DNA of 63,705 nt, taken from contig JACWDZ010000002.1 of the NCBI GenBank assembly GCA_014653815.1, positions 102,501 to 166,205 of the forward strand, written 5' to 3'. Below are positions 1 to 63,705 of the stretch, piece after piece. The translations under genes were made by a program, and so were the position numbers. Within the stretch, counting starts at the first letter, position 1. Each line of letters starts with the position of its first letter. A model generated the notes under the pieces. It did no database searches, had not been told where the DNA came from, and was given only the letters and a program-made list of their open reading frames with translations. The DNA comes from Pelagibacterales bacterium SAG-MED29. GTDB taxonomy: Bacteria > Pseudomonadota > Alphaproteobacteria > Pelagibacterales > Pelagibacteraceae.

Positions 1-1
1 C

Positions 2-622
2 GTTCCAATTTATTCGGAAAAACCAATAGCTCTTAGTTACAAAAAAATTATTAAAATTGAACAATTTGTTAAAAGAAATAAAAAAAAACTTTATATTCTA
101 TATAATAGAAATCACTATAAAATTTTTGAAGTTATAAAAAAGTTTACGAGACAAGAAAAGTTTATTTTAAGGGCTTATATCCCTGAACGTATTAAGAAAA
201 CAATTAATACAATTGATAAAAAATTTAAAGGTAATATTAGATATCATCTCACATCTCACTGGTTAAATTTTTTTTTTACAATAAAAAAATTGAAAAATGT
301 AAGACCTTTATTTAGAAAAAAAGATATATTATTTAAAAGTAAAACAACTGAGATATTAATTTCTCCAAACAGCAAGGGCTATATTTCAGCAATATTTAAA
401 TCTAATAAACATGTTTTATTTTTACTAACCCTTGAACAGCTTTTTGTATTTAAGATACAAAAAAAACGTATAAAATTTTTGCGATACTATAACGAGTTTT
501 CGCAAAATCAATTTAAACCAGGCGTAGAAAGATTAATAAAATTTATTTCTAATAATAAATTTAAGTCTAATGTATCTGATATAAAAGTTTTATATAATTC
601 AATTAAAAAACTTAATTATTAA
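2..622 (+). CDS. Hypothetical protein, 3' part of a gene cut by the window edge
   Basis: The frame is open from the first complete codon at position 2 to TAA at 620-622 (206 residues visible), so the gene begins left of the window. The TTG at 290 is more likely an internal leucine than the start, because the upstream codons read as the same Lys/Ile/Phe-rich protein without a stop. I see no signal peptide, membrane segment or motif that I recognise. It lies 72 bp before a surface-carbohydrate gene on the same strand, so a role in the polysaccharide island is likely but only by context. Function unknown. Confidence 0.65.
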   Translation, partial: VPIYSEKPIALSYKKIIKIEQFVKRNKKKLYILYNRNHYKIFEVIKKFTRQEKFILRAYIPERIKKTINTIDKKFKGNIRYHLTSHWLNFFFTIKKLKNVRPLFRKKDILFKSKTTEILISPNSKGYISAIFKSNKHVLFLLTLEQLFVFKIQKKRIKFLRYYNEFSQNQFKPGVERLIKFISNNKFKSNVSDIKVLYNSIKKLNY

Positions 623-694
623 TTTTAAAACTGGAACACTTAAAAAAGCCATAATTTTAATAGTATTTATGTGATTTTAAATTATATATAAGCT

Positions 695-1843
695 ATGCTT
701 CTAAAAAATATTAAAATTTTACTAAATTGCAAATATTCATTTTTACCCCCTAAAAAAAGCGAGATAATTATTTTTGATCAACATTCACTTAAAATAATTT
801 CAACTATTTTTAACTTAAAAAATACTCAAGTTTTAAAAACTAGAAAAGAAGAGATAAATTTATTTATCTTATTAAAAAATTTTATTAATTTTAAATTTAC
901 TTTTTTTGAATATTTAATGAGTTTTATTATTTACTCTCAAGCAAAAGTTGTCACCACTTCAATAGATAACAACAAGACTTTTTATAAAGTAGCTTCAAAT
1001 TGTTCAGCAACTACAATTTTTTTTCAAAATGGAGTAAGAATGGGACATAACGATATTTTTGATTTACTCAGAAATGCAAAGGAATTAAAAAATATAAGAA
1101 ATAGTAATTTTGTAAACTTAATGTTTACATTCAATCAAATGACGAGCGACTTATATAAGAAAATTATTACTGGAAAAACATTTGTAAGCGGATCTATTTT
1201 AAGCAACAATGAAAAAATAAATAAAAATAAAAAAAGTGGCTTAATTTATATTTCACTTTTTAGACCAGAAAGTAAAAGAAAAACTCATCCTAATGAAATA
1301 AAATTGATACGGTCACTAAAAAAATATTGTATTAAGAAAAATTTAAAATTTAAAATTTTGTGTAAGTTTTTAAAAGGTTCAAAAAAAAGTTATGAAGAAA
1401 TAAATTTTTACAAAAAAACTTTGAAGAAAGATTTTTTTTTAATTCCAAACAGCTTGGAAAGAAACTCGTATAAACTTTTAGATCAATCAAAAATAGTTGT
1501 AAGTTCTGGTTCAACAATGGGGATTGAATCTTTAGGAAGAAAAAATAGAACTGTAATCATAAATCCATTTCCTAATATTCATCCAGTTAAAAGAAATTTT
1601 TTTGGATATTTCACAAAAAGAAAAAATACAGGATTTTTCTGGCACAATGGAGTCAACGAAGAGAAAATTTTCAAAATTTTAAATAACGTAAAAAATTGTA
1701 AAAATAAAAATTGGCACAAAATTATTAGTAAGTGTGAATACGAAACAACAAAGCATGATCCTAAAAATATGTGCTTAAAAAGAAACTTAATTAAGATTCT
1801 TGCTCAAAAAAAAATCAATTTTAAGAAGTATTTAAGGACTTAA
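695..1843 (+). CDS. Surface carbohydrate biosynthesis protein (GT-B / polysaccharide-transferase-like)
   Basis: This 382-residue protein has the layout of the surface-carbohydrate proteins seen in Leptospira-type O-antigen clusters. It has a FQNGVR segment near residues 110-115, comparable to the conserved QHG-type turn, and a Ser/Gly-rich SSGSTMGIESL motif at about 270-280, which resembles the nucleotide-sugar or CDP-polyol binding loop of GT-B and CDP-glycerol transferase-like enzymes. There is no signal peptide or membrane segment, so it should act at the cytoplasmic side. The start is an ATG with no clear ribosome binding site. It is followed directly by the duplicated regulatory repeat at 1846-1971, so it probably belongs to the operon on the left. 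The transferred sugar cannot be told. Confidence 0.6.
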   Translation: MLLKNIKILLNCKYSFLPPKKSEIIIFDQHSLKIISTIFNLKNTQVLKTRKEEINLFILLKNFINFKFTFFEYLMSFIIYSQAKVVTTSIDNNKTFYKVASNCSATTIFFQNGVRMGHNDIFDLLRNAKELKNIRNSNFVNLMFTFNQMTSDLYKKIITGKTFVSGSILSNNEKINKNKKSGLIYISLFRPESKRKTHPNEIKLIRSLKKYCIKKNLKFKILCKFLKGSKKSYEEINFYKKTLKKDFFLIPNSLERNSYKLLDQSKIVVSSGSTMGIESLGRKNRTVIINPFPNIHPVKRNFFGYFTKRKNTGFFWHNGVNEEKIFKILNNVKNCKNKNWHKIISKCEYETTKHDPKNMCLKRNLIKILAQKKINFKKYLRT

Positions 1844-1883
1844 TGTTTAATTATTTTAAGAGTTAAGTCTTATAATCTATATT

Positions 1884-1904
1884 ATTGTTCAATTATTGAA
1901 CAAT
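1884..1904. promoter_or_regulatory. Operator-like palindrome A1 (GTTCAA-TTA-TTGAAC core)
   Basis: Perfect inverted repeat with 9-base arms around TTA. Its core matches copies found only at other promoter regions of this island. It begins 8 bp after the TATAAT box at 1871-1876, so it would cover the transcription start. Proposed binding site for the MarR-like protein at 19415-19723 (inference). Confidence 0.65.
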
Positions 1905-1949
1905 CCTCATATTTAATTATTTTACAAGTTACGTCTTTTAATATATATT

Positions 1950-1970
1950 ATTGTTCAATTATTGAACAAT
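1950..1970. promoter_or_regulatory. Operator-like palindrome A2 (GTTCAA-TTA-TTGAAC core)
   Basis: Same 21-bp palindrome as A1, centre to centre 66 bp. It ends 6 bp before the ATG at 1977, leaving no room for a normal ribosome binding site. The mRNA from the nearer promoter would therefore have a very short leader that may itself form a hairpin. A TTG inside the palindrome (1962-1964) is in frame with the gene but is regulatory DNA, not the start. Confidence 0.65.
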
Positions 1971-1976
1971 CTACTT

Positions 1977-2747
1977 ATGCTAATTAACGGAATAATTGGA
2001 TACCCATTAAAGAACCCCAGATCAATACCTATCTGGAAACGTTTTTTTAAAAAAAATAAGATTAAAGCTGGCATGTTTAAATTTGAAATTAAGCCATCTG
2101 ATTTAAAAAGTTTTATTGGAAAAATTAAATCAAATAAAAATTTTAAAGCCACAGCAGTTACAATGCCGTATAAAAATAAGATTTATAATTACGTAGATAA
2201 ATTTGATAATTTTGCAAAAAATGCAAAATCAATAAATTTAATTGTAAAAAGAAATAAAAAATTATTTGGTTACAATACCGATGTTTATGGGGCAAATGAG
2301 TCAATTAAAAAAATAATTAGCAATTATAAATTTATAATTATCATTGGACTTGGTGGTACAGGATCAGCAATTTTTAATTTTTTAAAAAATAGATACAAAA
2401 ATAAAAATTTTTTACTTGTTTCTAAAAAATTTAAGGTCAAAAAAAATGTAAAAACAAAAGTTGTTAAAAATTTAGACAAAAAAATCTTATTAAATAAATC
2501 CTTAATAATTAATTGCTCTCCACTCGGCAGTAATTTGAAAAAATCATTTATTTCAAAAAGCCCAATCAAAAAAAATTTAATAAATTCTATTAATAAAAAA
2601 TCTACAATATTTGATATAATTTATAGTCCACAAAAAACTTTTTTATCAAAACTTCTAAAAAAAAATAAAATTAAATATCTTAATGGAAAATTGATGAATA
2701 CTGTCCAAGCAATTCGAGCTTTAGAAATAGCTTTTGGTAAAAAATAA
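1977..2747 (+). CDS. aroE: Shikimate/quinate dehydrogenase-like (AroE family) oxidoreductase
   Basis: A 256-residue AroE-fold protein. The N-terminal substrate domain shows GYPLKNPRSIP where AroE usually has a GxPxxHSxSP-type loop, so the first substrate-binding serine is replaced. The catalytic lysine (VTMPYK) and aspartate (GYNTD) are present. The Rossmann turn GLGGTGSA lies near residue 115, and a conserved glutamine sits in the C-terminal NTVQA stretch. The family reduces 3-dehydroshikimate with NADPH in the cytoplasm. As the first gene of a glycan operon, tightly coupled to an asparagine-synthase-like gene (1-bp overlap) and followed later by a DAHP-synthase-like gene, it may instead act on a ring or sugar-acid intermediate. 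ATG 1977 is chosen because the earlier TTG lies inside the operator. Confidence 0.75.
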   Translation: MLINGIIGYPLKNPRSIPIWKRFFKKNKIKAGMFKFEIKPSDLKSFIGKIKSNKNFKATAVTMPYKNKIYNYVDKFDNFAKNAKSINLIVKRNKKLFGYNTDVYGANESIKKIISNYKFIIIIGLGGTGSAIFNFLKNRYKNKNFLLVSKKFKVKKNVKTKVVKNLDKKILLNKSLIINCSPLGSNLKKSFISKSPIKKNLINSINKKSTIFDIIYSPQKTFLSKLLKKNKIKYLNGKLMNTVQAIRALEIAFGKK

Positions 2748-4603
2748 TGTGTGGAATATCTGGAATAATAAATTTTAAAAAAAGTCCTAATAAGGAATTT
2801 GTTTATAAAATGAATAATTCCATAAAATATAGAGGCCCAGATCATCAAGCTTTGTGGGATAATAAGTTCTGCAGTATAGGAATTGTTAGGCTCAAAATTA
2901 TAGATTTGAGTGATAAAGCTAATCAACCATTTTTTGATAAAAATATAGGACTTACAGTTATATATAATGGAGAAATTTATAATTATCAGGAAATTAAAAG
3001 AACCTATCTAAGTGGAGAAAAATTTTATAGTGAAGGTGACGGTGAAATAATAATAAAACTTTATAAAAAATTCGGGATAGATTTTATTAATAAGATAAAA
3101 GGAATGTTTTCAATTTTTATAAGCGATGAAATAAAAAAAAAAACTTACCTAATAAGAGATCGTTTTGGAATTAAACAATTATATTATCATTACGATAATA
3201 ACTACAAACAACTTACATTTTGTTCAGAAATTAAAGGGTTGTTCTCAAATCCTTTTATAAAAAAAGAGGTTAACTTTTCTGAAATTTATAAAGTATTAAA
3301 TCTAGGTTTAATAGACTCAAATTATCAAACCTGTTTTGCAAATATCAATAAAGTTCCAAGTGGATCTTATTTAGAATTTTCAAACGAGGGAGTAAAAATA
3401 AACAATTATTACAAAATTGAAGACAAAATTGATGAGGGCCAAGATGATAAAGAAATTTCCTATAAAACCTATTCAATAATGCTTAGAGAAAAAATGATAA
3501 AATCATTTCAACAACATACAACTTTCGATGTTAATGGAGGGATTCATATGTCCGGCGGGAGTGACTCAGCTCTTTTGGCGGCAATGTCTTCTTATACAAA
3601 TAAAGATTTAACTTCTTTCACATTTGATTTTGAAAATAAACAATATAGTGAAATTGAGACAGCAAAAGAGCTGGCTAGATCTGCTAATTTAAAACATAAA
3701 AGTTCAACTTTACTTGAAAAGAACTTAGTTGATTATATTAATAAAGTTGTAGAAATTCAGCATGAGCCCTTTTCATCACTAAGAATATTGTCACAAAACT
3801 TTTTATTCGAAACTTTTAAAGACGACAGCAAGGTAATATTAGATGGATCCGGAGGAGATGAAATTGGCGCGGGCTATAGATATTATATATTACCATGGTA
3901 TTTAGATATGGTGGGCCTTGATTTAAAAAATCTTAATTCAAGACTCTTAAAAACTATAGGAAAACATGAAAGTTTATCAATAAATAATTTTGTATTAGGT
4001 TCATTAACTAATTATTTAAAACCAGGAATGTCTACTCAAGATGGAAGTATGTTTGAAAAAAAAGGTTTTTTAAATAATGATTTTTTAAATACTTATAAAA
4101 AGGAAGATAGCTTTATTAAAAGACCATTTAAAAGTCATTTACGAAATGCTCAATATATAGATTTTCACTATTCAAAACTTCCTAGAAGCTTAAGGTATAC
4201 TGATAGAGCTTCTATGAGGGCAAGTGTCGAAGCAAGACTACCTTTATTAGATCATGAAGTTGTCGAGCAGTGCTTTCAGATACCTTCAAAGTATAAATTT
4301 TTGTTTTCTCAAGATAGAATAATTCTAAAAGATTTATTTAAAAAAAATATTAATCAAAAATTACTTTTTAAAAATAAAAAAACAATAGCTGATCCGCAAT
4401 CAGCATGGATAAAAAAAAATTTATTCAACTATATTAACGACACATTAAGCTCTGGGAATTTTTTATCAAAAGACATTATTGATAATCTAAAAGTAAAAAA
4501 ATATATTGATAAAATAAGTAAAAGTGATGAACATTTTAATTCTTCTTTTTTAATCAGAATTTTATTAGTAGAATGGTGGAGAAAGGGTGTAGTGGGAAAT
4601 TAA
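2747..4603 (+). CDS. asnB: Asparagine synthase (glutamine-hydrolysing)-like amidotransferase
   Basis: 618 residues in the AsnB layout. Mature Cys2 (MCGISG) is the class-II glutaminase nucleophile. The glutaminase domain covers about 1-210, and the synthase domain carries the ATP-pyrophosphatase loop SGGSDS near residues 269-274. AsnB hydrolyses glutamine and uses the ammonia with ATP to amidate a carboxylate. Copies inside O-antigen and capsule clusters are thought to amidate sugar acids rather than aspartate. Here it overlaps the aroE-like gene by one base (TAATG) and sits among ulosonic-acid genes, so amidation of a glycan carboxylate is plausible. Both catalytic centres look intact. Confidence 0.85.
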   Translation: MCGISGIINFKKSPNKEFVYKMNNSIKYRGPDHQALWDNKFCSIGIVRLKIIDLSDKANQPFFDKNIGLTVIYNGEIYNYQEIKRTYLSGEKFYSEGDGEIIIKLYKKFGIDFINKIKGMFSIFISDEIKKKTYLIRDRFGIKQLYYHYDNNYKQLTFCSEIKGLFSNPFIKKEVNFSEIYKVLNLGLIDSNYQTCFANINKVPSGSYLEFSNEGVKINNYYKIEDKIDEGQDDKEISYKTYSIMLREKMIKSFQQHTTFDVNGGIHMSGGSDSALLAAMSSYTNKDLTSFTFDFENKQYSEIETAKELARSANLKHKSSTLLEKNLVDYINKVVEIQHEPFSSLRILSQNFLFETFKDDSKVILDGSGGDEIGAGYRYYILPWYLDMVGLDLKNLNSRLLKTIGKHESLSINNFVLGSLTNYLKPGMSTQDGSMFEKKGFLNNDFLNTYKKEDSFIKRPFKSHLRNAQYIDFHYSKLPRSLRYTDRASMRASVEARLPLLDHEVVEQCFQIPSKYKFLFSQDRIILKDLFKKNINQKLLFKNKKTIADPQSAWIKKNLFNYINDTLSSGNFLSKDIIDNLKVKKYIDKISKSDEHFNSSFLIRILLVEWWRKGVVGN

Positions 4604-4605
4604 AA

Positions 4606-5649
4606 GTGAAAAAAAATATATTTCAAACAATCCGTCAAGCAGAAGAATATGCAAGGAAAAAAATTAGAAAAGGCAGCTTTGAGTGGCTTCAAGCAGGCGC
4701 GGAAGATAATTACACTCGAGACCAAAATGTTTATGATCTTCAAAAAGTTAAAATTTTACCTCAACATTTAACTGGAATTAAAAAAATAAATTTTTCTTGT
4801 AATATTTTTGGAAAAAAAATTAAGTCACCACTGATACTCTCTCCAATGGGTCATCAAACACAATTTCACAAAGATGGTGAAATTGAAACTGCCAAAGCTT
4901 TTAATAAAAAAGAAAGATTTTCCTTTTTTAGCACCCAGGGCAGAATGCACTTAAAAGATATAAGGCTGAAAAATAAAAATGCTTATATTGGATGGGAAAT
5001 ATTTCCATTTGGCTCATTAAGTTGGATTAAGAATGAAATTAAGATAGCTGAAAATCAAAAATGTTTCTCAATTTGTTTATGTATCGATGCAAATGTTAGA
5101 TCACATAGATACCAAGACAGAGAAATAAATTATGATGCAAGAAAATTTGGAAGAAGAACAAATCCATTACCACCAAACCCAAAAATTGCTGTAAATTATG
5201 ACTGGTCTTTGATCTCTTGGATAAAAAAAAATACGAAACTTCCGATTATTGTTAAAGGCATAATGACAAAAAAGGATGCATTAGAAGCCATGAAAAGAAA
5301 AGTAGATGCAATATGGATATCTAATCATGGAGGTAGAATGTTTAATTCAGGAATAAGTTCTTTTGAAGCATTAAGAGAAATTTCAAATCTGGGAAAAAAA
5401 AGTACAAAAATCTTTGTAGACGGCGGTGTTAGAAAGGGGAGTGATATTATCAAATATTTATGTGCTGGAGCAGACTTAGTTGGCATTGGTAGGCCAGCAA
5501 TGTACGGTTTAATTCTAGAGGGCTCTGAAGGAGTTAGAAGAGTATTTAATATTTTAGAAAACGAGTTATCAACTGCAATGGTAAATGGTGGATTTTCGAA
5601 CTTACAACAAATGAAAAAAGATAGATTTAAAAAAAATGAAAAAAAATAA
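4606..5649 (+). CDS. FMN-dependent alpha-hydroxy-acid dehydrogenase family protein
   Basis: TIM-barrel protein of the glycolate oxidase / lactate dehydrogenase (LldD) family. It has an FMN-binding GAEDN near the N terminus, a SPMGHQ loop, IVKGI with the FMN lysine, and SNHGGR with the catalytic His and Arg. Family members oxidise 2-hydroxy acids to 2-oxo acids. SNHGGR is followed by MFN rather than the usual QLD, so the substrate pocket may differ. The start is uncertain: GTG at 4606, 2 bp after the asnB stop, gives the usual N terminus, whereas ATG at 4573 would overlap asnB by 31 bp. In this operon it could oxidise a sugar-acid precursor (inference). Confidence 0.8.
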   Translation: MKKNIFQTIRQAEEYARKKIRKGSFEWLQAGAEDNYTRDQNVYDLQKVKILPQHLTGIKKINFSCNIFGKKIKSPLILSPMGHQTQFHKDGEIETAKAFNKKERFSFFSTQGRMHLKDIRLKNKNAYIGWEIFPFGSLSWIKNEIKIAENQKCFSICLCIDANVRSHRYQDREINYDARKFGRRTNPLPPNPKIAVNYDWSLISWIKKNTKLPIIVKGIMTKKDALEAMKRKVDAIWISNHGGRMFNSGISSFEALREISNLGKKSTKIFVDGGVRKGSDIIKYLCAGADLVGIGRPAMYGLILEGSEGVRRVFNILENELSTAMVNGGFSNLQQMKKDRFKKNEKK

Positions 5650-6352
5650 AGTTATTTGCATTATCCCTGCAAGAGGCGGATCTAAAGGTTTAAAACTAAA
5701 GAACTTAAGAAAAATTTGTGGTAAACCACTGATCTCTTATCCAATTAAAGCAGCTAAAAAAAGCAAGGTTTGTGACAAAATAATAGTGAGCACAGATTCA
5801 AGATTAATTGCTAAGGAGGCTATAAAATTTGGTGCTGAGGTACCTTTTTTAAGAAAAAAAAATTTTTCAGGAGATCTTATTACAACTGAGGCAACATTAA
5901 AAAATGCTTTAAGCGAAACAGAGAATTATTTTGGAGAAAACTATGATATATGTGTTTTTCTTACCTGTACCAATTTATTTAGACAAGCCAATTGGATCAG
6001 GAAAGCAGTAAACATATTAAAAAAAAATAGTCATATTGATAGCGCATTTTCAGTTCATGGGTTTTATAAGCACGTTTGGCATAAAGAGGGAAAAAAATTT
6101 AAAAAAGTTTCAAAGTGGATGAGATCTTATACTTCAAGACAGGTGGGACAAAGATTATATAGAGAAGATACTGGACTCGCTTCAGCAACTAGAGCTAAAT
6201 TTTGGAGAAAAGGAAAAAGAATTGGAAAAAAAGTTAGCTTTATAATTAACAACGAGCCTTTTACAGGCATTGATATTCACACTAAACAAGATCTTTATTT
6301 AGCAGAGATGGCTATGAGATATGCAAAAAAAAATAAACTCATAGATCATTAA
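5636..6352 (+). CDS. CMP-sugar (acylneuraminate-type) cytidylyltransferase, first copy
   Basis: 238 residues of the NeuA/KdsB-like nucleotidyltransferase family. The CTP-binding signature IPARGGSKG is at residues 10-18, and a GIDIHT motif near residue 217 stands where the metal-binding IDID-type motif usually lies. These enzymes activate 2-keto-3-deoxy sugar acids as CMP sugars. It overlaps the FMN dehydrogenase end by 14 bp. It is clearly different in sequence from the second cytidylyltransferase at 11891-12622, which sits beside neuB. This copy is separated from neuB and lies upstream of the DAHP/KDO8P-synthase-like gene, so it may activate a different acid (inference). Confidence 0.82.
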   Translation: MKKNKVICIIPARGGSKGLKLKNLRKICGKPLISYPIKAAKKSKVCDKIIVSTDSRLIAKEAIKFGAEVPFLRKKNFSGDLITTEATLKNALSETENYFGENYDICVFLTCTNLFRQANWIRKAVNILKKNSHIDSAFSVHGFYKHVWHKEGKKFKKVSKWMRSYTSRQVGQRLYREDTGLASATRAKFWRKGKRIGKKVSFIINNEPFTGIDIHTKQDLYLAEMAMRYAKKNKLIDH

Positions 6353-6356
6353 TCAT

Positions 6357-7211
6357 ATGAACTCAATCCCAATAGTAATTTTTGCTTACAATAGGTCGTC
6401 TCATTTTAAACGTGTGATGATTGCCCTTCAGAATAGTAAAGTAAAAAATAAAATTTACATGATTTTAGATGGAGCTAAAAATAGAAATGACAGAATCATT
6501 CAAAAAGATATTTTAGGTTCAGTAAAAGTAATTGGGAATTACAATAAATTTAGTAAAAATCAAATTACTGTTATTAGAAATAAGAAAAATTTGGGACTAG
6601 CTGGATCAATTAATAAAGGCTTAGATAAGATTTCAAGAATTCATGATTCTTTTATAGTCCTAGAAGATGACACGATTCCATATAGAAAATTAGTCACTTT
6701 TTTTACTAAATGTTTAAAAAAATATAAAAATAATAAGGATATTGGAGCTATTTGTGGTTATCAATTTATGAAATTTGATAAAAATCCAAAAAAAATAGAA
6801 ACAAAGTTTTTGAAACATTTTATACCATGGGGTTGGGCGACTTGGAGCTCAACTTGGAAAAATTATAGGTTTAAAAAAAAAGGGATTAAAAATAATAATC
6901 TTAATATTCCTCCATTCATTAAAAAAATTAGAAAAAATATTTTAGATAAAAAAAATAAAAAAAAATATTGGTCTCTTAACTTTATGTTAAATAATTATAT
7001 TAATAAAAAATATTTTGTTTATCCCAATATCCCGCTAGTTAAAAATATAGGATTTGATGGTACAGGGACAAACTCTTTAGTAACAGATGAATTGTATGTT
7101 TTTGAGAAAAAAATTCATTCCATAAAACTGTCTAATTTCTCTTTAGTGAAAAAAGATTTACTTAAGCAAGAAAAAAAACTAAACAAAGTGATAAAAAATT
7201 TTTATAATTAA
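6357..7211 (+). CDS. GT-A fold glycosyltransferase
   Basis: 284 residues. The protein opens with PIVIFAYNRSSHF, typical of GT-A nucleotide-binding domains. It has an acidic LEDDT motif at about residue 100 in the position of the metal-binding DxD, as in GnT-I-like and HlpA-like transferases, then WGWATWSSTW, a Trp-rich acceptor-side stretch. The C-terminal third is Lys/Asn-rich. It probably transfers a sugar to a growing surface oligosaccharide on the cytoplasmic face. It lies 4 bp after a CMP-sugar synthetase, but CMP-sugar use cannot be shown, since GT-A enzymes mostly use NDP sugars. Confidence 0.65.
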   Translation: MNSIPIVIFAYNRSSHFKRVMIALQNSKVKNKIYMILDGAKNRNDRIIQKDILGSVKVIGNYNKFSKNQITVIRNKKNLGLAGSINKGLDKISRIHDSFIVLEDDTIPYRKLVTFFTKCLKKYKNNKDIGAICGYQFMKFDKNPKKIETKFLKHFIPWGWATWSSTWKNYRFKKKGIKNNNLNIPPFIKKIRKNILDKKNKKKYWSLNFMLNNYINKKYFVYPNIPLVKNIGFDGTGTNSLVTDELYVFEKKIHSIKLSNFSLVKKDLLKQEKKLNKVIKNFYN

Positions 7212-7215
7212 ATAT

Positions 7216-8244
7216 ATGAATATAGCAATAGTTGGTTACGGAGCAGTGGGAAAGCATTATATTGAACTACTTGGATCTTTTAAAAAAGTAAAAAAAATTT
7301 TTTTGATCGAAAAAAATAAAATTAAAAATCTTTATAAAAAATGTGTAATTACTACTTTTAAAGATATTTCAAAAAAAGAAATAAAATTAGATTATGCAAT
7401 TATCTGCACTCCTTCTGGCTCACACTATCTTCATGCCAGCTATTTTTTAAAAAAAGGCATTGATACGCTTATAGAGAAACCGTTTGTACTTTCATTAAAA
7501 GACGCAAAAAAATTAGTTTCACTAAAAAAGAAAACCAAAACTAAATGTTGGGTAGCTTTTCAAAATAGGCATAATTTAGCTATTGAACGGGGAAAAAAAA
7601 TTATCAAAAAAAAAAAATTTGGAAATCCGTTTTTTGTTGACTCCGCATTGTATTGGCACAGAAGTAAAAAATATTATTCTACAGGATGGAGAGGAAAATA
7701 TGTTAGTGATGGCGGTGTTTTATTCAATCAGTCTATACATTTACTAGATATAATGATTTATTTTTTTGGACCAGTAAAAAAATTTAATGTCTTTGGTGCT
7801 TTTAACAAAAAAAAACTTCAAGCAGAAGATTTGATAACACTTAATTTAGTTCACAAAAACAATATAATTTCAAATCTTAAAGCAACGACTAGAGCAGATA
7901 GAGACTATAGAATGTCAATGGATGTGTTATGCGATAAAGGAAGATATTTGATCAAAGATATAAGTTTAAATAAGATTTTTTATTTTACCAAAACTCATTT
8001 AAAAATAGACAAATTACATTCCGAAGATTTTCCTAGAGGACTTGGGCCAAAATCAGGTATGGGTAATGGTCATAAAAAAATTCTTAAAGAGTTCCTCAAT
8101 GAAAAAATATTTAAATCTTCAAAAGATTTAGATATAGAGAAAAATTTGTATGTTTTAAAACTAATCCATTCAATTTATAATTCATTATTTAAAGAAAAAA
8201 AATATAGTGTTGTTAGAGAAACAGAATTTCAATACAAACGATAG
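7216..8244 (+). CDS. Gfo/Idh/MocA family sugar oxidoreductase
   Basis: 342 residues. The N-terminal Rossmann domain begins IAIVGYGAVGKHY and includes CTPSGSH. The EKPF motif near residue 91, with the conserved lysine, is diagnostic of the family, and a C-terminal alpha/beta substrate domain follows. Members oxidise or reduce sugars, often at C3 of UDP-sugars, with NAD(P). A second family member lies at 14783-15781 on the other strand. Substrate unknown; the neighbouring amidotransferase and ulosonate genes suggest a nucleotide sugar or sugar acid. Confidence 0.8.
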   Translation: MNIAIVGYGAVGKHYIELLGSFKKVKKIFLIEKNKIKNLYKKCVITTFKDISKKEIKLDYAIICTPSGSHYLHASYFLKKGIDTLIEKPFVLSLKDAKKLVSLKKKTKTKCWVAFQNRHNLAIERGKKIIKKKKFGNPFFVDSALYWHRSKKYYSTGWRGKYVSDGGVLFNQSIHLLDIMIYFFGPVKKFNVFGAFNKKKLQAEDLITLNLVHKNNIISNLKATTRADRDYRMSMDVLCDKGRYLIKDISLNKIFYFTKTHLKIDKLHSEDFPRGLGPKSGMGNGHKKILKEFLNEKIFKSSKDLDIEKNLYVLKLIHSIYNSLFKEKKYSVVRETEFQYKR

Positions 8245-8251
8245 GATAAAA

Positions 8252-9154
8252 ATGAAGAAATATTTTAAAAAAGATCTTTCAAATAAATTTCCCACGAAGG
8301 ATATTACTTATGATGACAAGAAAAACAAATTACCTCTTTCAACCTCAAAGAAAAAAAAAAGAATTGTTGATCTAGGGAATGGAGTTAAATTTGGATCCCA
8401 TGATATACCAATTATAGCTGGACCTAATGGAGTCGAAAGTCATAAATTAATGTTAGATGTAGCAAAATGTTTAGTAAAAAATAAGATTAAAATTATTAGA
8501 GGCCATGCTTATAAACCTTTAACTTTTCCTTACAGATCTTCAAAATACAAGGAATCTAAAAATCAGGGAATGGATATCATGGATGATATTAAGAAAAGTT
8601 TTAAATTAAAGGTTGTTACAGAAATTACAGAAATAAAATATTTAGATAGAGTTTGTAAAACGGCTGATGTTTTACAAATAGGATCAAGAAATATGCAAAA
8701 TCTTGAGCTATTAAAGGAATGTGCATTAACAAAAAAACCATTGATCTTGAAAAGACATTTTGGAGCTAGCTTAAGAGATATGCTTGGAGCTGCTGAACAT
8801 ATATTAATAGAAGGAAATGAAAAATTAATTTTATGTGAGAGAGGAGTTTCTATACCACACACTCATAGAGATACCTCAAGGTTTGCTTTGGATATTCAAG
8901 CTATTCCTGCTTTGAAGGAAATAACAAATTTTCCAATTATTTCAGATCCTAGTCACGCGTCTTTTTGGGCACCCTGGGTTCCAAGCTTAACTTTTGCATC
9001 GATAGCGGCCGGATGTGATGGATTGATTATAGAGATACACAAAAATCCAAAAAAATCTGCTGTTGACCCATTACAACCTTTAGATTTTAGACAATTTAAA
9101 AACTTACTTAAAATTTCAAGAGCTGTGGCAAGATCAATTAAAAGAAAAATTTAA
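8252..9154 (+). CDS. DAHP/KDO8P-synthase family (PEP-condensing) aldolase with Asn in place of the metal Cys
   Basis: 300 residues, closest in layout to type I-beta DAHP synthase: LGNG at 41-44, IAGPNGVES at 55-63, KPLTFPYRSS at 88-97, LKRHF and LCERG, DPSH ending at His235, IIEIH with Glu261, Asp272. The family condenses PEP with an aldose phosphate to give a 3-deoxy-2-ulosonate. Two departures stand out. The metal-ligand Cys of AGPCS is Asn59, as in metal-independent KDO8P synthases, and the KPRTS arginine of DAHP synthases is Leu90. His, Glu and Asp ligands remain. The ATG at 8252 follows the previous stop by 7 bp; a longer reading frame from 8207 would overlap that gene. It could be a metal-independent synthase for an unusual surface ulosonate. 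Confidence 0.78.
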   Translation: MKKYFKKDLSNKFPTKDITYDDKKNKLPLSTSKKKKRIVDLGNGVKFGSHDIPIIAGPNGVESHKLMLDVAKCLVKNKIKIIRGHAYKPLTFPYRSSKYKESKNQGMDIMDDIKKSFKLKVVTEITEIKYLDRVCKTADVLQIGSRNMQNLELLKECALTKKPLILKRHFGASLRDMLGAAEHILIEGNEKLILCERGVSIPHTHRDTSRFALDIQAIPALKEITNFPIISDPSHASFWAPWVPSLTFASIAAGCDGLIIEIHKNPKKSAVDPLQPLDFRQFKNLLKISRAVARSIKRKI

Positions 9155-9176
9155 TTTACTAAGTTCTTTTTTTAAA

Positions 9177-10010
9177 ATGACAAAAAAATTTAAAAGAGTA
9201 ATAGCAAGGTTAGACGTTAAAGGCCCAAATGTAGTTAAAGGAGTCCAAATGGAAGGTCTAAGAGTTTTAGGCCAGCCAGAAGAATTTGCAGAGTATTATT
9301 ATAATCAAAACGCTGATGAAATAATTTTTTCTGATATTGTTGCAAGTCTCTATGGAAGAAATAATTTAATAGACGTAGTTTCTAAAACAGCAAAAAATAT
9401 ATTTATTCCCTTGATAGTAGGCGGTGGTATAAGGACTTTAAAAGATATTTATGATCTGCTCAGAGCAGGGGCAGATAAAATTTCTCTTAATTCTGCTGCG
9501 ATAAAGAATCCTAAATTTATTCAAGAAGCGGTAAAAGAATTTGGTTCTTCAACTATCACGATTTCAGTCGAGGTAAATTTCTTGAATAATAAATATGAAA
9601 TTTTCTACAACAATGGAAGAGAACCAGCAAATATTGATTTAAATGAATGGATTAATGAATGTCAAGATAGAGGCGCCGGTGAAATATTATTAAGCGCAAT
9701 ACATAAAGATGGCACTGGCAAAGGTTATGATACAAATTTAATCGATCAAGTTAAAGAAATTGTTTATATACCTCTAATTGTTCAAGGAGGAGCAGGATCT
9801 ATTAAAGATATTGAGCATGTATCAAACTATGAAATTGACGGTATCGTTTTATCATCAGCATTACATTATACAAAAATTTTACAAGACGACAATGTTTATA
9901 GAGAAGGTTCGTTAGAAGGTAATAAAGAATTTTTGAAAAGCAAAAAAAACTTTTTAAATTTTGAAAAACTCAACATCGAAATGATAAAAAAAGCAGTTAG
10001 CAATTTATAA
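9177..10010 (+). CDS. hisF: HisF2-like imidazole glycerol phosphate synthase cyclase paralogue for sugar amidination
   Basis: A 277-residue (beta/alpha)8 barrel of the HisF family. The first catalytic Asp is kept (RLDVKG, Asp13), and the phosphate loops VGGGIRT and QGGAG are present. The second catalytic Asp of HisF (Asp130 in Thermotoga) is Glu132 (SVEVN). With hisH and the amidotransferase directly downstream (3 and 1 bp gaps), this matches the HisF2-HisH2-WbpG/PseA set. In that set glutaminase ammonia is passed through the barrel to make acetamidino sugars such as amidino-pseudaminic or -legionaminic acid. It is probably not the histidine-pathway enzyme. Confidence 0.85.
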   Translation: MTKKFKRVIARLDVKGPNVVKGVQMEGLRVLGQPEEFAEYYYNQNADEIIFSDIVASLYGRNNLIDVVSKTAKNIFIPLIVGGGIRTLKDIYDLLRAGADKISLNSAAIKNPKFIQEAVKEFGSSTITISVEVNFLNNKYEIFYNNGREPANIDLNEWINECQDRGAGEILLSAIHKDGTGKGYDTNLIDQVKEIVYIPLIVQGGAGSIKDIEHVSNYEIDGIVLSSALHYTKILQDDNVYREGSLEGNKEFLKSKKNFLNFEKLNIEMIKKAVSNL

Positions 10011-10013
10011 TTT

Positions 10014-10658
10014 ATGAGCCCAAAGTGTTTAATACTAGATTATGGCATGGGAAATATTAAAAGCATTAAAGCTGCATGTGAATATAGTGATATAGAAACA
10101 ATTGTCTCAAATAAAAAAAAAGATATTAATAGCAGCAATGCTTTAATACTTCCCGGTGTAGGAAGTTTTAAAAAAGCAATGGAGAACTTAACAAATCTTG
10201 ATTTATTGGAAGTAATTAAAGATCAAGCTCTAAACAATAAGCCAATCTTAGGCATCTGCTTAGGAATGCAACTTTTATTTGAAGAGAGTGAAGAATTTGG
10301 TAAAACAATTGGGCTAGGATTAGTCAAGGGTAGAGTTAAAAAATTTGATATAAAAAAAATAAACAATAATAAGATACCACACGTTGGCTGGTCTTCTATT
10401 TTTAAAAATAAACAAAAATGGGAAGATACTATTTTAGCAAAAATTGAAGAAAACCAAAAAATGTACTTTGTTCACTCATTTTATGTCGAAGCTCAAGATG
10501 AAAGCGTTATATCTTCAAAGACAAATTACGGAGGGTTTAATTTTTGCTCTTCAGTAAATAAAGAAAATCTGTTTGCAACACAGTTTCATCCAGAAAAAAG
10601 TGGTCGGGAAGGTCTAAAAATATTTAATGAATTTAGTAAAGTAATTAAACAAAATTAA
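10014..10658 (+). CDS. hisH: HisH2-like glutamine amidotransferase subunit
   Basis: A 214-residue class-I glutaminase. It opens with LDYGMGNIKS, has a PGVGSF loop, the nucleophile Cys82 in GICLGMQ, and the catalytic His and Glu in QFHPEKS near the C terminus. All three triad residues are present. It hydrolyses glutamine and channels ammonia to its HisF partner, the gene just upstream. Placement before the N-acetyl-sugar amidotransferase points to nitrogen supply for glycan amidination rather than histidine synthesis. Confidence 0.88.
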   Translation: MSPKCLILDYGMGNIKSIKAACEYSDIETIVSNKKKDINSSNALILPGVGSFKKAMENLTNLDLLEVIKDQALNNKPILGICLGMQLLFEESEEFGKTIGLGLVKGRVKKFDIKKINNNKIPHVGWSSIFKNKQKWEDTILAKIEENQKMYFVHSFYVEAQDESVISSKTNYGGFNFCSSVNKENLFATQFHPEKSGREGLKIFNEFSKVIKQN

Positions 10659-10659
10659 T

Positions 10660-11886
10660 ATGGATAAAAATAAAACTTGTTATAATCTCCCTGAAAAAAT
10701 AGTTTTTTGTAAGTATTGTGTTCTCTCAAATCAAAGACCTCACTCAGTAGCAGAATTTAAACATAAAAAAAATCGTGAGGGAGCTGTTTATTTAGAAATT
10801 GATAAAAACGGAAAATGCGATGCATGTAAGATGGCCGAATGGAAAAAAGATAAAATCAATTGGATAAAAAGAGAAAAAGAACTTATGGAACTTTGCGACA
10901 AATACAGAAAAAAAGATGGAAGTTATGATTGTATTGTTCCAGGGAGTGGAGGAAAAGATAGTAGTTTTCAATCTTATATACTCAAAAACAAATACGGAAT
11001 GAACCCGCTTACAGTTACTTGGCCTCCAATAATGTATACTGACTATGGTTATAAAAATTTTAAGAGTTGGATTGATACTGGCTATGACAATATATCTTTT
11101 CATCCAAATGGAGACGTGATGAAGAAATTAGTGTCATTATCTACAAAAAATTTATTACATCCCTTTCAGGCTTTTATTTTAGGTCAATATAATATGCCTC
11201 CTAAAATTGCTTCAAAATACGATATAAAATTAATATTTTATGGAGAAACTCACGCTGACTATGGAAGTCCAATTATTGAAACCAGCAAATCATTAAGAAG
11301 TAAATCTTTTCATACCTTTTCAAACCTAAAAGATATTTATATAGCTGGAACAAAGTATTCAGATTTAAGAGAGAAATATAAATTTTCAGAACGTGATTTA
11401 AGTAATTTTTTACCGATGAAAGAAGAGGAATATGAGAAATCTGACATAAAGGTTCTTGCACTTGGTTATTACCTAAGATGGGAGCCTCAAGAAGTTTATT
11501 ATCATGCAGTTGAAAACTCTGGTTTCAAGCCTAGACCATTTCGTTCACAGGGAACATATAGTAAATACAGCAGTATCGACGATAAAGTAGATGATCTACA
11601 TTATTATACAACTTATATTAAATTCGGAATTGGCAGAGCTACGTACGACGCTGCTCATGAAATAAGAAACAAACATATCACTAGAGATGAAGCAGTTGAA
11701 TTAGTGGAAAAATATGACGGTGAATTTCCCGATAGATACTTTAAAGAAATTATGGAGTATATAAATATTAAACCTGAAGAATTTTTTGAAATATGTGATA
11801 AATTTAGATCTCCTCATCTTTGGACTAAAAAATCAAACTCTTGGAAATTAAGACATACTGTAGGCAAAAGAGGAGAGGACGATTAA
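10660..11886 (+). CDS. N-acetyl sugar amidotransferase (WbpG/PseA/LegA family)
   Basis: 408 residues. The N terminus has two Cys pairs (FCKYC and CDAC, about residues 17-46), typical of this family and probably metal-binding, followed by an ATP-pyrophosphatase loop PGSGGKDSS near residue 95. The family converts an acetamido group on a sugar to acetamidino using ammonia from HisH/HisF. WbpG acts in Pseudomonas O-antigen synthesis, and PseA/LegA-type proteins act on pseudaminic or legionaminic acid. Starting 1 bp after hisH, it completes the three-gene amidination module. The target is presumably the nonulosonic acid made by the three genes that follow (inference). Confidence 0.88.
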   Translation: MDKNKTCYNLPEKIVFCKYCVLSNQRPHSVAEFKHKKNREGAVYLEIDKNGKCDACKMAEWKKDKINWIKREKELMELCDKYRKKDGSYDCIVPGSGGKDSSFQSYILKNKYGMNPLTVTWPPIMYTDYGYKNFKSWIDTGYDNISFHPNGDVMKKLVSLSTKNLLHPFQAFILGQYNMPPKIASKYDIKLIFYGETHADYGSPIIETSKSLRSKSFHTFSNLKDIYIAGTKYSDLREKYKFSERDLSNFLPMKEEEYEKSDIKVLALGYYLRWEPQEVYYHAVENSGFKPRPFRSQGTYSKYSSIDDKVDDLHYYTTYIKFGIGRATYDAAHEIRNKHITRDEAVELVEKYDGEFPDRYFKEIMEYINIKPEEFFEICDKFRSPHLWTKKSNSWKLRHTVGKRGEDD

Positions 11887-11890
11887 AAGC

Positions 11891-12622
11891 ATGACAAGAA
11901 ACATATTTGTTCATATTGCCGCGAGAGGGGGTTCCAAAAGTGTTAAGAATAAAAATATTAGAAATTTTGATGGAAGACCATTAATTGTCTGGTCTCTTTT
12001 ACAAGCAAAAGAATTAAAAAAAAGATTTAAAAAAAAGATAAAAATTGTGGTTAGTTCTGACTCAAAAAAAATTCTTAAAATTTCTAAAGATTATGGCACT
12101 GATTTATTAATAAAAAGACCGAGAAAATTATCAAGCGACTTTTGTTCAAAATTTTTTGTTTGGAAACATAGTGTTAAAATAATTACTGAAAAATATAATT
12201 TATCAAATCAAGATATTTTTCTTGATTTAGATTGCACATGTCCATTAAGGAAATTTGAAGATATATATAAAATTTTAAACTTATTTCTTAAAAGAAAAAA
12301 AGAAAATAAGTTTTTTGACGGGATTATAACCACGACAATAGCTAAAAAAAATCCATATTTTAATCTTGTTGAATTGAATAAAAACAAACAACTTAAAATT
12401 TCAAAAAAAATCAATAAAATGCCAGTGAGAAGACAAGATGCTCCTAAAGTATTTGAACACGTGGCAAGTATTTATGCTCTGAAGCCAAATTTTATTAAAA
12501 ATAAGAAATCGCTTATGTCTGGTAAACTTTATGGTTTTGATGTTGATCCATCATCTTCAATAGACATTGATAGCAATTTAGACTTTAAACTAGTATCTGT
12601 CTTAAAAAAATTTAAAAATTAA
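11891..12622 (+). CDS. neuA: CMP-nonulosonate (neuraminate/legionaminate-type) cytidylyltransferase, second copy
   Basis: 243 residues. The CTP signature is AARGGSKS (residues 9-16) in place of the common PARGGSKG. RRQDAPKVFEH lies near residue 180 and DVDPSSSIDID near the C terminus, with the acidic metal/CTP residues. It activates a nonulosonic acid as its CMP derivative. It lies 4 bp after the amidotransferase and abuts neuB, so this is the cytidylyltransferase that belongs to the neuB-neuC product. The RRQD stretch fits LegF/PtmB-type enzymes better than classical sialic NeuA, but that is a judgement from memory. Confidence 0.82.
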   Translation: MTRNIFVHIAARGGSKSVKNKNIRNFDGRPLIVWSLLQAKELKKRFKKKIKIVVSSDSKKILKISKDYGTDLLIKRPRKLSSDFCSKFFVWKHSVKIITEKYNLSNQDIFLDLDCTCPLRKFEDIYKILNLFLKRKKENKFFDGIITTTIAKKNPYFNLVELNKNKQLKISKKINKMPVRRQDAPKVFEHVASIYALKPNFIKNKKSLMSGKLYGFDVDPSSSIDIDSNLDFKLVSVLKKFKN

Positions 12623-13666
12623 ATGAGAAAATTTAAAATAGAAAACAGGTTGGTAGGCGAAGGCTCAGTGCCACTTATAATTGCCGAACTTGGTATAAAT
12701 CACAATGGTTCTTTAGATAATGCAATTTATTTAGCCGATAAAGCAATACAGGCTGGAGCTGAAATAATAAAGCATCAAACTCATATCCCATCAGACGAAA
12801 TGAGTCATCATGCTAAAAAAATTATACCGCTTAATGCTAAAAAAAATATTTATGATTTAATTTCAAAGTGTTCATTAAAAGAGAAAGATGAAAAAAAATT
12901 AATGAATTATATTAAATCAAAAAAAACAATTTTTATTAGCACACCTTTTTCCAGAGCTGCAGCTGACAGACTCGCAAGGTTCAAAATACCTGCATTTAAA
13001 ATTGGTTCAGGAGAGTGCAATAACTATCCTTTGATTGAACATATATGTAAGTATAAAAAACCAATAATTTTAAGCACAGGAATGAATTCAATTTTATCAG
13101 TTAAACCCTCTGTAAAAATAATTGAAAAATACAAAATACCTTATGCCTTACTTCATTGTACAAATCTATATCCAACTCCAGATAAACTAGTAAGATTAAA
13201 TTGCATGCTCCAACTTAAGGAAGCTTTTCCCAACGCAGTTATTGGACTATCAGACCATACAGTTAATAATTATTCTAGCTATGCAGCACTAGGTTTAGGA
13301 GCAAGTATTATTGAAAAGCATTACACTGACACAAAAAAAAGAAAGGGCCCAGATATTTCTGCATCAATGGATAAAAAAGAGTTTTCAGATCTTTTGAAAG
13401 CATCAAAAACAATCTTTGAAAATTTAAAATTTAAAAAGAAAAAATTGCCAACTAAAGAAGAGAAATCTACAATGAGATTTGCTTTTGCTTCAGTGGTCTC
13501 AATAAAAAATATTACAAAAGGGGAAAAGTTCTCAAAAAAAAATATTTGGGTAAAAAGACCTGGAACAGGAACTTTCTTAGCAAAAGATTTTTATAGGATA
13601 CTAGAAAAAAGAGCCTCTAGAAATATAAAAATTGATAGTTTTATAAATAAAAAAGATATTGCATGA
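12623..13666 (+). CDS. neuB: N-acetylneuraminate/legionaminate synthase (NeuB family)
   Basis: 347 residues. The TIM-barrel domain (about 1-280) has the NeuB hallmarks IAELGINHNG, STPFS, KIGSGE, STGM and GLSDHT, then IIEKHYTD and RKGPDISASM. A C-terminal SAF (antifreeze-like) domain follows (about 290-347). The enzyme condenses PEP with a ManNAc-type 6-carbon sugar to give a nonulosonic acid. GPDISASMD differs from the GPDHxxSL form common in sialate synthases and looks closer to legionaminate synthases (tentative). The gene abuts neuA and overlaps neuC by an ATGA junction, so the three are one translational unit. Confidence 0.9.
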   Translation: MRKFKIENRLVGEGSVPLIIAELGINHNGSLDNAIYLADKAIQAGAEIIKHQTHIPSDEMSHHAKKIIPLNAKKNIYDLISKCSLKEKDEKKLMNYIKSKKTIFISTPFSRAAADRLARFKIPAFKIGSGECNNYPLIEHICKYKKPIILSTGMNSILSVKPSVKIIEKYKIPYALLHCTNLYPTPDKLVRLNCMLQLKEAFPNAVIGLSDHTVNNYSSYAALGLGASIIEKHYTDTKKRKGPDISASMDKKEFSDLLKASKTIFENLKFKKKKLPTKEEKSTMRFAFASVVSIKNITKGEKFSKKNIWVKRPGTGTFLAKDFYRILEKRASRNIKIDSFINKKDIA

Positions 13667-14790
13667 AGAAAAAAATATTTTTTATAACTGCCACTAGAGC
13701 AGATTTTGGAAAATTAAAATCTTTAATTAAAATAACTTCAAAAAGCAAAAAGTTTGAAGTTAAAATAATTGTCACGGGCATGCATAACATGAGAGAATTT
13801 GGAAGCACTTATATGGAAGTAGAAAAAAATTTTGGAAAAAGAATCATTAGGCTAGAGAATCAAAAATTGGGAGACAATCTTAATGAAATATTAAAAAACA
13901 CTATTTATTATTTTTCTAAAATTGTTCAAAAACATAAACCAGATTTAATTGTTGTTCATGGTGACAGAATAGAAACTTTAGCTTGCGCTTTGGTAGGTTC
14001 AATGAGTCATATTCTTACAGCCCATATAGAGGGAGGAGAAGTATCTGGTACGATAGATGATACTATAAGGCATGCTGTTACTAAATTGTGTCATGTACAT
14101 TTTGTAGGCTCAATATCAGCGGGAACAAGAGTAAGAAATATGGGAGAAAAAAATTATGGTATTTTTAATATTGGTTCTCCCGACATCGATTTAATTCATA
14201 GCAAAAATTTACCATCAATCTCATTGGTAAAAAAAAGATATGAAATTGATTTCAAAGAATATGCAATTTTACTTTGGCATCCAGTAACTTCAGAGCTTAA
14301 AAATTTAAAAAATGAAACCACTAAATTGGTAAATTTTGTTAACCAGCTGGAGATGAATACAATAGTTATTTATCCGAACAATGATCCTGGATCTAAAATA
14401 ATTTTAGATATATACAAAAAATACTTAAATCGAAAAAAAACATTTTTACAGAGAAATTTTAGATTTGAATATTTTATAACTCTTCTTAAAAATGCAAAAT
14501 TCATAATTGGAAACTCAAGCTGTGGAATATATGAGGCACCTCAAGTTAACACTCCGGCAATTAATATTGGATCAAGACAACACAAAAGATCTAAGAGTAA
14601 AATGATTAAGAATATAAACATTCATGACCTGGAAATAAATACAATTAAAAACTTTTTAAAATCTTATAAAATTAGCAGAAAAAGTTATTATGGAGATGGT
14701 AATAGCTTTAAAAAATTTTTTAAAATAATAAATAAAAAAAGTTTTTGGCAGATTGATACTCAAAAGTATTTTAATGATAGAGTTAATTAA
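13663..14790 (+). CDS. neuC: UDP/GDP-GlcNAc-type 2-epimerase, hydrolysing (NeuC/LegG family)
   Basis: 375 residues, GT-B-like fold. It opens FFITATRADFGKL and has VVHGDRIETLA, HIEGGEVSGT, DDTIRHAVTK and IGNSSCGIYE, all typical of hydrolysing 2-epimerases that release ManNAc or its 2,4-diacetamido analogue for NeuB. The last gene of the operon, it ends in an 8-bp tail-to-tail overlap with the opposing oxidoreductase. No LegB dehydratase, LegC aminotransferase or LegH acetyltransferase is in the window. The sugar is therefore either plain ManNAc (sialic route) or is made by genes outside the window. Confidence 0.9.
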   Translation: MKKKIFFITATRADFGKLKSLIKITSKSKKFEVKIIVTGMHNMREFGSTYMEVEKNFGKRIIRLENQKLGDNLNEILKNTIYYFSKIVQKHKPDLIVVHGDRIETLACALVGSMSHILTAHIEGGEVSGTIDDTIRHAVTKLCHVHFVGSISAGTRVRNMGEKNYGIFNIGSPDIDLIHSKNLPSISLVKKRYEIDFKEYAILLWHPVTSELKNLKNETTKLVNFVNQLEMNTIVIYPNNDPGSKIILDIYKKYLNRKKTFLQRNFRFEYFITLLKNAKFIIGNSSCGIYEAPQVNTPAINIGSRQHKRSKSKMIKNINIHDLEINTIKNFLKSYKISRKSYYGDGNSFKKFFKIINKKSFWQIDTQKYFNDRVN

Positions 14791-15781
14791 CGTGTTCAAA
14801 TTTTTTTGATAAAATTGATTTTTTTGCAGCAAAGATAATTTTCTCTGCTTGAGAAATTGCTTTAAAAGCTGGACTTTTATATTTTTTGTTTTTAATTTTT
14901 TTTAATATATCTAAATTTTGTCTTTTAAAAATGCTATTACGATTTACTGAGAGTTTTGGTTTAATAGTTTTTGAAATATAATTTTTTTGAATTAATAAAT
15001 TTTTTTTATGTAAATTACATTTTATTTCCTCATCTTCGAAAATAATTTCAATAAATCTGTCCTCTTTATTCTTGTATGAGTAGTCTAGATTTATATTTGA
15101 AATAACCCCATTTTTTTTATGTTTAATAATCAGGATAATTGAATTTTCAACATTATTAGTTTTAAGTCGTGAATTTGTTTTTACACAAAAAACACTTTGG
15201 GCTTCGCCAAAAAAATTAATAGCTAGGTCTATTTCATGAGAACAAGTCAACAAAACACCTCCACCTAATTTTTTTTGAGATGCATAGGAATCTCTAAAAT
15301 CTTCCCAAGGGTGCCAATCAGGTAAAAAAGTTTTTAAATGAAAATTTGCATATCTTAATTTTTTTTGCTTTTTTTTAATAATCTTTTTCATTATCTTAAT
15401 CCTTGGATCAAACCTTAACTGATAACCGGGAAAAAGATTTATCTTAAATTTTTCATATAATTTTTTCATTTTATCTAAATCTAAATTGGTGGAAGCTAAC
15501 GGTTTCTCCACTAGAACATTAAGATTTTTAAAAATAATTTTTATCAAAGTCTTTACGTGTTTACTTGAGGGATTTGCTATTACAAAAAGAATAAATTTTT
15601 TATTTTTTATATCTTTAAGTTTAAAAATTTCTTTATATTGAAAATTTATCTTTACTTTAGATCTTTTTCTTTTTTCTCTATAAAAAAATATATTATAACC
15701 TAAGGACTTAAAAATTTGACCGTGTCTAATTCCTATCGAGCCTTTACCAATAATGCAGATATTTTTTTCATTTTTTACCAT
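14783..15781 (-). CDS. Gfo/Idh/MocA family oxidoreductase
   Basis: About 332 residues from the ATG at 15781, 335 if the upstream ATG at 15790 is used. I prefer 15781 because it overlaps the preceding SDR stop closely. The N-terminal Rossmann stretch is CIIGKGSIGIRHG, and the EKP motif carrying the conserved lysine follows at about residue 90 (LVEKPLAST). The substrate domain contains LTCSHEIDLA. It forms a two-gene unit with the SDR upstream. Probable NAD(P)-dependent sugar oxidoreductase; substrate unknown. Such pairs occur next to legionaminic-acid and flagellin-glycan genes (context). Confidence 0.78.
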   Translation of the reverse strand: MVKNEKNICIIGKGSIGIRHGQIFKSLGYNIFFYREKRKRSKVKINFQYKEIFKLKDIKNKKFILFVIANPSSKHVKTLIKIIFKNLNVLVEKPLASTNLDLDKMKKLYEKFKINLFPGYQLRFDPRIKIMKKIIKKKQKKLRYANFHLKTFLPDWHPWEDFRDSYASQKKLGGGVLLTCSHEIDLAINFFGEAQSVFCVKTNSRLKTNNVENSIILIIKHKKNGVISNINLDYSYKNKEDRFIEIIFEDEEIKCNLHKKNLLIQKNYISKTIKPKLSVNRNSIFKRQNLDILKKIKNKKYKSPAFKAISQAEKIIFAAKKSILSKKFEHVN

Positions 15782-16566
15782 GAAGTCCATCCGCCATCTA
15801 TTATAAATTCAGTCCCTGTCATATATAAGGAAGCATCAGAAACTAAGTATAAGATAGCAGCACTATAATCATTTTGATTAGCCATACGCTTAAGTGGAGT
15901 TAATTTTTCATAATTTTTTCTAAATTTTTTAGATTGACCCGGGCTTTTTATGCCACCAGGTACTAATATATTAGCCCTTAGCCCTTTGTCTCCATAATGT
16001 GTTGCCAAATATTTTGTGAAACCTATAACTGCAGATTTAGTTGTAGCATATCCAATTGGAGAGTTAATTCCAGAATTTCCGTATATATTTTTATTTGGAG
16101 CTACTTTACCGTAAGTCGAGGAGGTATTAAGAATTACTGAGTTTCGATTTTTTAGCAATAAGTTTATAAAATGTTTTGTGAGAAAAAACATTCCATTTAG
16201 ATTTACACTTAGAGTTTTATTCCATTCTAAAGATGGATATTTATCAAGACTACTAAAATATTTTTGATTTGGAATAATTTTTTTTGGATTTCCTTTATAA
16301 AATGCATGATTAATTAAAATGTTTAATTTTTTGTATTTTTTCAAAAACTTTTTTTTGAAGCTGATAATATTCCTTTCATCTTGAATATTTACTTTAAAAA
16401 AATTGTAGTTTTTAATTTTTTTTTTATTGTTATGTAGGTCTACATTTATAACTTCACACCCAGCATCAATTAAAGTATCAACAGTTTGAGATCCTATAAG
16501 TCCAGATCCACCCACTACAATTGCGGTTTTTCCAATCAAATTGAATTTATTTATAATTTTTGACAT
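15775..16566 (-). CDS. Short-chain dehydrogenase/reductase (SDR)
   Basis: 263 residues with the classical SDR pattern: the cofactor turn VGGSGLIGS near residue 18, NHA in the NNAG position, catalytic Ser in LNTSSTYG, and Tyr and Lys in YATTKSA, where the tyrosine and lysine are correctly spaced. A Gly-rich C terminus EFIIDGGW follows. It reduces or oxidises a carbonyl with NAD(P)H. Resemblance to PtmA-type proteins of glycan-modification loci is possible. It is transcribed divergently from the sulfotransferase-like gene across operator B (16637-16659). A TTCAAT-17 bp-TATTAT promoter-like pair lies in that gap, its -35 inside the palindrome. Confidence 0.82.
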   Translation of the reverse strand: MSKIINKFNLIGKTAIVVGGSGLIGSQTVDTLIDAGCEVINVDLHNNKKKIKNYNFFKVNIQDERNIISFKKKFLKKYKKLNILINHAFYKGNPKKIIPNQKYFSSLDKYPSLEWNKTLSVNLNGMFFLTKHFINLLLKNRNSVILNTSSTYGKVAPNKNIYGNSGINSPIGYATTKSAVIGFTKYLATHYGDKGLRANILVPGGIKSPGQSKKFRKNYEKLTPLKRMANQNDYSAAILYLVSDASLYMTGTEFIIDGGWTSW

Positions 16567-16636
16567 AAATAGTATTTTAACTAATAACTTTTAATATATA
16601 AAATAAAAAAAGTCTTGATAATGTGATAATACACAA

Positions 16637-16659
16637 TTATGTTCAAATATTGAACATAA
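16637..16659. promoter_or_regulatory. Operator-like palindrome B (10-base arms, GTTCAA-ATA-TTGAAC core)
   Basis: Perfect 10-base arms around ATA, in the 102-bp gap between the divergent SDR (ATG 16566, minus) and sulfotransferase-like gene (ATG 16669, plus). On the minus strand, TTCAAT inside the palindrome stands 17 bp before TATTAT (16631-16626), a reasonable promoter for the SDR pair. On the plus side the palindrome ends 9 bp before the ATG. A protein bound here could control both directions. Same core as A1, A2 and C2. Confidence 0.65.
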
Positions 16660-16668
16660 AAAATTTTG

Positions 16669-17544
16669 ATGAAAACTACTGCTAATCTACCAAATTTAGA
16701 CTATTTAAATAAAAAAATTATCTGGATAATTGGACTAGAAAGAAGTGGGACCACTGTTCTTGGCAATCTTGTTGGGTCTCTCAAAGGCACTGAGTATATT
16801 TATGAGCCAGATACTTTATATCCTATTCTATTTTTAAAAAAAAAGATTAGTTTTGATAAATGGAAAATGCTTTTTGAGTGTTATTTTTATAATGATCTTT
16901 TAAGAAATCGAATAAACAACAGACAAATAAATCTCAATAAAAATGACGATAGTTTTTATCTAAATTTTAAAAAAAACCTAAAATTTAAAACAAAGGAATT
17001 TGATATTTTCAAAAAAAATAAAACTGTACCTAGATCAAAAATTATAATCAAAATTCCTGGATTAGTTGAAGAGGTGATCGAACTAAAAAAAATTTTTAAA
17101 CATTTTAAATTTATAATTATAGAAAGAAATGGCGTGGAATTAGTAAGTTCAATTATAAGGAAAAATTGGTTTAAAAAAAATTTTGATAATCGACATTTTC
17201 CTTACATAAAAAATAAATCTAATATTTATCCATTTTGGCTTAAAAAAAAACATTTTAAATTTTGGAAAAGTTTAAATTATTATGAAAGAGCAGCCTTTTA
17301 CGTTATAGAATTTAAAAAAATAATAAATAAAAACAAAAATAAAAATATTTTTAAAATAAGCTACGATCAATTAATTTCCAATCCCCATACAATTGTTAAT
17401 AGAATTTCCAAGAAATTTAATCTACAAAAAACTCAAAAAACTTTTTCCTTGTTAAATAAAATAAAAAAAAGAAAGAGGAAAGCTATTCATTTAGAAAAAA
17501 AGATTAGAAAAAACCTATTGAAAGAATTGGTAAGATTGAATTAA
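16669..17544 (+). CDS. Sulfotransferase-like protein
   Basis: 291 residues. The PAPS-binding 5'-phosphosulfate loop is visible as GLERSGTTVLG at about residues 22-32, and a 3'-phosphate-type motif IIERNGVELVSSI near residue 150 keeps the Arg and Ser. The C terminus is very Lys-rich. The family moves sulfate from PAPS to sugars or other acceptors. ATG 16669 is preferred to TTG 16666. There is no visible Shine-Dalgarno site and only 9 bp separate it from operator B. An APS-kinase-like gene lies at 27519-28004. Whether PAPS is made at all is open, because SAR11 strains generally lack assimilatory sulfate reduction. Confidence 0.75.
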   Translation: MKTTANLPNLDYLNKKIIWIIGLERSGTTVLGNLVGSLKGTEYIYEPDTLYPILFLKKKISFDKWKMLFECYFYNDLLRNRINNRQINLNKNDDSFYLNFKKNLKFKTKEFDIFKKNKTVPRSKIIIKIPGLVEEVIELKKIFKHFKFIIIERNGVELVSSIIRKNWFKKNFDNRHFPYIKNKSNIYPFWLKKKHFKFWKSLNYYERAAFYVIEFKKIINKNKNKNIFKISYDQLISNPHTIVNRISKKFNLQKTQKTFSLLNKIKKRKRKAIHLEKKIRKNLLKELVRLN

Positions 17545-17545
17545 T

Positions 17546-19279
17546 TTATTTTTCAACAATTGTAAGCTTTCTATTTTTAATCTCAAAAATTTTATCTACA
17601 TACTTCAAAGTGCTTTCTTTATGAGTAATTACAATAATTGTTTTTTTTCCTTTAAAATTATTTATATTTTCGACTATTATTCCTTCTGTTTCTTTATCAA
17701 GTGAACTTGTAGCTTCGTCCATAATTATAATATCTTTTGCGTGATAGAAAATTCTTGCTAGGGCTAACCGTTGATTTTGACCGCCAGATAGTCTTAAACC
17801 TTTATCTCCGATTTTACTGTTATAATTGTTTGATAAATTTTCGATGAGAGATTCTAAATTCGCATTTTTTATAGATTCTTTAAGTTTATTATTGCTTATA
17901 TCTTCACTACGATCTTCAAGTGTAATGTTGTCTCTTATAGAGCTTTCTAGAATTAAGGCCTGTTGTGGAAGATAAGCTGTAATTTCAGATAGATCTAAAT
18001 TTTCTTTTTTAATTTGTTGATCGTTGATAATAATTTCTCCAGATTGAGGTTTTAATAGGCCTAAAAATAAGTCAATCAAAGTTGTCTTGCCTACTCCTGA
18101 TTTTCCTATAATCCCTATACATTCATTTGACTTAATAGATAAATTTAATCCTTCGAACACTGGTTGACTGGATGAAGGATATTGAAAATATATATTTTTA
18201 AATTTAATATTCTTAAATTCATCTTTAAGATACTCTCCAAACTTAATATCTTTGCTGATTTTTTTTAAATTTTTGAGATCATGATGAATGATTTTAACTG
18301 ATTCATTGAAGTGACTTAAGTTAATCATGTTTTTTGATATATTTGCCGTTAGTGGAAGCATACGAATCCCAGCTACACCAAAAACACTAATTATTGGAAT
18401 TATATCTTTAGTTGTTGGGTTTTGTAGAGTAAATAATATTATAAAACTAATTACGAAGAAAATCATTCCTATCTCCAGCATGTGTCTTGGTGCATTTACA
18501 GCAATATGATTTTTTATTTTATTTATATAAATTTCATTTGCAGCTTTTTTTATTCTTTCTAAAAAAAATTTTTCTTTGTTAATTACTTTTATTTCTTTAA
18601 AACCAGAAACAGACTCAGATATATTTTTGTAAATCGACACTACAGCTTCAACAATATTTTTACCATACCTCATGCTTCTAGGTTTAAGTAAAATCTGCAA
18701 AGGAAAATAAATACACACAAGTATCAAAATTAAATACAAAAGAACTTTAAAATTAAAAAAAATTAGGTAGGTCGTTATAACTAATAAGATGATGGAGTCA
18801 GCTATGATAATTATAGAAAAGTTTAAACTATCGATACAATGTTTGCATAATTCATTTATATTTCTTATATATTCTACATTTTTTCTTTTAATATATTCTA
18901 AATAATCCATATTTTGATAAATTGACATTAATCTCGACTGTAAAGTTGCAAACTGTTTGTAAGCAAAATTCATAATTAAAGCTTGAGAAACCAGAGCGAT
19001 GACATTTTTTAAAACATATAAAACAAACAGCAATATTGAGAAAAATATTATATAAAAATAATAATCATGGTTACCAATAATATCGCTAGCGAAGCCTATT
19101 ATGTTTTTAGTGATCTGGCTTTCTGGGTTGATTATCAAATTTATAATAGGAGCAATCAAACCAAGTCCTATTACATCAACCGCAGCAGAAATGATAAAAA
19201 GCAATATATAAGCTACTAGATTTATTGGTTTTTTATCAACTATAAAAAGAAGTTTCTTAAAATCTGAAAAAAAATTCAT
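17546..19279 (-). CDS. ABC exporter, fused membrane and ATPase domains (PglK/MsbA-like flippase)
   Basis: 577 residues: an N-terminal membrane domain with about six hydrophobic helices (residues 15-320), then an ATPase domain with Walker A GKSGVGKTT, Q-loop LPQQ, signature LSGGQNQR, Walker B IIIMDEATSSLD and H-loop VITHKE. Half-size exporters of this type flip lipid-linked oligosaccharides (PglK) or lipid A (MsbA). In a glycan island with no Wzx-like flippase in view, it is the likely translocator for the island's product. The gene ends 1 bp from the opposing sulfotransferase-like gene. Its promoter region (19280-19414) holds two operator palindromes shared with the MarR-like gene. Confidence 0.85.
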   Translation of the reverse strand: MNFFSDFKKLLFIVDKKPINLVAYILLFIISAAVDVIGLGLIAPIINLIINPESQITKNIIGFASDIIGNHDYYFYIIFFSILLFVLYVLKNVIALVSQALIMNFAYKQFATLQSRLMSIYQNMDYLEYIKRKNVEYIRNINELCKHCIDSLNFSIIIIADSIILLVITTYLIFFNFKVLLYLILILVCIYFPLQILLKPRSMRYGKNIVEAVVSIYKNISESVSGFKEIKVINKEKFFLERIKKAANEIYINKIKNHIAVNAPRHMLEIGMIFFVISFIILFTLQNPTTKDIIPIISVFGVAGIRMLPLTANISKNMINLSHFNESVKIIHHDLKNLKKISKDIKFGEYLKDEFKNIKFKNIYFQYPSSSQPVFEGLNLSIKSNECIGIIGKSGVGKTTLIDLFLGLLKPQSGEIIINDQQIKKENLDLSEITAYLPQQALILESSIRDNITLEDRSEDISNNKLKESIKNANLESLIENLSNNYNSKIGDKGLRLSGGQNQRLALARIFYHAKDIIIMDEATSSLDKETEGIIVENINNFKGKKTIIVITHKESTLKYVDKIFEIKNRKLTIVEK

Positions 19280-19304
19280 AAAGTATCTAACAATATCAGA
19301 AGAT

Positions 19305-19319
19305 GCTCAAAAATTGAAC
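19305..19319. promoter_or_regulatory. Operator-like palindrome C1 (GCTCAA-AAA-TTGAAC, one mismatch)
   Basis: Copy of the core with one arm mismatch (GCTCAA for GTTCAA). It lies 26 bp upstream of the ABC-exporter ATG (19279, minus strand) and 32 bp from C2, about three helical turns. On the minus strand, TTCAAT within it precedes TATTGT (19295-19290) by 17 bp, the same geometry as at site B. Confidence 0.55.
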
Positions 19320-19330
19320 ACATTTGTATG

Positions 19331-19359
19331 TTTACAGTTCAAAAATTGAACGATATACT
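19331..19359 (+). promoter_or_regulatory. Promoter of the MarR-like gene with operator palindrome C2 in its spacer
   Basis: -35 TTTACA at 19331-19336 and -10 TATACT at 19354-19359 are separated by exactly 17 bp. The first 15 bp of that spacer (19337-19351) are the perfect palindrome GTTCAAAAATTGAAC. The MarR-like ATG follows at 19415. A protein bound to the palindrome would block RNA polymerase, so this looks like an autorepressed promoter. Boxes were identified by eye against the sigma-70 consensus. Confidence 0.65.
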
Positions 19360-19414
19360 GTAAAATAACATAATTAAATTAAAAATTTTAATCAATACTA
19401 AAGATTTTGAAATA

Positions 19415-19723
19415 ATGAACATAAAACTTGAACATTTCAATATTTTAAGAAAAATTTTTAAAAACTCTTATTTATCCCAAAGGCAAATTGCCAAGGAATT
19501 AAATTTAAGTTTAGGAAAAGTAAATTACTGCTTAGTAGAGCTTAAAAAAAAGGGTTTTATTAAAATAAGAAATTTTAAAAAAAATAAAAATAAATCTAAT
19601 TATATTTATTTACTTACACCTAAAGGAATAACTGAGAAAACAAAAATTACTCTTAGGTTTATGAAACAAAAAATTAAAGAGTACGATGAATTGCAAAAAG
19701 AACTGGATGCAAAGAAAAAATAA
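19415..19723 (+). CDS. Small MarR/EPS-associated winged-helix transcriptional regulator
   Basis: 102 residues. A winged helix-turn-helix is clear: helix 2/recognition region SQRQIAKELNLSLGKVNYCL at 21-40, followed by a basic wing (about 51-69, KNKNKSNYIYLLTP), and a C-terminal Lys/Glu helix (75-102) that probably dimerises. Size and HTH match the MarR-family EPS-associated regulators found beside exopolysaccharide genes (established family, my assignment). It has no ligand domain. It is the only DNA-binding regulator I see in the island, and its own promoter carries a GTTCAA-NNN-TTGAAC palindrome. I infer it is the repressor acting at all five palindromes. Confidence 0.8.
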   Translation: MNIKLEHFNILRKIFKNSYLSQRQIAKELNLSLGKVNYCLVELKKKGFIKIRNFKKNKNKSNYIYLLTPKGITEKTKITLRFMKQKIKEYDELQKELDAKKK

Positions 19724-19757
19724 ACTTTTAGATGATAAAAAATTGATTAAATAAATC

Positions 19758-20573
19758 ATGAATACAGTTAAGGCTAGTACAGAAAAACTATCACAAGAAG
19801 TTAAAAGTAATGGTTTTTTTTTAAAGGAAAACTGGTTAACAAAAGAAGATCAAGAAGTTATTCGTAATTATATATTTGACCATAAACCAATAAAAGGTTC
19901 CAAGGAAAGTTTGGCATGCTCAAATAATAAAAGTTTTTTAATTAACTTTTCAAAATTTAATTTTAGAAAGATAAAAATCTCTTTATTTTTAAATAAAATT
20001 GCTAAAAAATTGCATTTAAAAAAAATCGCAGAAGGAATTTTAAATGAAAAAGCAAAATTAGTTCAAATAGATTTTTATTATAATAAAATTTCTAATGAAC
20101 CAGTTTTGGATTGGCATTGTGATAATGCATATTCAGGCAGAAATAATGTAGAAACTTTTCTGCATCCAGAAGATTACTCAATAAAATTCTTTTTTTATTT
20201 AAGTGATGTGTCCCCGGATAATGGTTGCTTATCATACATACCTAAAAGTAATATTATTACTCATGCTTTAAGAAAAGGAATTTATGAAGGTGCAATAAAA
20301 TATTCACCATACTGGAGTTTGAAAGATCTTAGAAATAAAGTTTTAAATTATGACAGCTTAAAATATATAGAAAAATTAGTAGATAAAAAAGATCTTAAAA
20401 TTTTTTTAGAACATTCAGATTATGCTTTGGAACATCAAAATAATTTGAACAAATTTGATTTTTCTTTGAAAAAAGGTGGAGCAATTATATTTAATGAGAG
20501 TGGCGTTCACAGAGGCTCTAAAACAAAACTTTCAGAAAGATTAGTTTTACGTTTTTTTTATAAAAAATTTTAA
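19758..20573 (+). CDS. Phytanoyl-CoA dioxygenase-like Fe(II)/2-oxoglutarate oxygenase
   Basis: 271 residues. The iron triad is visible as WHCDN (His-x-Asp, about residues 120-122) and a distal His in NESGVHRGS near residue 253, with a following basic residue in RLVLRF for 2-oxoglutarate. SDVSPDNGCLSYIPKSN is the typical PhyH double-strand. Members hydroxylate lipids, sugars or small molecules. In this cluster it could hydroxylate a sugar or acyl group of the surface glycan, but no substrate can be read. It starts 34 bp after the MarR-like gene and is probably co-transcribed with it. Confidence 0.78.
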   Translation: MNTVKASTEKLSQEVKSNGFFLKENWLTKEDQEVIRNYIFDHKPIKGSKESLACSNNKSFLINFSKFNFRKIKISLFLNKIAKKLHLKKIAEGILNEKAKLVQIDFYYNKISNEPVLDWHCDNAYSGRNNVETFLHPEDYSIKFFFYLSDVSPDNGCLSYIPKSNIITHALRKGIYEGAIKYSPYWSLKDLRNKVLNYDSLKYIEKLVDKKDLKIFLEHSDYALEHQNNLNKFDFSLKKGGAIIFNESGVHRGSKTKLSERLVLRFFYKKF

Positions 20574-20578
20574 TTAAT

Positions 20579-21457
20579 ATGTTTAAAAAATTAATAAATA
20601 TTATTAGAAAGATTTTACTTTCCCCTTTATCTGCTCTTAATGGTTTAGCTGTTTTCTATTCAAAGATACTAAGTGTAATTGATCCAAATGGCTCAGAATG
20701 TTATTGGGAAGAGTTGACGCAAAGTCAAATAGACAAAAGAGTAAATTCTAAACTAAGACTTCCTTATCGCGACGAATATAAATCAAAAAAATTTAAATAT
20801 AATAAAAAATTAATATTTTATACGCCAACAAAAATAGCAAGTTTCAGAGCAAAGACTCTTTTTTCTAAAGAAATAGATACATTGGGTTGGATTGACCAGC
20901 ATGGAGACAAAGAAAATATTTTTTTTGATATCGGAGCCAATATGGGTATTTATTCTTTATACTACGCGAATACCTTCAATGGAAAAGTTTTTGCTTTTGA
21001 ACCATCTTTTAGAAACCTAAATCTCCTCACAAGAAATATTAATTTGAATAAAATGGAGGATTTAATAAGTGTAATATCAAATCCAATTTATAATAAAGAA
21101 AGTATGAATTTTTTTTCTCAAAATTATTTAATTGCTGGTGAAGCCGGAGGCTCTACCTACGGAAAAAAATTACTAAAAAATAACTATCAAACCTTAAGCC
21201 TGACACTTGATCACTTAGTAAATAATAATTTCATAAAAAAGCCCAATTTAATAAAAATTGATGTTGATGGAAATGAAGTAGATATACTAAATGGCGCTAT
21301 TCAAACAATTAAGAATACTGATTGTAAGACTATTTTGGTTGAAACAAGAGAGGCGACAACAGAAAAGGTAAAGAAAATTTTTGAAACATGTGGTTTTTCT
21401 AAAGATATTGACGTAAAGAGCAGTGCAATATGGAATGAAATTTGGGTCAAAAACTAA
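20579..21457 (+). CDS. FkbM-family SAM-dependent methyltransferase
   Basis: 292 residues. The SAM-binding motif FDIGANMGIYSLYYA lies near residue 117, with the acidic loop FAFEPS about 25 residues later, then LIKIDVDGNEVDIL, the FkbM signature. FkbM-type enzymes O-methylate sugars and polyketides, and are common in capsule and O-antigen clusters. An N-terminal extension of about 100 residues precedes the domain and contains a hydrophobic stretch near 10-30 that may touch the membrane. The stop codon overlaps the next ATG by one base (TAATG), so translation is coupled to the CDP-sugar genes. Confidence 0.82.
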   Translation: MFKKLINIIRKILLSPLSALNGLAVFYSKILSVIDPNGSECYWEELTQSQIDKRVNSKLRLPYRDEYKSKKFKYNKKLIFYTPTKIASFRAKTLFSKEIDTLGWIDQHGDKENIFFDIGANMGIYSLYYANTFNGKVFAFEPSFRNLNLLTRNINLNKMEDLISVISNPIYNKESMNFFSQNYLIAGEAGGSTYGKKLLKNNYQTLSLTLDHLVNNNFIKKPNLIKIDVDGNEVDILNGAIQTIKNTDCKTILVETREATTEKVKKIFETCGFSKDIDVKSSAIWNEIWVKN

Positions 21458-22530
21458 TGAACTTAGAGAAAAATTTTAAAAACAAAAAAGTAATTGTGAC
21501 AGGCCATACTGGCTTTAAAGGATCATGGCTAACACTTTCACTTAAAAATTTAGGCGCTAAAGTTCTGGGCATATCTAAAAATATCCCCACTAAACCCTCA
21601 AACTACCTAGCTTCTAAAATTGATAGGGAAACTAAATCTTTAAGAGCAGATGTCAAAGATTTAGATAAATTAAGAAAAATTATAAAAAAATTTAAACCTG
21701 ATTTTATATTTCATTTAGCAGCACAATCATTGGTTAGTATTTCTTATGAAAATCCAAAAGAAACTTGGGAAACAAATTTGTTAGGAACATTAAATATTTT
21801 AGAAATATTAAAAGATATTGAAAGAAATACAGTTGTAGTAATTATAACAAGTGACAAAGCATATAAAAACGTTGAAAAAAAAAAAGGATATAAAGAGACA
21901 GATGTTCTTGCCGGAATTGATCCTTACAGTGCATCAAAATCATCCACAGAAATAGCTATAAAGTCATATTTTGATTGTTTTTTAAGAAACAAAAAAAATA
22001 TTAAATTAGGTGTAGCAAGAGCTGGAAATGTAATCGGGGGCGGAGATTGGTCTAAAAACAGACTGATTCCAGATTGTGTAAGATCCTGGTCTAAGAATAA
22101 GACTGCAAAAATAAGAAACCCACACTCAACTCGACCTTGGCAACATGTACTGGAAGCTGTGTGGGCCTATATTTTGTTTGCTTCAAAGTTGAAATCTATA
22201 AAGAAATTAAATGGGCAAGCATTTAATTTTGGACCAAATAATAGAAAAAATTATAGCGTAATTGAACTTTTAGTTTCGATGAAAAAAAATTGGAATAACG
22301 TAAAATATTTAATCAAAAAATCTAAAAAGTTTAAAGAGAGTAATTTGCTCAAGCTTAACTGCAATAAAGCAAAAAAACATTTAGGATGGGAAAATATTCT
22401 TAAATTTGATGAAAATATAAAACTAACAGCAGAATGGTATCAATTTTTTTACTCAAACAAAAATAAAATTAAAGATTTATCATTAATGCAAATTGAAAAT
22501 TATAAAAAAAAATTTATGAAAAATATTTAA
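21457..22530 (+). CDS. rfbG: CDP-glucose 4,6-dehydratase
   Basis: 357 residues from ATG 21457; a TTG at 21442 would only add residues inside the FkbM gene. It is an extended SDR with VTGHTGFKGSWL at the NAD-binding turn, HLAAQSLVS, TSDKAYKN and the catalytic YSASKSS (Tyr-x3-Lys), then RAGNVIGGGDW, which is diagnostic of RfbG. It converts CDP-glucose to CDP-4-keto-6-deoxyglucose. The next gene makes its substrate, so the pair starts a CDP-6-deoxyhexose pathway. The RfbH-type 3-dehydrase that leads to 3,6-dideoxyhexoses is not in the window. Confidence 0.9.
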   Translation: MNLEKNFKNKKVIVTGHTGFKGSWLTLSLKNLGAKVLGISKNIPTKPSNYLASKIDRETKSLRADVKDLDKLRKIIKKFKPDFIFHLAAQSLVSISYENPKETWETNLLGTLNILEILKDIERNTVVVIITSDKAYKNVEKKKGYKETDVLAGIDPYSASKSSTEIAIKSYFDCFLRNKKNIKLGVARAGNVIGGGDWSKNRLIPDCVRSWSKNKTAKIRNPHSTRPWQHVLEAVWAYILFASKLKSIKKLNGQAFNFGPNNRKNYSVIELLVSMKKNWNNVKYLIKKSKKFKESNLLKLNCNKAKKHLGWENILKFDENIKLTAEWYQFFYSNKNKIKDLSLMQIENYKKKFMKNI

Positions 22531-22531
22531 T

Positions 22532-23212
22532 ATGAAAGTGGTTATTTTAGCTGGCGGATTAGGAACAAGAATATCTGAGTACACAAAACTTATTCCTAAA
22601 CCCATGATTAATGTTAATGGAAAGCCTTTAATTTATCATATTATGAAAAATTATGCCAAATACGGATTTAAAAACTTCATAATTGCCTCAGGATACAAAG
22701 GACATATTATTAAAAATTTTTTTAAAAAAAAACACCACGACTGGAAAGTATCTGTTGTTGATACAGGAAAAAAAACTATGACTGGAGGCAGAGTAAAAAG
22801 ACTAAAAAAAAAAATTGGAAATGAGACTTTTTTTTTAACATATGGAGACGGCATATCAAATATTAATATTAAAAGACTATTTAATTTTCATAAAAAAAAT
22901 AAAAAACTTATTACCTTAACCGCTGTGAGGCCTCCAGCTAGATTTGGATTTGTAAAAATTAAAGGAAACAAGGTTTATTATTTTAAAGAGAAATCAAAAA
23001 CTGAAGAAGGTTGGATAAATGGTGGTTTTTTTGTAGTTGAACCTATGTTTCTAAAAATGATTTCTCGAGATAACACTTTTTTGGAAAGGGAGCCTTTAGA
23101 AAAGGCTACAAGAATTGGACAATTATCTGCTTTCAAACATACTGGTTTTTGGCAGTGTGTCGACACTAAAAGAGATTTAGATAAACTAAAGGTTAAATTT
23201 AAAAAAAATTGA
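22532..23212 (+). CDS. rfbF: Glucose-1-phosphate cytidylyltransferase
   Basis: 226 residues. LAGGLGTRISEYTKLIPKPM at the N terminus is the pyrophosphorylase signature with the catalytic Arg and Lys; TYGDG carries the metal Asp, and a GGFFV...LEREPLE region follows. It makes CDP-glucose from CTP and glucose-1-phosphate. It is about 30 residues shorter than the usual 257-residue RfbF, but all core motifs are present, so it is probably active. It lies 1 bp after rfbG, reversing the usual rfbF-rfbG order. Confidence 0.9.
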   Translation: MKVVILAGGLGTRISEYTKLIPKPMINVNGKPLIYHIMKNYAKYGFKNFIIASGYKGHIIKNFFKKKHHDWKVSVVDTGKKTMTGGRVKRLKKKIGNETFFLTYGDGISNINIKRLFNFHKKNKKLITLTAVRPPARFGFVKIKGNKVYYFKEKSKTEEGWINGGFFVVEPMFLKMISRDNTFLEREPLEKATRIGQLSAFKHTGFWQCVDTKRDLDKLKVKFKKN

Positions 23213-24111
23213 AAAAAAAAATTCTTATAATCGGTGGCACAGGATTTATTGGTCAAAACTTAATTAGAAAAATTAAATCTTTTAATTTTAAAATCTTTTC
23301 TATTTCAAAAAAAAAATCTTTACCTAAAAATAAAGTAAATATAACTTATAAGTCTATAGATATAACAAATAAAAAAAAATTAGGTAAATTAAATAAAATT
23401 AAATTTAATTTCGTTATTAATTTAGGTGGAAATATCGATCATGAAAATCCTAAAGAAACCTTAAGAGCGCACTATTTTGGGCTAAAAAATTTATTAGATA
23501 ATTTAAATTTTGAAAATTTAGATTTATTTATTCAAATAGGAAGCAGCTTAGAATACGGTTCTTCAAAATCACCACAAAAAGAAAATCGTTTATGCAAACC
23601 TAAGTCTTCATATGGAAAAGCTAAACTAAAAGCTACCAATTATTTAACTCAAAAGTATAATTTAAAAAAAATAAGATTCGTTATTTTGCGCCCATATCAA
23701 ATTTATGGACCTTTTCAAAAATTTGACAGACTGATTCCCCAAGTCATCAATTCTTGCTTAAAAAATAAAACATTTGATTGCACAGAAGGAGATCAAAAAA
23801 GAGACTTTCTGTTTGTGGAAGATTTTGTGACATTAATTTTAAAAATCTTAAATAAAAAGAAAACTATATCTGGCATCTACAATGTTGGCTTTGGTAAACC
23901 TGTGAAGGTTAAAGATGTTGTAAAACAAATAAGAAAAATAATTAAATCTGGATACCCTGATTTTGGCAAGATTAAAATGAGAAAAGATGAAGGAATGAGT
24001 TTATACCCAAAAATTAACAAGGTAAAAAAACATTTTAACTGGTATCCAAAAACAAGCCTAACTACTGGAATTAAAAAGACTATCAAATATTATAAACATG
24101 CCGCTAGATAA
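23209..24111 (+). CDS. NAD-dependent epimerase/dehydratase, probably a CDP-4-keto-6-deoxyhexose reductase/epimerase
   Basis: 300 residues of the extended SDR family: GGTGFIGQNL near the N terminus, catalytic Ser in IGSSLEYGSS, Tyr and Lys in SSYGKAKL, then RPYQIYGP and QKRDFLFVEDF. The start appears to be TTG at 23209, overlapping the rfbF stop (TTGA). In the order rfbG-rfbF-this gene it probably reduces or epimerises the 4-keto sugar, as RfbJ/RfbS-type enzymes do in abequose and paratose synthesis. Without an RfbH homologue in view the end product may be a 6-deoxy, not 3,6-dideoxy, hexose. Confidence 0.78.
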   Translation: MKKKILIIGGTGFIGQNLIRKIKSFNFKIFSISKKKSLPKNKVNITYKSIDITNKKKLGKLNKIKFNFVINLGGNIDHENPKETLRAHYFGLKNLLDNLNFENLDLFIQIGSSLEYGSSKSPQKENRLCKPKSSYGKAKLKATNYLTQKYNLKKIRFVILRPYQIYGPFQKFDRLIPQVINSCLKNKTFDCTEGDQKRDFLFVEDFVTLILKILNKKKTISGIYNVGFGKPVKVKDVVKQIRKIIKSGYPDFGKIKMRKDEGMSLYPKINKVKKHFNWYPKTSLTTGIKKTIKYYKHAAR

Positions 24112-24907
24112 AACTAAAAATAAACCAAAAGTAAGCATAATAATGAATTGTTTTAATGGAGAAAAATTCTTACGTGAGTCACTAAAAAGTTTATTTGATC
24201 AAACTTATGAAAATTGGGAACTAATTTTTTGGGATAATTTGTCATCTGACAATAGTAAAAAAATTCTTCAAAATTTTAATGATAAAAGGGTGATATATTT
24301 TTGTTCAGAGCATTTCTTAAGTTTGTATAAAGCTAGAAATAACGCAATTCAAAAATGTAGTGGAAAATACATTCTTTTTTTAGACACTGATGATACTTGG
24401 ATAAGCACAAAAATTGAAAAACAAGTAGAGTTTTTAGAAAATAATTCAGAATATAAAATTGTTTACTCTAATTATTATATAAAAAATGAGGTAAAAAATA
24501 AAATTACATTAGGGTATAAAAACCCACTTCCATATGGTTTCATTGCTAAAAAATTATTAAAAAATTATAAACTAGGAATATTGACTGTTTGTTTGGATAA
24601 ATCAATTTTCAAAAAATTTCTTTTTAATAATTCTTATAATGTAATCGGTGATTTTGACTTTTTTATAAACGTAAGTTTGACAGAAAAAATTGGATGCATC
24701 CAACTACCACTAGCATATTATAGAATTCATACTAATAATTATTCAGACAAACAGATTAAATCACATATTGAGGAACTAAGTAATTGGTTAAAAAACAACA
24801 ACTTTTTAAATAAAGATTACAATTTAAGTCTTTTTCATCAAAAAATTTATGTTTTTAAATTAAGAGTAAAATATTTTCTAAAAAAATTGAAATTTATAAA
24901 AATATGA
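24098..24907 (+). CDS. Family 2 glycosyltransferase
   Basis: 269 residues. It begins with PKVSIIMNCFNGEKFLRESL and DQTYENWELIFWDN, the GT2 nucleotide-sugar domain, and has the metal-binding LDTDD near residue 97. GDFDFFINVSL, in the acceptor-side position, follows. No membrane helix. It overlaps the epimerase-like gene by 14 bp, so it may transfer the CDP-derived 6-deoxysugar (inference). Confidence 0.85.
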   Translation: MPLDKTKNKPKVSIIMNCFNGEKFLRESLKSLFDQTYENWELIFWDNLSSDNSKKILQNFNDKRVIYFCSEHFLSLYKARNNAIQKCSGKYILFLDTDDTWISTKIEKQVEFLENNSEYKIVYSNYYIKNEVKNKITLGYKNPLPYGFIAKKLLKNYKLGILTVCLDKSIFKKFLFNNSYNVIGDFDFFINVSLTEKIGCIQLPLAYYRIHTNNYSDKQIKSHIEELSNWLKNNNFLNKDYNLSLFHQKIYVFKLRVKYFLKKLKFIKI

Positions 24908-24952
24908 AGATTTATCTTTTTAAAATCAAAAAAATTTGCTAGGAAGAACTTA

Positions 24953-25855
24953 ATGTCAACACAAGAACACAAAAGAACAAAAAAAGTTCATAAAAATATT
25001 AAACTGAATATTAAGAGAAGAACAATTATAGTTGACGATCAATTGGTTTTTCATAAGAATGTTCCAATACCCAGCTGGATAGAGCTTAGTATAATTGACG
25101 TTTGTAATAGATCATGTATTTTTTGTCCAAAATCAAAACCTGAAATAGCTCCAGACACATACCAAAGAATGAAAATGCCTCTGATTAATAAACTTACTAA
25201 AGATATAAAAGATATGGGTTTTAAAGGATCTGTAACTCTTTGTGGCTATGGAGAACCTTTATTGCATAAAGAAATTTATAAGATTTCCAAAAAATTAGCT
25301 GAGGCTGCATTTGTAGAAATAGTTACTAACGGTGATGTTCTTACAAAAGATATTATTAAAAATTTGTACAATTCAAACGTAAATAAACTTTTGATAAGTT
25401 TATATGATGGACCCGAACAAGTAAAAAAGTTTAAAAAAATGACAAAAGAGTCTGGCGTTCCATCTAGCTTTGTAATTCTTAGAGATAGATGGCATGATGA
25501 GTCAAAAGATTATGGCATAAAACTTACAAACAGAACTGGAACTATAGATATAGGAAAACAAGACACAGTTGATAATTTTACATATTGTTTTTATCCGTCA
25601 TATTCAGTTTTAATAGATTGGGATGGCAATTTTTATTTATGTCCTCAGGATTGGCAAAGAAGAATTTCTATGGGAAATTTGATGCAGTCAAGCTTCTTTG
25701 AAATTTGGACGGATAAAATGATCACTAAATATAGAAAAAATTTAATTAAAGGTAAAAGATGCGATAACCCATGCACGTCTTGTAATGCTGAAGGAACTGT
25801 TTTAGGAAAACAACATGCCAAAGCCTGGCAGAAAATTTATAATATAAAAATTTAA
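24953..25855 (+). CDS. Radical SAM protein with SPASM-like C-terminal cluster domain
   Basis: 300 residues. The radical SAM cysteines CNRSCIFC are at about residues 51-58 and GYGEPLLHKE follows as the SAM-contacting GxGEP motif. The C-terminal third has CPQDW and the Cys-rich CDNPCTSCNAEG, which fits a SPASM-type auxiliary iron-sulfur site. An AGGAAG ribosome binding site precedes the ATG. The gene opens a three-gene set with the surface-carbohydrate protein and the kinase-like gene that follow. SPASM proteins of glycan clusters catalyse dehydrogenation, epimerisation or other radical chemistry; the substrate is unknown. Confidence 0.85.
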   Translation: MSTQEHKRTKKVHKNIKLNIKRRTIIVDDQLVFHKNVPIPSWIELSIIDVCNRSCIFCPKSKPEIAPDTYQRMKMPLINKLTKDIKDMGFKGSVTLCGYGEPLLHKEIYKISKKLAEAAFVEIVTNGDVLTKDIIKNLYNSNVNKLLISLYDGPEQVKKFKKMTKESGVPSSFVILRDRWHDESKDYGIKLTNRTGTIDIGKQDTVDNFTYCFYPSYSVLIDWDGNFYLCPQDWQRRISMGNLMQSSFFEIWTDKMITKYRKNLIKGKRCDNPCTSCNAEGTVLGKQHAKAWQKIYNIKI

Positions 25856-25884
25856 ATTAAATTTTATATTTTGAAGAATTTAAA

Positions 25885-27519
25885 ATGACAAATCAAATTA
25901 AATGGGATTTAGATTTATCGCCCTGCGAATATCCAAATCAAATTAGAGATTTTTATTATAAAAACTGCATATCCCAAAGAAAAAATTTTTCTAGTTGGGT
26001 TGATGACTTAAATAAAGATTTTAAAAATGAGGTAGATTGGTGGCTATTATTTCCTTCAAGCAGAAATCCAAATTATTCTAAATTATATCATTACATTTGT
26101 GTAATTGAGACTTTAAAGCAAGTAGTAAAAAAAGGACAATACTTACAAATAGTGACCTCCTCTAAAATTCTATGTGATTTAATAAAGAATAATAATTCAA
26201 ATAAGCTTCAAGTAAATTTAATTAAAAAAACAAATTCGAATAGTAAATTCTATACCCATTTTTTAAAAAGTTTTTCTTTTCAGCTGTTCTTATTTTGTTT
26301 TGTAAATTTTTTTGTAAAAAAAAAGATAATTAAAGAACAAGTTTTTATTCACACTTATCCAAATAATAAAATTGAAAAAGTGGAGAGACTTTTTCAATTC
26401 AAGGAAAAAAAATATATAAATAAATACGTCTTGGTGCCATCTTTTATTGTGAGTAAAAATTTCTTTTTCTTATCTAAATTGATTTTAAAAATTTCAAAGA
26501 AAAATTATGTTTTCAAAGAACATTATTTAAAATTTTCGGACTTAATTTATGCATTTAAATTAATTTTTAGACTAAAAAAATTTAATAAAAAATATAAAAA
26601 ATTTAAAAAACTTGATTTAAGTGCAGTAATCTTTTCAGAAATTAATAATTTTAAAAATTTTAATACGTATGTAATTGGAATTTTAAATTTTAAATTTGTA
26701 GAAAAACTAAGATTTAAAAAAATAAAAATAAAAAAATCTTTATGTTGGTACGAAAGTCATGAGCTCAAAGGGTGGAATATGGGATTTAGAAAATACTTTC
26801 CACAAGTAAAAACATTTGGATATCAGGGATTTTCACCTTTGTTACCATTGATGAATTCTTTCCCAACAAAAAATGAGGCTAAATTTAAAGTTATTCCGGA
26901 GACAATTATAATTACATCGCCAAAATATAAGAAAGTGATTACTGAGTTTAATAAAAATATTAATATAAAAATAGGCCCAACATTAGTTTTTAGAGATATT
27001 TTTAAAAAGTTTAGAAAAAAACATAATATAAAACACCTAGTGATTTTTAATGAAATTAAAAATACAAATGTCCAAATACTTAAATGGCTAGACTATATTT
27101 GTCTTAATGGTGTAGAAAATTTTTTTTATATCAAAATTCCAAAAATATTGAATATGAGTAAAGAGATAAGTAAGTTTAAGCAAAATAAAAAATTTTATTT
27201 TACGGACCAAAATCTTCCTGAATTATTAAAAAATTCAAAATATGTTATTACTAGTGGGGTTGGTTTTTCTTCTACCTCTCTCGAAGCTATATCATATAAA
27301 TGTAGACTTTTAATTCCAGTTGTTGATCCTTTAGATTCTATCTATTTTCAAAAATTGAATATTTCAAAAAAGTTTTATAAATTATTTTTAAAAAAAAGTG
27401 ATTTTTTAAATTATTTTCAGAATAGACGAAAGTTAAGAGAAAAAGATATTTCAGAATATGAATACAATAATTTTAAAAGCACGTATTTCTCTAAAGGAAG
27501 CGAAAAAATATTTTTTTGA
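25885..27519 (+). CDS. Large surface-carbohydrate biosynthesis protein of unknown activity
   Basis: 544 residues. The central WYESHELKGWNMGFR and the later TSGVGFSSTSLEAISY (Ser/Gly-rich, like the nucleotide-binding loop of GT-B polysaccharide transferases) resemble the surface carbohydrate biosynthesis proteins first grouped in Leptospira (possibly the TIGR04326 group, from memory). Residues about 100-125 are hydrophobic and may contact the membrane. It ends in a 1-bp overlap with the APS-kinase-like gene. It has the same general C-terminal motif as the protein at 695-1843, so the two may do related transfer reactions. Specific reaction unknown. Confidence 0.65.
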   Translation: MTNQIKWDLDLSPCEYPNQIRDFYYKNCISQRKNFSSWVDDLNKDFKNEVDWWLLFPSSRNPNYSKLYHYICVIETLKQVVKKGQYLQIVTSSKILCDLIKNNNSNKLQVNLIKKTNSNSKFYTHFLKSFSFQLFLFCFVNFFVKKKIIKEQVFIHTYPNNKIEKVERLFQFKEKKYINKYVLVPSFIVSKNFFFLSKLILKISKKNYVFKEHYLKFSDLIYAFKLIFRLKKFNKKYKKFKKLDLSAVIFSEINNFKNFNTYVIGILNFKFVEKLRFKKIKIKKSLCWYESHELKGWNMGFRKYFPQVKTFGYQGFSPLLPLMNSFPTKNEAKFKVIPETIIITSPKYKKVITEFNKNINIKIGPTLVFRDIFKKFRKKHNIKHLVIFNEIKNTNVQILKWLDYICLNGVENFFYIKIPKILNMSKEISKFKQNKKFYFTDQNLPELLKNSKYVITSGVGFSSTSLEAISYKCRLLIPVVDPLDSIYFQKLNISKKFYKLFLKKSDFLNYFQNRRKLREKDISEYEYNNFKSTYFSKGSEKIFF

Positions 27520-28004
27520 TGGACTTAGTAGAAAAAACAAAACTAATAACTAAAAATTTAAAAAATTTTAAAATTTTGGTAATGGGCCTTCCAGGATCAG
27601 GAAAAACTACTCTTGCAAAGAAGTTATCACTTCTTATAAATGCAAAACGTTTGAATGCTGATGAAGTTCGAAAAAAATTTAATGATTGGGATTTTAGTCT
27701 TGAAGGAAGAATTAGGCAGTCTGATAGAATGAAAAATTTATCTAATGAGATGCTTAAAGAAAATAAAATTATATTAGCTGATTTTATATGTCCTTTGCCA
27801 AAAATACGAAAAGATTTTAATGCTAGTTACATTATTTGGATGGATACAATAAAAGTAGGTAGATTTGAAGATACTAATAAAATGTTTGTTCCTCCTAAGA
27901 AATATGATTTTAAGGTAGATGCTAAACAAGCTGATTTTTTTGTTGAACAAATTATTGATGACTTGATATTCAAATTCATTGAAAACAAGGATAAGGGACT
28001 TTAG
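27519..28004 (+). CDS. P-loop kinase related to adenylylsulfate kinase
   Basis: 161 residues from ATG 27519, which shares one base with the previous stop. Walker A GLPGSGKTTLAKK is at about 23-35, then LNADEVRKKF and DFSLEGRIRQSDR as in APS kinase (CysC), and ADFICP in the place of the AFISP stretch. The ENIRR element of classical APS kinases is not conserved. The enzyme may phosphorylate APS to make PAPS for the sulfotransferase-like gene at 16669, or another nucleotide or sugar. The last 10 bp of the gene lie inside the tRNA-Val gene. It is the final gene of the glycan island. Confidence 0.7.
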   Translation: MDLVEKTKLITKNLKNFKILVMGLPGSGKTTLAKKLSLLINAKRLNADEVRKKFNDWDFSLEGRIRQSDRMKNLSNEMLKENKIILADFICPLPKIRKDFNASYIIWMDTIKVGRFEDTNKMFVPPKKYDFKVDAKQADFFVEQIIDDLIFKFIENKDKGL

Positions 28005-28069
28005 CTCAATAGTAGAGTGCTTGCTTGACATGCAAGAGGTAGTAGGAGCGTAACCTACAAGTCCCACCA
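27995..28069 (+). tRNA. tRNA-Val (anticodon GAC) with non-canonical D and T loops
   Basis: Acceptor GGGACTT pairs with AAGTCCC, discriminator A and encoded CCA (28067-28069). The D stem is GCTC/GAGT and the anticodon stem CTTGC/GCAAG with loop TTGACAT, giving anticodon GAC. The T stem GTAGG/CCTAC is perfect, but its loop is AGCGTAA instead of TTCRANY, and the D loop has AG where GG is expected at 18-19. G19-C56 is kept, while positions 54, 55, 58, 15 and 18 are changed. The fold is otherwise intact, so I call it a tRNA, possibly specialised or decaying. It overlaps the end of the upstream CDS by 10 bp. Confidence 0.85.
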
Positions 28070-28082
28070 TAATTTAAAGTGA

Positions 28083-28105
28083 AATAGATAAGTTGCTTAT
28101 CTATT
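28083..28105 (+). other. Perfect 10-bp hairpin between tRNA-Val and 5S rRNA
   Basis: AATAGATAAG and its exact complement CTTATCTATT are separated by TTG. No T-run follows, so it is not a classical terminator. It may be an RNA-processing or stabilising hairpin just downstream of the tRNA CCA. A second weaker inverted repeat, AATAAGTAA (28111-28119) with TTACTTATT (28140-28148), follows before the 5S gene. Confidence 0.6.
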
Positions 28106-28138
28106 ATAAAAATAAGTAATTTCGTGGATAATCATCTG

Positions 28139-28167
28139 TTTACTTATTGAAATAAAAATAATATAAA
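28139..28167 (+). promoter_or_regulatory. Candidate promoter for the 5S rRNA gene
   Basis: TTTACT at 28139-28144 and TATAAA at 28162-28167 are spaced by exactly 17 bp. A transcript would begin about 6 bp later, close to the 5S gene's first base at 28173. Such AT-rich matches occur by chance, so this rests on spacing and position only. Confidence 0.4.
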
Positions 28168-28172
28168 AAGCT

Positions 28173-28288
28173 GCCTGGTAATTATTGCGAAAGGGCCACA
28201 CCCGATCCCATTCCGAACTCGGAAGTTAAGTCTTTCAGCGCCGATGGTACTTTGTCTTAAGATATGGAAGAGTAGGACGTTGCCAGGC
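28173..28288 (+). rRNA. rrf: 5S ribosomal RNA
   Basis: 116 bp. GCCTGGTAAT and its 3' partner TTGCCAGGC form the terminal helix I. The internal landmarks CCACACCCGATCCCATTCCG and GAACTCGGAAGTTAAG are the conserved bacterial 5S loop A-helix III region. No 16S or 23S sequence is found upstream in the window: the 28 kb to the left is all glycan genes. This agrees with the SAR11 arrangement in which a hypervariable island separates 23S from 5S. Confidence 0.95.
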
Positions 28289-28297
28289 TAATTAATT

Positions 28298-28423
28298 ATG
28301 AAAATAGCTAGCTCATTAAAGTCATTAAAAAAAAGAGATTTAAATTCTAAGTTGGTAAAACGTAGAGGTAAGCTATATATAATTAATAAAAAGAATCCTA
28401 AATTTAAAGCTCGTCAAGGTTAA
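28298..28423 (+). CDS. rpmJ: 50S ribosomal protein L36
   Basis: Only 41 residues, [14 protein letters not shown]... ending in NPKFKARQG, which matches alphaproteobacterial L36 in length, start and the conserved KARQG tail. It is a structural protein of the large subunit. This is the longer form that lacks the zinc-binding cysteines of the 37-38 residue type. The ATG lies 10 bp after the 5S gene, so the two may be read on one transcript. Confidence 0.93.
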
Positions 28424-28428
28424 TCATG

Positions 28429-28450
28429 AGCAATCTACTTTAATATTGCT
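28429..28450 (+). terminator. Weak hairpin after rpmJ
   Basis: AGCAAT (28429-28434) pairs with ATTGCT (28445-28450) across a 10-base loop, followed by an AT-rich but not T-only tract. At best a weak terminator between rpmJ and pntA. Confidence 0.25.
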
Positions 28451-28471
28451 TTAATTAAAAAGATCTCACAC

Positions 28472-29569
28472 ATGATCGTAGGCTCAACAAAAGAAGATTT
28501 ATCATTAGAAAAAAGGGTTTCAATTACACCTGAGACAGCAAAAAACATAATTAATCTTGGATTAAAGATATATATCGAGAGTAACTATGCTACTCATATA
28601 GGAATTCAAGACTCAGAATATACAAAAGTTGGTGTAGAAATAAAAAATTCATCGAAAGAAGTTTTAAATCATTGTGATTTATTACTAAAAGTTAATTGTC
28701 CATCAGATGAAGAGATTACAAATTTAAAAGATAAGACTATTTTAATTGGAGTCCTAAATCCTTCAAAAAATAAAGACAGATTGAAAGAGATTGTAAAAAA
28801 AAATATAAATATCTTTTCTCTAGAATTTCTGCCACGAATAACGCGAGCGCAATCAATGGATGTTTTATCTTCTCAATCTAATCTAGCAGGATATAGATCA
28901 GTAATAGATTCTATCTATGAGTTTGAAAGAGCAATACCAATGATGATGACAGCAGCTGGAACAGTACCTGCAGCAAAAATTTTAGTTATTGGTGCTGGAG
29001 TCGCTGGTTTACAAGCGATAGCCACTGCAAAGAGATTAGGTGCTATAGTTTCAGCAACAGACGTGAGGGCAGCATCAAAAGAGCAGGTTGAAAGTTTAGG
29101 TGGTAAATTTTTGACAGTAAAGCAGTCAGAAAATCTAGAAACAGAAGGCGGTTATGCGAAAGAAGCAAGTGAAGATTTTAAAAAAAAACAAGCTGAAATG
29201 ATGAAAGATGCTCTTAAAAAAAGTGATATAGTTATATGTACCGCCTTAATACCTGGCAGACCAGCGCCAAGAATTATAAGTGAAGAATTAGTAAAATTAA
29301 TGAGTCCCGGATCAATTATTTATGATCTTGCAGTTGAACAAGGAGGAAATTCAGCTTTTTCAGAGGTAGGAAAAATCAATACTGTTAATGGAGTTAAAGT
29401 TATTGGAGTTAAAAACCTTATGAATAGATTGCCTTTAACAGCCTCAAGTCTTTACGCTAAAAATTTATTTAGTTTTATTAGGAATTTATATAGCAAGGAA
29501 AAGAGAGATTTTATTATTAATATGGAAGACGAGATTATTGAAAAAACTTTAATCAAGGAGATTAAATAA
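28472..29569 (+). CDS. pntA: NAD(P) transhydrogenase subunit alpha, part 1 (NAD-binding)
   Basis: 365 residues, soluble domain I of proton-translocating transhydrogenase. EKRVSITPETAKN at the N terminus, the MSRAQ-like RITRAQSMDVLSSQS, and the NAD-binding Rossmann loop VIGAGVAGLQAIATAKRLGA near residue 172 are all typical. It hands hydride from NADH to NADP+ bound on PntB, driven by the proton gradient. The alpha subunit is split into two genes, as in Rhodospirillum and other alphaproteobacteria. Stop and next ATG overlap by one base (TAATG). Confidence 0.95.
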   Translation: MIVGSTKEDLSLEKRVSITPETAKNIINLGLKIYIESNYATHIGIQDSEYTKVGVEIKNSSKEVLNHCDLLLKVNCPSDEEITNLKDKTILIGVLNPSKNKDRLKEIVKKNINIFSLEFLPRITRAQSMDVLSSQSNLAGYRSVIDSIYEFERAIPMMMTAAGTVPAAKILVIGAGVAGLQAIATAKRLGAIVSATDVRAASKEQVESLGGKFLTVKQSENLETEGGYAKEASEDFKKKQAEMMKDALKKSDIVICTALIPGRPAPRIISEELVKLMSPGSIIYDLAVEQGGNSAFSEVGKINTVNGVKVIGVKNLMNRLPLTASSLYAKNLFSFIRNLYSKEKRDFIINMEDEIIEKTLIKEIK

Positions 29570-29880
29570 TGGAAATAGATCCATTTATATTTAGATTAAG
29601 CATATTTATATTATCAATTTTTATTGGATATTATGTTGTTTGGAGTGTAACCCCTTCTTTACATACTCCTTTAATGTCAGTAACAAATGCTATTTCTTCT
29701 GTAATTATAGTTGGAGCAATAATTGCAGCATTAGCAGGATCATCAAATCATATTTTCGATAAATCAAGTATTTTTGGTTTTCTAGCTATTATTTTAGCTG
29801 CAGTAAATATCTTTGGAGGGTTTTTAGTTACTCAAAGAATGCTGGAAATGTACAAAAAAAAGAAAAATAATAAAAAATGA
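29569..29880 (+). CDS. pntAB: NAD(P) transhydrogenase subunit alpha, part 2 (membrane)
   Basis: 103 residues with three to four hydrophobic helices (about 8-30, 38-62, 68-92). It supplies the membrane part that is fused to the C terminus of PntA in Escherichia coli. LHTPLMSVTNAISSVIIVGA is the conserved segment of the domain. It is coupled to both neighbours by short overlaps (1 and 4 bp). Confidence 0.93.
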   Translation: MEIDPFIFRLSIFILSIFIGYYVVWSVTPSLHTPLMSVTNAISSVIIVGAIIAALAGSSNHIFDKSSIFGFLAIILAAVNIFGGFLVTQRMLEMYKKKKNNKK

Positions 29881-31280
29881 TATCAGTAAATTTATCAGCA
29901 ATATTTTATTTAATATCAGGAATATTATTTATTCTTGCTCTAAGAGGTTTGTCTTCACCCGATACATCAAGACAAGGTAATTATTTTGGAATCATAGGAA
30001 TGGTAATTGCTATAGCAGTTACATTTTTATCGATAGGTAATTTTTCTGCTTCTATAATCTATGTATTTTTATTTTTGGTTATTGGAGGAGCAGTAGGTTC
30101 TTTTATTGCATTTAGAATACCTATGACTGCAATGCCTGAATTAGTTGCTGGCTTTCACAGTCTTGTGGGTCTAGCAGCAGTTTTTGTAGCGATAGCAGCT
30201 TTTTTAAATCCCTCTGCTTTTAATCTGGGCTCCATAGGAAATATTAAATTGGCGAGCTTAATTGAAATGTCCATAGGAGCAGCAGTTGGAGCTATAACTT
30301 TTTCAGGGTCAATAATAGCTTTTTTAAAACTTAGAGGAATTATGTCTGGGGCTCCAATTACATTTTTAGGACAACATTATTTAAATCTGATTTTGGGTAT
30401 TACAATTTTTGTATTAATATTTTATTTGTGTAAATCTCAGTCTGAAAGTTTTTTCTGGACTGTAATTTTTATTTCTTTTTTAGTTGGAGTTTTGTTAATC
30501 ATTCCAATTGGTGGCGCAGATATGCCAGTTGTTATTTCAATGCTTAATTCTTATTCAGGATGGGCCGCAGCAGGAATTGGTTTTACATTAGAGAACACGG
30601 CTTTAATAATTACCGGAGCTCTCGTAGGATCTTCAGGTGCAATTCTTTCTTATATAATGTGCAAAGCTATGAATAGATCTTTTGTAAGTGTTATCCTAGG
30701 AGGATTTGGCGCTGACAGTTCGTCAAGTGATACGAATGATCAAAAAGATCAAAAACCTGTTAAAAGTGGAAATGCTGAAGATGCAGCTTTTTTAATGAAG
30801 AATGCATCCTCGGTTATAATAGTTCCAGGGTATGGAATGGCGGTGGCACAAGCACAACACGCTTTAAGAGAAATGGTTGATAAGTTAAAAAAGAACGACA
30901 TTAAAGTAACCTACGCAATTCATCCTGTAGCTGGAAGGATGCCTGGCCATATGAACGTATTATTAGCTGAAGCAAACGTTCCTTACGATGAAGTTTTTGA
31001 ACTAGAAGATATAAATAATGATTTTGCAAATTCTGATGTAGCATTTGTTATTGGAGCAAATGATGTAACAAATCCAGTTGCCAAAACTGATCCAAAAAGT
31101 CCTATATTTGGAATGCCAGTGCTTGATGTAGAAAAATGTAAATCAGTATTATTTGTTAAAAGAAGCTTGTCACCAGGTTATGCAGGTATAGATAATGAAT
31201 TATTTTACAGAGATAATACTTTAATGTTATTTGCAGATGCAAAAAAAATGACAGAGGATATTGTAAAGAATCTAGATTAA
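29877..31280 (+). CDS. pntB: NAD(P) transhydrogenase subunit beta
   Basis: 467 residues. About nine membrane helices occupy residues 1-270, including the proton channel. After an acidic linker (SSSDTNDQKDQ), the NADP-binding domain III follows, with VPGYGMAVAQAQH, HPVAGRMPGHMNVLLAEANV and GANDVTNPVA. Inner-membrane enzyme that makes NADPH from NADH using proton motive force. It overlaps the transaldolase-like gene by one base (TAATG). Confidence 0.95.
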   Translation: MISVNLSAIFYLISGILFILALRGLSSPDTSRQGNYFGIIGMVIAIAVTFLSIGNFSASIIYVFLFLVIGGAVGSFIAFRIPMTAMPELVAGFHSLVGLAAVFVAIAAFLNPSAFNLGSIGNIKLASLIEMSIGAAVGAITFSGSIIAFLKLRGIMSGAPITFLGQHYLNLILGITIFVLIFYLCKSQSESFFWTVIFISFLVGVLLIIPIGGADMPVVISMLNSYSGWAAAGIGFTLENTALIITGALVGSSGAILSYIMCKAMNRSFVSVILGGFGADSSSSDTNDQKDQKPVKSGNAEDAAFLMKNASSVIIVPGYGMAVAQAQHALREMVDKLKKNDIKVTYAIHPVAGRMPGHMNVLLAEANVPYDEVFELEDINNDFANSDVAFVIGANDVTNPVAKTDPKSPIFGMPVLDVEKCKSVLFVKRSLSPGYAGIDNELFYRDNTLMLFADAKKMTEDIVKNLD

Positions 31281-31978
31281 TGAAAACAAAGATATTTTGT
31301 GACAGTGCTGACTATAAGATTATTAAATTTCTTAATAATAAAAATTTAGTTGATGGTTTTACAACAAACCCAAGCTTAATGAGACTTTCAGGAGCTAGAA
31401 ACTACAAAGATTATTCATTAAAAATTTTGAAAATTTGTAAAAGAAAACCTATTTCATTTGAGGTTTTTGCAGATAATCCCAATGAAATGCTTAAGCAAGC
31501 ATATAAGATTAATAAATGGGGCAAGAATGTTTATGTCAAAATACCAGTTGTTAATTCAAAAGGAATTTTTATGGGCTCTGTAATTAGAGAGTTAAGCAGC
31601 AAGGGCATAAAGTTAAACATTACAGCTGTATACACCTATGATCAGGCAGCAAAAATTTTTAGGTGTTTAAATAAAAAGACAAAATCAATAATATCTATAT
31701 TTGCTGGAAGGATGGCAGATAAAGGTAAAGATCCACTTCCAGTATTTAAAAAAACTATTGCATTAACAAAAAAATATAGAAATATTGAAATTCTTTGGGC
31801 TAGCACTAGAGAGGCTTATAATTTTATTCAAGCCAAACAATTGAAATGTAATATTATCACTATGCCTCCTAAAGTAATTCATCAAATAAGCTCTTTTGGA
31901 AAAAGTTATAAAGCATTAACTCTTGATACGGTTAAAGGTTTTTTGATTGATAGTAAAAAATCTAAATTTAAAATTTAA
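31280..31978 (+). CDS. Transaldolase family protein (TalC/Fsa-like)
   Basis: 232 residues, the small transaldolase type. FCDSADYK, TTNPSLM, FEVFADN and VYVKIPV (about residues 87-93), where the lysine forms the Schiff base with the donor ketose, are all present. Then LNITAVYT, ISIFAGRMADKG and ILWASTR follow. It moves a dihydroxyacetone unit between sugar phosphates in the pentose phosphate pathway. Fsa-type aldolase activity cannot be excluded. Being coupled to the transhydrogenase genes, it may be co-expressed with them. It ends 4 bp inside the opposing typA end. Confidence 0.85.
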   Translation: MKTKIFCDSADYKIIKFLNNKNLVDGFTTNPSLMRLSGARNYKDYSLKILKICKRKPISFEVFADNPNEMLKQAYKINKWGKNVYVKIPVVNSKGIFMGSVIRELSSKGIKLNITAVYTYDQAAKIFRCLNKKTKSIISIFAGRMADKGKDPLPVFKKTIALTKKYRNIEILWASTREAYNFIQAKQLKCNIITMPPKVIHQISSFGKSYKALTLDTVKGFLIDSKKSKFKI

Positions 31979-33792
31979 GAGGCTCTAGATTGTCTTTTTC
32001 TTTCGTGAGGATCTAAAATTAACTTTCTTAATCTGCAGGACTGGGGTGTAATTTCAAGCGCTTCATCTGTATTAAGCATACCTAATTGTTCTGCTATTGC
32101 CATTTTTCTTACTGGAGTTAAGACAACATTCTCATCTGTTCCTTGTGTTCTCATATTTGTAAGTTTTTTTCCTTTCATAACATTTATTTCCAAATCTCCA
32201 CTTTTAGATGCTAAACCAACAATCATTCCTTCATAAACAGGATCATTATGTGTTACAAACATTTCTCCTCTTGCTTGAAGATTGAAAATTGCAAATGCAA
32301 CAGCTTTTCCATTTTCCATAGAAATTAAAGCTCCATTTCTCCTTCCTTCCATATCTCCAGTGTATTTTCCGTAAGAGTGAAAAATTCTATTTATTACACC
32401 TGTTCCTTTAGTTTGAGTTAAAAACCTACTCGTGTAACCCATTAATCCTCTTGTTGGAGCATGAAAAATTAATCTTTTTTTATTTTTACCTGTATCTCTT
32501 AGTTCAATTAATTTCCCTTTTCTTCTATTCATCGAGTCAATTATTCTAGAAGAAAATTCTTCATCTAAATCCATAGTAATTTCTTCTATTGGTTCTAATT
32601 TATTTCCTTCTTTATTTTTTTGAAATAACACTTTTGGTGGACTGACAGTCATTTCAAATCCTTCTCTTCTCATTTGAGTAAGTAAAATTTCTAACATTAA
32701 TTCTCCACGTCCACTTATAATAAAAGAATCTTTATTTTTATTTTCATCGAATGATATCCCAACATTATTTTCTGCCTCTGAAATCAATCTTTCTCTTATT
32801 TGCGTACTAGTTAACTTTTTACCTTCTGTTCCTGCAAGAGGAGAGCTATTAACTGTAATTGTTATAGATATCGTAGGAGGGTCGATTGGGGTTGCGTCTA
32901 TAGGGTCATTTATTTCTAAATCACAAATAGTATCTGCAACATTTGCTTTTTCTAAACCAGCTATTATTACAATATCTCCAGCTTCACCTTTTTCTATAGG
33001 AACTTTTTTAGTTCCCTCATATCTAAAAATTTTTGTTAATCTTCCTTCATCAATTTTTTCACCTTTAAGATTAATTGCTTTAATTTTTTGATTTGCTCTA
33101 GCCGTACCTTGTTCAATTTTACCAATCAAACTTCTACCTAAAAAGCTGTCGGCGTAAAGTAGAGTGGACAACATTGCAAAAGGTTTTGTTTTATCTAATG
33201 GAGCCGGATTTACTTTTTCTATAATTAAATCTAGCAAAGGGTTTAAATTTTTTCTATCTCCATCTATTTCTTTACTAGCCCATCCAGATCTACCGCTGGC
33301 ATACAATACAGGAAAATCTAACTGTTCTTCATTAGCATCTAAGCTAACAAATAAATCAAATGTTTCATCTAGAACCTCACTAGCTCTTTGTTCTGTTTTA
33401 TCTAATTTATTAATAATGACTATAGGTTTTAGGCCTTGTTTTAGTGCTTTAGATAAAACAAATTTTGTTTGTGGCATTACTCCTTCAGCAGAGTCTATTA
33501 ACAACAAGGCTCCATCTGCCATATGCAAAACCCTCTCTACTTCAGCGGCAAAATCTCTGTGCCCAGGCGTATCTATTATATTTATTCTAGAATTTTTCCA
33601 ATTTATCGAAGTTGGTTTTGCTAAAATTGTAATACCTCTTTCTTTTTCAAGCTCACCTGAATCCATAAGTCTTTCTTCAACGACTTCGTTGTCTCTGAAT
33701 AAACCGCTTTGCTTCATTAAATTATCAATCAAAGTTGTTTTACCATGATCAACGTGCGCAATGATTGTTATGTTTCTAATTGTGTTTGCCAT
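31975..33792 (-). CDS. typA: Ribosome-associated translational GTPase TypA/BipA
   Basis: 605 residues. The GTPase domain has AHVDHGKTTL (G1), RGITI (G2), DTPGH (G3) and NKLD (G4), followed by EF-G-like domains and the TypA C-terminal domain with GRGELMLEILLTQMRREG. It binds the ribosome and aids 50S assembly, especially in the cold. Its placement after cspA and tRNA-fMet on the same strand fits a cold/translation-related group. The C terminus overlaps the transaldolase-like gene by 4 bp, tail to tail. Confidence 0.95.
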   Translation of the reverse strand: MANTIRNITIIAHVDHGKTTLIDNLMKQSGLFRDNEVVEERLMDSGELEKERGITILAKPTSINWKNSRINIIDTPGHRDFAAEVERVLHMADGALLLIDSAEGVMPQTKFVLSKALKQGLKPIVIINKLDKTEQRASEVLDETFDLFVSLDANEEQLDFPVLYASGRSGWASKEIDGDRKNLNPLLDLIIEKVNPAPLDKTKPFAMLSTLLYADSFLGRSLIGKIEQGTARANQKIKAINLKGEKIDEGRLTKIFRYEGTKKVPIEKGEAGDIVIIAGLEKANVADTICDLEINDPIDATPIDPPTISITITVNSSPLAGTEGKKLTSTQIRERLISEAENNVGISFDENKNKDSFIISGRGELMLEILLTQMRREGFEMTVSPPKVLFQKNKEGNKLEPIEEITMDLDEEFSSRIIDSMNRRKGKLIELRDTGKNKKRLIFHAPTRGLMGYTSRFLTQTKGTGVINRIFHSYGKYTGDMEGRRNGALISMENGKAVAFAIFNLQARGEMFVTHNDPVYEGMIVGLASKSGDLEINVMKGKKLTNMRTQGTDENVVLTPVRKMAIAEQLGMLNTDEALEITPQSCRLRKLILDPHERKRQSRAS

Positions 33793-33797
33793 TATTT

Positions 33798-33874
<77 letters not shown>

Positions 33875-33879
33875 ATGAA

Positions 33880-34083
33880 TTAAAATTTTTTAATATTTAT
33901 TGCTTGGAGTTTATTTTTTTCTTCTTTTATATCAAATTTAATTTTTTGCTCTTCTTTTAACAGTCTTAATTTGGACTCTTCCAAAGCTGAAACATGTAAG
34001 AAAATATCTTTATTTGTTTCATCATCAGTAATAAATCCATAACCTTTCTTTGAATTAAACCATTTAACTTTACCAGACGGCAT
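33880..34083 (-). CDS. cspA: Cold-shock domain protein
   Basis: 67 residues from the ATG at 34083, the start that matches the family (MPSGKVKWFN). RNP1 KKGYGFI and RNP2 DIFLHVSAL are present. A small five-strand OB-fold protein that binds single-stranded nucleic acid and melts RNA structure. It follows rpsU by 25 bp on the same strand. Could be any Csp paralogue; only one is in the window. Confidence 0.92.
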   Translation of the reverse strand: MPSGKVKWFNSKKGYGFITDDETNKDIFLHVSALEESKLRLLKEEQKIKFDIKEEKNKLQAINIKKF

Positions 34084-34108
34084 TATTGATCCTCTCATTT
34101 TATATAAA

Positions 34109-34303
34109 TTAGTACCTATTTTTTAATTTTTGGAGTTTTTTTATTCTTTTGATATTTTCAGTTTGTACTCTCTTTTTTCTCTCCGAAGGTTTCTCATAAG
34201 TACTTTTCATTTTCATAACCTTGAAAAAACCTTCTTTTTGAAGCTTTCTTTTTAAAACTCGTATTGCCTGTTCAACATTATTATCTTTTACGTCTATTTT
34301 AAT
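34109..34303 (-). CDS. rpsU: 30S ribosomal protein S21, apparent ATT start codon
   Basis: 64 residues. DNNVEQAIRVLKRKLQKEG and YEKPSERKKR are the S21 signature, and the Arg/Lys-rich C terminus is typical. Alphaproteobacterial S21 starts at the residue that is here encoded by ATT (34303-34301). A strong Shine-Dalgarno AGGAGG (34314-34309) stands 5 bp before it. No in-frame ATG, GTG or TTG lies between that site and the conserved domain, and the first in-frame ATG would delete about 29 residues. S21 joins the small subunit at initiation. I therefore infer a rare ATT start. Confidence 0.88.
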   Translation of the reverse strand: MKIDVKDNNVEQAIRVLKRKLQKEGFFKVMKMKSTYEKPSERKKRVQTENIKRIKKLQKLKNRY

Positions 34304-34353
34304 AAAAACCTCCTGTTAATTTTACGTTAGTTATCACTTGCTTCACTAATTGT

Positions 34354-34938
34354 CTATACTGAAGCTGCTTGGGCTTTTTTTTCTTCTCTTATTTTAGCTT
34401 TTTTCTCCCTCTCAATTCTTCTTTTGGCTTTTTCTAGACTTTTTTGAAAAGCTTCTTGAGTGCAAAGAGCTAAAATAACTGGATCTCTTGGTTTAAGATT
34501 TGAAAAATTCCAGTAACTTCTTTTTCTTATCAATGAAACGGTACCTTTTGTGCTGCCAACCAGTTTTGAAATTTGACCATCAGTTAACTCAGAGGCATTT
34601 TTACACAACCATAAAATAGCGTCAGGCCTATCTTGTCTTTTAGACAGAGGAGTGTATTTAGGTTTTTTTCTTTCTTTAATTTCTACTTCATCAATTTTTT
34701 TTAATAGACTCAATTTTTTTTGAGGGTCTTTTGAACAAGTTTCTACTTCATTTCTCGATAATTGACCTGCCAAAATTGGATTGTAAGCCTTAATACTTTT
34801 TGCAACGTCCCCATCAGCAATTCCTTTAACTTCGAGTTCATGCAAATTACAGAATTCTGCAATTTGTTTGAATGTTAGTGTTGTATTTTCTACCAACCAA
34901 ACAGCGGTAGCTTTTGGCATAAATGGTGCTTCAGGCAT
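34354..34938 (-). CDS. DUF1013 family protein (alphaproteobacterial putative transcription-associated regulator)
   Basis: 194 residues. The N-terminal MPKATAVWLVENTTLTFKQIAEFC and the later RPDAILWLCKNASELTDGQI are two HTH-like repeats typical of DUF1013. The conserved RSYWNFSNLKPRDPV follows, and the C terminus is a charged Lys/Glu/Arg helix. The family is confined to alphaproteobacteria and thought to act in transcription; exact role is not clear to me. It lies 3 bp after rpmE on the same strand. Confidence 0.82.
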   Translation of the reverse strand: MPEAPFMPKATAVWLVENTTLTFKQIAEFCNLHELEVKGIADGDVAKSIKAYNPILAGQLSRNEVETCSKDPQKKLSLLKKIDEVEIKERKKPKYTPLSKRQDRPDAILWLCKNASELTDGQISKLVGSTKGTVSLIRKRSYWNFSNLKPRDPVILALCTQEAFQKSLEKAKRRIEREKKAKIREEKKAQAASV

Positions 34939-34941
34939 ATA

Positions 34942-35166
34942 TTATTTTTTTGTTCTAAGGTTGCTAAATTTTTTATTGTACTTACTCACCCTACCTTTAT
35001 CTAGAATTTTTTGTGCTCCACCTGTCCATGCATAATGAGATTTTGGATCAATATCCAACTTTAAAGTATCGTTCTCTTTTCCCCAAGTAGATTTAGTTTC
35101 AAATTCACTTCCATCAGTCATAACGACTTTTATCTTATGATAATCGGGGTGTGTATTTTTTTTCAT
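34942..35166 (-). CDS. rpmE: 50S ribosomal protein L31
   Basis: 74 residues. It opens [12 protein letters not shown], with the conserved HPDY motif, and continues [18 protein letters not shown] and [10 protein letters not shown]. This is the form without the zinc-binding CxxC, as in many alphaproteobacteria. Structural protein of the large subunit at the subunit interface. It sits between suhB and DUF1013. Confidence 0.93.
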
Positions 35167-35194
35167 GTTGCGAGTTTTATATTATTAAAGGTTT

Positions 35195-35998
35195 TTACTC
35201 AATATTTTTTTTAACGATTAAATCATTTAATTCATTATAAATATTTGCATTTGAAGCCAAAATGTTCTTTTTTAATGGCGCTTCATTATCTGGTTCAAAA
35301 AAATCAATAAATCCACCGGCTTCTTTTAGAATAATTATGCCGGCAGCTATATCCCAGTAACTTAATTCTCTCTGCCAATAACCATCAAATCTACCACAGG
35401 CAACGTAAGCTACATCTAAAGCTGCACTGCCAAATTTTCTTACGGGGGACAAAATACTATTCGATACTTTCACAAACTCAGAAAAAATTTCTTCTTTTAT
35501 TTTACTTGATTGTCTGGGACCACCAGTGACAAGTAGAGCATCTTTTAATTTTTTTTTGTTTGAGACTCTTATTCTTGAATTATTTAAATATGCACCGTTT
35601 CCTTTTTCAGCACAAAACATTTCATTTTTAATAGGGTCAAAAATGACACCACATTTAATTTCATTTTCTTCTTCATACCCTATAGAAATAGCAAATTGAG
35701 GTATTCCATTTAAAAAATTTGTAGTTCCATCTATAGGATCAATAATCCATCTATTTTTTGTATTTGCTTTATTAATAATTCCTGATTCTTCTGTAATAAT
35801 TCCGTAATCTGGATGAGCTTTTTGTAGCTCTTCAATAATTATTTTTTCAGTTCTTTTGTCAGCCGAAGTTACGAAATCACCAGGGCCCTTAGATGAAACT
35901 TGCAGATTTTCTATTTCACCAAAATCTCTTATTAAAGGTTTTGATGCTTTTATACATGCTTTGGTAATAATATTTATTTGAGGAGAATTTAATCTCAT
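35195..35998 (-). CDS. suhB: Inositol monophosphatase family phosphatase (SuhB-like)
   Basis: 267 residues. The metal-binding motifs are EESG (about residues 69-72), DPIDGTTNF (about 86-94) and WDIAAG in the C-terminal third, all complete. A Li-sensitive type phosphatase that removes phosphate from inositol phosphates or related sugars. SuhB also acts in rRNA transcription and ribosome assembly in enterobacteria, which would fit the translation-gene neighbours rpmE and efp. The ATG shares a base with the efp stop. Confidence 0.9.
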   Translation of the reverse strand: MRLNSPQINIITKACIKASKPLIRDFGEIENLQVSSKGPGDFVTSADKRTEKIIIEELQKAHPDYGIITEESGIINKANTKNRWIIDPIDGTTNFLNGIPQFAISIGYEEENEIKCGVIFDPIKNEMFCAEKGNGAYLNNSRIRVSNKKKLKDALLVTGGPRQSSKIKEEIFSEFVKVSNSILSPVRKFGSAALDVAYVACGRFDGYWQRELSYWDIAAGIIILKEAGGFIDFFEPDNEAPLKKNILASNANIYNELNDLIVKKNIE

Positions 35999-36561
35999 TA
36001 ATTGACTCTCTTTACATATTCCAAAGTACGAGTATCTACTATAATTTTTTCACCACTTTCAATAAAAGGAGGAACATCTATCTTTATTCCACAGTCTAAT
36101 AATGCAGGCTTGTAAGAAGAAGAAGCTGTTTGATTTTTTATAGCAGCGTCTGTATTTTGAATAGTACATTCTATATTATTAGGAAGTTCTATTGAAATAG
36201 GTTTTTCTTCCATAAAAGAAATTGTAACTTCAAGATTTTCTTTTAATAGTTTATACTGTTCTCCAGTTATAGATTTTGGAATCTCAACTTGTTCAAAAGT
36301 TTTATTGTCCATAAAATGACAATTTTCTCCATCGATATATAAAAAATTAAATTTTTTTTCATCTACTTCTGCTTTTTCGACTGTTTCACTTGATCTAAAT
36401 CTTTCATTTAATTTTGTACCTTTGATAACACTTTTTAACTCTACTTGATTGAAAGCTCCACCTTTTCCAGGTTTGACATGTTGTGTTTTTAAAACATTCC
36501 AGTAATCATTTTTATGTTCAATAATCATTCCTGGTTTTATCTCGATAGCAGTAATTTTCAT
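35998..36561 (-). CDS. efp: Translation elongation factor P
   Basis: 187 residues in three beta-barrel domains. The modified lysine site lies in KPGKGGAF near residue 33. The C-terminal DCGIKIDVPPFIESGEKIIVDTRT pattern is the EF-P signature. It relieves ribosome stalling at proline runs. It overlaps thiE by 4 bp and is coupled to suhB, a common alphaproteobacterial order. The modifying enzymes (EpmA/EpmB or others) are not in the window. Confidence 0.95.
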   Translation of the reverse strand: MKITAIEIKPGMIIEHKNDYWNVLKTQHVKPGKGGAFNQVELKSVIKGTKLNERFRSSETVEKAEVDEKKFNFLYIDGENCHFMDNKTFEQVEIPKSITGEQYKLLKENLEVTISFMEEKPISIELPNNIECTIQNTDAAIKNQTASSSYKPALLDCGIKIDVPPFIESGEKIIVDTRTLEYVKRVN

Positions 36562-37160
36562 TTAAATTTCATAATTGCAATTTCTGGTTTTAATTTTGGG
36601 TTATCCCAAATATAACTCGATATTGCAATATATTTAGCTCCAGATTTTATTAATTTTTTATAGTTCGAATTATTAATTCCACCTATTGCAACAATTGGTT
36701 TTTTTATATTTCTTCTTGCCCATTTTAGAATATTTAAATCAGCTTTTTTAGCATTAGGCTTTAGCATTGATTTGCTAAAAGACCCAAAGGCTAAATAATC
36801 CGCTTTATTATGAATTGCAATTTTAGCTAATGATTTAGAATTATGACAACTTACGCCAATAATTTTTTTTTTAAGATATTTCCTTGCATTTAATATCGAA
36901 CCATCATTCTGACCCAAATGACATCCGTCAGCATTAACTATTTTTGTGACATTAGGATGATCATTAATTATAAGCTTCACTTTGTGTTTTTTTGTAATTT
37001 TTCTTATTTCTTTTGCAATTTTAATTATTTTATTTTTTTTAACTTTTTTTAATCTTAATTGAAAAAATTTAACATTTTTTTTAGATAGAACTTTTTTTAG
37101 ACGATCATAAAAATCATTATTAATTTTATTTGGTGAGATTAAATATACTAACTTTCTCAA
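36558..37160 (-). CDS. thiE: Thiamine phosphate synthase-like protein
   Basis: 200-residue TIM barrel. FQLRLK, LIINDH, GCHLGQND, IGVSCHNS and VAIGGIN match the ThiE order of substrate and Mg-binding loops. The GPVFPT-TK loop is altered to GSFSKSMLK. ThiE joins HMP-PP and thiazole phosphate to thiamine phosphate. With thiD at 55086 it fits salvage of an external pyrimidine precursor, known for SAR11. It lies between fba and efp in a usual alphaproteobacterial order. Some TenI-like proteins look similar, so activity is not certain. Confidence 0.8.
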   Translation of the reverse strand: MRKLVYLISPNKINNDFYDRLKKVLSKKNVKFFQLRLKKVKKNKIIKIAKEIRKITKKHKVKLIINDHPNVTKIVNADGCHLGQNDGSILNARKYLKKKIIGVSCHNSKSLAKIAIHNKADYLAFGSFSKSMLKPNAKKADLNILKWARRNIKKPIVAIGGINNSNYKKLIKSGAKYIAISSYIWDNPKLKPEIAIMKFK

Positions 37161-37165
37161 GTTAA

Positions 37166-38182
37166 TTAAGCCGCAGCTTCTTTTTCTAAATTTTCAGACC
37201 ATTCTCCTTTTGAAGATAGTCCGTTCATTTTTGCTCTATGATCAAAGGCTTTTTGAATATTATTTTGATTATTTTGATCTTTACCAAATGCTTTCAAAGC
37301 ACTTGACTGTAAACCTCTGCCATATGAAAAAGTAATTAAAAAATTTGTATCATTGATTTTATTTATTTCATTTAGGTTTTTACTAGATTCAATTTCTGAC
37401 TGACCTCCTGATAAAAAAGCAATACCAGTCACTTCGCTTGGGACATTTTTTTTAAGACAATCTAATGTTTTTTTTGCAATTTCTTCTGAGCTTGATTTTT
37501 TTGCTGATTCAGATCCTGGAATAATCATATTAGGCTTTAGAACTGTTCCTTTAAGATCTACTTTATGAATTGCAAGCTCGTTATAACATTCATTTAGTAC
37601 ATTGGTTGTAACTTGGTAGCATTTATCAATGTCATGAGATCCATCCATTAATACTTCCGGTTCTATTATCGGAACCATTTTTGCCTCTTGCACAAGTGCA
37701 GCGTATCTAGCGAGAGCGTGAGCATTTGATTTTATTGATTGTGAAGATGGAAATTTATTTCCAATTTTATAAACCGCTCTCCATTTTGTAAATCTTGCAC
37801 CAAGCACATAATATTCCTTTAATCTTTCTCTTAAACCATCCAAACCTTCAGTTACAGTTTCGTCTGGTGATCCTGCAAGAAGTTTAGCCCCTTTATCAAC
37901 TTTAATTCCTGGAATAGCGTCATTCTTTGAAATTAGTTCTGGCACAGTTGGCCCAAGAGTAGTCTTTTGTTTTATGGTTTCATCAAAAAGAATAACTCCA
38001 CCAATATAATTTTTCATAGCTTTAGAACTAAAAAGAGTCTGTCTAAAAACTAATCTATTTTTTTCAGTATTCTCTACGTTTATACTTTTGAATCTTTTTG
38101 CAATTGTGCCTGTGCTTTCATCCGCTGCCAATATTCCTTTGCCTTTAACACACATTTTTTTTGCAATTTCTTCTAATGTCAT
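37166..38182 (-). CDS. fba: Fructose-bisphosphate aldolase class I
   Basis: 338 residues. KGILAADESTGTI near the N terminus, KWRAVY, IIEPEVLMDGSHD and the Schiff-base lysine in GTVLKPNMI are all diagnostic of the class I, metal-free enzyme. LSGGQSEIES is the phosphate loop. It cleaves fructose-1,6-bisphosphate or runs in reverse in gluconeogenesis. It follows pgk by 9 bp in a sugar-phosphate operon. Confidence 0.95.
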   Translation of the reverse strand: MTLEEIAKKMCVKGKGILAADESTGTIAKRFKSINVENTEKNRLVFRQTLFSSKAMKNYIGGVILFDETIKQKTTLGPTVPELISKNDAIPGIKVDKGAKLLAGSPDETVTEGLDGLRERLKEYYVLGARFTKWRAVYKIGNKFPSSQSIKSNAHALARYAALVQEAKMVPIIEPEVLMDGSHDIDKCYQVTTNVLNECYNELAIHKVDLKGTVLKPNMIIPGSESAKKSSSEEIAKKTLDCLKKNVPSEVTGIAFLSGGQSEIESSKNLNEINKINDTNFLITFSYGRGLQSSALKAFGKDQNNQNNIQKAFDHRAKMNGLSSKGEWSENLEKEAAA

Positions 38183-38191
38183 ATTTGTTAT

Positions 38192-39382
38192 TTATTTTAA
38201 AACACTAAGACCGGGCAAGTCTTTTCCTTCTAGAAATTCTAAAAATGCTCCACCTGCTGTTGATAAGTGTGTAAAAGAAAATTTGTCGTTACTTTTATTA
38301 ATCGCAGAAATAGTATCTCCACCACCAAGTATCGATACCAGAGATTTTTTGGTTGTATTCTGAGAAATTTTCTTTGCTATCGCCAAGGTACCAGTTAAAA
38401 AGTTCTTATTTTCAAAGTATCCTGCAGGACCATTCCATAAAACTGTATTAGATTGATCTATAATACTTTCAATATTTTTAATTGTTTTTGGACCAATATC
38501 TAAAACTATTTCATTTTCATCGATAGAGTCTTGTTTTTTTGTTTTTCCAGAACCCTCAAAATTAGTTGAGACATTGCAGTCTTCCGGAATAATAATATTA
38601 CAATTATATTTTTTAGCCTCAGCATATATATTGTCAATTATTTTTTTTGAATCTTTTTCTATTAGCGATTTTCCAACTTTAAAACCTTTAAAAGTTAAAA
38701 AATTATTAGCCATAGCCCCAACAATAATAATGTTATCTACATTTTTTATTAAATTAGTAATTACGTTGATTTTTGTTGAAATTTTTGATCCTCCAATAAT
38801 ACAGGTAACCGGTTTTTTTTTATTTTGAATAATTGTATCTATTGCAGAAACTTCTTTTTTTAAAAGCGGTCCTGCATAGCAATCTTTTATGTATTTTGTG
38901 ATTTTATGAATAGAAGCCTGTTCTCTGTGAGAACAAGAAAAAGCATCATTGATATAGATGTCACCAAGCGAAGCGAGTTTTTTTGCAAAATCATCATCAT
39001 TTTTATTTTCTCCTTCAAAAAATCTAATATTTTCTAATAAAATAATCTCACCTTCTTTTAAGTATGCAAATTTACTTTTTGTTTCTTCATTAATATCTCC
39101 CATAAAAAAATATACATTTGTTTCTAGTTGTTCTTTTAAAAATTTATATATTGGTGCTAGAGACAGTTCATTATTCTTTACGCCTTTTGGTCTTCCTAAA
39201 TGGCTTATGATAACTATCTTCGCTTTTTTTTTTATTAAGTCTTTTAAAAAAGGCAAGCTTGTCAAAATTCTACTTTTATCTTGAATTTTTTTTTCATTTA
39301 GCGGAACATTTAAATCAAGTCTAAGAATTATTGTTTTGCTCTGAACCTCTAGATTCTCAGAAAAATATTTTATTTTACTCAT
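38192..39382 (-). CDS. pgk: Phosphoglycerate kinase
   Basis: 396 residues, two-domain kinase. LRLDLNVPL is the N-terminal signature, with ISHLGRPKG, ENIRF, NDAFSCSHREQAS, GGSKISTK and LSTAGGAFLEFLEG at the hinge and C terminus. It interconverts 1,3-bisphosphoglycerate and 3-phosphoglycerate. It lies directly between tkt and fba. The gap gene usually found beside pgk is missing here: only 11 bp separate pgk from tkt. Confidence 0.96.
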   Translation of the reverse strand: MSKIKYFSENLEVQSKTIILRLDLNVPLNEKKIQDKSRILTSLPFLKDLIKKKAKIVIISHLGRPKGVKNNELSLAPIYKFLKEQLETNVYFFMGDINEETKSKFAYLKEGEIILLENIRFFEGENKNDDDFAKKLASLGDIYINDAFSCSHREQASIHKITKYIKDCYAGPLLKKEVSAIDTIIQNKKKPVTCIIGGSKISTKINVITNLIKNVDNIIIVGAMANNFLTFKGFKVGKSLIEKDSKKIIDNIYAEAKKYNCNIIIPEDCNVSTNFEGSGKTKKQDSIDENEIVLDIGPKTIKNIESIIDQSNTVLWNGPAGYFENKNFLTGTLAIAKKISQNTTKKSLVSILGGGDTISAINKSNDKFSFTHLSTAGGAFLEFLEGKDLPGLSVLK

Positions 39383-39393
39383 TGAAATCGCGG

Positions 39394-41376
39394 TTATTCT
39401 CTAAGCCTATTTTGAATGGCGACCACTATTTTTTCCACTGATAAATTAAGATGTTCGTATACTTTTTTATAAGGAGCACTTTCACCAAATCTATCAATAC
39501 CTAAAGACATGCCTTTGTTTCCTAAATATTTTTTCCATGAAGAAACATTGCCAGCCTCAATTGTAACAATTAAAGATTCTTCATCTATAATCCTTTTTTT
39601 AAAATCGTCAGATTGTTTATCAAAAAGTTCTTGGCATGGCATCGAGACTACCTTGGATTCAATATTATTTTCTTTTAATGCATCGTGCACATTTAAAGCC
39701 AGTTCAACTTCTGATCCAGATGCAATTAATGTAACTTTGTTGTTATGTGAAGTCATTTTGACTAAGTAGGCTCCATTTTCGCATTCATTCTTTTCTGAAA
39801 ATTTAGGATTAATGTAAGGTAATTTTTGTCTTGATAAAGCAATTGCACTAGGTGTGTCTTTACTTTTTAAAGCTATTTCCCAACATTCTAAAGTTTCATT
39901 TATATCAGCAGGGCGAAAAACATTAAGATTAGGAATTGCTCTCAACCCATTTAATTGTTCTATAGGTTGATGTGTTGGACCATCCTCACCAAGTCCAACA
40001 GAGTCATGAGAGAAAATATAAATTACTTTCAAACCCATTAAAGCAGAAAGCCTTATTGATGGCTTACAATAATCAGAAAAAATTAAAAAAGTTCCGCCAT
40101 AAGGAATTAATCCGCTGTATAAGGCTAATCCGTTCATTATAGCAGCCATTCCATGTTCTCTAACACCGTAATGAATATAATTTCCATCAAAATTTTTTGA
40201 ACTAATTACTTTAGAGTTATTTGTTTTAGTATTGTTTGATCCACTAAGGTCTGCTGAACCACCAATTAACTGAGGCAAGATACTCGAAATACTCTCTATA
40301 GCAGCTGAAGAACATTGTCTTGTTGCCATGCTTGGCTTTGATTCAAAATATTTTGTTTTTTCTTTTTTAATTAAATTCTTAAGATCTTTTAGATTTGATT
40401 CTATATATGTGTCTTGCAATAATGACTTAATATTAGAGTTTTTTTTGTCTAATGTTTCTAGCCATTTTTCTTCTAATTCAATTCCTTTTTTACCAATTTC
40501 TCTCCAGGCATTTAAAATCTCATCAGGAATTTCAAATGGTTTATGATTCCATTTAAGCTTTTTTCGAACTAAACCAATTTCTTCATCACCCAGAGGAGAA
40601 CCATGCGAGGAAGCTTTTCCAGACTTATTTGGAGATCCAAACCCAATTATAGTCTTGCATGATATTATAGTAGGTTTATTGGATTTGGACGCTTTAGTTA
40701 TTGCTTTTGAAATTTGTTTTTCATTATGACCATTAATTTCTAAAAAGTTCCATCCATAACCTTCAAATCTTTTTTTATAATTATCAGATACACTTAATGA
40801 AGTAGCACCATCAATTGATATCTTATTATTATCAAAAAAAACTATTAAGTTTTTAAGTTTTAGGTGGCCTGCTAAACTCATTACTTCGTGACTAATTCCT
40901 TCCATGAGATCTCCATCACTTGCAATAACATATGTTTTATTATTGATTAGAGTTGGTCCAAATTTTTTTCTTAATATTTCTTCAGCAATTGTCATTCCAA
41001 CAGCATTGCCAAGACCTTGCCCCAAAGGACCGGTAGTAGTCTCAATACCTGTGCCTTTTTTATATTCAGGATGACCTGCACAAATAGAATTTAGTTGTCT
41101 AAAATTTTTTATGTCATCAATCGAAATACTTTTGTAGCCAGTTAAGTAAAGCAAAGAATACAAAAGCATCGAACCATGACCCGCTGACAAAATAAATCTA
41201 TCTCTGTTAATCCAGTTAGGATTTTTTGGATTAAACCTGAGGTGGTATTTAAATAAAGTCGTCGCAACATCCGCCATTCCCATAGGCATCCCTGGATGAC
41301 CAGAATTTGCTTTTTGCACAGCATCAATCGATAAAAATCTTATTGCATTTGATAATTGATTAAATTTTACGTTCAC
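39394..41376 (-). CDS. tkt: Transketolase
   Basis: 660 residues: the thiamine-diphosphate domain (SAGHGSMLLYSLLYL, GDGDLMEG-type ASDGDLMEGISHE, DNNKISIDG) in the N-terminal half, pyrimidine domain (GVREHGMAAIMNG, DSVGLGEDGPTHQP) and C-terminal domain. All ThDP motifs are complete. It transfers two-carbon units in the pentose phosphate pathway. It is the first gene of the tkt-pgk-fba-thiE-efp-suhB string on the minus strand and is divergent from the zapA group. Confidence 0.96.
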   Translation of the reverse strand: MNVKFNQLSNAIRFLSIDAVQKANSGHPGMPMGMADVATTLFKYHLRFNPKNPNWINRDRFILSAGHGSMLLYSLLYLTGYKSISIDDIKNFRQLNSICAGHPEYKKGTGIETTTGPLGQGLGNAVGMTIAEEILRKKFGPTLINNKTYVIASDGDLMEGISHEVMSLAGHLKLKNLIVFFDNNKISIDGATSLSVSDNYKKRFEGYGWNFLEINGHNEKQISKAITKASKSNKPTIISCKTIIGFGSPNKSGKASSHGSPLGDEEIGLVRKKLKWNHKPFEIPDEILNAWREIGKKGIELEEKWLETLDKKNSNIKSLLQDTYIESNLKDLKNLIKKEKTKYFESKPSMATRQCSSAAIESISSILPQLIGGSADLSGSNNTKTNNSKVISSKNFDGNYIHYGVREHGMAAIMNGLALYSGLIPYGGTFLIFSDYCKPSIRLSALMGLKVIYIFSHDSVGLGEDGPTHQPIEQLNGLRAIPNLNVFRPADINETLECWEIALKSKDTPSAIALSRQKLPYINPKFSEKNECENGAYLVKMTSHNNKVTLIASGSEVELALNVHDALKENNIESKVVSMPCQELFDKQSDDFKKRIIDEESLIVTIEAGNVSSWKKYLGNKGMSLGIDRFGESAPYKKVYEHLNLSVEKIVVAIQNRLRE

Positions 41377-41437
41377 AGTTAAATTACCTATATAGACTTA
41401 AACTAAGTATATCAATAATATGATATAAAAGAAACAA

Positions 41438-41761
41438 ATGAGTATTTTTGAAAAAAAAGAAAAAAATTTAAATGAGTTAATAGATAAATTGAATGCTTTG
41501 ACATCAACTTATTCACATTCTTCATATAAAACACAGAAAATTAAAACTGAAAAAAACGAATTACTCAGACAAAAATCAGTAATTGAAAAAAAGAATGAAG
41601 AATTAATGAGAGAACATAAATATTTAAAGGAAAAAATAGCCAATCTTCAAGAAGAAATTAATAAAAAATCAAATATGGAAGATAAATTCAATCAAGACAT
41701 TGAAGAACTGAGTCAAGAAACAGAAAATTTAGTGAGTGAAATTGAAGAATGGCAAACGTAA
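41438..41761 (+). CDS. Small coiled-coil protein upstream of zapA
   Basis: 107 residues, almost entirely one predicted coiled coil (Lys/Glu-rich heptads from about residue 5 to 105). No catalytic motif. Proteins like this (DUF4164 type, tentative) precede zapA in many alphaproteobacteria. It overlaps zapA by 13 bp, so a role with ZapA at the division ring is possible by context only. Confidence 0.7.
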   Translation: MSIFEKKEKNLNELIDKLNALTSTYSHSSYKTQKIKTEKNELLRQKSVIEKKNEELMREHKYLKEKIANLQEEINKKSNMEDKFNQDIEELSQETENLVSEIEEWQT

Positions 41762-42195
41762 ATATTAAATTTAATAATAAAGATTATCTTTTATCTTGTG
41801 ATGACGGTCAAGAAGAGTCATTAAAAAGTTTAACTAAGTTTTTAGACAAGAAATATAGTGAGTTAAAAGATAAATTAGGAAATATTGGAGAAAATAAGCT
41901 TTTATTGATTACTACGATACAGTTAATTGATGAATACTTTGATTTAAAACAAAGAGTTGCTCAACAAAAGAAAAAAATAGACAATTTAGCAGATAAATTT
42001 CAAGAATTAAAAAAATTAGCCATTAAATATAAAGAAGGAAAAGACAAAGAAATCAGTAAGCTGAATGATGAATTAGATAAGTTTCAAAAAATTGTTGAAG
42101 AAAACAATAATCTGTACGAGTCAATGCTAGACAAAACAACAAAATCTCTAGAAAAAATACTTTCTAACACTGAATCAACTTCTAAAGTTCAGTAA
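41749..42195 (+). CDS. zapA: Cell division protein ZapA
   Basis: 148 residues. The N-terminal beta-hairpin domain VNIKFNNKDYLLSCDDGQEE is the ZapA head, followed by a long coiled coil. The tail (about 100-148) extends beyond the usual 105-110 residue length. ZapA cross-links FtsZ filaments. It abuts fau with no gap, so the 6S RNA gene often found between them is not here. Confidence 0.85.
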   Translation: MANVNIKFNNKDYLLSCDDGQEESLKSLTKFLDKKYSELKDKLGNIGENKLLLITTIQLIDEYFDLKQRVAQQKKKIDNLADKFQELKKLAIKYKEGKDKEISKLNDELDKFQKIVEENNNLYESMLDKTTKSLEKILSNTESTSKVQ

Positions 42196-42750
42196 ATGCA
42201 GAGCAAAGATCGATTAAGAAAAAAATATTTTATTATTAGAAAGAAAAAATATTTTGATATAAAGCCTAGTTTTTTTTATCCATTAATCGAACTAATAAAA
42301 AAAAAACATAAGAAAAAAAATGTTAATTTATCCAGTTATTATCCTGCTTCTTTCGAAGTAAATATTCTTAAATTGTTCGATTTAAATGCTATGGGTAAAA
42401 TAAAAATATTTTTACCAGTAATAACAGGAAAAAACTCAATGCATTTTTATAAATGGGAAAAGCATGATGTATTGCAAGTTAATAAATTTGGAATGCTTGA
42501 GCCTTTTAAATCATTCAAAAATATCATTCCAAACGTCATGCTAATCCCATTGTTAGCATATGATAATAAAAATAATAGATTAGGATATGGAGGAGGATTT
42601 TATGATCGGTATCTTAAAAAATATTTAAAAACATACAATAATATTTTGACAATTGGCATTGCTTTTTCATTTCAAAAACATCATAAGCTTCCAGTGTCCA
42701 ATAATGATGTAAAATTAGATTATATATTGACAGAGAAAGGTATCGTTTAA
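42196..42750 (+). CDS. fau: 5-formyltetrahydrofolate cyclo-ligase
   Basis: 184 residues. A basic N terminus (KDRLRKKYFIIRKKKYF) carries the substrate/ATP residues, and YGGGFYDRYL near residue 135 is the family's phosphate/ATP loop. It converts 5-formyl-THF to 5,10-methenyl-THF with ATP. Start directly after the zapA stop; one base shared with ymdB. Confidence 0.92.
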   Translation: MQSKDRLRKKYFIIRKKKYFDIKPSFFYPLIELIKKKHKKKNVNLSSYYPASFEVNILKLFDLNAMGKIKIFLPVITGKNSMHFYKWEKHDVLQVNKFGMLEPFKSFKNIIPNVMLIPLLAYDNKNNRLGYGGGFYDRYLKKYLKTYNNILTIGIAFSFQKHHKLPVSNNDVKLDYILTEKGIV

Positions 42751-43556
42751 TGAGGATTCTTATATTGGGGGACGTAATGGGACCCTCTGGAAGAAAGGCA
42801 ATTAAAAAGAGTCTGTCTAAAATTATTAATGATAATGAAATAGATTTTACTATTATCAATGGAGAAAATGCAGCGGATGATGGAAGGGGGATTACAAAGT
42901 TAATAGCGGAAGAATTTTTTTTGCTGGGAGTTGATGTTATTACTTCTGGAAATCATATTTGGGATAAAAAAGAAACAACCGATTACATAAATAAAGAAAA
43001 CAGACTTCTTAGGCCAGCAAATCTTTTGGATGATTCCCCTGGAAAAGGTTATGGAATTTATTCAACAAAAAATAAAAAATTTAAAGTTGGAGTTATAAAT
43101 TTAATGGGAAATGTTTTTATGAAAAAAACAGAAGATGTTTTTGAAACAGCAAAAAAAATTAAAGATACGATTGTATTAAAAAAGAATGTTGATTTTATTG
43201 TAGTTGATTTTCACGGTGAAATCACAAGTGAAAAAATGGCAATTGGTCATTTTTTCGATGGATCATCAACGGGAGTAGTTGGAACTCATACTCATATACC
43301 CACTGCGGATACTAGAATTTTAGAAAAAGGAACAGCATACCAAACAGATATCGGTATGTGTGGGGATTACAATTCTGTGATCGGCATGAATAAAGAAAAT
43401 TCACTAAAAAGATTTCTTAAATCTAAAGACGCAATTAAACATTTTCCTGCTGAAGGAGATGCCACATTATCAGGAATAATTATTGATGCAGATCATGAGA
43501 CAGGTTTGGCAAAAAAAATAACTAGATTAATTGAAGGTGGAAGTTTAATTAAATAA
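42750..43556 (+). CDS. ymdB: YmdB family metallophosphoesterase
   Basis: 268 residues. ILGDVMGPSGRKAI, NGENAADDGRGIT, TSGNHIWDK, DFHGEITSEK and GTHTHIPTADTRI supply the Asp/Asn/His metal ligands typical of the YmdB family, which hydrolyses cyclic nucleotides in Bacillus. The fau-ymdB-yebC-ruvC order is typical of alphaproteobacteria. Physiological substrate in this organism unknown. Confidence 0.9.
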   Translation: MRILILGDVMGPSGRKAIKKSLSKIINDNEIDFTIINGENAADDGRGITKLIAEEFFLLGVDVITSGNHIWDKKETTDYINKENRLLRPANLLDDSPGKGYGIYSTKNKKFKVGVINLMGNVFMKKTEDVFETAKKIKDTIVLKKNVDFIVVDFHGEITSEKMAIGHFFDGSSTGVVGTHTHIPTADTRILEKGTAYQTDIGMCGDYNSVIGMNKENSLKRFLKSKDAIKHFPAEGDATLSGIIIDADHETGLAKKITRLIEGGSLIK

Positions 43557-43558
43557 AT

Positions 43559-44290
43559 ATGGCGGGTCATTCACATTGGGCTGGAATCAAACACAAAAAA
43601 GGTCGTGCCGATAAAGAAAGATCAAAAATTTTTTCAAAACTTTCAAGAGAAATTACAGTTTCTGCAAAATTGGGAGATAAAGATCCTGACATGAATCCTA
43701 GGCTAAGAACAGCCATTCAAGCTGCCAAGCAGGCAAATATGCCTAAAGATAATATTTCTCGAGCAATAAACAAATCAGAAATGAGCAGTGATAAAAATTA
43801 TGAAAATTTAAGATACGAAGGTTTTGGACCATTTAATATTGCTTTTATAATTGAAACATTAACAGATAATAAAAACAGATCTGCTTCAAGTATAAGGACA
43901 GTTTTGCAGAAGAATGGAGGTAGACTTGGAGAGTCCGGATCCACTACTCATTTATTTTACAATTGTGGAGTTCTTCATATAGATAAGAACAAATGTAGTG
44001 AAGAAGAAATATTTGAAATAGCTACAAATTCTGGAGCTAAAGACTGTCTTAATCTAGACAATTATCATGAAGTGATCTCTGAAAAAGAGGATTTTTATAA
44101 AGTTAAAAGCGAATTTGAAAAGAAATTAGACAACTTCCAACACTCTGGCGTAGAATGGAGGCCTCTTAGTTATTTAGATTTAAATAAAGAAGAAAGTGAA
44201 AAAATTGTGGAAATATTAGAATCGTTGGAGGAGCTAGATGATGTTCAAAATATTTATACAAATGCTAATCTAGAAAATTTTAAATTATGA
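43559..44290 (+). CDS. yebC: YebC/PmpR family protein
   Basis: 243 residues. It begins AGHSHWAGIKHKKGRADKER, the universal YebC N terminus, and has the central RYEGFGPFNIAFIIETLTDN. Formerly seen as a transcription regulator; recent work points to a role in relieving ribosome stalling at some motifs. Acidic C-terminal domain. It overlaps ruvC by 4 bp. Confidence 0.95.
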   Translation: MAGHSHWAGIKHKKGRADKERSKIFSKLSREITVSAKLGDKDPDMNPRLRTAIQAAKQANMPKDNISRAINKSEMSSDKNYENLRYEGFGPFNIAFIIETLTDNKNRSASSIRTVLQKNGGRLGESGSTTHLFYNCGVLHIDKNKCSEEEIFEIATNSGAKDCLNLDNYHEVISEKEDFYKVKSEFEKKLDNFQHSGVEWRPLSYLDLNKEESEKIVEILESLEELDDVQNIYTNANLENFKL

Positions 44291-44778
44291 AAATCATAGG
44301 AATTGACCCAGGATTAAGTGGAGCAATAGCTATTCTAGAGAACAATAAAGTGCTTAATATTTTTGAAATACCAGTGATGTCTGAGGGAAAAAAAAATAAA
44401 AGACAACTTAATAGTGCACAACTAGTAAAATTATTGAAAGACAATATTTCAGAAAATGAGGAAGTGTCGGTCGTCGTCGAACAAGTGAACGCAATGCCAG
44501 GACAAGGGGTTACTAGCATGTTTAATTTTGGCCAAACTTTTGGAGCAATAAAAGGTGTATGCGCGGCTTTAGGTTTGCCAATTTTTTTTGTAAGACCATC
44601 GAAGTGGAAAAAACATTTTGAATTGATAAATTCATCAAAAGATTCAAGCAGAACTAAAGCAATAGAGATGTACCCTTCATTGTCTGATGATTTAGCTAGA
44701 AAAAAAGATGTAAATAAATCAGACGCTATTTTAATAGCAAGATTTTATAGCGAGACCAGATTAAATGAAGGTAATTAA
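44287..44778 (+). CDS. ruvC: RuvC-family Holliday junction resolvase, phage/MOC1-like type
   Basis: 163 residues, RNase H fold. IGIDPGLSGAIAIL has the first catalytic Asp and VVVEQVNAMPGQG the Glu; the last acidic residues lie in ARKKDVNKSDAILIA. MPGQGVTSMFNFGQTFG and RPSKWKKHF are features of the phage- and chloroplast-MOC1-like group. Canonical RuvC has the LGQARG and VKxAVxGxG motifs instead, which are missing here. The Asp at the E. coli D138 position appears to be Asn, with D141 kept. It sits after yebC where ruvC normally lies, but ruvA, ruvB and ybgC are not next to it. Confidence 0.8.
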   Translation: MKIIGIDPGLSGAIAILENNKVLNIFEIPVMSEGKKNKRQLNSAQLVKLLKDNISENEEVSVVVEQVNAMPGQGVTSMFNFGQTFGAIKGVCAALGLPIFFVRPSKWKKHFELINSSKDSSRTKAIEMYPSLSDDLARKKDVNKSDAILIARFYSETRLNEGN

Positions 44779-44847
44779 ATAAATTAATCGTATATTTAAC
44801 TTTAAAAGCGCCAAATTCATGACACATTCTAAAAGTAATTAACTTTA

Positions 44848-45528
44848 ATGGAACAAGAAATAGCGGCTCAAGTTGTTGGTTTAGGCGGAAGCTCAGATTT
44901 TTCTTTGTGGAAACTTTTTGTACGAGCTGATTTTGTTGTTAAATTTGTTATCATTCTTTTGATTGCTAGTTCTATTTTTTCTTGGGCATTGATATTTGAT
45001 AAATTTAAATTATTTAAAAGTATTAATGCTTCAACAGAAGATTTTGAAAAAAAATTTTGGAAAGCAAAATCTGCTGAAGGTTTTAATAATAACCTTCCCG
45101 CAAATTCAAAAGATCCAGCAACAAGAATTTTTAAAACAGCGATGAATGAAGTTATTAAAACAAAGAGGCAATCATCTGCAGTTCAAGCAGCAAGAGTTGA
45201 ACGAGTTTTAGAAATTGCAACAGATGATGAAATTAAAAAGATAGAAAAAAATTTTACTTTTCTTGCTACAGTAGGGTCTACTGCACCATTTATAGGATTG
45301 TTTGGAACGGTCTGGGGGATCATGAATTCTTTTCAATCAATTGCAATTTCTAGAAATACAAGTTTAGCAATAGTAGCGCCCGGCATTGCGGAAGCTTTGT
45401 TTGCAACTGCTCTTGGTTTATTAGCTGCGATTCCAGCAGTTGTGGCTTATAATAAATTTAATAGTGACTCCAAAAGATATATTTCAAAAATAGATAATTT
45501 TTCAAAAAGATTTTTATCAATTATATAA
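44848..45528 (+). CDS. tolQ: Tol-Pal system protein TolQ
   Basis: 226 residues with three membrane helices (about 28-52, 135-160, 170-195), including the conserved LATVGSTAPFIGLFGTVWGIMN and PGIAEALFATALGL. It forms the proton-driven motor with TolR in the inner membrane, energising TolA to hold the outer membrane during division. It starts the six-gene tol-pal set after a 69-bp gap that probably carries its promoter. Confidence 0.95.
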   Translation: MEQEIAAQVVGLGGSSDFSLWKLFVRADFVVKFVIILLIASSIFSWALIFDKFKLFKSINASTEDFEKKFWKAKSAEGFNNNLPANSKDPATRIFKTAMNEVIKTKRQSSAVQAARVERVLEIATDDEIKKIEKNFTFLATVGSTAPFIGLFGTVWGIMNSFQSIAISRNTSLAIVAPGIAEALFATALGLLAAIPAVVAYNKFNSDSKRYISKIDNFSKRFLSII

Positions 45529-45530
45529 AA

Positions 45531-45944
45531 ATGGCTTTTAAATTTAATCGCTCAAGAAATGAACCTATGAGTGAAATTAACGTAACGCCATTTGTTGATG
45601 TTATGTTAGTTTTATTAATTATTTTCATGGTAACAGCCCCCCTTTTGACAGTGGGCGTTCAAGTTGATTTACCGGAGTCTGCAGCAGATTCTCTACCAGA
45701 CGATCAGGAGCCATTAACAATAACTATTAATTCTAAAGGCGAAGTTTATATTCAAGAACACAAAGTTAATTATCAAAAAATTGTTCCAAAACTTTTAGCT
45801 ATCGCAAAAAATAGAACAGACACAAGAATTTATGTTCGAGGCGATAAAACTATAAATTATGGTAGAGTTCTAGAAGTTATGGGAACATTGTCTGGCGCAG
45901 GTTTTTCAAAAGTAGCATTAATATCTGAGCCATACAAAAATTAA
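45531..45944 (+). CDS. tolR: Tol-Pal system protein TolR
   Basis: 137 residues. A single N-terminal membrane helix (about 20-42) includes INVTPFVDVMLVLLIIFMV, with the proton-carrying Asp. The periplasmic domain ends in GAGFSKVALIS. It begins 2 bp after tolQ. Motor partner of TolQ. Confidence 0.95.
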   Translation: MAFKFNRSRNEPMSEINVTPFVDVMLVLLIIFMVTAPLLTVGVQVDLPESAADSLPDDQEPLTITINSKGEVYIQEHKVNYQKIVPKLLAIAKNRTDTRIYVRGDKTINYGRVLEVMGTLSGAGFSKVALISEPYKN

Positions 45945-45951
45945 ATGAAAA

Positions 45952-46758
45952 ATGACAAAAAGTTTAATTTATTCTTTAATATTTCACTCGGTTATGATTT
46001 TACTAACCGTTTTAACTTTACCATTTATGATTAGACAACCAATAGATTTACCCCCTATAGTTTCAGTTGAGTTAATTCAAATTTCGGACAAAACAAATAT
46101 TCCGTTTGCTCCAAAAGCTAGAAAAATTATCGAAGAAACAAAAAAAAAAGAAGAAAGAGTAGTTTCTGAGCAAGCACCACCAGCGGCAAAAGCAAAAGAA
46201 AAACCTGATAGAATTCCTTTACCAGACGAAAAAAAAGAAAAAAAGAAGATAGTTAAAAAAAAACAAAATCCTGAGGAAATAGAACCTGAAATTAGACAGT
46301 CTTCCGAATTTGAAAAAAAGGAAATTGTAGACACAAATCAAATAGCGGCTTTAATTGATAAAGCTAAAGAAGAAGAGGCAGTAAAAAAAAATAAGATAGA
46401 TAAATTAACTCAAAGCAGCGTTAAGAATTCTTTTGCAACTGGCTTAACGTTATCAGAAGAGGACGCCCTAAGAGCTCAAATATTTGGTTGTTGGAGTGTG
46501 CCTCTTGGCTTACCTTACGATAAAGATTTATTAGTTAGGATTAAGCTAGAATTAAAAAAAGATGGGACAATAGTGAAATCTGAAATTTTAGATCACCAAA
46601 GAATGAATAGACCTGGGCAAAAATTCTATAAAGTGTTGGCGGAAAGCGCTTTGAGAGCAGTTAGATTGTGTCAACCTCTTAAAGTTCCGCCTACAGGATA
46701 CGAAAAATGGAAAAACATACAATTAAATTTTAATCCAACAGAAATGTTAAAAGGGTAA
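45952..46758 (+). CDS. tolA: Tol-Pal system protein TolA
   Basis: 268 residues: an N-terminal membrane anchor (about 5-28), a charged Lys/Glu/Pro-rich linker (about 45-150), and a C-terminal domain with [13 protein letters not shown] and [17 protein letters not shown], as in alphaproteobacterial TolA. It spans the periplasm and links the TolQR motor to TolB-Pal. Linker is much shorter than in E. coli, fitting genome streamlining. Confidence 0.88.
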
Positions 46759-46759
46759 T

Positions 46760-48097
46760 ATGAAAAAATTCTTTTTAGCTTTAACAATATATTTCATTTC
46801 CATAAACTCTACATACGCTTTAATAGAAGTTGATATTACTAGAGGTAATTTAGATCCTTTACCAATTGCTGTTTCACCTTTACATGTCGACATAAAATCA
46901 GTTGAGCATGAAGGTATAAAAGTTAAAGAATTAGGCAACAACATTTCTTCAATTATTGAGAAAAATTTTAAAAACACAGGTTTATTTAATCCATTAAAAA
47001 AAGAAGCTTTTGTACAAAAACCTGATATTGCACATTTAAAACCAAGATTTGAAGACTGGAGATTGATCAAAGCTCAGGCATTAGTTACCGGAAAGTTATT
47101 AGTTAAAGATGGAAAATTAAAAGTAGAATTTAGACTTTGGGATTTAACTGCTGCTAAAGAAATGACAGCTTTGGCTTTCACCACAACACCATCTAATTGG
47201 AGAAGAGTTGCTCACATAATATCTGATAAGATATACGAACGTTTAACAGGCGAAGAAGGGTATTTTGATACAAGAATTATTTATGTTTCAGAAAAGGGGC
47301 CAAAAAGTGAAAGAGTAAAAAAATTAGCTATTATGGATCAAGATGGTGCCAATACAAAATACCTAACATTAGGAAATGAACTTGTATTAACTCCAAGATT
47401 TAATCCAACCAATCAAATGATTACTTATCTTTCATACTTTAGAAATATGCCTAGAGTTTATTTGCTCGATATAGAGACTGGCAGGCAAGAGGTCGTTGGA
47501 AATTTTCCAGGTATGACATTTGCTCCCAGATTTTCTCCAGATGGAAAAAAGATAATAATGAGTTTTGCTGAAGATGGTAATTCAGATATTTACACAATGG
47601 ATTTAGAAACCAGAGTCGTTGAGAGAATAACAAACCATTCATCAATTGATACATCACCATCTTTTTCACCGGACGGAAAATATATTGCTTTTAATTCTGA
47701 CAGAAGTGGTCTTCAACAGCTTTATGTTATGAGAAGTGATGGCAGCAATGTAAAAAGAATTACTTTTGGAAAAGGAATTTATGGAACGCCAGTTTGGTCT
47801 CCTAGAGGAGATTTAATAGCTTTTACAAAAATGCGAAAAGGAAGATTTTATATTGGAGTGATGAGAACAGATGGTTCAGGAGAAAGACTATTAACTGAAA
47901 ATTATTATCAAGAGGCCCCGTCTTGGTCGCCCAACGGAAGAGTTTTAGTATTTTATAGAGAGACAAAAGCAGGCTCTAAAGGAGAAGGCTTTTCAGCAAC
48001 ACTTTGGTCAATAGATATAACAGGTTACAATGAGAGAAAACTAATGACTAAAACAGATGCTTCGGACCCATCTTGGTCCTCATTACTATCAAAGTGA
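46760..48097 (+). CDS. tolB: Tol-Pal system protein TolB
   Basis: 445 residues. Signal peptide [20 protein letters not shown] (1-20), an N-terminal alpha/beta domain, then a six-bladed beta-propeller with repeated [24 protein letters not shown] motifs. Periplasmic partner of Pal and TolA. It starts 1 bp after tolA. Confidence 0.95.
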
Positions 48098-48141
48098 AGG
48101 CATTTTTTGTGTAATTTAAGGCTTGAATAATGTTTAATAAT

Positions 48142-48155
48142 TTGAAATATTTCAA
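48142..48155. promoter_or_regulatory. 14-bp palindrome upstream of pal
   Basis: TTGAAATATTTCAA is self-complementary and lies 20 bp before the pal ATG (48176), overlapping a possible -10 region (TTGAAT at 48123 may be the -35). The AGGGG ribosome binding site follows at 48166-48170. The half-sites are in the opposite order to the island operator, so I do not link them. May be chance in AT-rich DNA. Confidence 0.3.
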
Positions 48156-48175
48156 CAATAAACCCAGGGGAAAAA

Positions 48176-48652
48176 ATGACATTTAACAAGAATTTAAAAA
48201 ATATATTTTTAGTAGTTTTTACGACGTTAATTCTAAGCGCTTGTTCAACAGCTAAAAAATCAGGAGACATGGATGGTGATGTATATACTGGAAAAGAAAC
48301 AGTAAAATATTTAGCCTCTGGTGTTCCAGACAGAGTATTTTTTGCTACGAATAAATCTTCTTTAACGACTGCATCAAGAGCGACTCTTAGAAAACAAGCA
48401 ACATATCTAAGAAAAAATAAAAAGCTTAATGTAACAATAGAAGGTCACGCTGACGAAAGAGGAACAAGAGAGTACAACTTAGCTTTAGGTGAACGAAGAG
48501 CAAATGCAGCTAAAGACTATTTAATGACTTATGGAATCTCAGGAAAAAGAATTTCTACGATTAGTTATGGAAAAGAGAAACCTGTTAATCCTGCGTCAAG
48601 CACTTTAGCTTGGTCTCAAAACAGAAGATCAGTTACAGTAAAAGTAAATTAA
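48176..48652 (+). CDS. pal: Peptidoglycan-associated lipoprotein Pal
   Basis: 158 residues. Lipoprotein signal with lipobox LSAC near residue 23, a short linker, then an OmpA-like peptidoglycan-binding domain with VTIEGHADERGTREYNLALG and ERRANA. Outer-membrane lipoprotein that binds TolB or peptidoglycan. The gene has its own 78-bp upstream gap and is followed by a strong terminator, so it is probably made in excess of the other Tol proteins. Confidence 0.96.
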   Translation: MTFNKNLKNIFLVVFTTLILSACSTAKKSGDMDGDVYTGKETVKYLASGVPDRVFFATNKSSLTTASRATLRKQATYLRKNKKLNVTIEGHADERGTREYNLALGERRANAAKDYLMTYGISGKRISTISYGKEKPVNPASSTLAWSQNRRSVTVKVN

Positions 48653-48669
48653 TTTTCTTCAAAATTTAG

Positions 48670-48708
48670 GACCCTTTAATAAATACACTATTAAAGGGTC
48701 TTTTTTTT
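48670..48708 (+). terminator. Strong Rho-independent terminator after pal
   Basis: GACCCTTTAATA (48670-48681) and its exact complement TATTAAAGGGTC (48689-48700) form a 12-bp stem with a 7-base loop, followed by eight T (48701-48708). It is the clearest terminator in the window. Confidence 0.93.
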
Positions 48709-48735
48709 GCCATTTTGTATATTTAAAGATTCATC

Positions 48736-49698
48736 ATGGATTTGATTAAAAAAAATTTTTTAATTTTTGTTATATTTTTATTAGCTTTATCACATTCTTT
48801 TTTAAAAGCGGAGGAAGAGGAAATATTAATTCAAGCAGTCGCAGATCAAATTCAGGTCCTAACCAAAGATTTAAAAACATTAGAAAAAGTTGTTTATAAA
48901 AAATCTGACATTATATCCTCAAGCTCTTCTTCAAATCAATCTAGCAACCTTAATGAAGATATTTTGACTAAACATCTTTTAAAATTAAATGAAATTGAAG
49001 ACCAGTTTAGAGAGCTTACAAATAAATTTGAAGAAGTTAATTTTAAATTAGATAAATTATCTTCACGAGTTACAAAGATTCAATCAGACAACCAATTAAG
49101 ATTTGCTGATCTTGAAAATTCAAATCCTGAAAATAAAAAAACAAAAACAAAAAAAAATTTACCAGGATCTAGTCAACCGGCAGACTTTGGAGCAAACCCA
49201 GGATATTCTGTTTCTAATTTACCTGAAAAACAAGAAACTAGTTCTATTGAAAGCGCTCAAACTGTAATCACGGAAGAACCTGAAAAAAGAGAATCTTTGT
49301 TGCCAGATAAACCTCCACAAGAGCAATATGAATTTGCAGTTAGTTTTATGAAAATAGGAGATTATGAAACTGCAGAATTTGCATTAAAAGAATTTATTCA
49401 AAAAAATAAAGATCATGATTTAGCGGGTAACGCCCAATATTGGTATGGCGAGACATTTAGGATTAGACAGCTTTACTCGGATGCAGCTACAGCATATTTA
49501 GACGGATATCAAAACTATCCAAAAAGCAAAAAGGCTCCAGACAATCTTTTGAAACTTGGTATTACTATGGTTCAACTTGGTGAAAAAGATCAAGGTTGTA
49601 AAATGATATCAGGAGTAAAAAAAGAATATCCAAAAGCAACCAAGTCTGTGTTACAAAAAGCTCAGTATGAGCAAAAAAAATTCAAATGTAATTCTTAA
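48736..49698 (+). CDS. cpoB: Cell division coordinator CpoB (YbgF)
   Basis: 320 residues: a signal peptide (about 1-25), a coiled-coil segment (about 30-125, including KLNEIEDQFRELTNKFEEVN), a low-complexity linker and a C-terminal TPR domain beginning PPQEQYEFAVSFMKIGDYETAE. Periplasmic partner of TolA and PBP1b. It follows pal beyond the terminator, so it has its own promoter. It overlaps tilS by 32 bp. Confidence 0.88.
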   Translation: MDLIKKNFLIFVIFLLALSHSFLKAEEEEILIQAVADQIQVLTKDLKTLEKVVYKKSDIISSSSSSNQSSNLNEDILTKHLLKLNEIEDQFRELTNKFEEVNFKLDKLSSRVTKIQSDNQLRFADLENSNPENKKTKTKKNLPGSSQPADFGANPGYSVSNLPEKQETSSIESAQTVITEEPEKRESLLPDKPPQEQYEFAVSFMKIGDYETAEFALKEFIQKNKDHDLAGNAQYWYGETFRIRQLYSDAATAYLDGYQNYPKSKKAPDNLLKLGITMVQLGEKDQGCKMISGVKKEYPKATKSVLQKAQYEQKKFKCNS

Positions 49699-50689
49699 AA
49701 ATTGTTTTAAAAATTACAAAGAATTATCTCATATTTATTTCTCATTTAAAAAAAAATTAAACTCTTTTAAAAAAAAAACTTTCTTAATTGCTGTATCAGG
49801 TGGACCAGACAGCTTAGCATTAACTGCCTTAGCAAAAGCTTATAGCTATAAAAATAAATGCAAAATTTATTATGTTTTAGTAGACCATAATATTAGAAAA
49901 AACTCGTCAAATGAAGCAAAGTCTGTAAAAAGATTATTAAAAAAATATCAAATAACACTTAATATTTTAAGAAATAAAAAAATAATTACAAGCAATATGC
50001 AAAGTGAAGCAAGAACGGTCCGATACAATCTTCTTACAAATTTTTGTAAAAAAAAAAAGATTAAAACTATATTGACTGCTCACAATCTTGAAGATCAAGT
50101 AGAAACATTTTTTATCAGACTTTCTAGAGGTAGCGGCTTACAGGGATTATCTTCTATGAAGCAAATTTATAAGATTAATGGCAATATTAGCTTAATAAGA
50201 CCTTTACTAGATTTTAAAAAAAATCAACTAATAAAAATTTCAAAAATTACCTTTGGTAAGTATTTTAAAGATCCGACAAATAAAAATACCAAATATTTAA
50301 GGACTAGAATAAGAAATTTAAAAACCTCACTTGAATCAAGTGGAATTAATTATGATAAAATCTTTCAATCAATTAAGAATCTAGCTTCTAGCCGAGATAC
50401 TTTAGATTATTATTTTAACAAAATTTATAAAGATATAATTGTTAAAAAAAATAACAAAATTTTTATCGATTTAAAAAATTTTCATAATATTAATCAAGAA
50501 ATAAAAGTGATGGTTTTAAAGAAAACAATTAAAGATTTTACTAATTCCTATTATGCAGCAAGATCAAAAAAAGTTATTAATTTGATAAATCAAATTAAAG
50601 CAAAAAAAAAAGCAAAATTTACTCTAGGTGGATGCATTATTTTGAGGGAAAAAAAACATATAATTTTAGAGAAAGAGAATAAAAATTAG
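49667..50689 (+). CDS. tilS: tRNA(Ile)-lysidine synthase
   Basis: 340 residues. The ATP-pyrophosphatase loop AVSGGPDSLAL (about residues 42-52) and TAHNLEDQVETFFIRLSRGSGLQGLSSM are diagnostic. It puts lysine on C34 of tRNA-Ile(CAU). The C-terminal extra domains of the E. coli enzyme are shortened. The ATG at 49667 lies within cpoB; a later start is possible. Confidence 0.92.
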   Translation: MSKKNSNVILKNCFKNYKELSHIYFSFKKKLNSFKKKTFLIAVSGGPDSLALTALAKAYSYKNKCKIYYVLVDHNIRKNSSNEAKSVKRLLKKYQITLNILRNKKIITSNMQSEARTVRYNLLTNFCKKKKIKTILTAHNLEDQVETFFIRLSRGSGLQGLSSMKQIYKINGNISLIRPLLDFKKNQLIKISKITFGKYFKDPTNKNTKYLRTRIRNLKTSLESSGINYDKIFQSIKNLASSRDTLDYYFNKIYKDIIVKKNNKIFIDLKNFHNINQEIKVMVLKKTIKDFTNSYYAARSKKVINLINQIKAKKKAKFTLGGCIILREKKHIILEKENKN

Positions 50690-50721
50690 AGATTTCCGTA
50701 AAAGTGATATATTTTGTCTTA

Positions 50722-50749
50722 TTTACAACTTAATTCTTATTAATATAGG
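50722..50749 (+). promoter_or_regulatory. Candidate promoter of ftsH
   Basis: TTTACA (50722-50727), 16-bp spacer, TATAGG (50744-50749), in the 95-bp gap before ftsH. The -35 matches the one in the MarR-like promoter. I see no clear RpoH-type promoter, though heat-shock control of ftsH would be usual. By eye only. Confidence 0.35.
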
Positions 50750-50784
50750 CTTGTTAAATTAAAAATAATGATTATTTAAATAAT

Positions 50785-52680
50785 ATGAATTTTAAAAATT
50801 TAGTAATGTGGGCAATTATAGTCTTACTTTCCGTAGGGCTGTTCAATATGTTTCAAGACCCTAAAAAAATAAACTCTGAAAACAACAAGCTTCCTTTCTC
50901 TAGTTTCATGAGCGAGGTAGAAGCAGGAAGAGTAGTAGAAGTTCAAATTCAAGGAAATAATATTTCTGGAGTTTTATCTGACGGAAAAACTTTTAATACT
51001 TATTCTCCAAATTATCCAAACTTAGTTGAGAAACTATCAGAACAAAACATCAGCATAGTTGCCACTCCATTAGAAGATAAAATGCCATCGCTTTTAGGAA
51101 TCTTACTTTCTTGGTTTCCAATGTTATTACTAATTGGAGTTTGGATTTTTTTTATGCGTCAAATGCAAGGAGGAAAAGGTGGAGCCATGGGCTTTGGAAG
51201 GTCTAAGGCAAAATTATTGAATGAAGCGCAAGGAAAAGTTACTTTCAACGATGTGGCTGGAGTAGAAGAGGCAAAAGAAGAAGTCGAGGAAATTGTTGAA
51301 TTTTTAAAAGATCCAAAAAAATTTAGTAGATTAGGTGGAAAGATTCCGAAAGGAGCGTTATTAATAGGTCCTCCAGGTACTGGAAAAACTTTATTAGCAA
51401 AAGCTATTGCCGGTGAAGCAAATGTTCCGTTCTTTTCTATTTCAGGATCAGATTTTGTGGAAATGTTTGTTGGCGTAGGGGCATCCAGAGTTAGAGATAT
51501 GTTTGAGCAAGGAAAAAAACATTCACCGTGCATAATTTTTATAGATGAAATCGATGCTGTAGGAAGAAGTAGAGGAGCTGGTCTTGGTGGTGGTAACGAT
51601 GAAAGAGAACAGACACTTAACCAACTTTTAGTAGAGATGGATGGTTTTGATACAAATGAAGGAATAATATTAATTGCAGCCACAAACAGACCTGATGTTT
51701 TAGATCCGGCTTTATTAAGACCGGGCAGGTTTGATAGACAAGTTGTGGTCGCAAACCCTGATATTATTGGAAGAGAAGCAATATTAAAAGTTCATGTTAA
51801 AAAAATAAATACTGGACCAGATGTAAAATTAAGAACTATTGCTAGAGGTACCCCAGGATTTTCTGGCGCAGACTTAGCGAATTTAATAAATGAATCTGCC
51901 TTGTTAGCTGCAAGAAAAAACAAGAGACTTGTTACAATGTCAGACATAGAAGAAGCAAAAGACAAAGTAATGATGGGAGCAGAAAGAAGATCTATGGTGA
52001 TGTCAGAGGATGAAAAAAAATTAACCGCTTATCATGAGGGTGGACATGCAATAGTAGCACTAAATGAAAAAGCATCAGATCCAATACACAAGGCAACAAT
52101 TATACCAAGAGGCAGAGCTTTAGGTATGGTTATGAGATTGCCAGAAAGAGATCAACTTTCAGTAACAAGAGAAAAAATGCACTCCGACATAGCAGTTGCT
52201 ATGGGCGGCAGAATAGCAGAAGAATTAATTTTTGGACATGACAAAGTAACTTCTGGAGCTTCATCCGATATAGATATGGTAACTAAAATGGCAAAAAATA
52301 TGGTAACAAAATATGGAATGAGCCAAGAATTAGGTACCATCGCATATGGAGAAAATGAAGAAGAAGTATTTTTGGGTAGATCAGTAACAAAACAACAAAA
52401 CATGTCGGAAGAAACAGCAAAAAAAGTAGATGCCGAAGTTAAGAAAATTGTTGACAAAGGGTATGAAAGAGCGAAAAAAGTTCTAACAGAAAAAATTGAC
52501 GATCTTCACAAACTTGCGAAAGCTCTTTTAATATATGAGACTTTATCTGGCGATGAGATAAGAGATTTAATGTTAAAAGACATAAAACCAACCAGATCTT
52601 TTAAAGAAGATGATGAAGATGACGGTAAAGCATCATCGGCTCTAGGTTCGCTAGGGTTGAAGCCAAAACCAGCAATTTAA
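50785..52680 (+). CDS. ftsH: ATP-dependent zinc metalloprotease FtsH
   Basis: 631 residues. Two N-terminal membrane helices (about 5-22 and 102-122), AAA domain with Walker [14 protein letters not shown] and Walker [32 protein letters not shown], then the zinc site HEGGH (usually HEAGH) near residue 420 and the third ligand Asp region. Inner-membrane quality-control protease that also degrades RpoH, encoded at 57187. The tilS-ftsH-folP-glmM order is typical of alphaproteobacteria. Confidence 0.96.
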
Positions 52681-52687
52681 CACAGAA

Positions 52688-53755
52688 ATGAAAAAATATT
52701 ACACTCGTGCGTGTAATTTTTATTATGGCGTTAATGCCAAGCTGTTAATCAAAAAAAAATTAGCTTTACCATTATGTGGTAACAAAAATATTGCTTTTGA
52801 TAAAGTTGAGGTTATCACAAGAAAAAACAATAAAGTTCTATCGAAAATCATCAATATCAAAAAAATTGAGACTTTAGGTTCTTCTTCAAAAAAAAAAGTT
52901 AAACAAGATTTAAAAAAGATAGTTCTTAAAAGAAAAAATTTTTTAAATAATGTAAATTTTTTAAAGCCATCAATCATGGGAATTTTGAATTTAACTCCAG
53001 ATAGTTTTTCAGACGGAGGAAGGTTTAATAATGAGAAAAAAGCCAAAAACCATATTATGAATATGATTGGCGCTGGAGCAAACATTATTGATGTTGGAGG
53101 TGAGTCTACTAGACCAAATTCAAAAACAGTTTTAACAAATATTGAATGGAGAAGAATTGAGAATATTATAAAAAATTTTAAAAAAAAACACAAAACAATA
53201 TGTTTATCTATAGACACGAGAAAATCAGAAGTAATGATTAAAGCAATAAAACATGGAGCAGATTTAATAAATGATGTTTCAGGTTTTAATTATGAAAATC
53301 AATCTTTATCAAGATTAAAAAAATATAATATTGCAAAAGTTTTTCATCATATGCAAGGCAAACCAAATACGATGCAGAAGAACCCAAAATACAAAAATGT
53401 TTTATTAGATATTTATGATTTTTTTGAAGAAGGAATAAAAAAAATTGATAATAAAAAGATAATTGTAGACCCCGGTATCGGTTTTGGTAAAAATTTGAAA
53501 CATAATTTGACTTTAATTTCTAGGATATCTCTGTTTCATAGTCTTGGATTTCCTATTTTGATTGGAACTTCTAGAAAGAGATTTATCAGTCAAATATCTG
53601 GAATTAATGATAGCAAGGAAAGAATCGGAGGCACAGTTGCATCCGTTTTATTTTTATTATCTCAAGGAGTCCAAATTTTTAGGGTTCACAATGTTAATGA
53701 GGTTAAACAAGGTATTTTAGTATTTAAAAAAATCTTATCAAATTTTAAAAATTAA
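52688..53755 (+). CDS. folP: Dihydropteroate synthase
   Basis: 355 residues. The catalytic barrel begins near residue 98 with IMGILNLTPDSFSDGG, followed by GGESTRPNS, LSIDTRKSEV, NDVSGF, DPGIGFGK and GTSRKRFI. It condenses dihydropterin-PP with p-aminobenzoate. The N-terminal extension of about 95 residues is not part of usual FolP, though similar ones exist in alphaproteobacteria; its role is unknown to me. Stop and glmM ATG share a base (TAATG). Confidence 0.92.
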   Translation: MKKYYTRACNFYYGVNAKLLIKKKLALPLCGNKNIAFDKVEVITRKNNKVLSKIINIKKIETLGSSSKKKVKQDLKKIVLKRKNFLNNVNFLKPSIMGILNLTPDSFSDGGRFNNEKKAKNHIMNMIGAGANIIDVGGESTRPNSKTVLTNIEWRRIENIIKNFKKKHKTICLSIDTRKSEVMIKAIKHGADLINDVSGFNYENQSLSRLKKYNIAKVFHHMQGKPNTMQKNPKYKNVLLDIYDFFEEGIKKIDNKKIIVDPGIGFGKNLKHNLTLISRISLFHSLGFPILIGTSRKRFISQISGINDSKERIGGTVASVLFLLSQGVQIFRVHNVNEVKQGILVFKKILSNFKN

Positions 53756-55085
53756 TGAAAAATAAATATTTTGGAACCGATGGAATTCGAGGGACAGTTA
53801 ATCAAGGTAATATTAACGGTGAAAAATTTTTTAAATTTGGTTTAGCATCAGGAACATATTTTAAGAATCAAAAAAAATCTAAACAGATTGCCATTATAGC
53901 TAAAGACACAAGGTTATCTGGATATACTTTGGAACCCGCATTAGTATCAGGCTTAGCTTCAGGAGGCATGCATGTTTTTACATTAGGACCTTTACCAACC
54001 AATGGACTTGCAATGTTAACAAAATCTATGAAGGCCAATATGGGCATTATGATTACAGCATCTCACAATCCTTACCATGATAATGGTCTTAAATTGTTTG
54101 GACCAGATGGCATGAAATTGTCAGACAAGATAGAAAAAAAGATTGAAAAATTGATAGATACTAAAAATACAAAACAACTAACGAATCCTAAATACCTAGG
54201 TAGAGTCAGAAGATTAGAAGATGGAAATGATAAATATATTGAAATATTAAAAAAAAATTTTCCTAAGAATTTTCATTTAAGAGGCACCAAAATAGTTTTG
54301 GATTGTGCTAATGGAGCTGGATATAAAGCAGCTCCTAAATTACTTAAAGATCTGGGTGCAAAAGTTGTGTCTCTTGGAGTAAAACCTAATGGTTTAAATA
54401 TTAATGACAAGTGTGGATCTACTTATCCATCTAAAATTTGCTTAGCTGTCAAAAAGTTTAAAGCACATGTTGGAATATCATTTGATGGGGATGCTGACAG
54501 AATTATAATGTGTGATGAAAAAGGCAAGATTATAAATGGAGATCAAATTATAGCCATGCTTGCTCGAAGATGGAAGTCAAAGAAAATTTTAAAAGGAGGT
54601 GTGGTGGGGACACTAATGTCAAACTATGGATTAGAAGTTTTTTTAAAAGGTGAAAAAATAAAATTTTTTAGATCAAAAGTCGGAGATAGATATGTCAAAG
54701 AAAAAATGAAGAAATTAAATTTTAATTTAGGTGGAGAACAGTCTGGACATATAATTTTAGGAAAATTTGCAACAACTGGAGATGGATTAATGGTAGCATT
54801 AGAGGTTTTATTTTCTTTAAGAAAAAAAAAGAAAGCAAGCAAGCTATTAAATATTTTTAAGCCTTTGCCGCAAATTTTAGAAAATATTACTGTTAAAGAT
54901 AAAAATATAATTAATAAGGCTAAATGTAAAAACGCGATTCAAAAAGCTTGTAAGCTTATGGGTTACAAGGGAAGAATTTTAGTTAGAAAATCCGGAACTG
55001 AGCCGAAAATTAGAATTATGGGCGAGTCACATGATAAGAGTTTAATTTTAAAATGCATAACAATAATTAAAAAATCAATAAAAAA

Positions 55086-55089
<4 letters not shown>
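53755..55089 (+). CDS. glmM: Phosphoglucosamine mutase
   Basis: 444 residues. FGTDGIRGTVN at the N terminus, phospho-serine loop MITASHNPYHDNG, metal loop SFDGDADR, GGEQSGH and C-terminal RKSGTEPKIR are all present. It converts glucosamine-6-P to glucosamine-1-P for UDP-GlcNAc, which feeds peptidoglycan and also the glycan island through NeuC. Confidence 0.96.
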
Positions 55090-58083
<2,994 letters not shown>

Positions 58084-58113
58084 ATTTTTGATTTATATAT
58101 TAAATTTTATTTT

Positions 58114-59094
58114 TCAACTACAAAGATTTTTCAATAAATCCAATAATTGCTCAAAATCACTAGGCAATTCGGACTCAAAACTAACCCATTTATTCTTGGA
58201 CGGATGAATAAAGCCTAAACTTTTTGCATGAAGAGCTTGGCCATTAAGAGCAGAAAGTTTTTTAAAAAAATCTTCGTTTATTTTTTTAAACCTGATATTT
58301 TTTTTACCATACTGATTGTCACCCAATAGAGATGCGTTCTTATACTTCATATGCACTCTTATTTGGTGTGTTCTCCCAGTTTCTAAATCGCATTCAATTA
58401 GACTAATTTTTGGAACATTTTTTATATTGAATACTTTTATAGTTTTATAATTCGTTATTGCTTTTTTTCCGTTAAAATCACTCACCGTCATTAGCTGTCT
58501 ATTTTTTTTATTTCTAGAAATTAATGTTTCTATACGACCTTGAAGCGGCCTTATAACACCCCAAACTAAACATAAATATTTTCTTTTGATAGAATGATTG
58601 CTAAATTGTTTTCCAAGTTTTGAATGAGCTAAATTATTTTTTGCAATTACCAATAAACCACTAGTTTCTTTATCTATTCTATGAACTATTCCAGGTCTCA
58701 ATTCTCCATTAATATTAGATAATTTATTTTTGTATTTATAAACTAATGCATTTGCTAAAGTGTTTTTGTAATTACCTGCACCAGGATGCACAACCATTCC
58801 TTTTGGCTTATTTATAACTAACACATCTTCATCTTCAAAACGAATATCTAATTTTATTTTATTGGGCAATAATTTATCTGAGTTTTTAATTAAAAATTCA
58901 ATTATTATTGTATTATTTAATTTAACTTTTTTTGCAGAAGAATTAGTTATTTTTTTATTGATTTTTACATTTCTAGACTCAATAATTTTTTTAATATTTG
59001 ATCTTGTTAAATGGTTTATTTTTTCTGACAAGAAGATATCAAGCCTTTTTCCATCATCTTTTTCTTTCACTAAGAATTTCATTGAGTTATTCAT
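58114..59094 (-). CDS. rluD: 23S rRNA pseudouridine synthase RluD
   Basis: 326 residues. An N-terminal S4 RNA-binding domain (about 15-80), then the catalytic domain with the motif HRIDKETSGLLVIAKN containing the catalytic Asp. Later GRTHQIRVHMKYKNASLLGD is diagnostic. It makes the pseudouridines in helix 69 of 23S rRNA. Start may be ATG 59094 or Met5 at 59082. Divergent from tRNA-Arg. Confidence 0.93.
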   Translation of the reverse strand: MNNSMKFLVKEKDDGKRLDIFLSEKINHLTRSNIKKIIESRNVKINKKITNSSAKKVKLNNTIIIEFLIKNSDKLLPNKIKLDIRFEDEDVLVINKPKGMVVHPGAGNYKNTLANALVYKYKNKLSNINGELRPGIVHRIDKETSGLLVIAKNNLAHSKLGKQFSNHSIKRKYLCLVWGVIRPLQGRIETLISRNKKNRQLMTVSDFNGKKAITNYKTIKVFNIKNVPKISLIECDLETGRTHQIRVHMKYKNASLLGDNQYGKKNIRFKKINEDFFKKLSALNGQALHAKSLGFIHPSKNKWVSFESELPSDFEQLLDLLKNLCS

Positions 59095-59119
59095 GATTTA
59101 ATCTAGATTATAATCAAAT

Positions 59120-59193
59120 GCGTTCGTAGCTCAACTGGATAGAGCGCCTGACTTCGGATCAGGAGGTTGAGGGTTCAAATCCTTCCGGGCGCA
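59120..59193 (+). tRNA. tRNA-Arg (anticodon TCG)
   Basis: Acceptor GCGTTCG pairs with CGGGCGC (two G-U pairs), D arm AGCTCAACTGGATAGAGC is canonical, anticodon stem CCTGA/TCAGG with loop CTTCGGA gives TCG, and T loop TTCAAAT is normal. CCA is not encoded. It marks the switch from conserved genes to the second accessory block. Confidence 0.93.
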
Positions 59194-59284
59194 CACCTAA
59201 TTAAATATTATCGAATTTGATCAATAACAAGATTCTTTTTCATTTCATATAATCCATTTTTTATCTTAATATTGCAAAATAATT

Positions 59285-60133
59285 ATGAAATATAGCAAAA
59301 TACTATCAAAAAAAAGTCAAAACCTTAATGACCTGGCTCTATCTTTAAAAGATCAATATTCTTTCGCAGATCCATTTCCTCATATTCAAATAGATAATTT
59401 TTTTTCTAACGAGTATTTGGATTCAATATTGAATGAATTTCCGGATTTATCAAATTTAAAAAAATCGGAAAATTATAAAAATCAAAATGAAATAAAATTT
59501 GCAAATAATGATTTTGAAAATTTTCCAGATAAAATAAAAAATTTTTTTAATTTTTTAAATTCTGAAACTTTCTTAAATTTTTTACAAATCTTAACTTCAA
59601 TTAATGAAAAACTTATAGCTGATAAAGAATTAAATGGCGGAGGATTGCATGAGATTAAAACAGGAGGATTATTAAAAGTTCATACTGATTTTAACAAACA
59701 CCCAGCTAATAATTTTGACAGAAGAGTAAATGTTTTGATTTATTTAAATAAAAATTGGAAAAAAGAATATAAAGGGTGTTTAGAACTTTGGGACAAAGAA
59801 ATGAAAGAATGTAAACAAAAAATACTTCCAAACTTTAACAAAATAGTAATTTTTTCTACCACAGATTTTAGCAATCATGGTCATCCGGATCCAATAGATT
59901 GTCCTAACGATATTTCCCGAAAATCTATTGCGTTATATTATTTTTCTGAAGGAAGACCCAAAGAAGAGATTTTGGATGAAGATCAGAAAAATAGAACTTA
60001 TTTTAAAAATAGATTTGGTTTTAATAATGAAATTACAGGAAAAAAAGAAAATGTAAAAAATTTTTTAAGAAAATTTTCTTTGTACAAGAAAATGAAGAAT
60101 TTTGAAAAAAAATATTTGAGAAAGAAAAAATAG
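59285..60133 (+). CDS. Prolyl-4-hydroxylase-like Fe(II)/2-oxoglutarate dioxygenase
   Basis: 282 residues. VHTDFN (His-x-Asp) near residue 138, distal His in FSNHGHPDP near 200, and the 2-oxoglutarate Arg in SRKSIALYYF near 220. The Cys-poor C-terminal 50 residues are Lys-rich. The family hydroxylates proteins or sugars; such genes occur in polysaccharide clusters. It faces a GT17 gene tail to tail with 2 bp between. Substrate unknown. Confidence 0.82.
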   Translation: MKYSKILSKKSQNLNDLALSLKDQYSFADPFPHIQIDNFFSNEYLDSILNEFPDLSNLKKSENYKNQNEIKFANNDFENFPDKIKNFFNFLNSETFLNFLQILTSINEKLIADKELNGGGLHEIKTGGLLKVHTDFNKHPANNFDRRVNVLIYLNKNWKKEYKGCLELWDKEMKECKQKILPNFNKIVIFSTTDFSNHGHPDPIDCPNDISRKSIALYYFSEGRPKEEILDEDQKNRTYFKNRFGFNNEITGKKENVKNFLRKFSLYKKMKNFEKKYLRKKK

Positions 60134-60135
60134 TA

Positions 60136-60945
60136 TTATTTAGCTATCCATTTATCGTAATATGAAATATTATCTAAGATATATTTAGGAAAAGTTTCAT
60201 CTATTTTTACTTTTGTTAATTCAAATCCTTTTGTTGGATGTAAAAGTTTTTCCATTTTTCCTTCTATTTTATCTATATCAGTATTATCTTTTTTATTATC
60301 TTCTCCATGAGCAAATGATTTAATTTTTTTTGAGACTCCTTTAGAATCTAATAAATAGGCAAAATGCCATCCACCATTTTGAATAATTTGAAGATTTTGT
60401 GGCTTGTCAATTCTCCAAAATGGATATTTTTTAAATTTTAAGTTTCTCAGCCACTGCGGTGATTTAAAATGTTTTTTTAAACACATCTTTGAACCATGCC
60501 AGTTATTTTCTGCTTTATTAAGTAAATTCAATTTATAAGCAAAAGCTTTTTGAGAAAAAACTATATATTTATTTTTTTTGTTAAATTGGTTGAGTTTAGT
60601 CAAATCGGGTATTTCATCAACATCAGACAAAATAATCAAATCATCGTCAAGACAATTTTTTAAACCTTTCATAATAGAGTTTCTTTGATGTTGCTCCACT
60701 AAGGATTCGCCGCCTTCATGAGGTTTTTTTATACTTTCAGGAGTATCGTCTACAACAATATAATTTATTTTATTTTTAAATTTTTTATATTTATCAATGT
60801 CAAAATGTAATTTTTTTTGTTTACCTTGGTGATCAACTGTTGACTCAACTATTACAAATTTATCCACAAATTCATTTAAGATATTAAATCTTAAATCCGC
60901 TATATGATCTTCGTTAAAATATTGGAAGCAGTCAAAAATTGCCAT
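60136..60945 (-). CDS. Family 17 glycosyltransferase (N-acetylglucosaminyltransferase-like)
   Basis: 269 residues. It opens FDCFQYFNEDHIADLRFNIL and has VIVESTVDHQGKQK, followed by the metal motif SDVDEIPD near residue 108 and GGWHFAYLLD, all typical of GT17 (the family of eukaryotic bisecting GlcNAc transferase). Bacterial members sit in surface-glycan clusters. It follows the FkbM gene by 6 bp on the same strand. Confidence 0.85.
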   Translation of the reverse strand: MAIFDCFQYFNEDHIADLRFNILNEFVDKFVIVESTVDHQGKQKKLHFDIDKYKKFKNKINYIVVDDTPESIKKPHEGGESLVEQHQRNSIMKGLKNCLDDDLIILSDVDEIPDLTKLNQFNKKNKYIVFSQKAFAYKLNLLNKAENNWHGSKMCLKKHFKSPQWLRNLKFKKYPFWRIDKPQNLQIIQNGGWHFAYLLDSKGVSKKIKSFAHGEDNKKDNTDIDKIEGKMEKLLHPTKGFELTKVKIDETFPKYILDNISYYDKWIAK

Positions 60946-60951
60946 ATATTT

Positions 60952-61890
60952 TTAATTAAAATATCTATCTTCAATTTTCATGGAAAATTCAGAATTTTTT
61001 AAATTGAGAATTTTTGAGATTTTTTTTAAAAGTTTTATTTGTCCTGATATAAGCATTAAACTAATAAATTCTCTCTCTTTTTCGAGGATTAGTTTTTTTC
61101 CAGAGTCTATTACAAAATTTGGAATAAATATCATATCCATTTCAACAGGAGTTCTTGTAGCGTGAGATCCTATTTTTCTCCAGTCAGACAACATATAACC
61201 TAATTTATATAAAAGATCCGTTACTTCTGTCCAGCAAGGTTCTTTTTTGTACATAGGAAATATCTGGACTTCGCACTTTATAATTAAAGGTCTATAATTT
61301 TCTAAACCTTTTAGAATTTCTAGTTCAGCACCTTGAGTATCAATTTTTAAATAATCCAAAGTATTTATGTTTAGTTCTTTTAGACTTGAAGACAATGTAT
61401 CACACTCAACCATTTCAGTTTTAATTACATCAAATAAGTGAAAATCTTTTTCTTCAAAATCATAAATTGTTAAAGATTTGCTATCAGGTTCATACATCGA
61501 AGAACTTTCAGGTCGTTTGTTTAGAATATAAAGCTTTCTGTCACCCTTAGAGCTCCAAAGGCCTTTATTAATAACGTGTTTGCTTTGCCCATTTTTTAAA
61601 GAATCCTTCAATGGATCAACTAATATAGACTCAAAGTATTTATTATATTTTTCTGGAAAAAATTTATCAGAATTAAAACCTCCTTGAGCTCCCACGTCTA
61701 GACCAATTAATTTTTTATTTTTGAGCAATGCTTCAATATTTTCTTGAAAATTATAAGTATTGTTTGCATTAATTTTTTTATCATGAAGAAAATTTATTGT
61801 TCTTGTATTGGCTTTCAACAATTGAAGAATTTTATGTAAAAACGGCAGTATTAGTTTTGTTATACTTATTTTTATTTTCCTTAGAAACAT
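60952..61890 (-). CDS. FkbM-family SAM-dependent methyltransferase
   Basis: 312 residues. LIGLDVGAQGG near residue 58 is the SAM loop, VDPLKD the acidic loop, and YLKIDTQGAELEILKGL near 185 the FkbM signature. N-terminal hydrophobic residues (about 8-24) may anchor it. Probably methylates a sugar of the surface glycan. It is not a close copy of the FkbM protein at 20579-21457. Confidence 0.85.
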   Translation of the reverse strand: MFLRKIKISITKLILPFLHKILQLLKANTRTINFLHDKKINANNTYNFQENIEALLKNKKLIGLDVGAQGGFNSDKFFPEKYNKYFESILVDPLKDSLKNGQSKHVINKGLWSSKGDRKLYILNKRPESSSMYEPDSKSLTIYDFEEKDFHLFDVIKTEMVECDTLSSSLKELNINTLDYLKIDTQGAELEILKGLENYRPLIIKCEVQIFPMYKKEPCWTEVTDLLYKLGYMLSDWRKIGSHATRTPVEMDMIFIPNFVIDSGKKLILEKEREFISLMLISGQIKLLKKISKILNLKNSEFSMKIEDRYFN

Positions 61891-61900
61891 AAAAAATTTT

Positions 61901-62608
61901 TTATTTTTTTGTAAATGTTGCTATACCTATTTTATTGCCTTCAATTACTGATGATGAGCAATGTAAATGAGTTCTATCAAAAATTAACATTGAACCAACT
62001 TCCCATTTATAAATTAGCTCTACCTCTAAACCTTTTAAATTATCTATATTTTCATGTTTTAAATACTTTTCGTATATTTCTTTATCAAATGGTTTATCGC
62101 CGAATAACTTTAAATGTTCAGACGATCTTTTGTTTTGACCGTAACTTAAATTTTTTTTCTTTAGTTCTTCAGGATCTAGAGTAAAACTAGTCGATCCTTC
62201 ATAAAATCTATTTTTAAAAATAACTGTACTCCCAACAGGCGAAAGAGGGATTAAGCTTTGTTTGTATATTTGGTTTTTTAATTCAAAACCAGCATCTACA
62301 TGCAATCCGATTGGAGCATGACTTTCTTGTATAAGTCCAAATATATCTTTACCATTCTCATCTTGAAGATTATCCATTTTAAAATCTCCAATTTCTTTTT
62401 TAAGTCTTTCACAAAATATTTTTTCTAATTTTTCATTATAGCCTTGTAGCCATCTTTTTTTGATAACATTTTGTTTTTTGTTGTGAACTGTAGTTGGAAG
62501 ATCTTTATATAATTTCAAAAATTCTTCGATTTCCTCTTTACTATATAAATTCTTTATTACTTTTGGAGCTGACTCAAGTTTCTTTATTTCTTTAATTTTT
62601 TCATTCAT
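61901..62608 (-). CDS. Fe(II)/2-oxoglutarate-type dioxygenase-like protein
   Basis: 235 residues. LHVDAG (His-x-Asp) near residue 118 and a distal His in RTHLHCSS near 214 form an iron-binding facial triad, with a Lys in GNKIGIATF in the position of the 2-oxoglutarate anchor (usually Arg). No other domain. Probably hydroxylates a glycan or lipid; unknown substrate. Between the ABC-2 permease and FkbM genes in one minus-strand operon. Confidence 0.65.
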   Translation of the reverse strand: MNEKIKEIKKLESAPKVIKNLYSKEEIEEFLKLYKDLPTTVHNKKQNVIKKRWLQGYNEKLEKIFCERLKKEIGDFKMDNLQDENGKDIFGLIQESHAPIGLHVDAGFELKNQIYKQSLIPLSPVGSTVIFKNRFYEGSTSFTLDPEELKKKNLSYGQNKRSSEHLKLFGDKPFDKEIYEKYLKHENIDNLKGLEVELIYKWEVGSMLIFDRTHLHCSSSVIEGNKIGIATFTKK

Positions 62609-62614
62609 TTAATA

Positions 62615-63406
62615 TTATTCACCCATGTTTATTAATGTTCCTCTTTGCTTGGCTCCTAAATAAGAGGAATAAAAAATTATAACACCTAAAATAAAATAAA
62701 CTATAGATATAGATATTGATTTAATTATGTCGAAATAATTAACAGTATTATTTAATAGAATGTTTCTCATTTCTTCAAATATATGAACCAAAGGGAGACT
62801 TTTTGCTATAATTTGTAGAGAGTTTGGTAAAATTTCCATAGGATAATAGATACAGCCTAAAGGGGCTAAAAAAAATAAACTTGCCCATGCAATATTCTCA
62901 AATGACGGGCCAAATCTTAATAATCCTGATGTCACTAAAAGTCCTAAAGTAACACCAAAAAGATATAACGGTAATAATAAAAGCAATAGCGGAAAACCAA
63001 GTTTAAAAACTGAAACGCCAAAAAGAGGTATTGCTAAAATTGCAGCAGGAACTAAACCGATAAGCGCTCTTAAAATTGCTGTTAAAGTAAGGGAGGTAAT
63101 GATTTCACTTATTCTAATTGGCGCTATAAATAAATTCGTGAAATTTCTACTCCAAATTTCCTCTAAAAACATCATATTAAAACTTATACTTACTCTAAAT
63201 AGGAAGTCATATAAGATTGCAGCGGTCAAAATAATACCTACTGTGTTGCTATAATAATCTGAACTTAAAGTAAAAAATTTAGATATAAAACCCCAAAGAA
63301 AAATCTGTACTGTCGGCCAGTAAATTAAATCTATAATTCTTGGTAAAGAGTTACTTATTAAATAAATATGTCTAAGTCCTAAAGCGTAAATCTTACTGAA
63401 GTTCAT
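62615..63406 (-). CDS. ABC-2 type transporter permease
   Basis: 263 residues with six hydrophobic helices (about 20-40, 55-75, 105-130, 138-160, 170-190, 235-255), typical of ABC-2 permeases that export polysaccharides, nodulation factors or drugs. The ATG lies inside the end of the ATPase gene (14-bp overlap). Together they make a two-protein exporter, distinct from the fused exporter at 17546-19279. Confidence 0.85.
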   Translation of the reverse strand: MNFSKIYALGLRHIYLISNSLPRIIDLIYWPTVQIFLWGFISKFFTLSSDYYSNTVGIILTAAILYDFLFRVSISFNMMFLEEIWSRNFTNLFIAPIRISEIITSLTLTAILRALIGLVPAAILAIPLFGVSVFKLGFPLLLLLLPLYLFGVTLGLLVTSGLLRFGPSFENIAWASLFFLAPLGCIYYPMEILPNSLQIIAKSLPLVHIFEEMRNILLNNTVNYFDIIKSISISIVYFILGVIIFYSSYLGAKQRGTLINMGE

Positions 63407-63705
63407 CTCTGCTCCTAGCTAGCTTGAGAAATGTTTCTTCAAGATTATTCCTTCCATGTTTTTTAATTATTTCTTTACAAGTTCCTCTATCTATGATTTT
63501 TCCTTTCTTCATCATTATTATACTGTCACACAGTCTCTCAACCTCATTCATATTATGGGAAGCAAGAAGTATAGTGACTTGATTTTTTGATCTATATTCT
63601 TGAATATAACTTCTTACAAAATCACCAATATCAGGATCTAGACTTGCGGTTGGCTCATCTAAAAGTAAAATTTCTGGTTTATTAATTAAAGATTTAGCTA
63701 AGGAT
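63393..63705 (-). CDS. ABC transporter ATP-binding protein, partial (N-terminal part outside the window)
   Basis: The C-terminal 103 residues are visible on the minus strand. Walker B LLLDEPTASLDP and the H-loop SHNM are present, and the reading frame continues past the right edge. No C-terminal sugar-binding extension like that of Wzt is seen. Partner of the permease that overlaps it by 14 bp. Confidence 0.88.
   Translation of the reverse strand, partial: SLAKSLINKPEILLLDEPTASLDPDIGDFVRSYIQEYRSKNQVTILLASHNMNEVERLCDSIIMMKKGKIIDRGTCKEIIKKHGRNNLEETFLKLARSRDELQ

Follow-up and report, generated by a model that had tools for sequence, protein, structure and literature searches.

Two described routes lead to CMP-activated ulosonic acids. 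In the Kdo pathway (KdsD, KdsA, KdsC and KdsB), phosphoenolpyruvate (PEP) condensation by a PF00793-fold synthase is followed by CMP activation by a PF02348 enzyme. In the nonulosonic acid pathways, NeuB, PseI or LegI works with a NeuA-type enzyme, and the products, which occur in many tailored variants, are destined for the cell surface or flagellin. The NeuA-like class activates 2-keto-3-deoxy sugar acids. In the sea, SAR11 and Prochlorococcus rank with the most abundant cells, and little is known of the chemistry of the surfaces that phages must recognise on them. Here we describe a set of four genes found repeatedly next to sugar-coat genes in SAR11, Prochlorococcus and further bacteria, most of them marine. 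It encodes a DAHPS-like synthase (DAHPSL), an AroE-like ketoreductase (AroEL), a Gfo/Idh/MocA oxidoreductase (GfoA) and a NeuA-like CMP transferase (CMP1). Their association is conserved, DAHPSL and AroEL form subfamilies with altered residues, and most loci lack a nearby NeuB. We consider it likely that the four proteins form a pathway of their own, whose product would be a CMP-activated 3-deoxy-2-ulosonic acid distinct from both Kdo and the NeuB-type nonulosonic acids and would serve as donor for surface glycans and perhaps, in some Rhodospirillales-type bacteria, for flagellin.

Gene content of the operon

The window (the whole stretch analysed, 63,705 nucleotides) comes from a SAR11 genome, SAG-MED29, that is 80% complete and in which the 23S gene was not located. 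It carries 13 plus-strand genes (1962-14790) within a SAR11 surface-polysaccharide island (Table 1), which look like one operon because adjoining genes overlap or lie at most 22 nt apart. A sequence-only reading of the window had placed two PEP-condensing synthases and two CMP-sugar synthetases in this operon, and all the genes it named are indeed open, on the plus strand and matched to their families by Pfam and NCBIfam. Five genes of the operon are absent from that reading, namely those for GT2, the Gfo/Idh/MocA oxidoreductase, the HisF-like/WbuZ subunit, HisH and WbuX. The HisF-like, HisH-type and WbuX proteins together with CMP2, NeuB and NeuC constitute a second, ordinary nonulosonate route that probably includes amidination.

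Table 1 Genes of the operon, with positions in the window and family matches
Gene product	Assignment	Position	Strand	Family match
AroEL, AroE-like ketoreductase	core	1962..2747	+	Shikimate_dh_N 57 bits (Pfam); TIGR00507 125.8 bits
AsnB-like glutamine-dependent amidotransferase	accessory	2747..4603	+	TIGR01536 338 bits, above cut-off
FMN-dependent 2-hydroxyacid dehydrogenase/oxidase-like	accessory	4573..5649	+	PF01070 271 bits
CMP1, NeuA-like CMP-ulosonate synthetase 1 (putative)	core	5636..6352	+	PF02348 90 bits; PseF 139 bits
GT2, family 2 glycosyltransferase		6357..7211	+	PF00535 28 bits
GfoA, Gfo/Idh/MocA oxidoreductase	core	7216..8244	+	PF01408 69 bits
DAHPSL, DAHPS-like PEP-condensing synthase	core	8207..9154, likely start ATG 8255	+	PF00793 160 bits; TIGR01361 236 bits
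HisF-like WbuZ/HisF2 amidation subunit	other pathway	9177..10010	+	WbuZ TIGR03572 243 bits, below 299.7 cut-off
HisH-type glutaminase subunit	other pathway	10014..10658	+	TIGR01855 220 bits, above cut-off
WbuX N-acetyl sugar amidotransferase	other pathway	10660..11886	+	TIGR03573 345 bits, above cut-off
CMP2, NeuA-like CMP-sugar synthetase 2	other pathway	11891..12622	+	PF02348 48 bits; PseF 98 bits, below cut-off
NeuB nonulosonate synthase	other pathway	12623..13666	+	PF03102 224 bits + SAF; TIGR03569 363 bits, below 399.65 cut-off
NeuC UDP-GlcNAc 2-epimerase	other pathway	13663..14790	+	TIGR03568 368 bits, above cut-off

Conservation of the gene set across genomes

Related loci were retrieved with two short DAHPSL motifs, one of which contained KPL, and the analysis covered the best 80 of 110 relatives. 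Forty-nine of these 80 had at least 6 kb on either side of DAHPSL (full-flank loci). Within 6 kb of DAHPSL, AroEL was present in 44/49 full-flank loci, CMP1 in 43/49 and GfoA in 39/49, and all three occurred together in 37/49. Counting against a strict module, two partners were found in 7/49, a single partner in 1/49 and none in 4/49 (L083, L091, L109 and L113). Among the same best 80 loci, AroEL adjoined DAHPSL (on one strand, with open frames no more than 200 nt apart) in 55 and GfoA did so in 45. Relatives of GT2 lay two genes upstream of DAHPSL in nine loci. Prochlorococcus MIT 9302 (L095) is a cultured carrier. Across 385 alphaproteobacterial genomes, AroEL and DAHPSL were confined to the same six, with scores of at least 282 bits for AroEL (next best 191) and at least 494 bits for DAHPSL (next best 280). 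Assuming independent genomes, the probability of such sharing by chance is 2.3e-13. Weighing on the other side, the two genes lie on different contigs in one genome (G373) and 5.5 kb apart in the window.

The sequence-only reading had proposed a second CMP-ulosonate route made up of the AroE-like, AsnB-like, FMN, first CMP transferase and DAHPS-like genes. The data support a distinct route that has a CMP transferase of its own: CMP1 travels with DAHPSL, and the outcome named as refuting, a first transferase specific for the NeuB product or five genes that never co-occur elsewhere, did not appear, as all five lie within 10 kb in 8/13 loci with a full FMN gene (AsnB above 400 bits). The gene list, however, needs revision, since it omits GfoA, a core member, and includes the AsnB and FMN genes, which are not core and were within 6 kb of DAHPSL in just 13/49 (one a 42-bit match; either strand) and 10/49 full-flank loci, respectively. 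Amidation of the ulosonate by AsnB, also proposed there, is unsupported at this frequency. The FMN protein had a near full-length match in 3/247 genomes of the order, its own included, and no relative among viral contigs.

Matching plasmid (113) and phage (16) records were all below 60% identity, the best listed reaching approximately 41-42%, and the annotated ones among the matches listed (30 of the 113 for plasmids) were DAHPS or KdsA, so nothing in these matches points to carriage of the module by known plasmids or phages. Five viral loci matched the DAHPSL alignment at 34-36% identity; the three examined (L115, L116 and L119) keep the metal-binding Cys and are non-members.

An AroE subfamily linked to a CMP transferase

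AroEL falls short of the curated AroE cut-off (TIGR00507, 200.2 bits), and the branch dividing it from canonical AroE received SH-aLRT support of 99. The tree comprised 28 AroEL rows (22 of 66 cluster members, the window and five from other genomes) and 28 canonical AroE; L138, a copy of the window AroEL, was excluded. In E. coli numbering, the catalytic Lys65 and Asp102 and the ring-contact Asn86, Tyr215 and Gln244 are conserved in 28/28 AroEL rows. In contrast, S14 of the carboxylate pair Ser14/Ser16 is replaced in all 28 (Ala in 22, Pro in 6), whereas canonical AroE has Ser (26) or Thr (2) at this position; Ser16 is kept in all. The AlphaFold model of AroEL (pLDDT 95.4) matches shikimate dehydrogenases best in the PDB. 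Reduction by AroEL, as the sequence-only reading suggested, is plausible.

The retained catalytic and ring-contact residues would also suit a different product, a quinate-like or aminoshikimate-like carbocyclic acid made by DAHPSL and AroEL as a decoration or acyl group, with the CMP transferase serving something else in the island. The DAHPS family does include the secondary-metabolic BagF/FevY enzymes, though DAHPSL scores 152 bits against their cut-off of 700. No AroB- or AroD-like family is present among the annotated window genes, and CMP1, which would be superfluous for a carbocycle, is linked as tightly as AroEL. We therefore regard a carbocyclic product as unlikely.

A PEP-condensing synthase with altered metal and substrate sites

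DAHPSL has the type Ib DAHPS fold, a TIM barrel. The closest structures to its AlphaFold model (pLDDT 89.4; nearest PDB entry 1rzm) are type Ib DAHPS, followed by KDO8P synthase. Across the window and the best 80 of 110 relatives, the PEP-site Lys and Arg are conserved in 81/81 at the five columns examined, while the metal-binding Cys of AGPC is Asn in 81/81 and the Arg of KPRT is Leu in 81/81, a conservation that is partly selected because one search motif contained KPL. Both the Cys and the Arg are kept in 5/5 annotated type Ib controls. Passages of PMC3052366 describe Cys to Asn as a required switch to a metal-free KDO8P synthase, and passages of PMC6362186 state that the R and T of KPRT contact erythrose 4-phosphate (E4P) in the Thermotoga enzyme; PMC6435475 holds no passage on KPRT. 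In the DAHPSL tree (41 of the 81 DAHPSL rows and 11 others), three viral rows fall on very long branches beside the DAHPSL group. Counting against our preferred reading, the DAHPSL of L032 shows a faint match to the NeuB family (PF03102, 31 bits; cut-off 22.1) versus 181 bits for PF00793.

Fold and nearest structures alone would allow DAHPSL to be an extra DAHP synthase, or a KDO8P synthase making ordinary Kdo for LPS, and no other PF00793 gene was found in the window's 80% complete genome. However, DAHPSL lies below the curated cut-offs for both DAHPS (267.75 bits) and KDO8P synthase (TIGR01362; 89 of 314 bits), its metal and E4P sites are altered throughout, and, to our knowledge, Kdo synthesis requires no AroE or Gfo partner. 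That DAHPSL has replaced KdsA is unlikely, since a DAHPSL-scoring copy and a KdsA-scoring PF00793 copy seem, from their scores and lengths alone, to coexist in four other SAR11 genomes. In addition, the window's genome encodes a type II DAHPS (on C6) and a second, better-scoring AroE (on C23), which places AroEL and DAHPSL outside primary metabolism. An ordinary DAHP or Kdo product is thus quite improbable.

Separation from the NeuB route

All the sugar-acid genes could instead form one pathway, with AroEL, GfoA and CMP1 modifying or varying the NeuB product. Both sets are close together in the window and in its nearest three relatives (L035, L036 and L037; NeuB 1.2-6.3 kb away), which argues against full separation, and in G192 (= L061) NeuB lies 5.5 kb from DAHPSL. 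Yet NeuB is found within 6 kb in only 7/49 full-flank loci, and the other 42 lack it within that distance, which supports a separate route. For example, L047 has the AroE-like, AsnB, FMN, CMP1, GT2, Gfo and DAHPS-like genes in the same order as the window with no NeuB or NeuC match across 20.9 kb, and L040 has the module with no NeuB match across 20.9 kb. In view of these counts, a single pathway around NeuB seems very improbable. Chance gathering of unrelated cargo is hardly credible: although HVR2 is described in passages of PMC2217521 as a hypervariable surface-gene region and AsnB and FMN are variable, for the core it is already contradicted by the shared six genomes and by recurrence beyond SAR11 (among the best 80 of 110 relatives, AroEL, GfoA and CMP1 accompany DAHPSL in the Acidobacteriota locus and in 6/6 Cyanobacteriota loci); for AsnB and FMN it may still hold.

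Predicted pathway

CMP1 belongs with the PF02348 cytidylyltransferases, the A, R, G, S, K and N of its ARGGS...KN motif being invariant in 27 rows; it scores 139.2 bits against PseF (TIGR03584), below the 205.7 cut-off, and its nearest solved structures are NeuA/CMP-Neu5Ac synthetases. The GfoA family profile is closest to PDB 3q2i and 3q2k (281 and 278 bits; next 118), the WlbA structures of Chromobacterium violaceum and Bordetella pertussis.

In the dedicated pathway that we favour, family chemistry suggests that DAHPSL would condense PEP with an aldose to a 3-deoxy-2-ulosonate, probably metal-free and probably without E4P. One ring carbon would then be oxidised by GfoA and reduced by AroEL; C4 is the best guess from geometry, and would result in C4 inversion. 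CMP1 would activate the anomeric position, and a linked glycosyltransferase would transfer the sugar. Alternatively, GfoA or AroEL may act on the aldose precursor. Counting against this pathway, GfoA's closest solved relatives act on UDP-sugars, which is not easily reconciled with a free-ulosonate route. The SAR11 of the window may use AsnB and the FMN enzyme to modify the ulosonate or a neighbouring residue further. No phosphatase or aldose-supplying enzyme was identified among the annotated neighbours.

Judging from sequence, the product is probably an acidic cell-surface sugar that has yet to be described; no paper on the gene set, its product or the biochemistry of any member was found in the open-licence PMC literature, a weak absence. 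More tentatively, the genes may represent a third CMP-ulosonate route beside those of KdsA and NeuB, in which the synthase, metal-free and descended from type Ib DAHPS, would use a non-standard and perhaps unphosphorylated aldose, and a ring carbon would be inverted or installed by a WlbA-like oxidase together with an AroE-like reductase. It could yield a new class of sugar acids in SAR11, Prochlorococcus, SAR116 and SAR86, tailored by FMN, AsnB, radical SAM, aminotransferase and methyltransferase genes. If the pathway is real, a conserved gene set behind a new acidic sugar would offer a handle on surface chemistry in these organisms, two shikimate-type enzymes would have been re-used jointly in sugar-coat synthesis, and caution would be warranted against taking them for ordinary aroF and aroE when the metabolism of streamlined genomes is modelled.

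Relationship to described pathways

The module shares PEP condensation followed by CMP activation with the Kdo pathway, but DAHPSL is nearer to type Ib DAHPS than to KdsA, CMP1 is nearer to NeuA than to KdsB (151 versus 61.5 bits), and we know of no counterpart there to the AroE-like and Gfo partners. NeuA-like activation, a surface or flagellin destination and varied tailoring recall the nonulosonic acid pathways; in contrast, NeuB is mostly absent nearby and DAHPSL is a distant NeuB relative. Similarly, the fold, PEP-site residues and catalytic Lys and Asp of the shikimate enzymes type Ib DAHPS and AroE are retained, whereas the metal Cys and E4P Arg of DAHPSL and one carboxylate Ser of AroEL are changed. 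GfoA resembles the WlbA/WbpB sugar 3-dehydrogenases, of which WlbA oxidises UDP-GlcNAcA at C3; the relationship is one of sequence only, and the module as defined here has neither a UDP-GlcNAcA dehydrogenase nor a WlbC/WlbD partner. Finally, AroEL is similar, by profile (139 bits) and by fold, to the AroE-family 5-ketofructose reductase 7cok, which differs in reducing a free ketose and has no link to CMP-sugars that we know of. As 7cok reduces a sugar ketone, the action of AroEL on such a substrate would have a precedent within the AroE family.

A conserved module around the DAHPS-like synthase

Relatives of the operon's DAHPS-like, PEP-condensing synthase (DAHPSL) were sought with an alignment of three such proteins (A1) across 84,980 species, one genome each, which yielded 144 pattern-matching stretches, 110 of them with an encoded relative; the best 80 of the 110 were kept as loci. 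The 80 loci themselves served to train profiles of the neighbouring families, which were then run against every reading frame of the loci at a threshold of 40 bits. Among the 49 loci flanked by 6 kb or more on each side (full-flank loci), the AroE-like ketoreductase (AroEL) lay within 6 kb of DAHPSL in 44, the first CMP transferase (CMP1) in 43 and the Gfo/Idh/MocA oxidoreductase (GfoA) in 39, with all three present in 37, two in seven, one in a single locus and none in four (L083, L091, L109 and L113). A glycosyltransferase fused to a second CMP-transferase-like domain occurred within this distance in 34/49, and AsnB (13), the FMN dehydrogenase (10), radical SAM proteins (8) and NeuB (7) were less common. 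Counting as direct neighbours genes on the same strand whose open frames are separated by 200 nt or less, DAHPSL adjoins AroEL in 55 and GfoA in 45 of all 80 loci. GfoA, DAHPSL, AroEL and CMP1 are the core of the module; AsnB and the FMN dehydrogenase are accessories.

Coordinates of the features discussed, in the window or in loci of relatives (L-numbers)
Stretch	Position	Strand	Feature
Window	290-622		Short left-edge ORF, apparently the tail of a >1,850 aa ORF starting upstream of the window
Window	1962-14790	+	13-gene run, neighbours overlapping or at most 22 nt apart; by family matches AroE-like, AsnB, FMN dehydrogenase, CMP transferase 1, GT2, Gfo/Idh/MocA, DAHPS-like, HisF-like/WbuZ, HisH, WbuX, CMP transferase 2, NeuB, NeuC
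Window	1962-2747	+	AroEL
Window	2747-4603	+	AsnB
Window	4573-5649	+	FMN dehydrogenase
Window	5636-6352	+	CMP1
Window	7216-8244	+	GfoA
Window	8207-9154	+	DAHPSL
Window	9177-11886	+	HisF-like, HisH, WbuX
Window	11891-12622	+	CMP transferase 2 (CMP2)
Window	14783-16566	-	Convergent pair after NeuC: Gfo/Idh/MocA and short-chain dehydrogenase
Window	24953-25855		Radical SAM/SPASM protein
Window	28174		5S rRNA gene
L032	4474-6216		CMP transferase fused to O-methyltransferase-like domain
L033	6881-8632		CMP transferase fused to O-methyltransferase-like domain
L033	10731-12107		Family 2 glycosyltransferase with second CMP-transferase-like domain
L034	4929-10500		Stretch paired with the window's left-edge ORF
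L051	7580-8938		Family 2 glycosyltransferase; similar genes elsewhere
L170	4139-6373		TPR-repeat protein near the module
L170	8486-8998		Small protein (about 170 aa) after AroEL
L171	5435-6589 and 13028-15121		Flagellin gene and TPR-repeat protein near the module

By record taxonomy, 65 of the 80 loci are from Alphaproteobacteria, six from Cyanobacteriota and two from Gammaproteobacteria, two lack full rank, and Actinomycetota, Acidobacteriota, Myxococcota, Bdellovibrionota and Deltaproteobacteria have one each, many of the loci being single-cell or metagenome assemblies in which lone odd phyla may be mis-binned. In a reciprocal test in 385 alphaproteobacterial genomes, an equal number drawn for the AroEL and DAHPSL searches and at most six first-look candidates scored per genome, the AroEL profile gave six matches of 282-333 bits (next best 191) and the DAHPSL profile six of 494-541 bits (next best 280). 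The carriers were identical: the window's genome (G000), G356, G358, G373, G564 and G628. Such a coincidence would have a chance of 2.3e-13 if genomes were independent; G358, G373 and G564 look like L107, L096 and L080 of the 80-locus set, and G356 and G628 lie outside it. The two genes adjoin in G356, G358, G564 and G628; in the window 5.5 kb separates them, and in G373 they are on separate contigs.

Around the fused CMP transferase of L032 and L033 there are a radical SAM/SPASM gene and a further Gfo gene, with a class I/II aminotransferase in L032 and not in L033; this gene set is the module in a differently tailored version. The small protein after AroEL takes the same place in five loci (in L105 it is the second gene after DAHPSL); its L170 copy had no Pfam match and a faint match of 18 bits to the NeuB profile.

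Divergence from the shikimate enzymes

In all 81 DAHPSL proteins, one from the window and 80 from the loci, Asn replaces the metal-ligand Cys. Leu replaces the KPRT Arg, also in all 81, a count on which the presence of KPL in one of the two search motifs used to find the loci bears. Five of five annotated type Ib DAHPS controls have the Cys and Arg; of two KdsA controls, that of Roseivivax has Cys and that of Pseudomonas Asn. An Arg inserted after PY and the HxH motif are likewise found in 81/81, and the remaining metal ligands (His, Glu and Asp) and the five PEP-site Lys/Arg columns examined are kept throughout. In one account of converting a metal-dependent to a metal-free KDO8P synthase, Cys to Asn was required and good activity needed further changes in the Cys-Asp-Gly-Pro loop (PMC3052366); the loop is DPLQ in 34 of 34 aligned DAHPSL rows, versus CDG or SDG/SDS in five controls. 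For the Thermotoga enzyme, E4P is described as contacted by the R and T of KPRT (PMC6362186). DAHPSL forms one group in the tree (SH-aLRT 96), beside which very long viral branches join, and its AlphaFold model (pLDDT 89.4) best matches the DAHPS structure 1rzm. Loci L115-L119 are IMG/VR viral contigs with DAHPS-type genes, the metal Cys being kept in those checked (L115, L116 and L119); L115 has the HxH motif in common with DAHPSL and is adjacent to it in the tree on a very long branch.

When 28 AroEL rows were compared with 28 canonical AroE rows, five catalytic and ring-contact residues were common to all 56. Position 14 (E. coli AroE numbering) is Ala or Pro in every AroEL row versus Ser or Thr in canonical AroE, position 15 is Arg in 28/28 versus 8/28, Ser16 is unchanged, and Trp stands in every AroEL row where canonical AroE has a particular His. 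A branch with SH-aLRT 99 splits AroEL from canonical AroE. The AlphaFold model of AroEL (pLDDT 95.4) best matches the shikimate dehydrogenases 5dzs, 2hk8 and 2hk9, and AroEL also matches an AroE-family sugar reductase, the 5-ketofructose reductase 7cok; the T. citrea 5-ketofructose reductase is described as a relative of shikimate dehydrogenases (PMC7954740).

The host genome (951 kb in 46 contigs) carries a second AroE on contig 23, whose Shikimate_dh_N score of 99 bits exceeds the 59.5 of AroEL, and also a type II DAHPS truncated where its contig ends; DAHPSL is the only PF00793 gene in this 80% complete assembly. PF00793 is matched in 103 of 117 genomes of the order; the great majority of the matches, among those listed, score 234-260 bits and are taken as KdsA, judged from score and length. 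A copy of 160-183 bits is present in five genomes (G000, G024, G026, G107 and G116), the last four of which have both score classes. On these counts DAHPSL appears to be an optional addition to the genome; the AroE-like and DAHPS-like genes of the window are accessory.

A putative ulosonate route

The GfoA profile matched 3q2i (281 bits) and 3q2k (278 bits), which we take to be WlbA structures, with the next solved protein at 118 bits, and CMP1 is nearest to NeuA enzymes (151 bits), KdsB being weaker (61.5 bits at best). Because a 2-keto-3-deoxy acid depends on a PEP synthase for its synthesis and is the kind of substrate that NeuA-like enzymes activate, the pairing of DAHPSL with CMP1 points to a ulosonate route. 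Shikimate dehydrogenase acts on the ring at a distance of two bonds from the carbon that bears the carboxylate, as does WlbA on a hexuronate, oxidising C3 of UDP-GlcNAcA; in a 3-deoxy-2-ulosonate pyranose the equivalent position is C4. We infer that GfoA and AroEL would perform a redox inversion at C4 of a 3-deoxy-2-ulosonate, which would give all four core enzymes a role and GfoA and AroEL a reason to travel together. Alternatively, GfoA may prepare the aldose, or the two may act at different positions.

Relation to NeuB

The sequence-only reading had set the AroE-like, AsnB-like, FMN dehydrogenase, CMP1 and DAHPS-like genes apart from NeuA-NeuB-NeuC as a separate ulosonate route. This stands in outline, the profile search finding no NeuB within 6 kb of DAHPSL in 42 of the 49 full-flank loci, but its gene list has to be redrawn, with GfoA added to the core and AsnB and the FMN dehydrogenase outside it. 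A full FMN gene occurs in 13 loci, and in eight (L035, L037, L040, L044, L046, L047, L049 and L060) AroEL, AsnB (>400 bits), CMP1 and DAHPSL all lie within 10 kb; three of the eight have no NeuB within 10 kb (L040, L047 and L044, whose right side is only about 1.4 kb). L040 has the core with FMN dehydrogenase and AsnB and no NeuB found in 20.9 kb, and L047 has the AroEL-to-DAHPSL order of the window, then WbuX and HisF/HisH, with no match to NeuB or NeuC in 20.9 kb. Against independence, NeuB is 1.2-6.3 kb away in the nearest relatives (L035, L036 and L037). It is also 5.5 kb from DAHPSL in L061 (G192), and L033, a shorter stretch of G192, lacks it only since its start is past the NeuB gene.

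In the window, HisF-like, HisH and WbuX lie directly 5' of CMP2-NeuB-NeuC, and in L036 they are likewise close to NeuB and NeuC. Their position beside CMP2-NeuB-NeuC suggests an amidinated nonulosonic acid or N-acetyl sugar, and by family names only, the combined set resembles a nonulosonate route that includes amidination.

Genomic setting and possible use of the product

According to one description, HVR2 of Pelagibacter HTCC1062 is an island that spans 48 kb, carries mainly cell-surface genes and is flanked by the sole 23S and 5S genes (PMC2217521); the 5S rRNA gene of the window thus places the operon at the expected site of a surface-polysaccharide island. The radical SAM/SPASM protein of the same island, 16 kb from DAHPSL, is related to one within the module of G128 (6e-53) and G192 (5e-49). 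Genes of the same families as the convergent pair after NeuC also occur in the NeuB neighbourhood of L072 and L075.

G358, which seems to match L107 (Nisaea nitritireducens), has a flagellin gene some 3 kb away from DAHPSL and a TPR protein adjoining GfoA; in G628, of the same family, a TPR protein adjoins CMP1 and the flagellin genes are elsewhere. L170 and L171, which belong to one bacterial family, have TPR-repeat proteins near the module, L171 with a flagellin gene too, and in G356 and G564 flagellin is not on the module's contig. These TPR-repeat and flagellin genes are reminiscent of flagellin glycosylation by FlmG of Caulobacter, reported as a modular flagellin glycosyltransferase dependent on pseudaminic acid (PMC7591256). 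Together these observations suggest that some carriers may decorate flagellin with the module's sugar.
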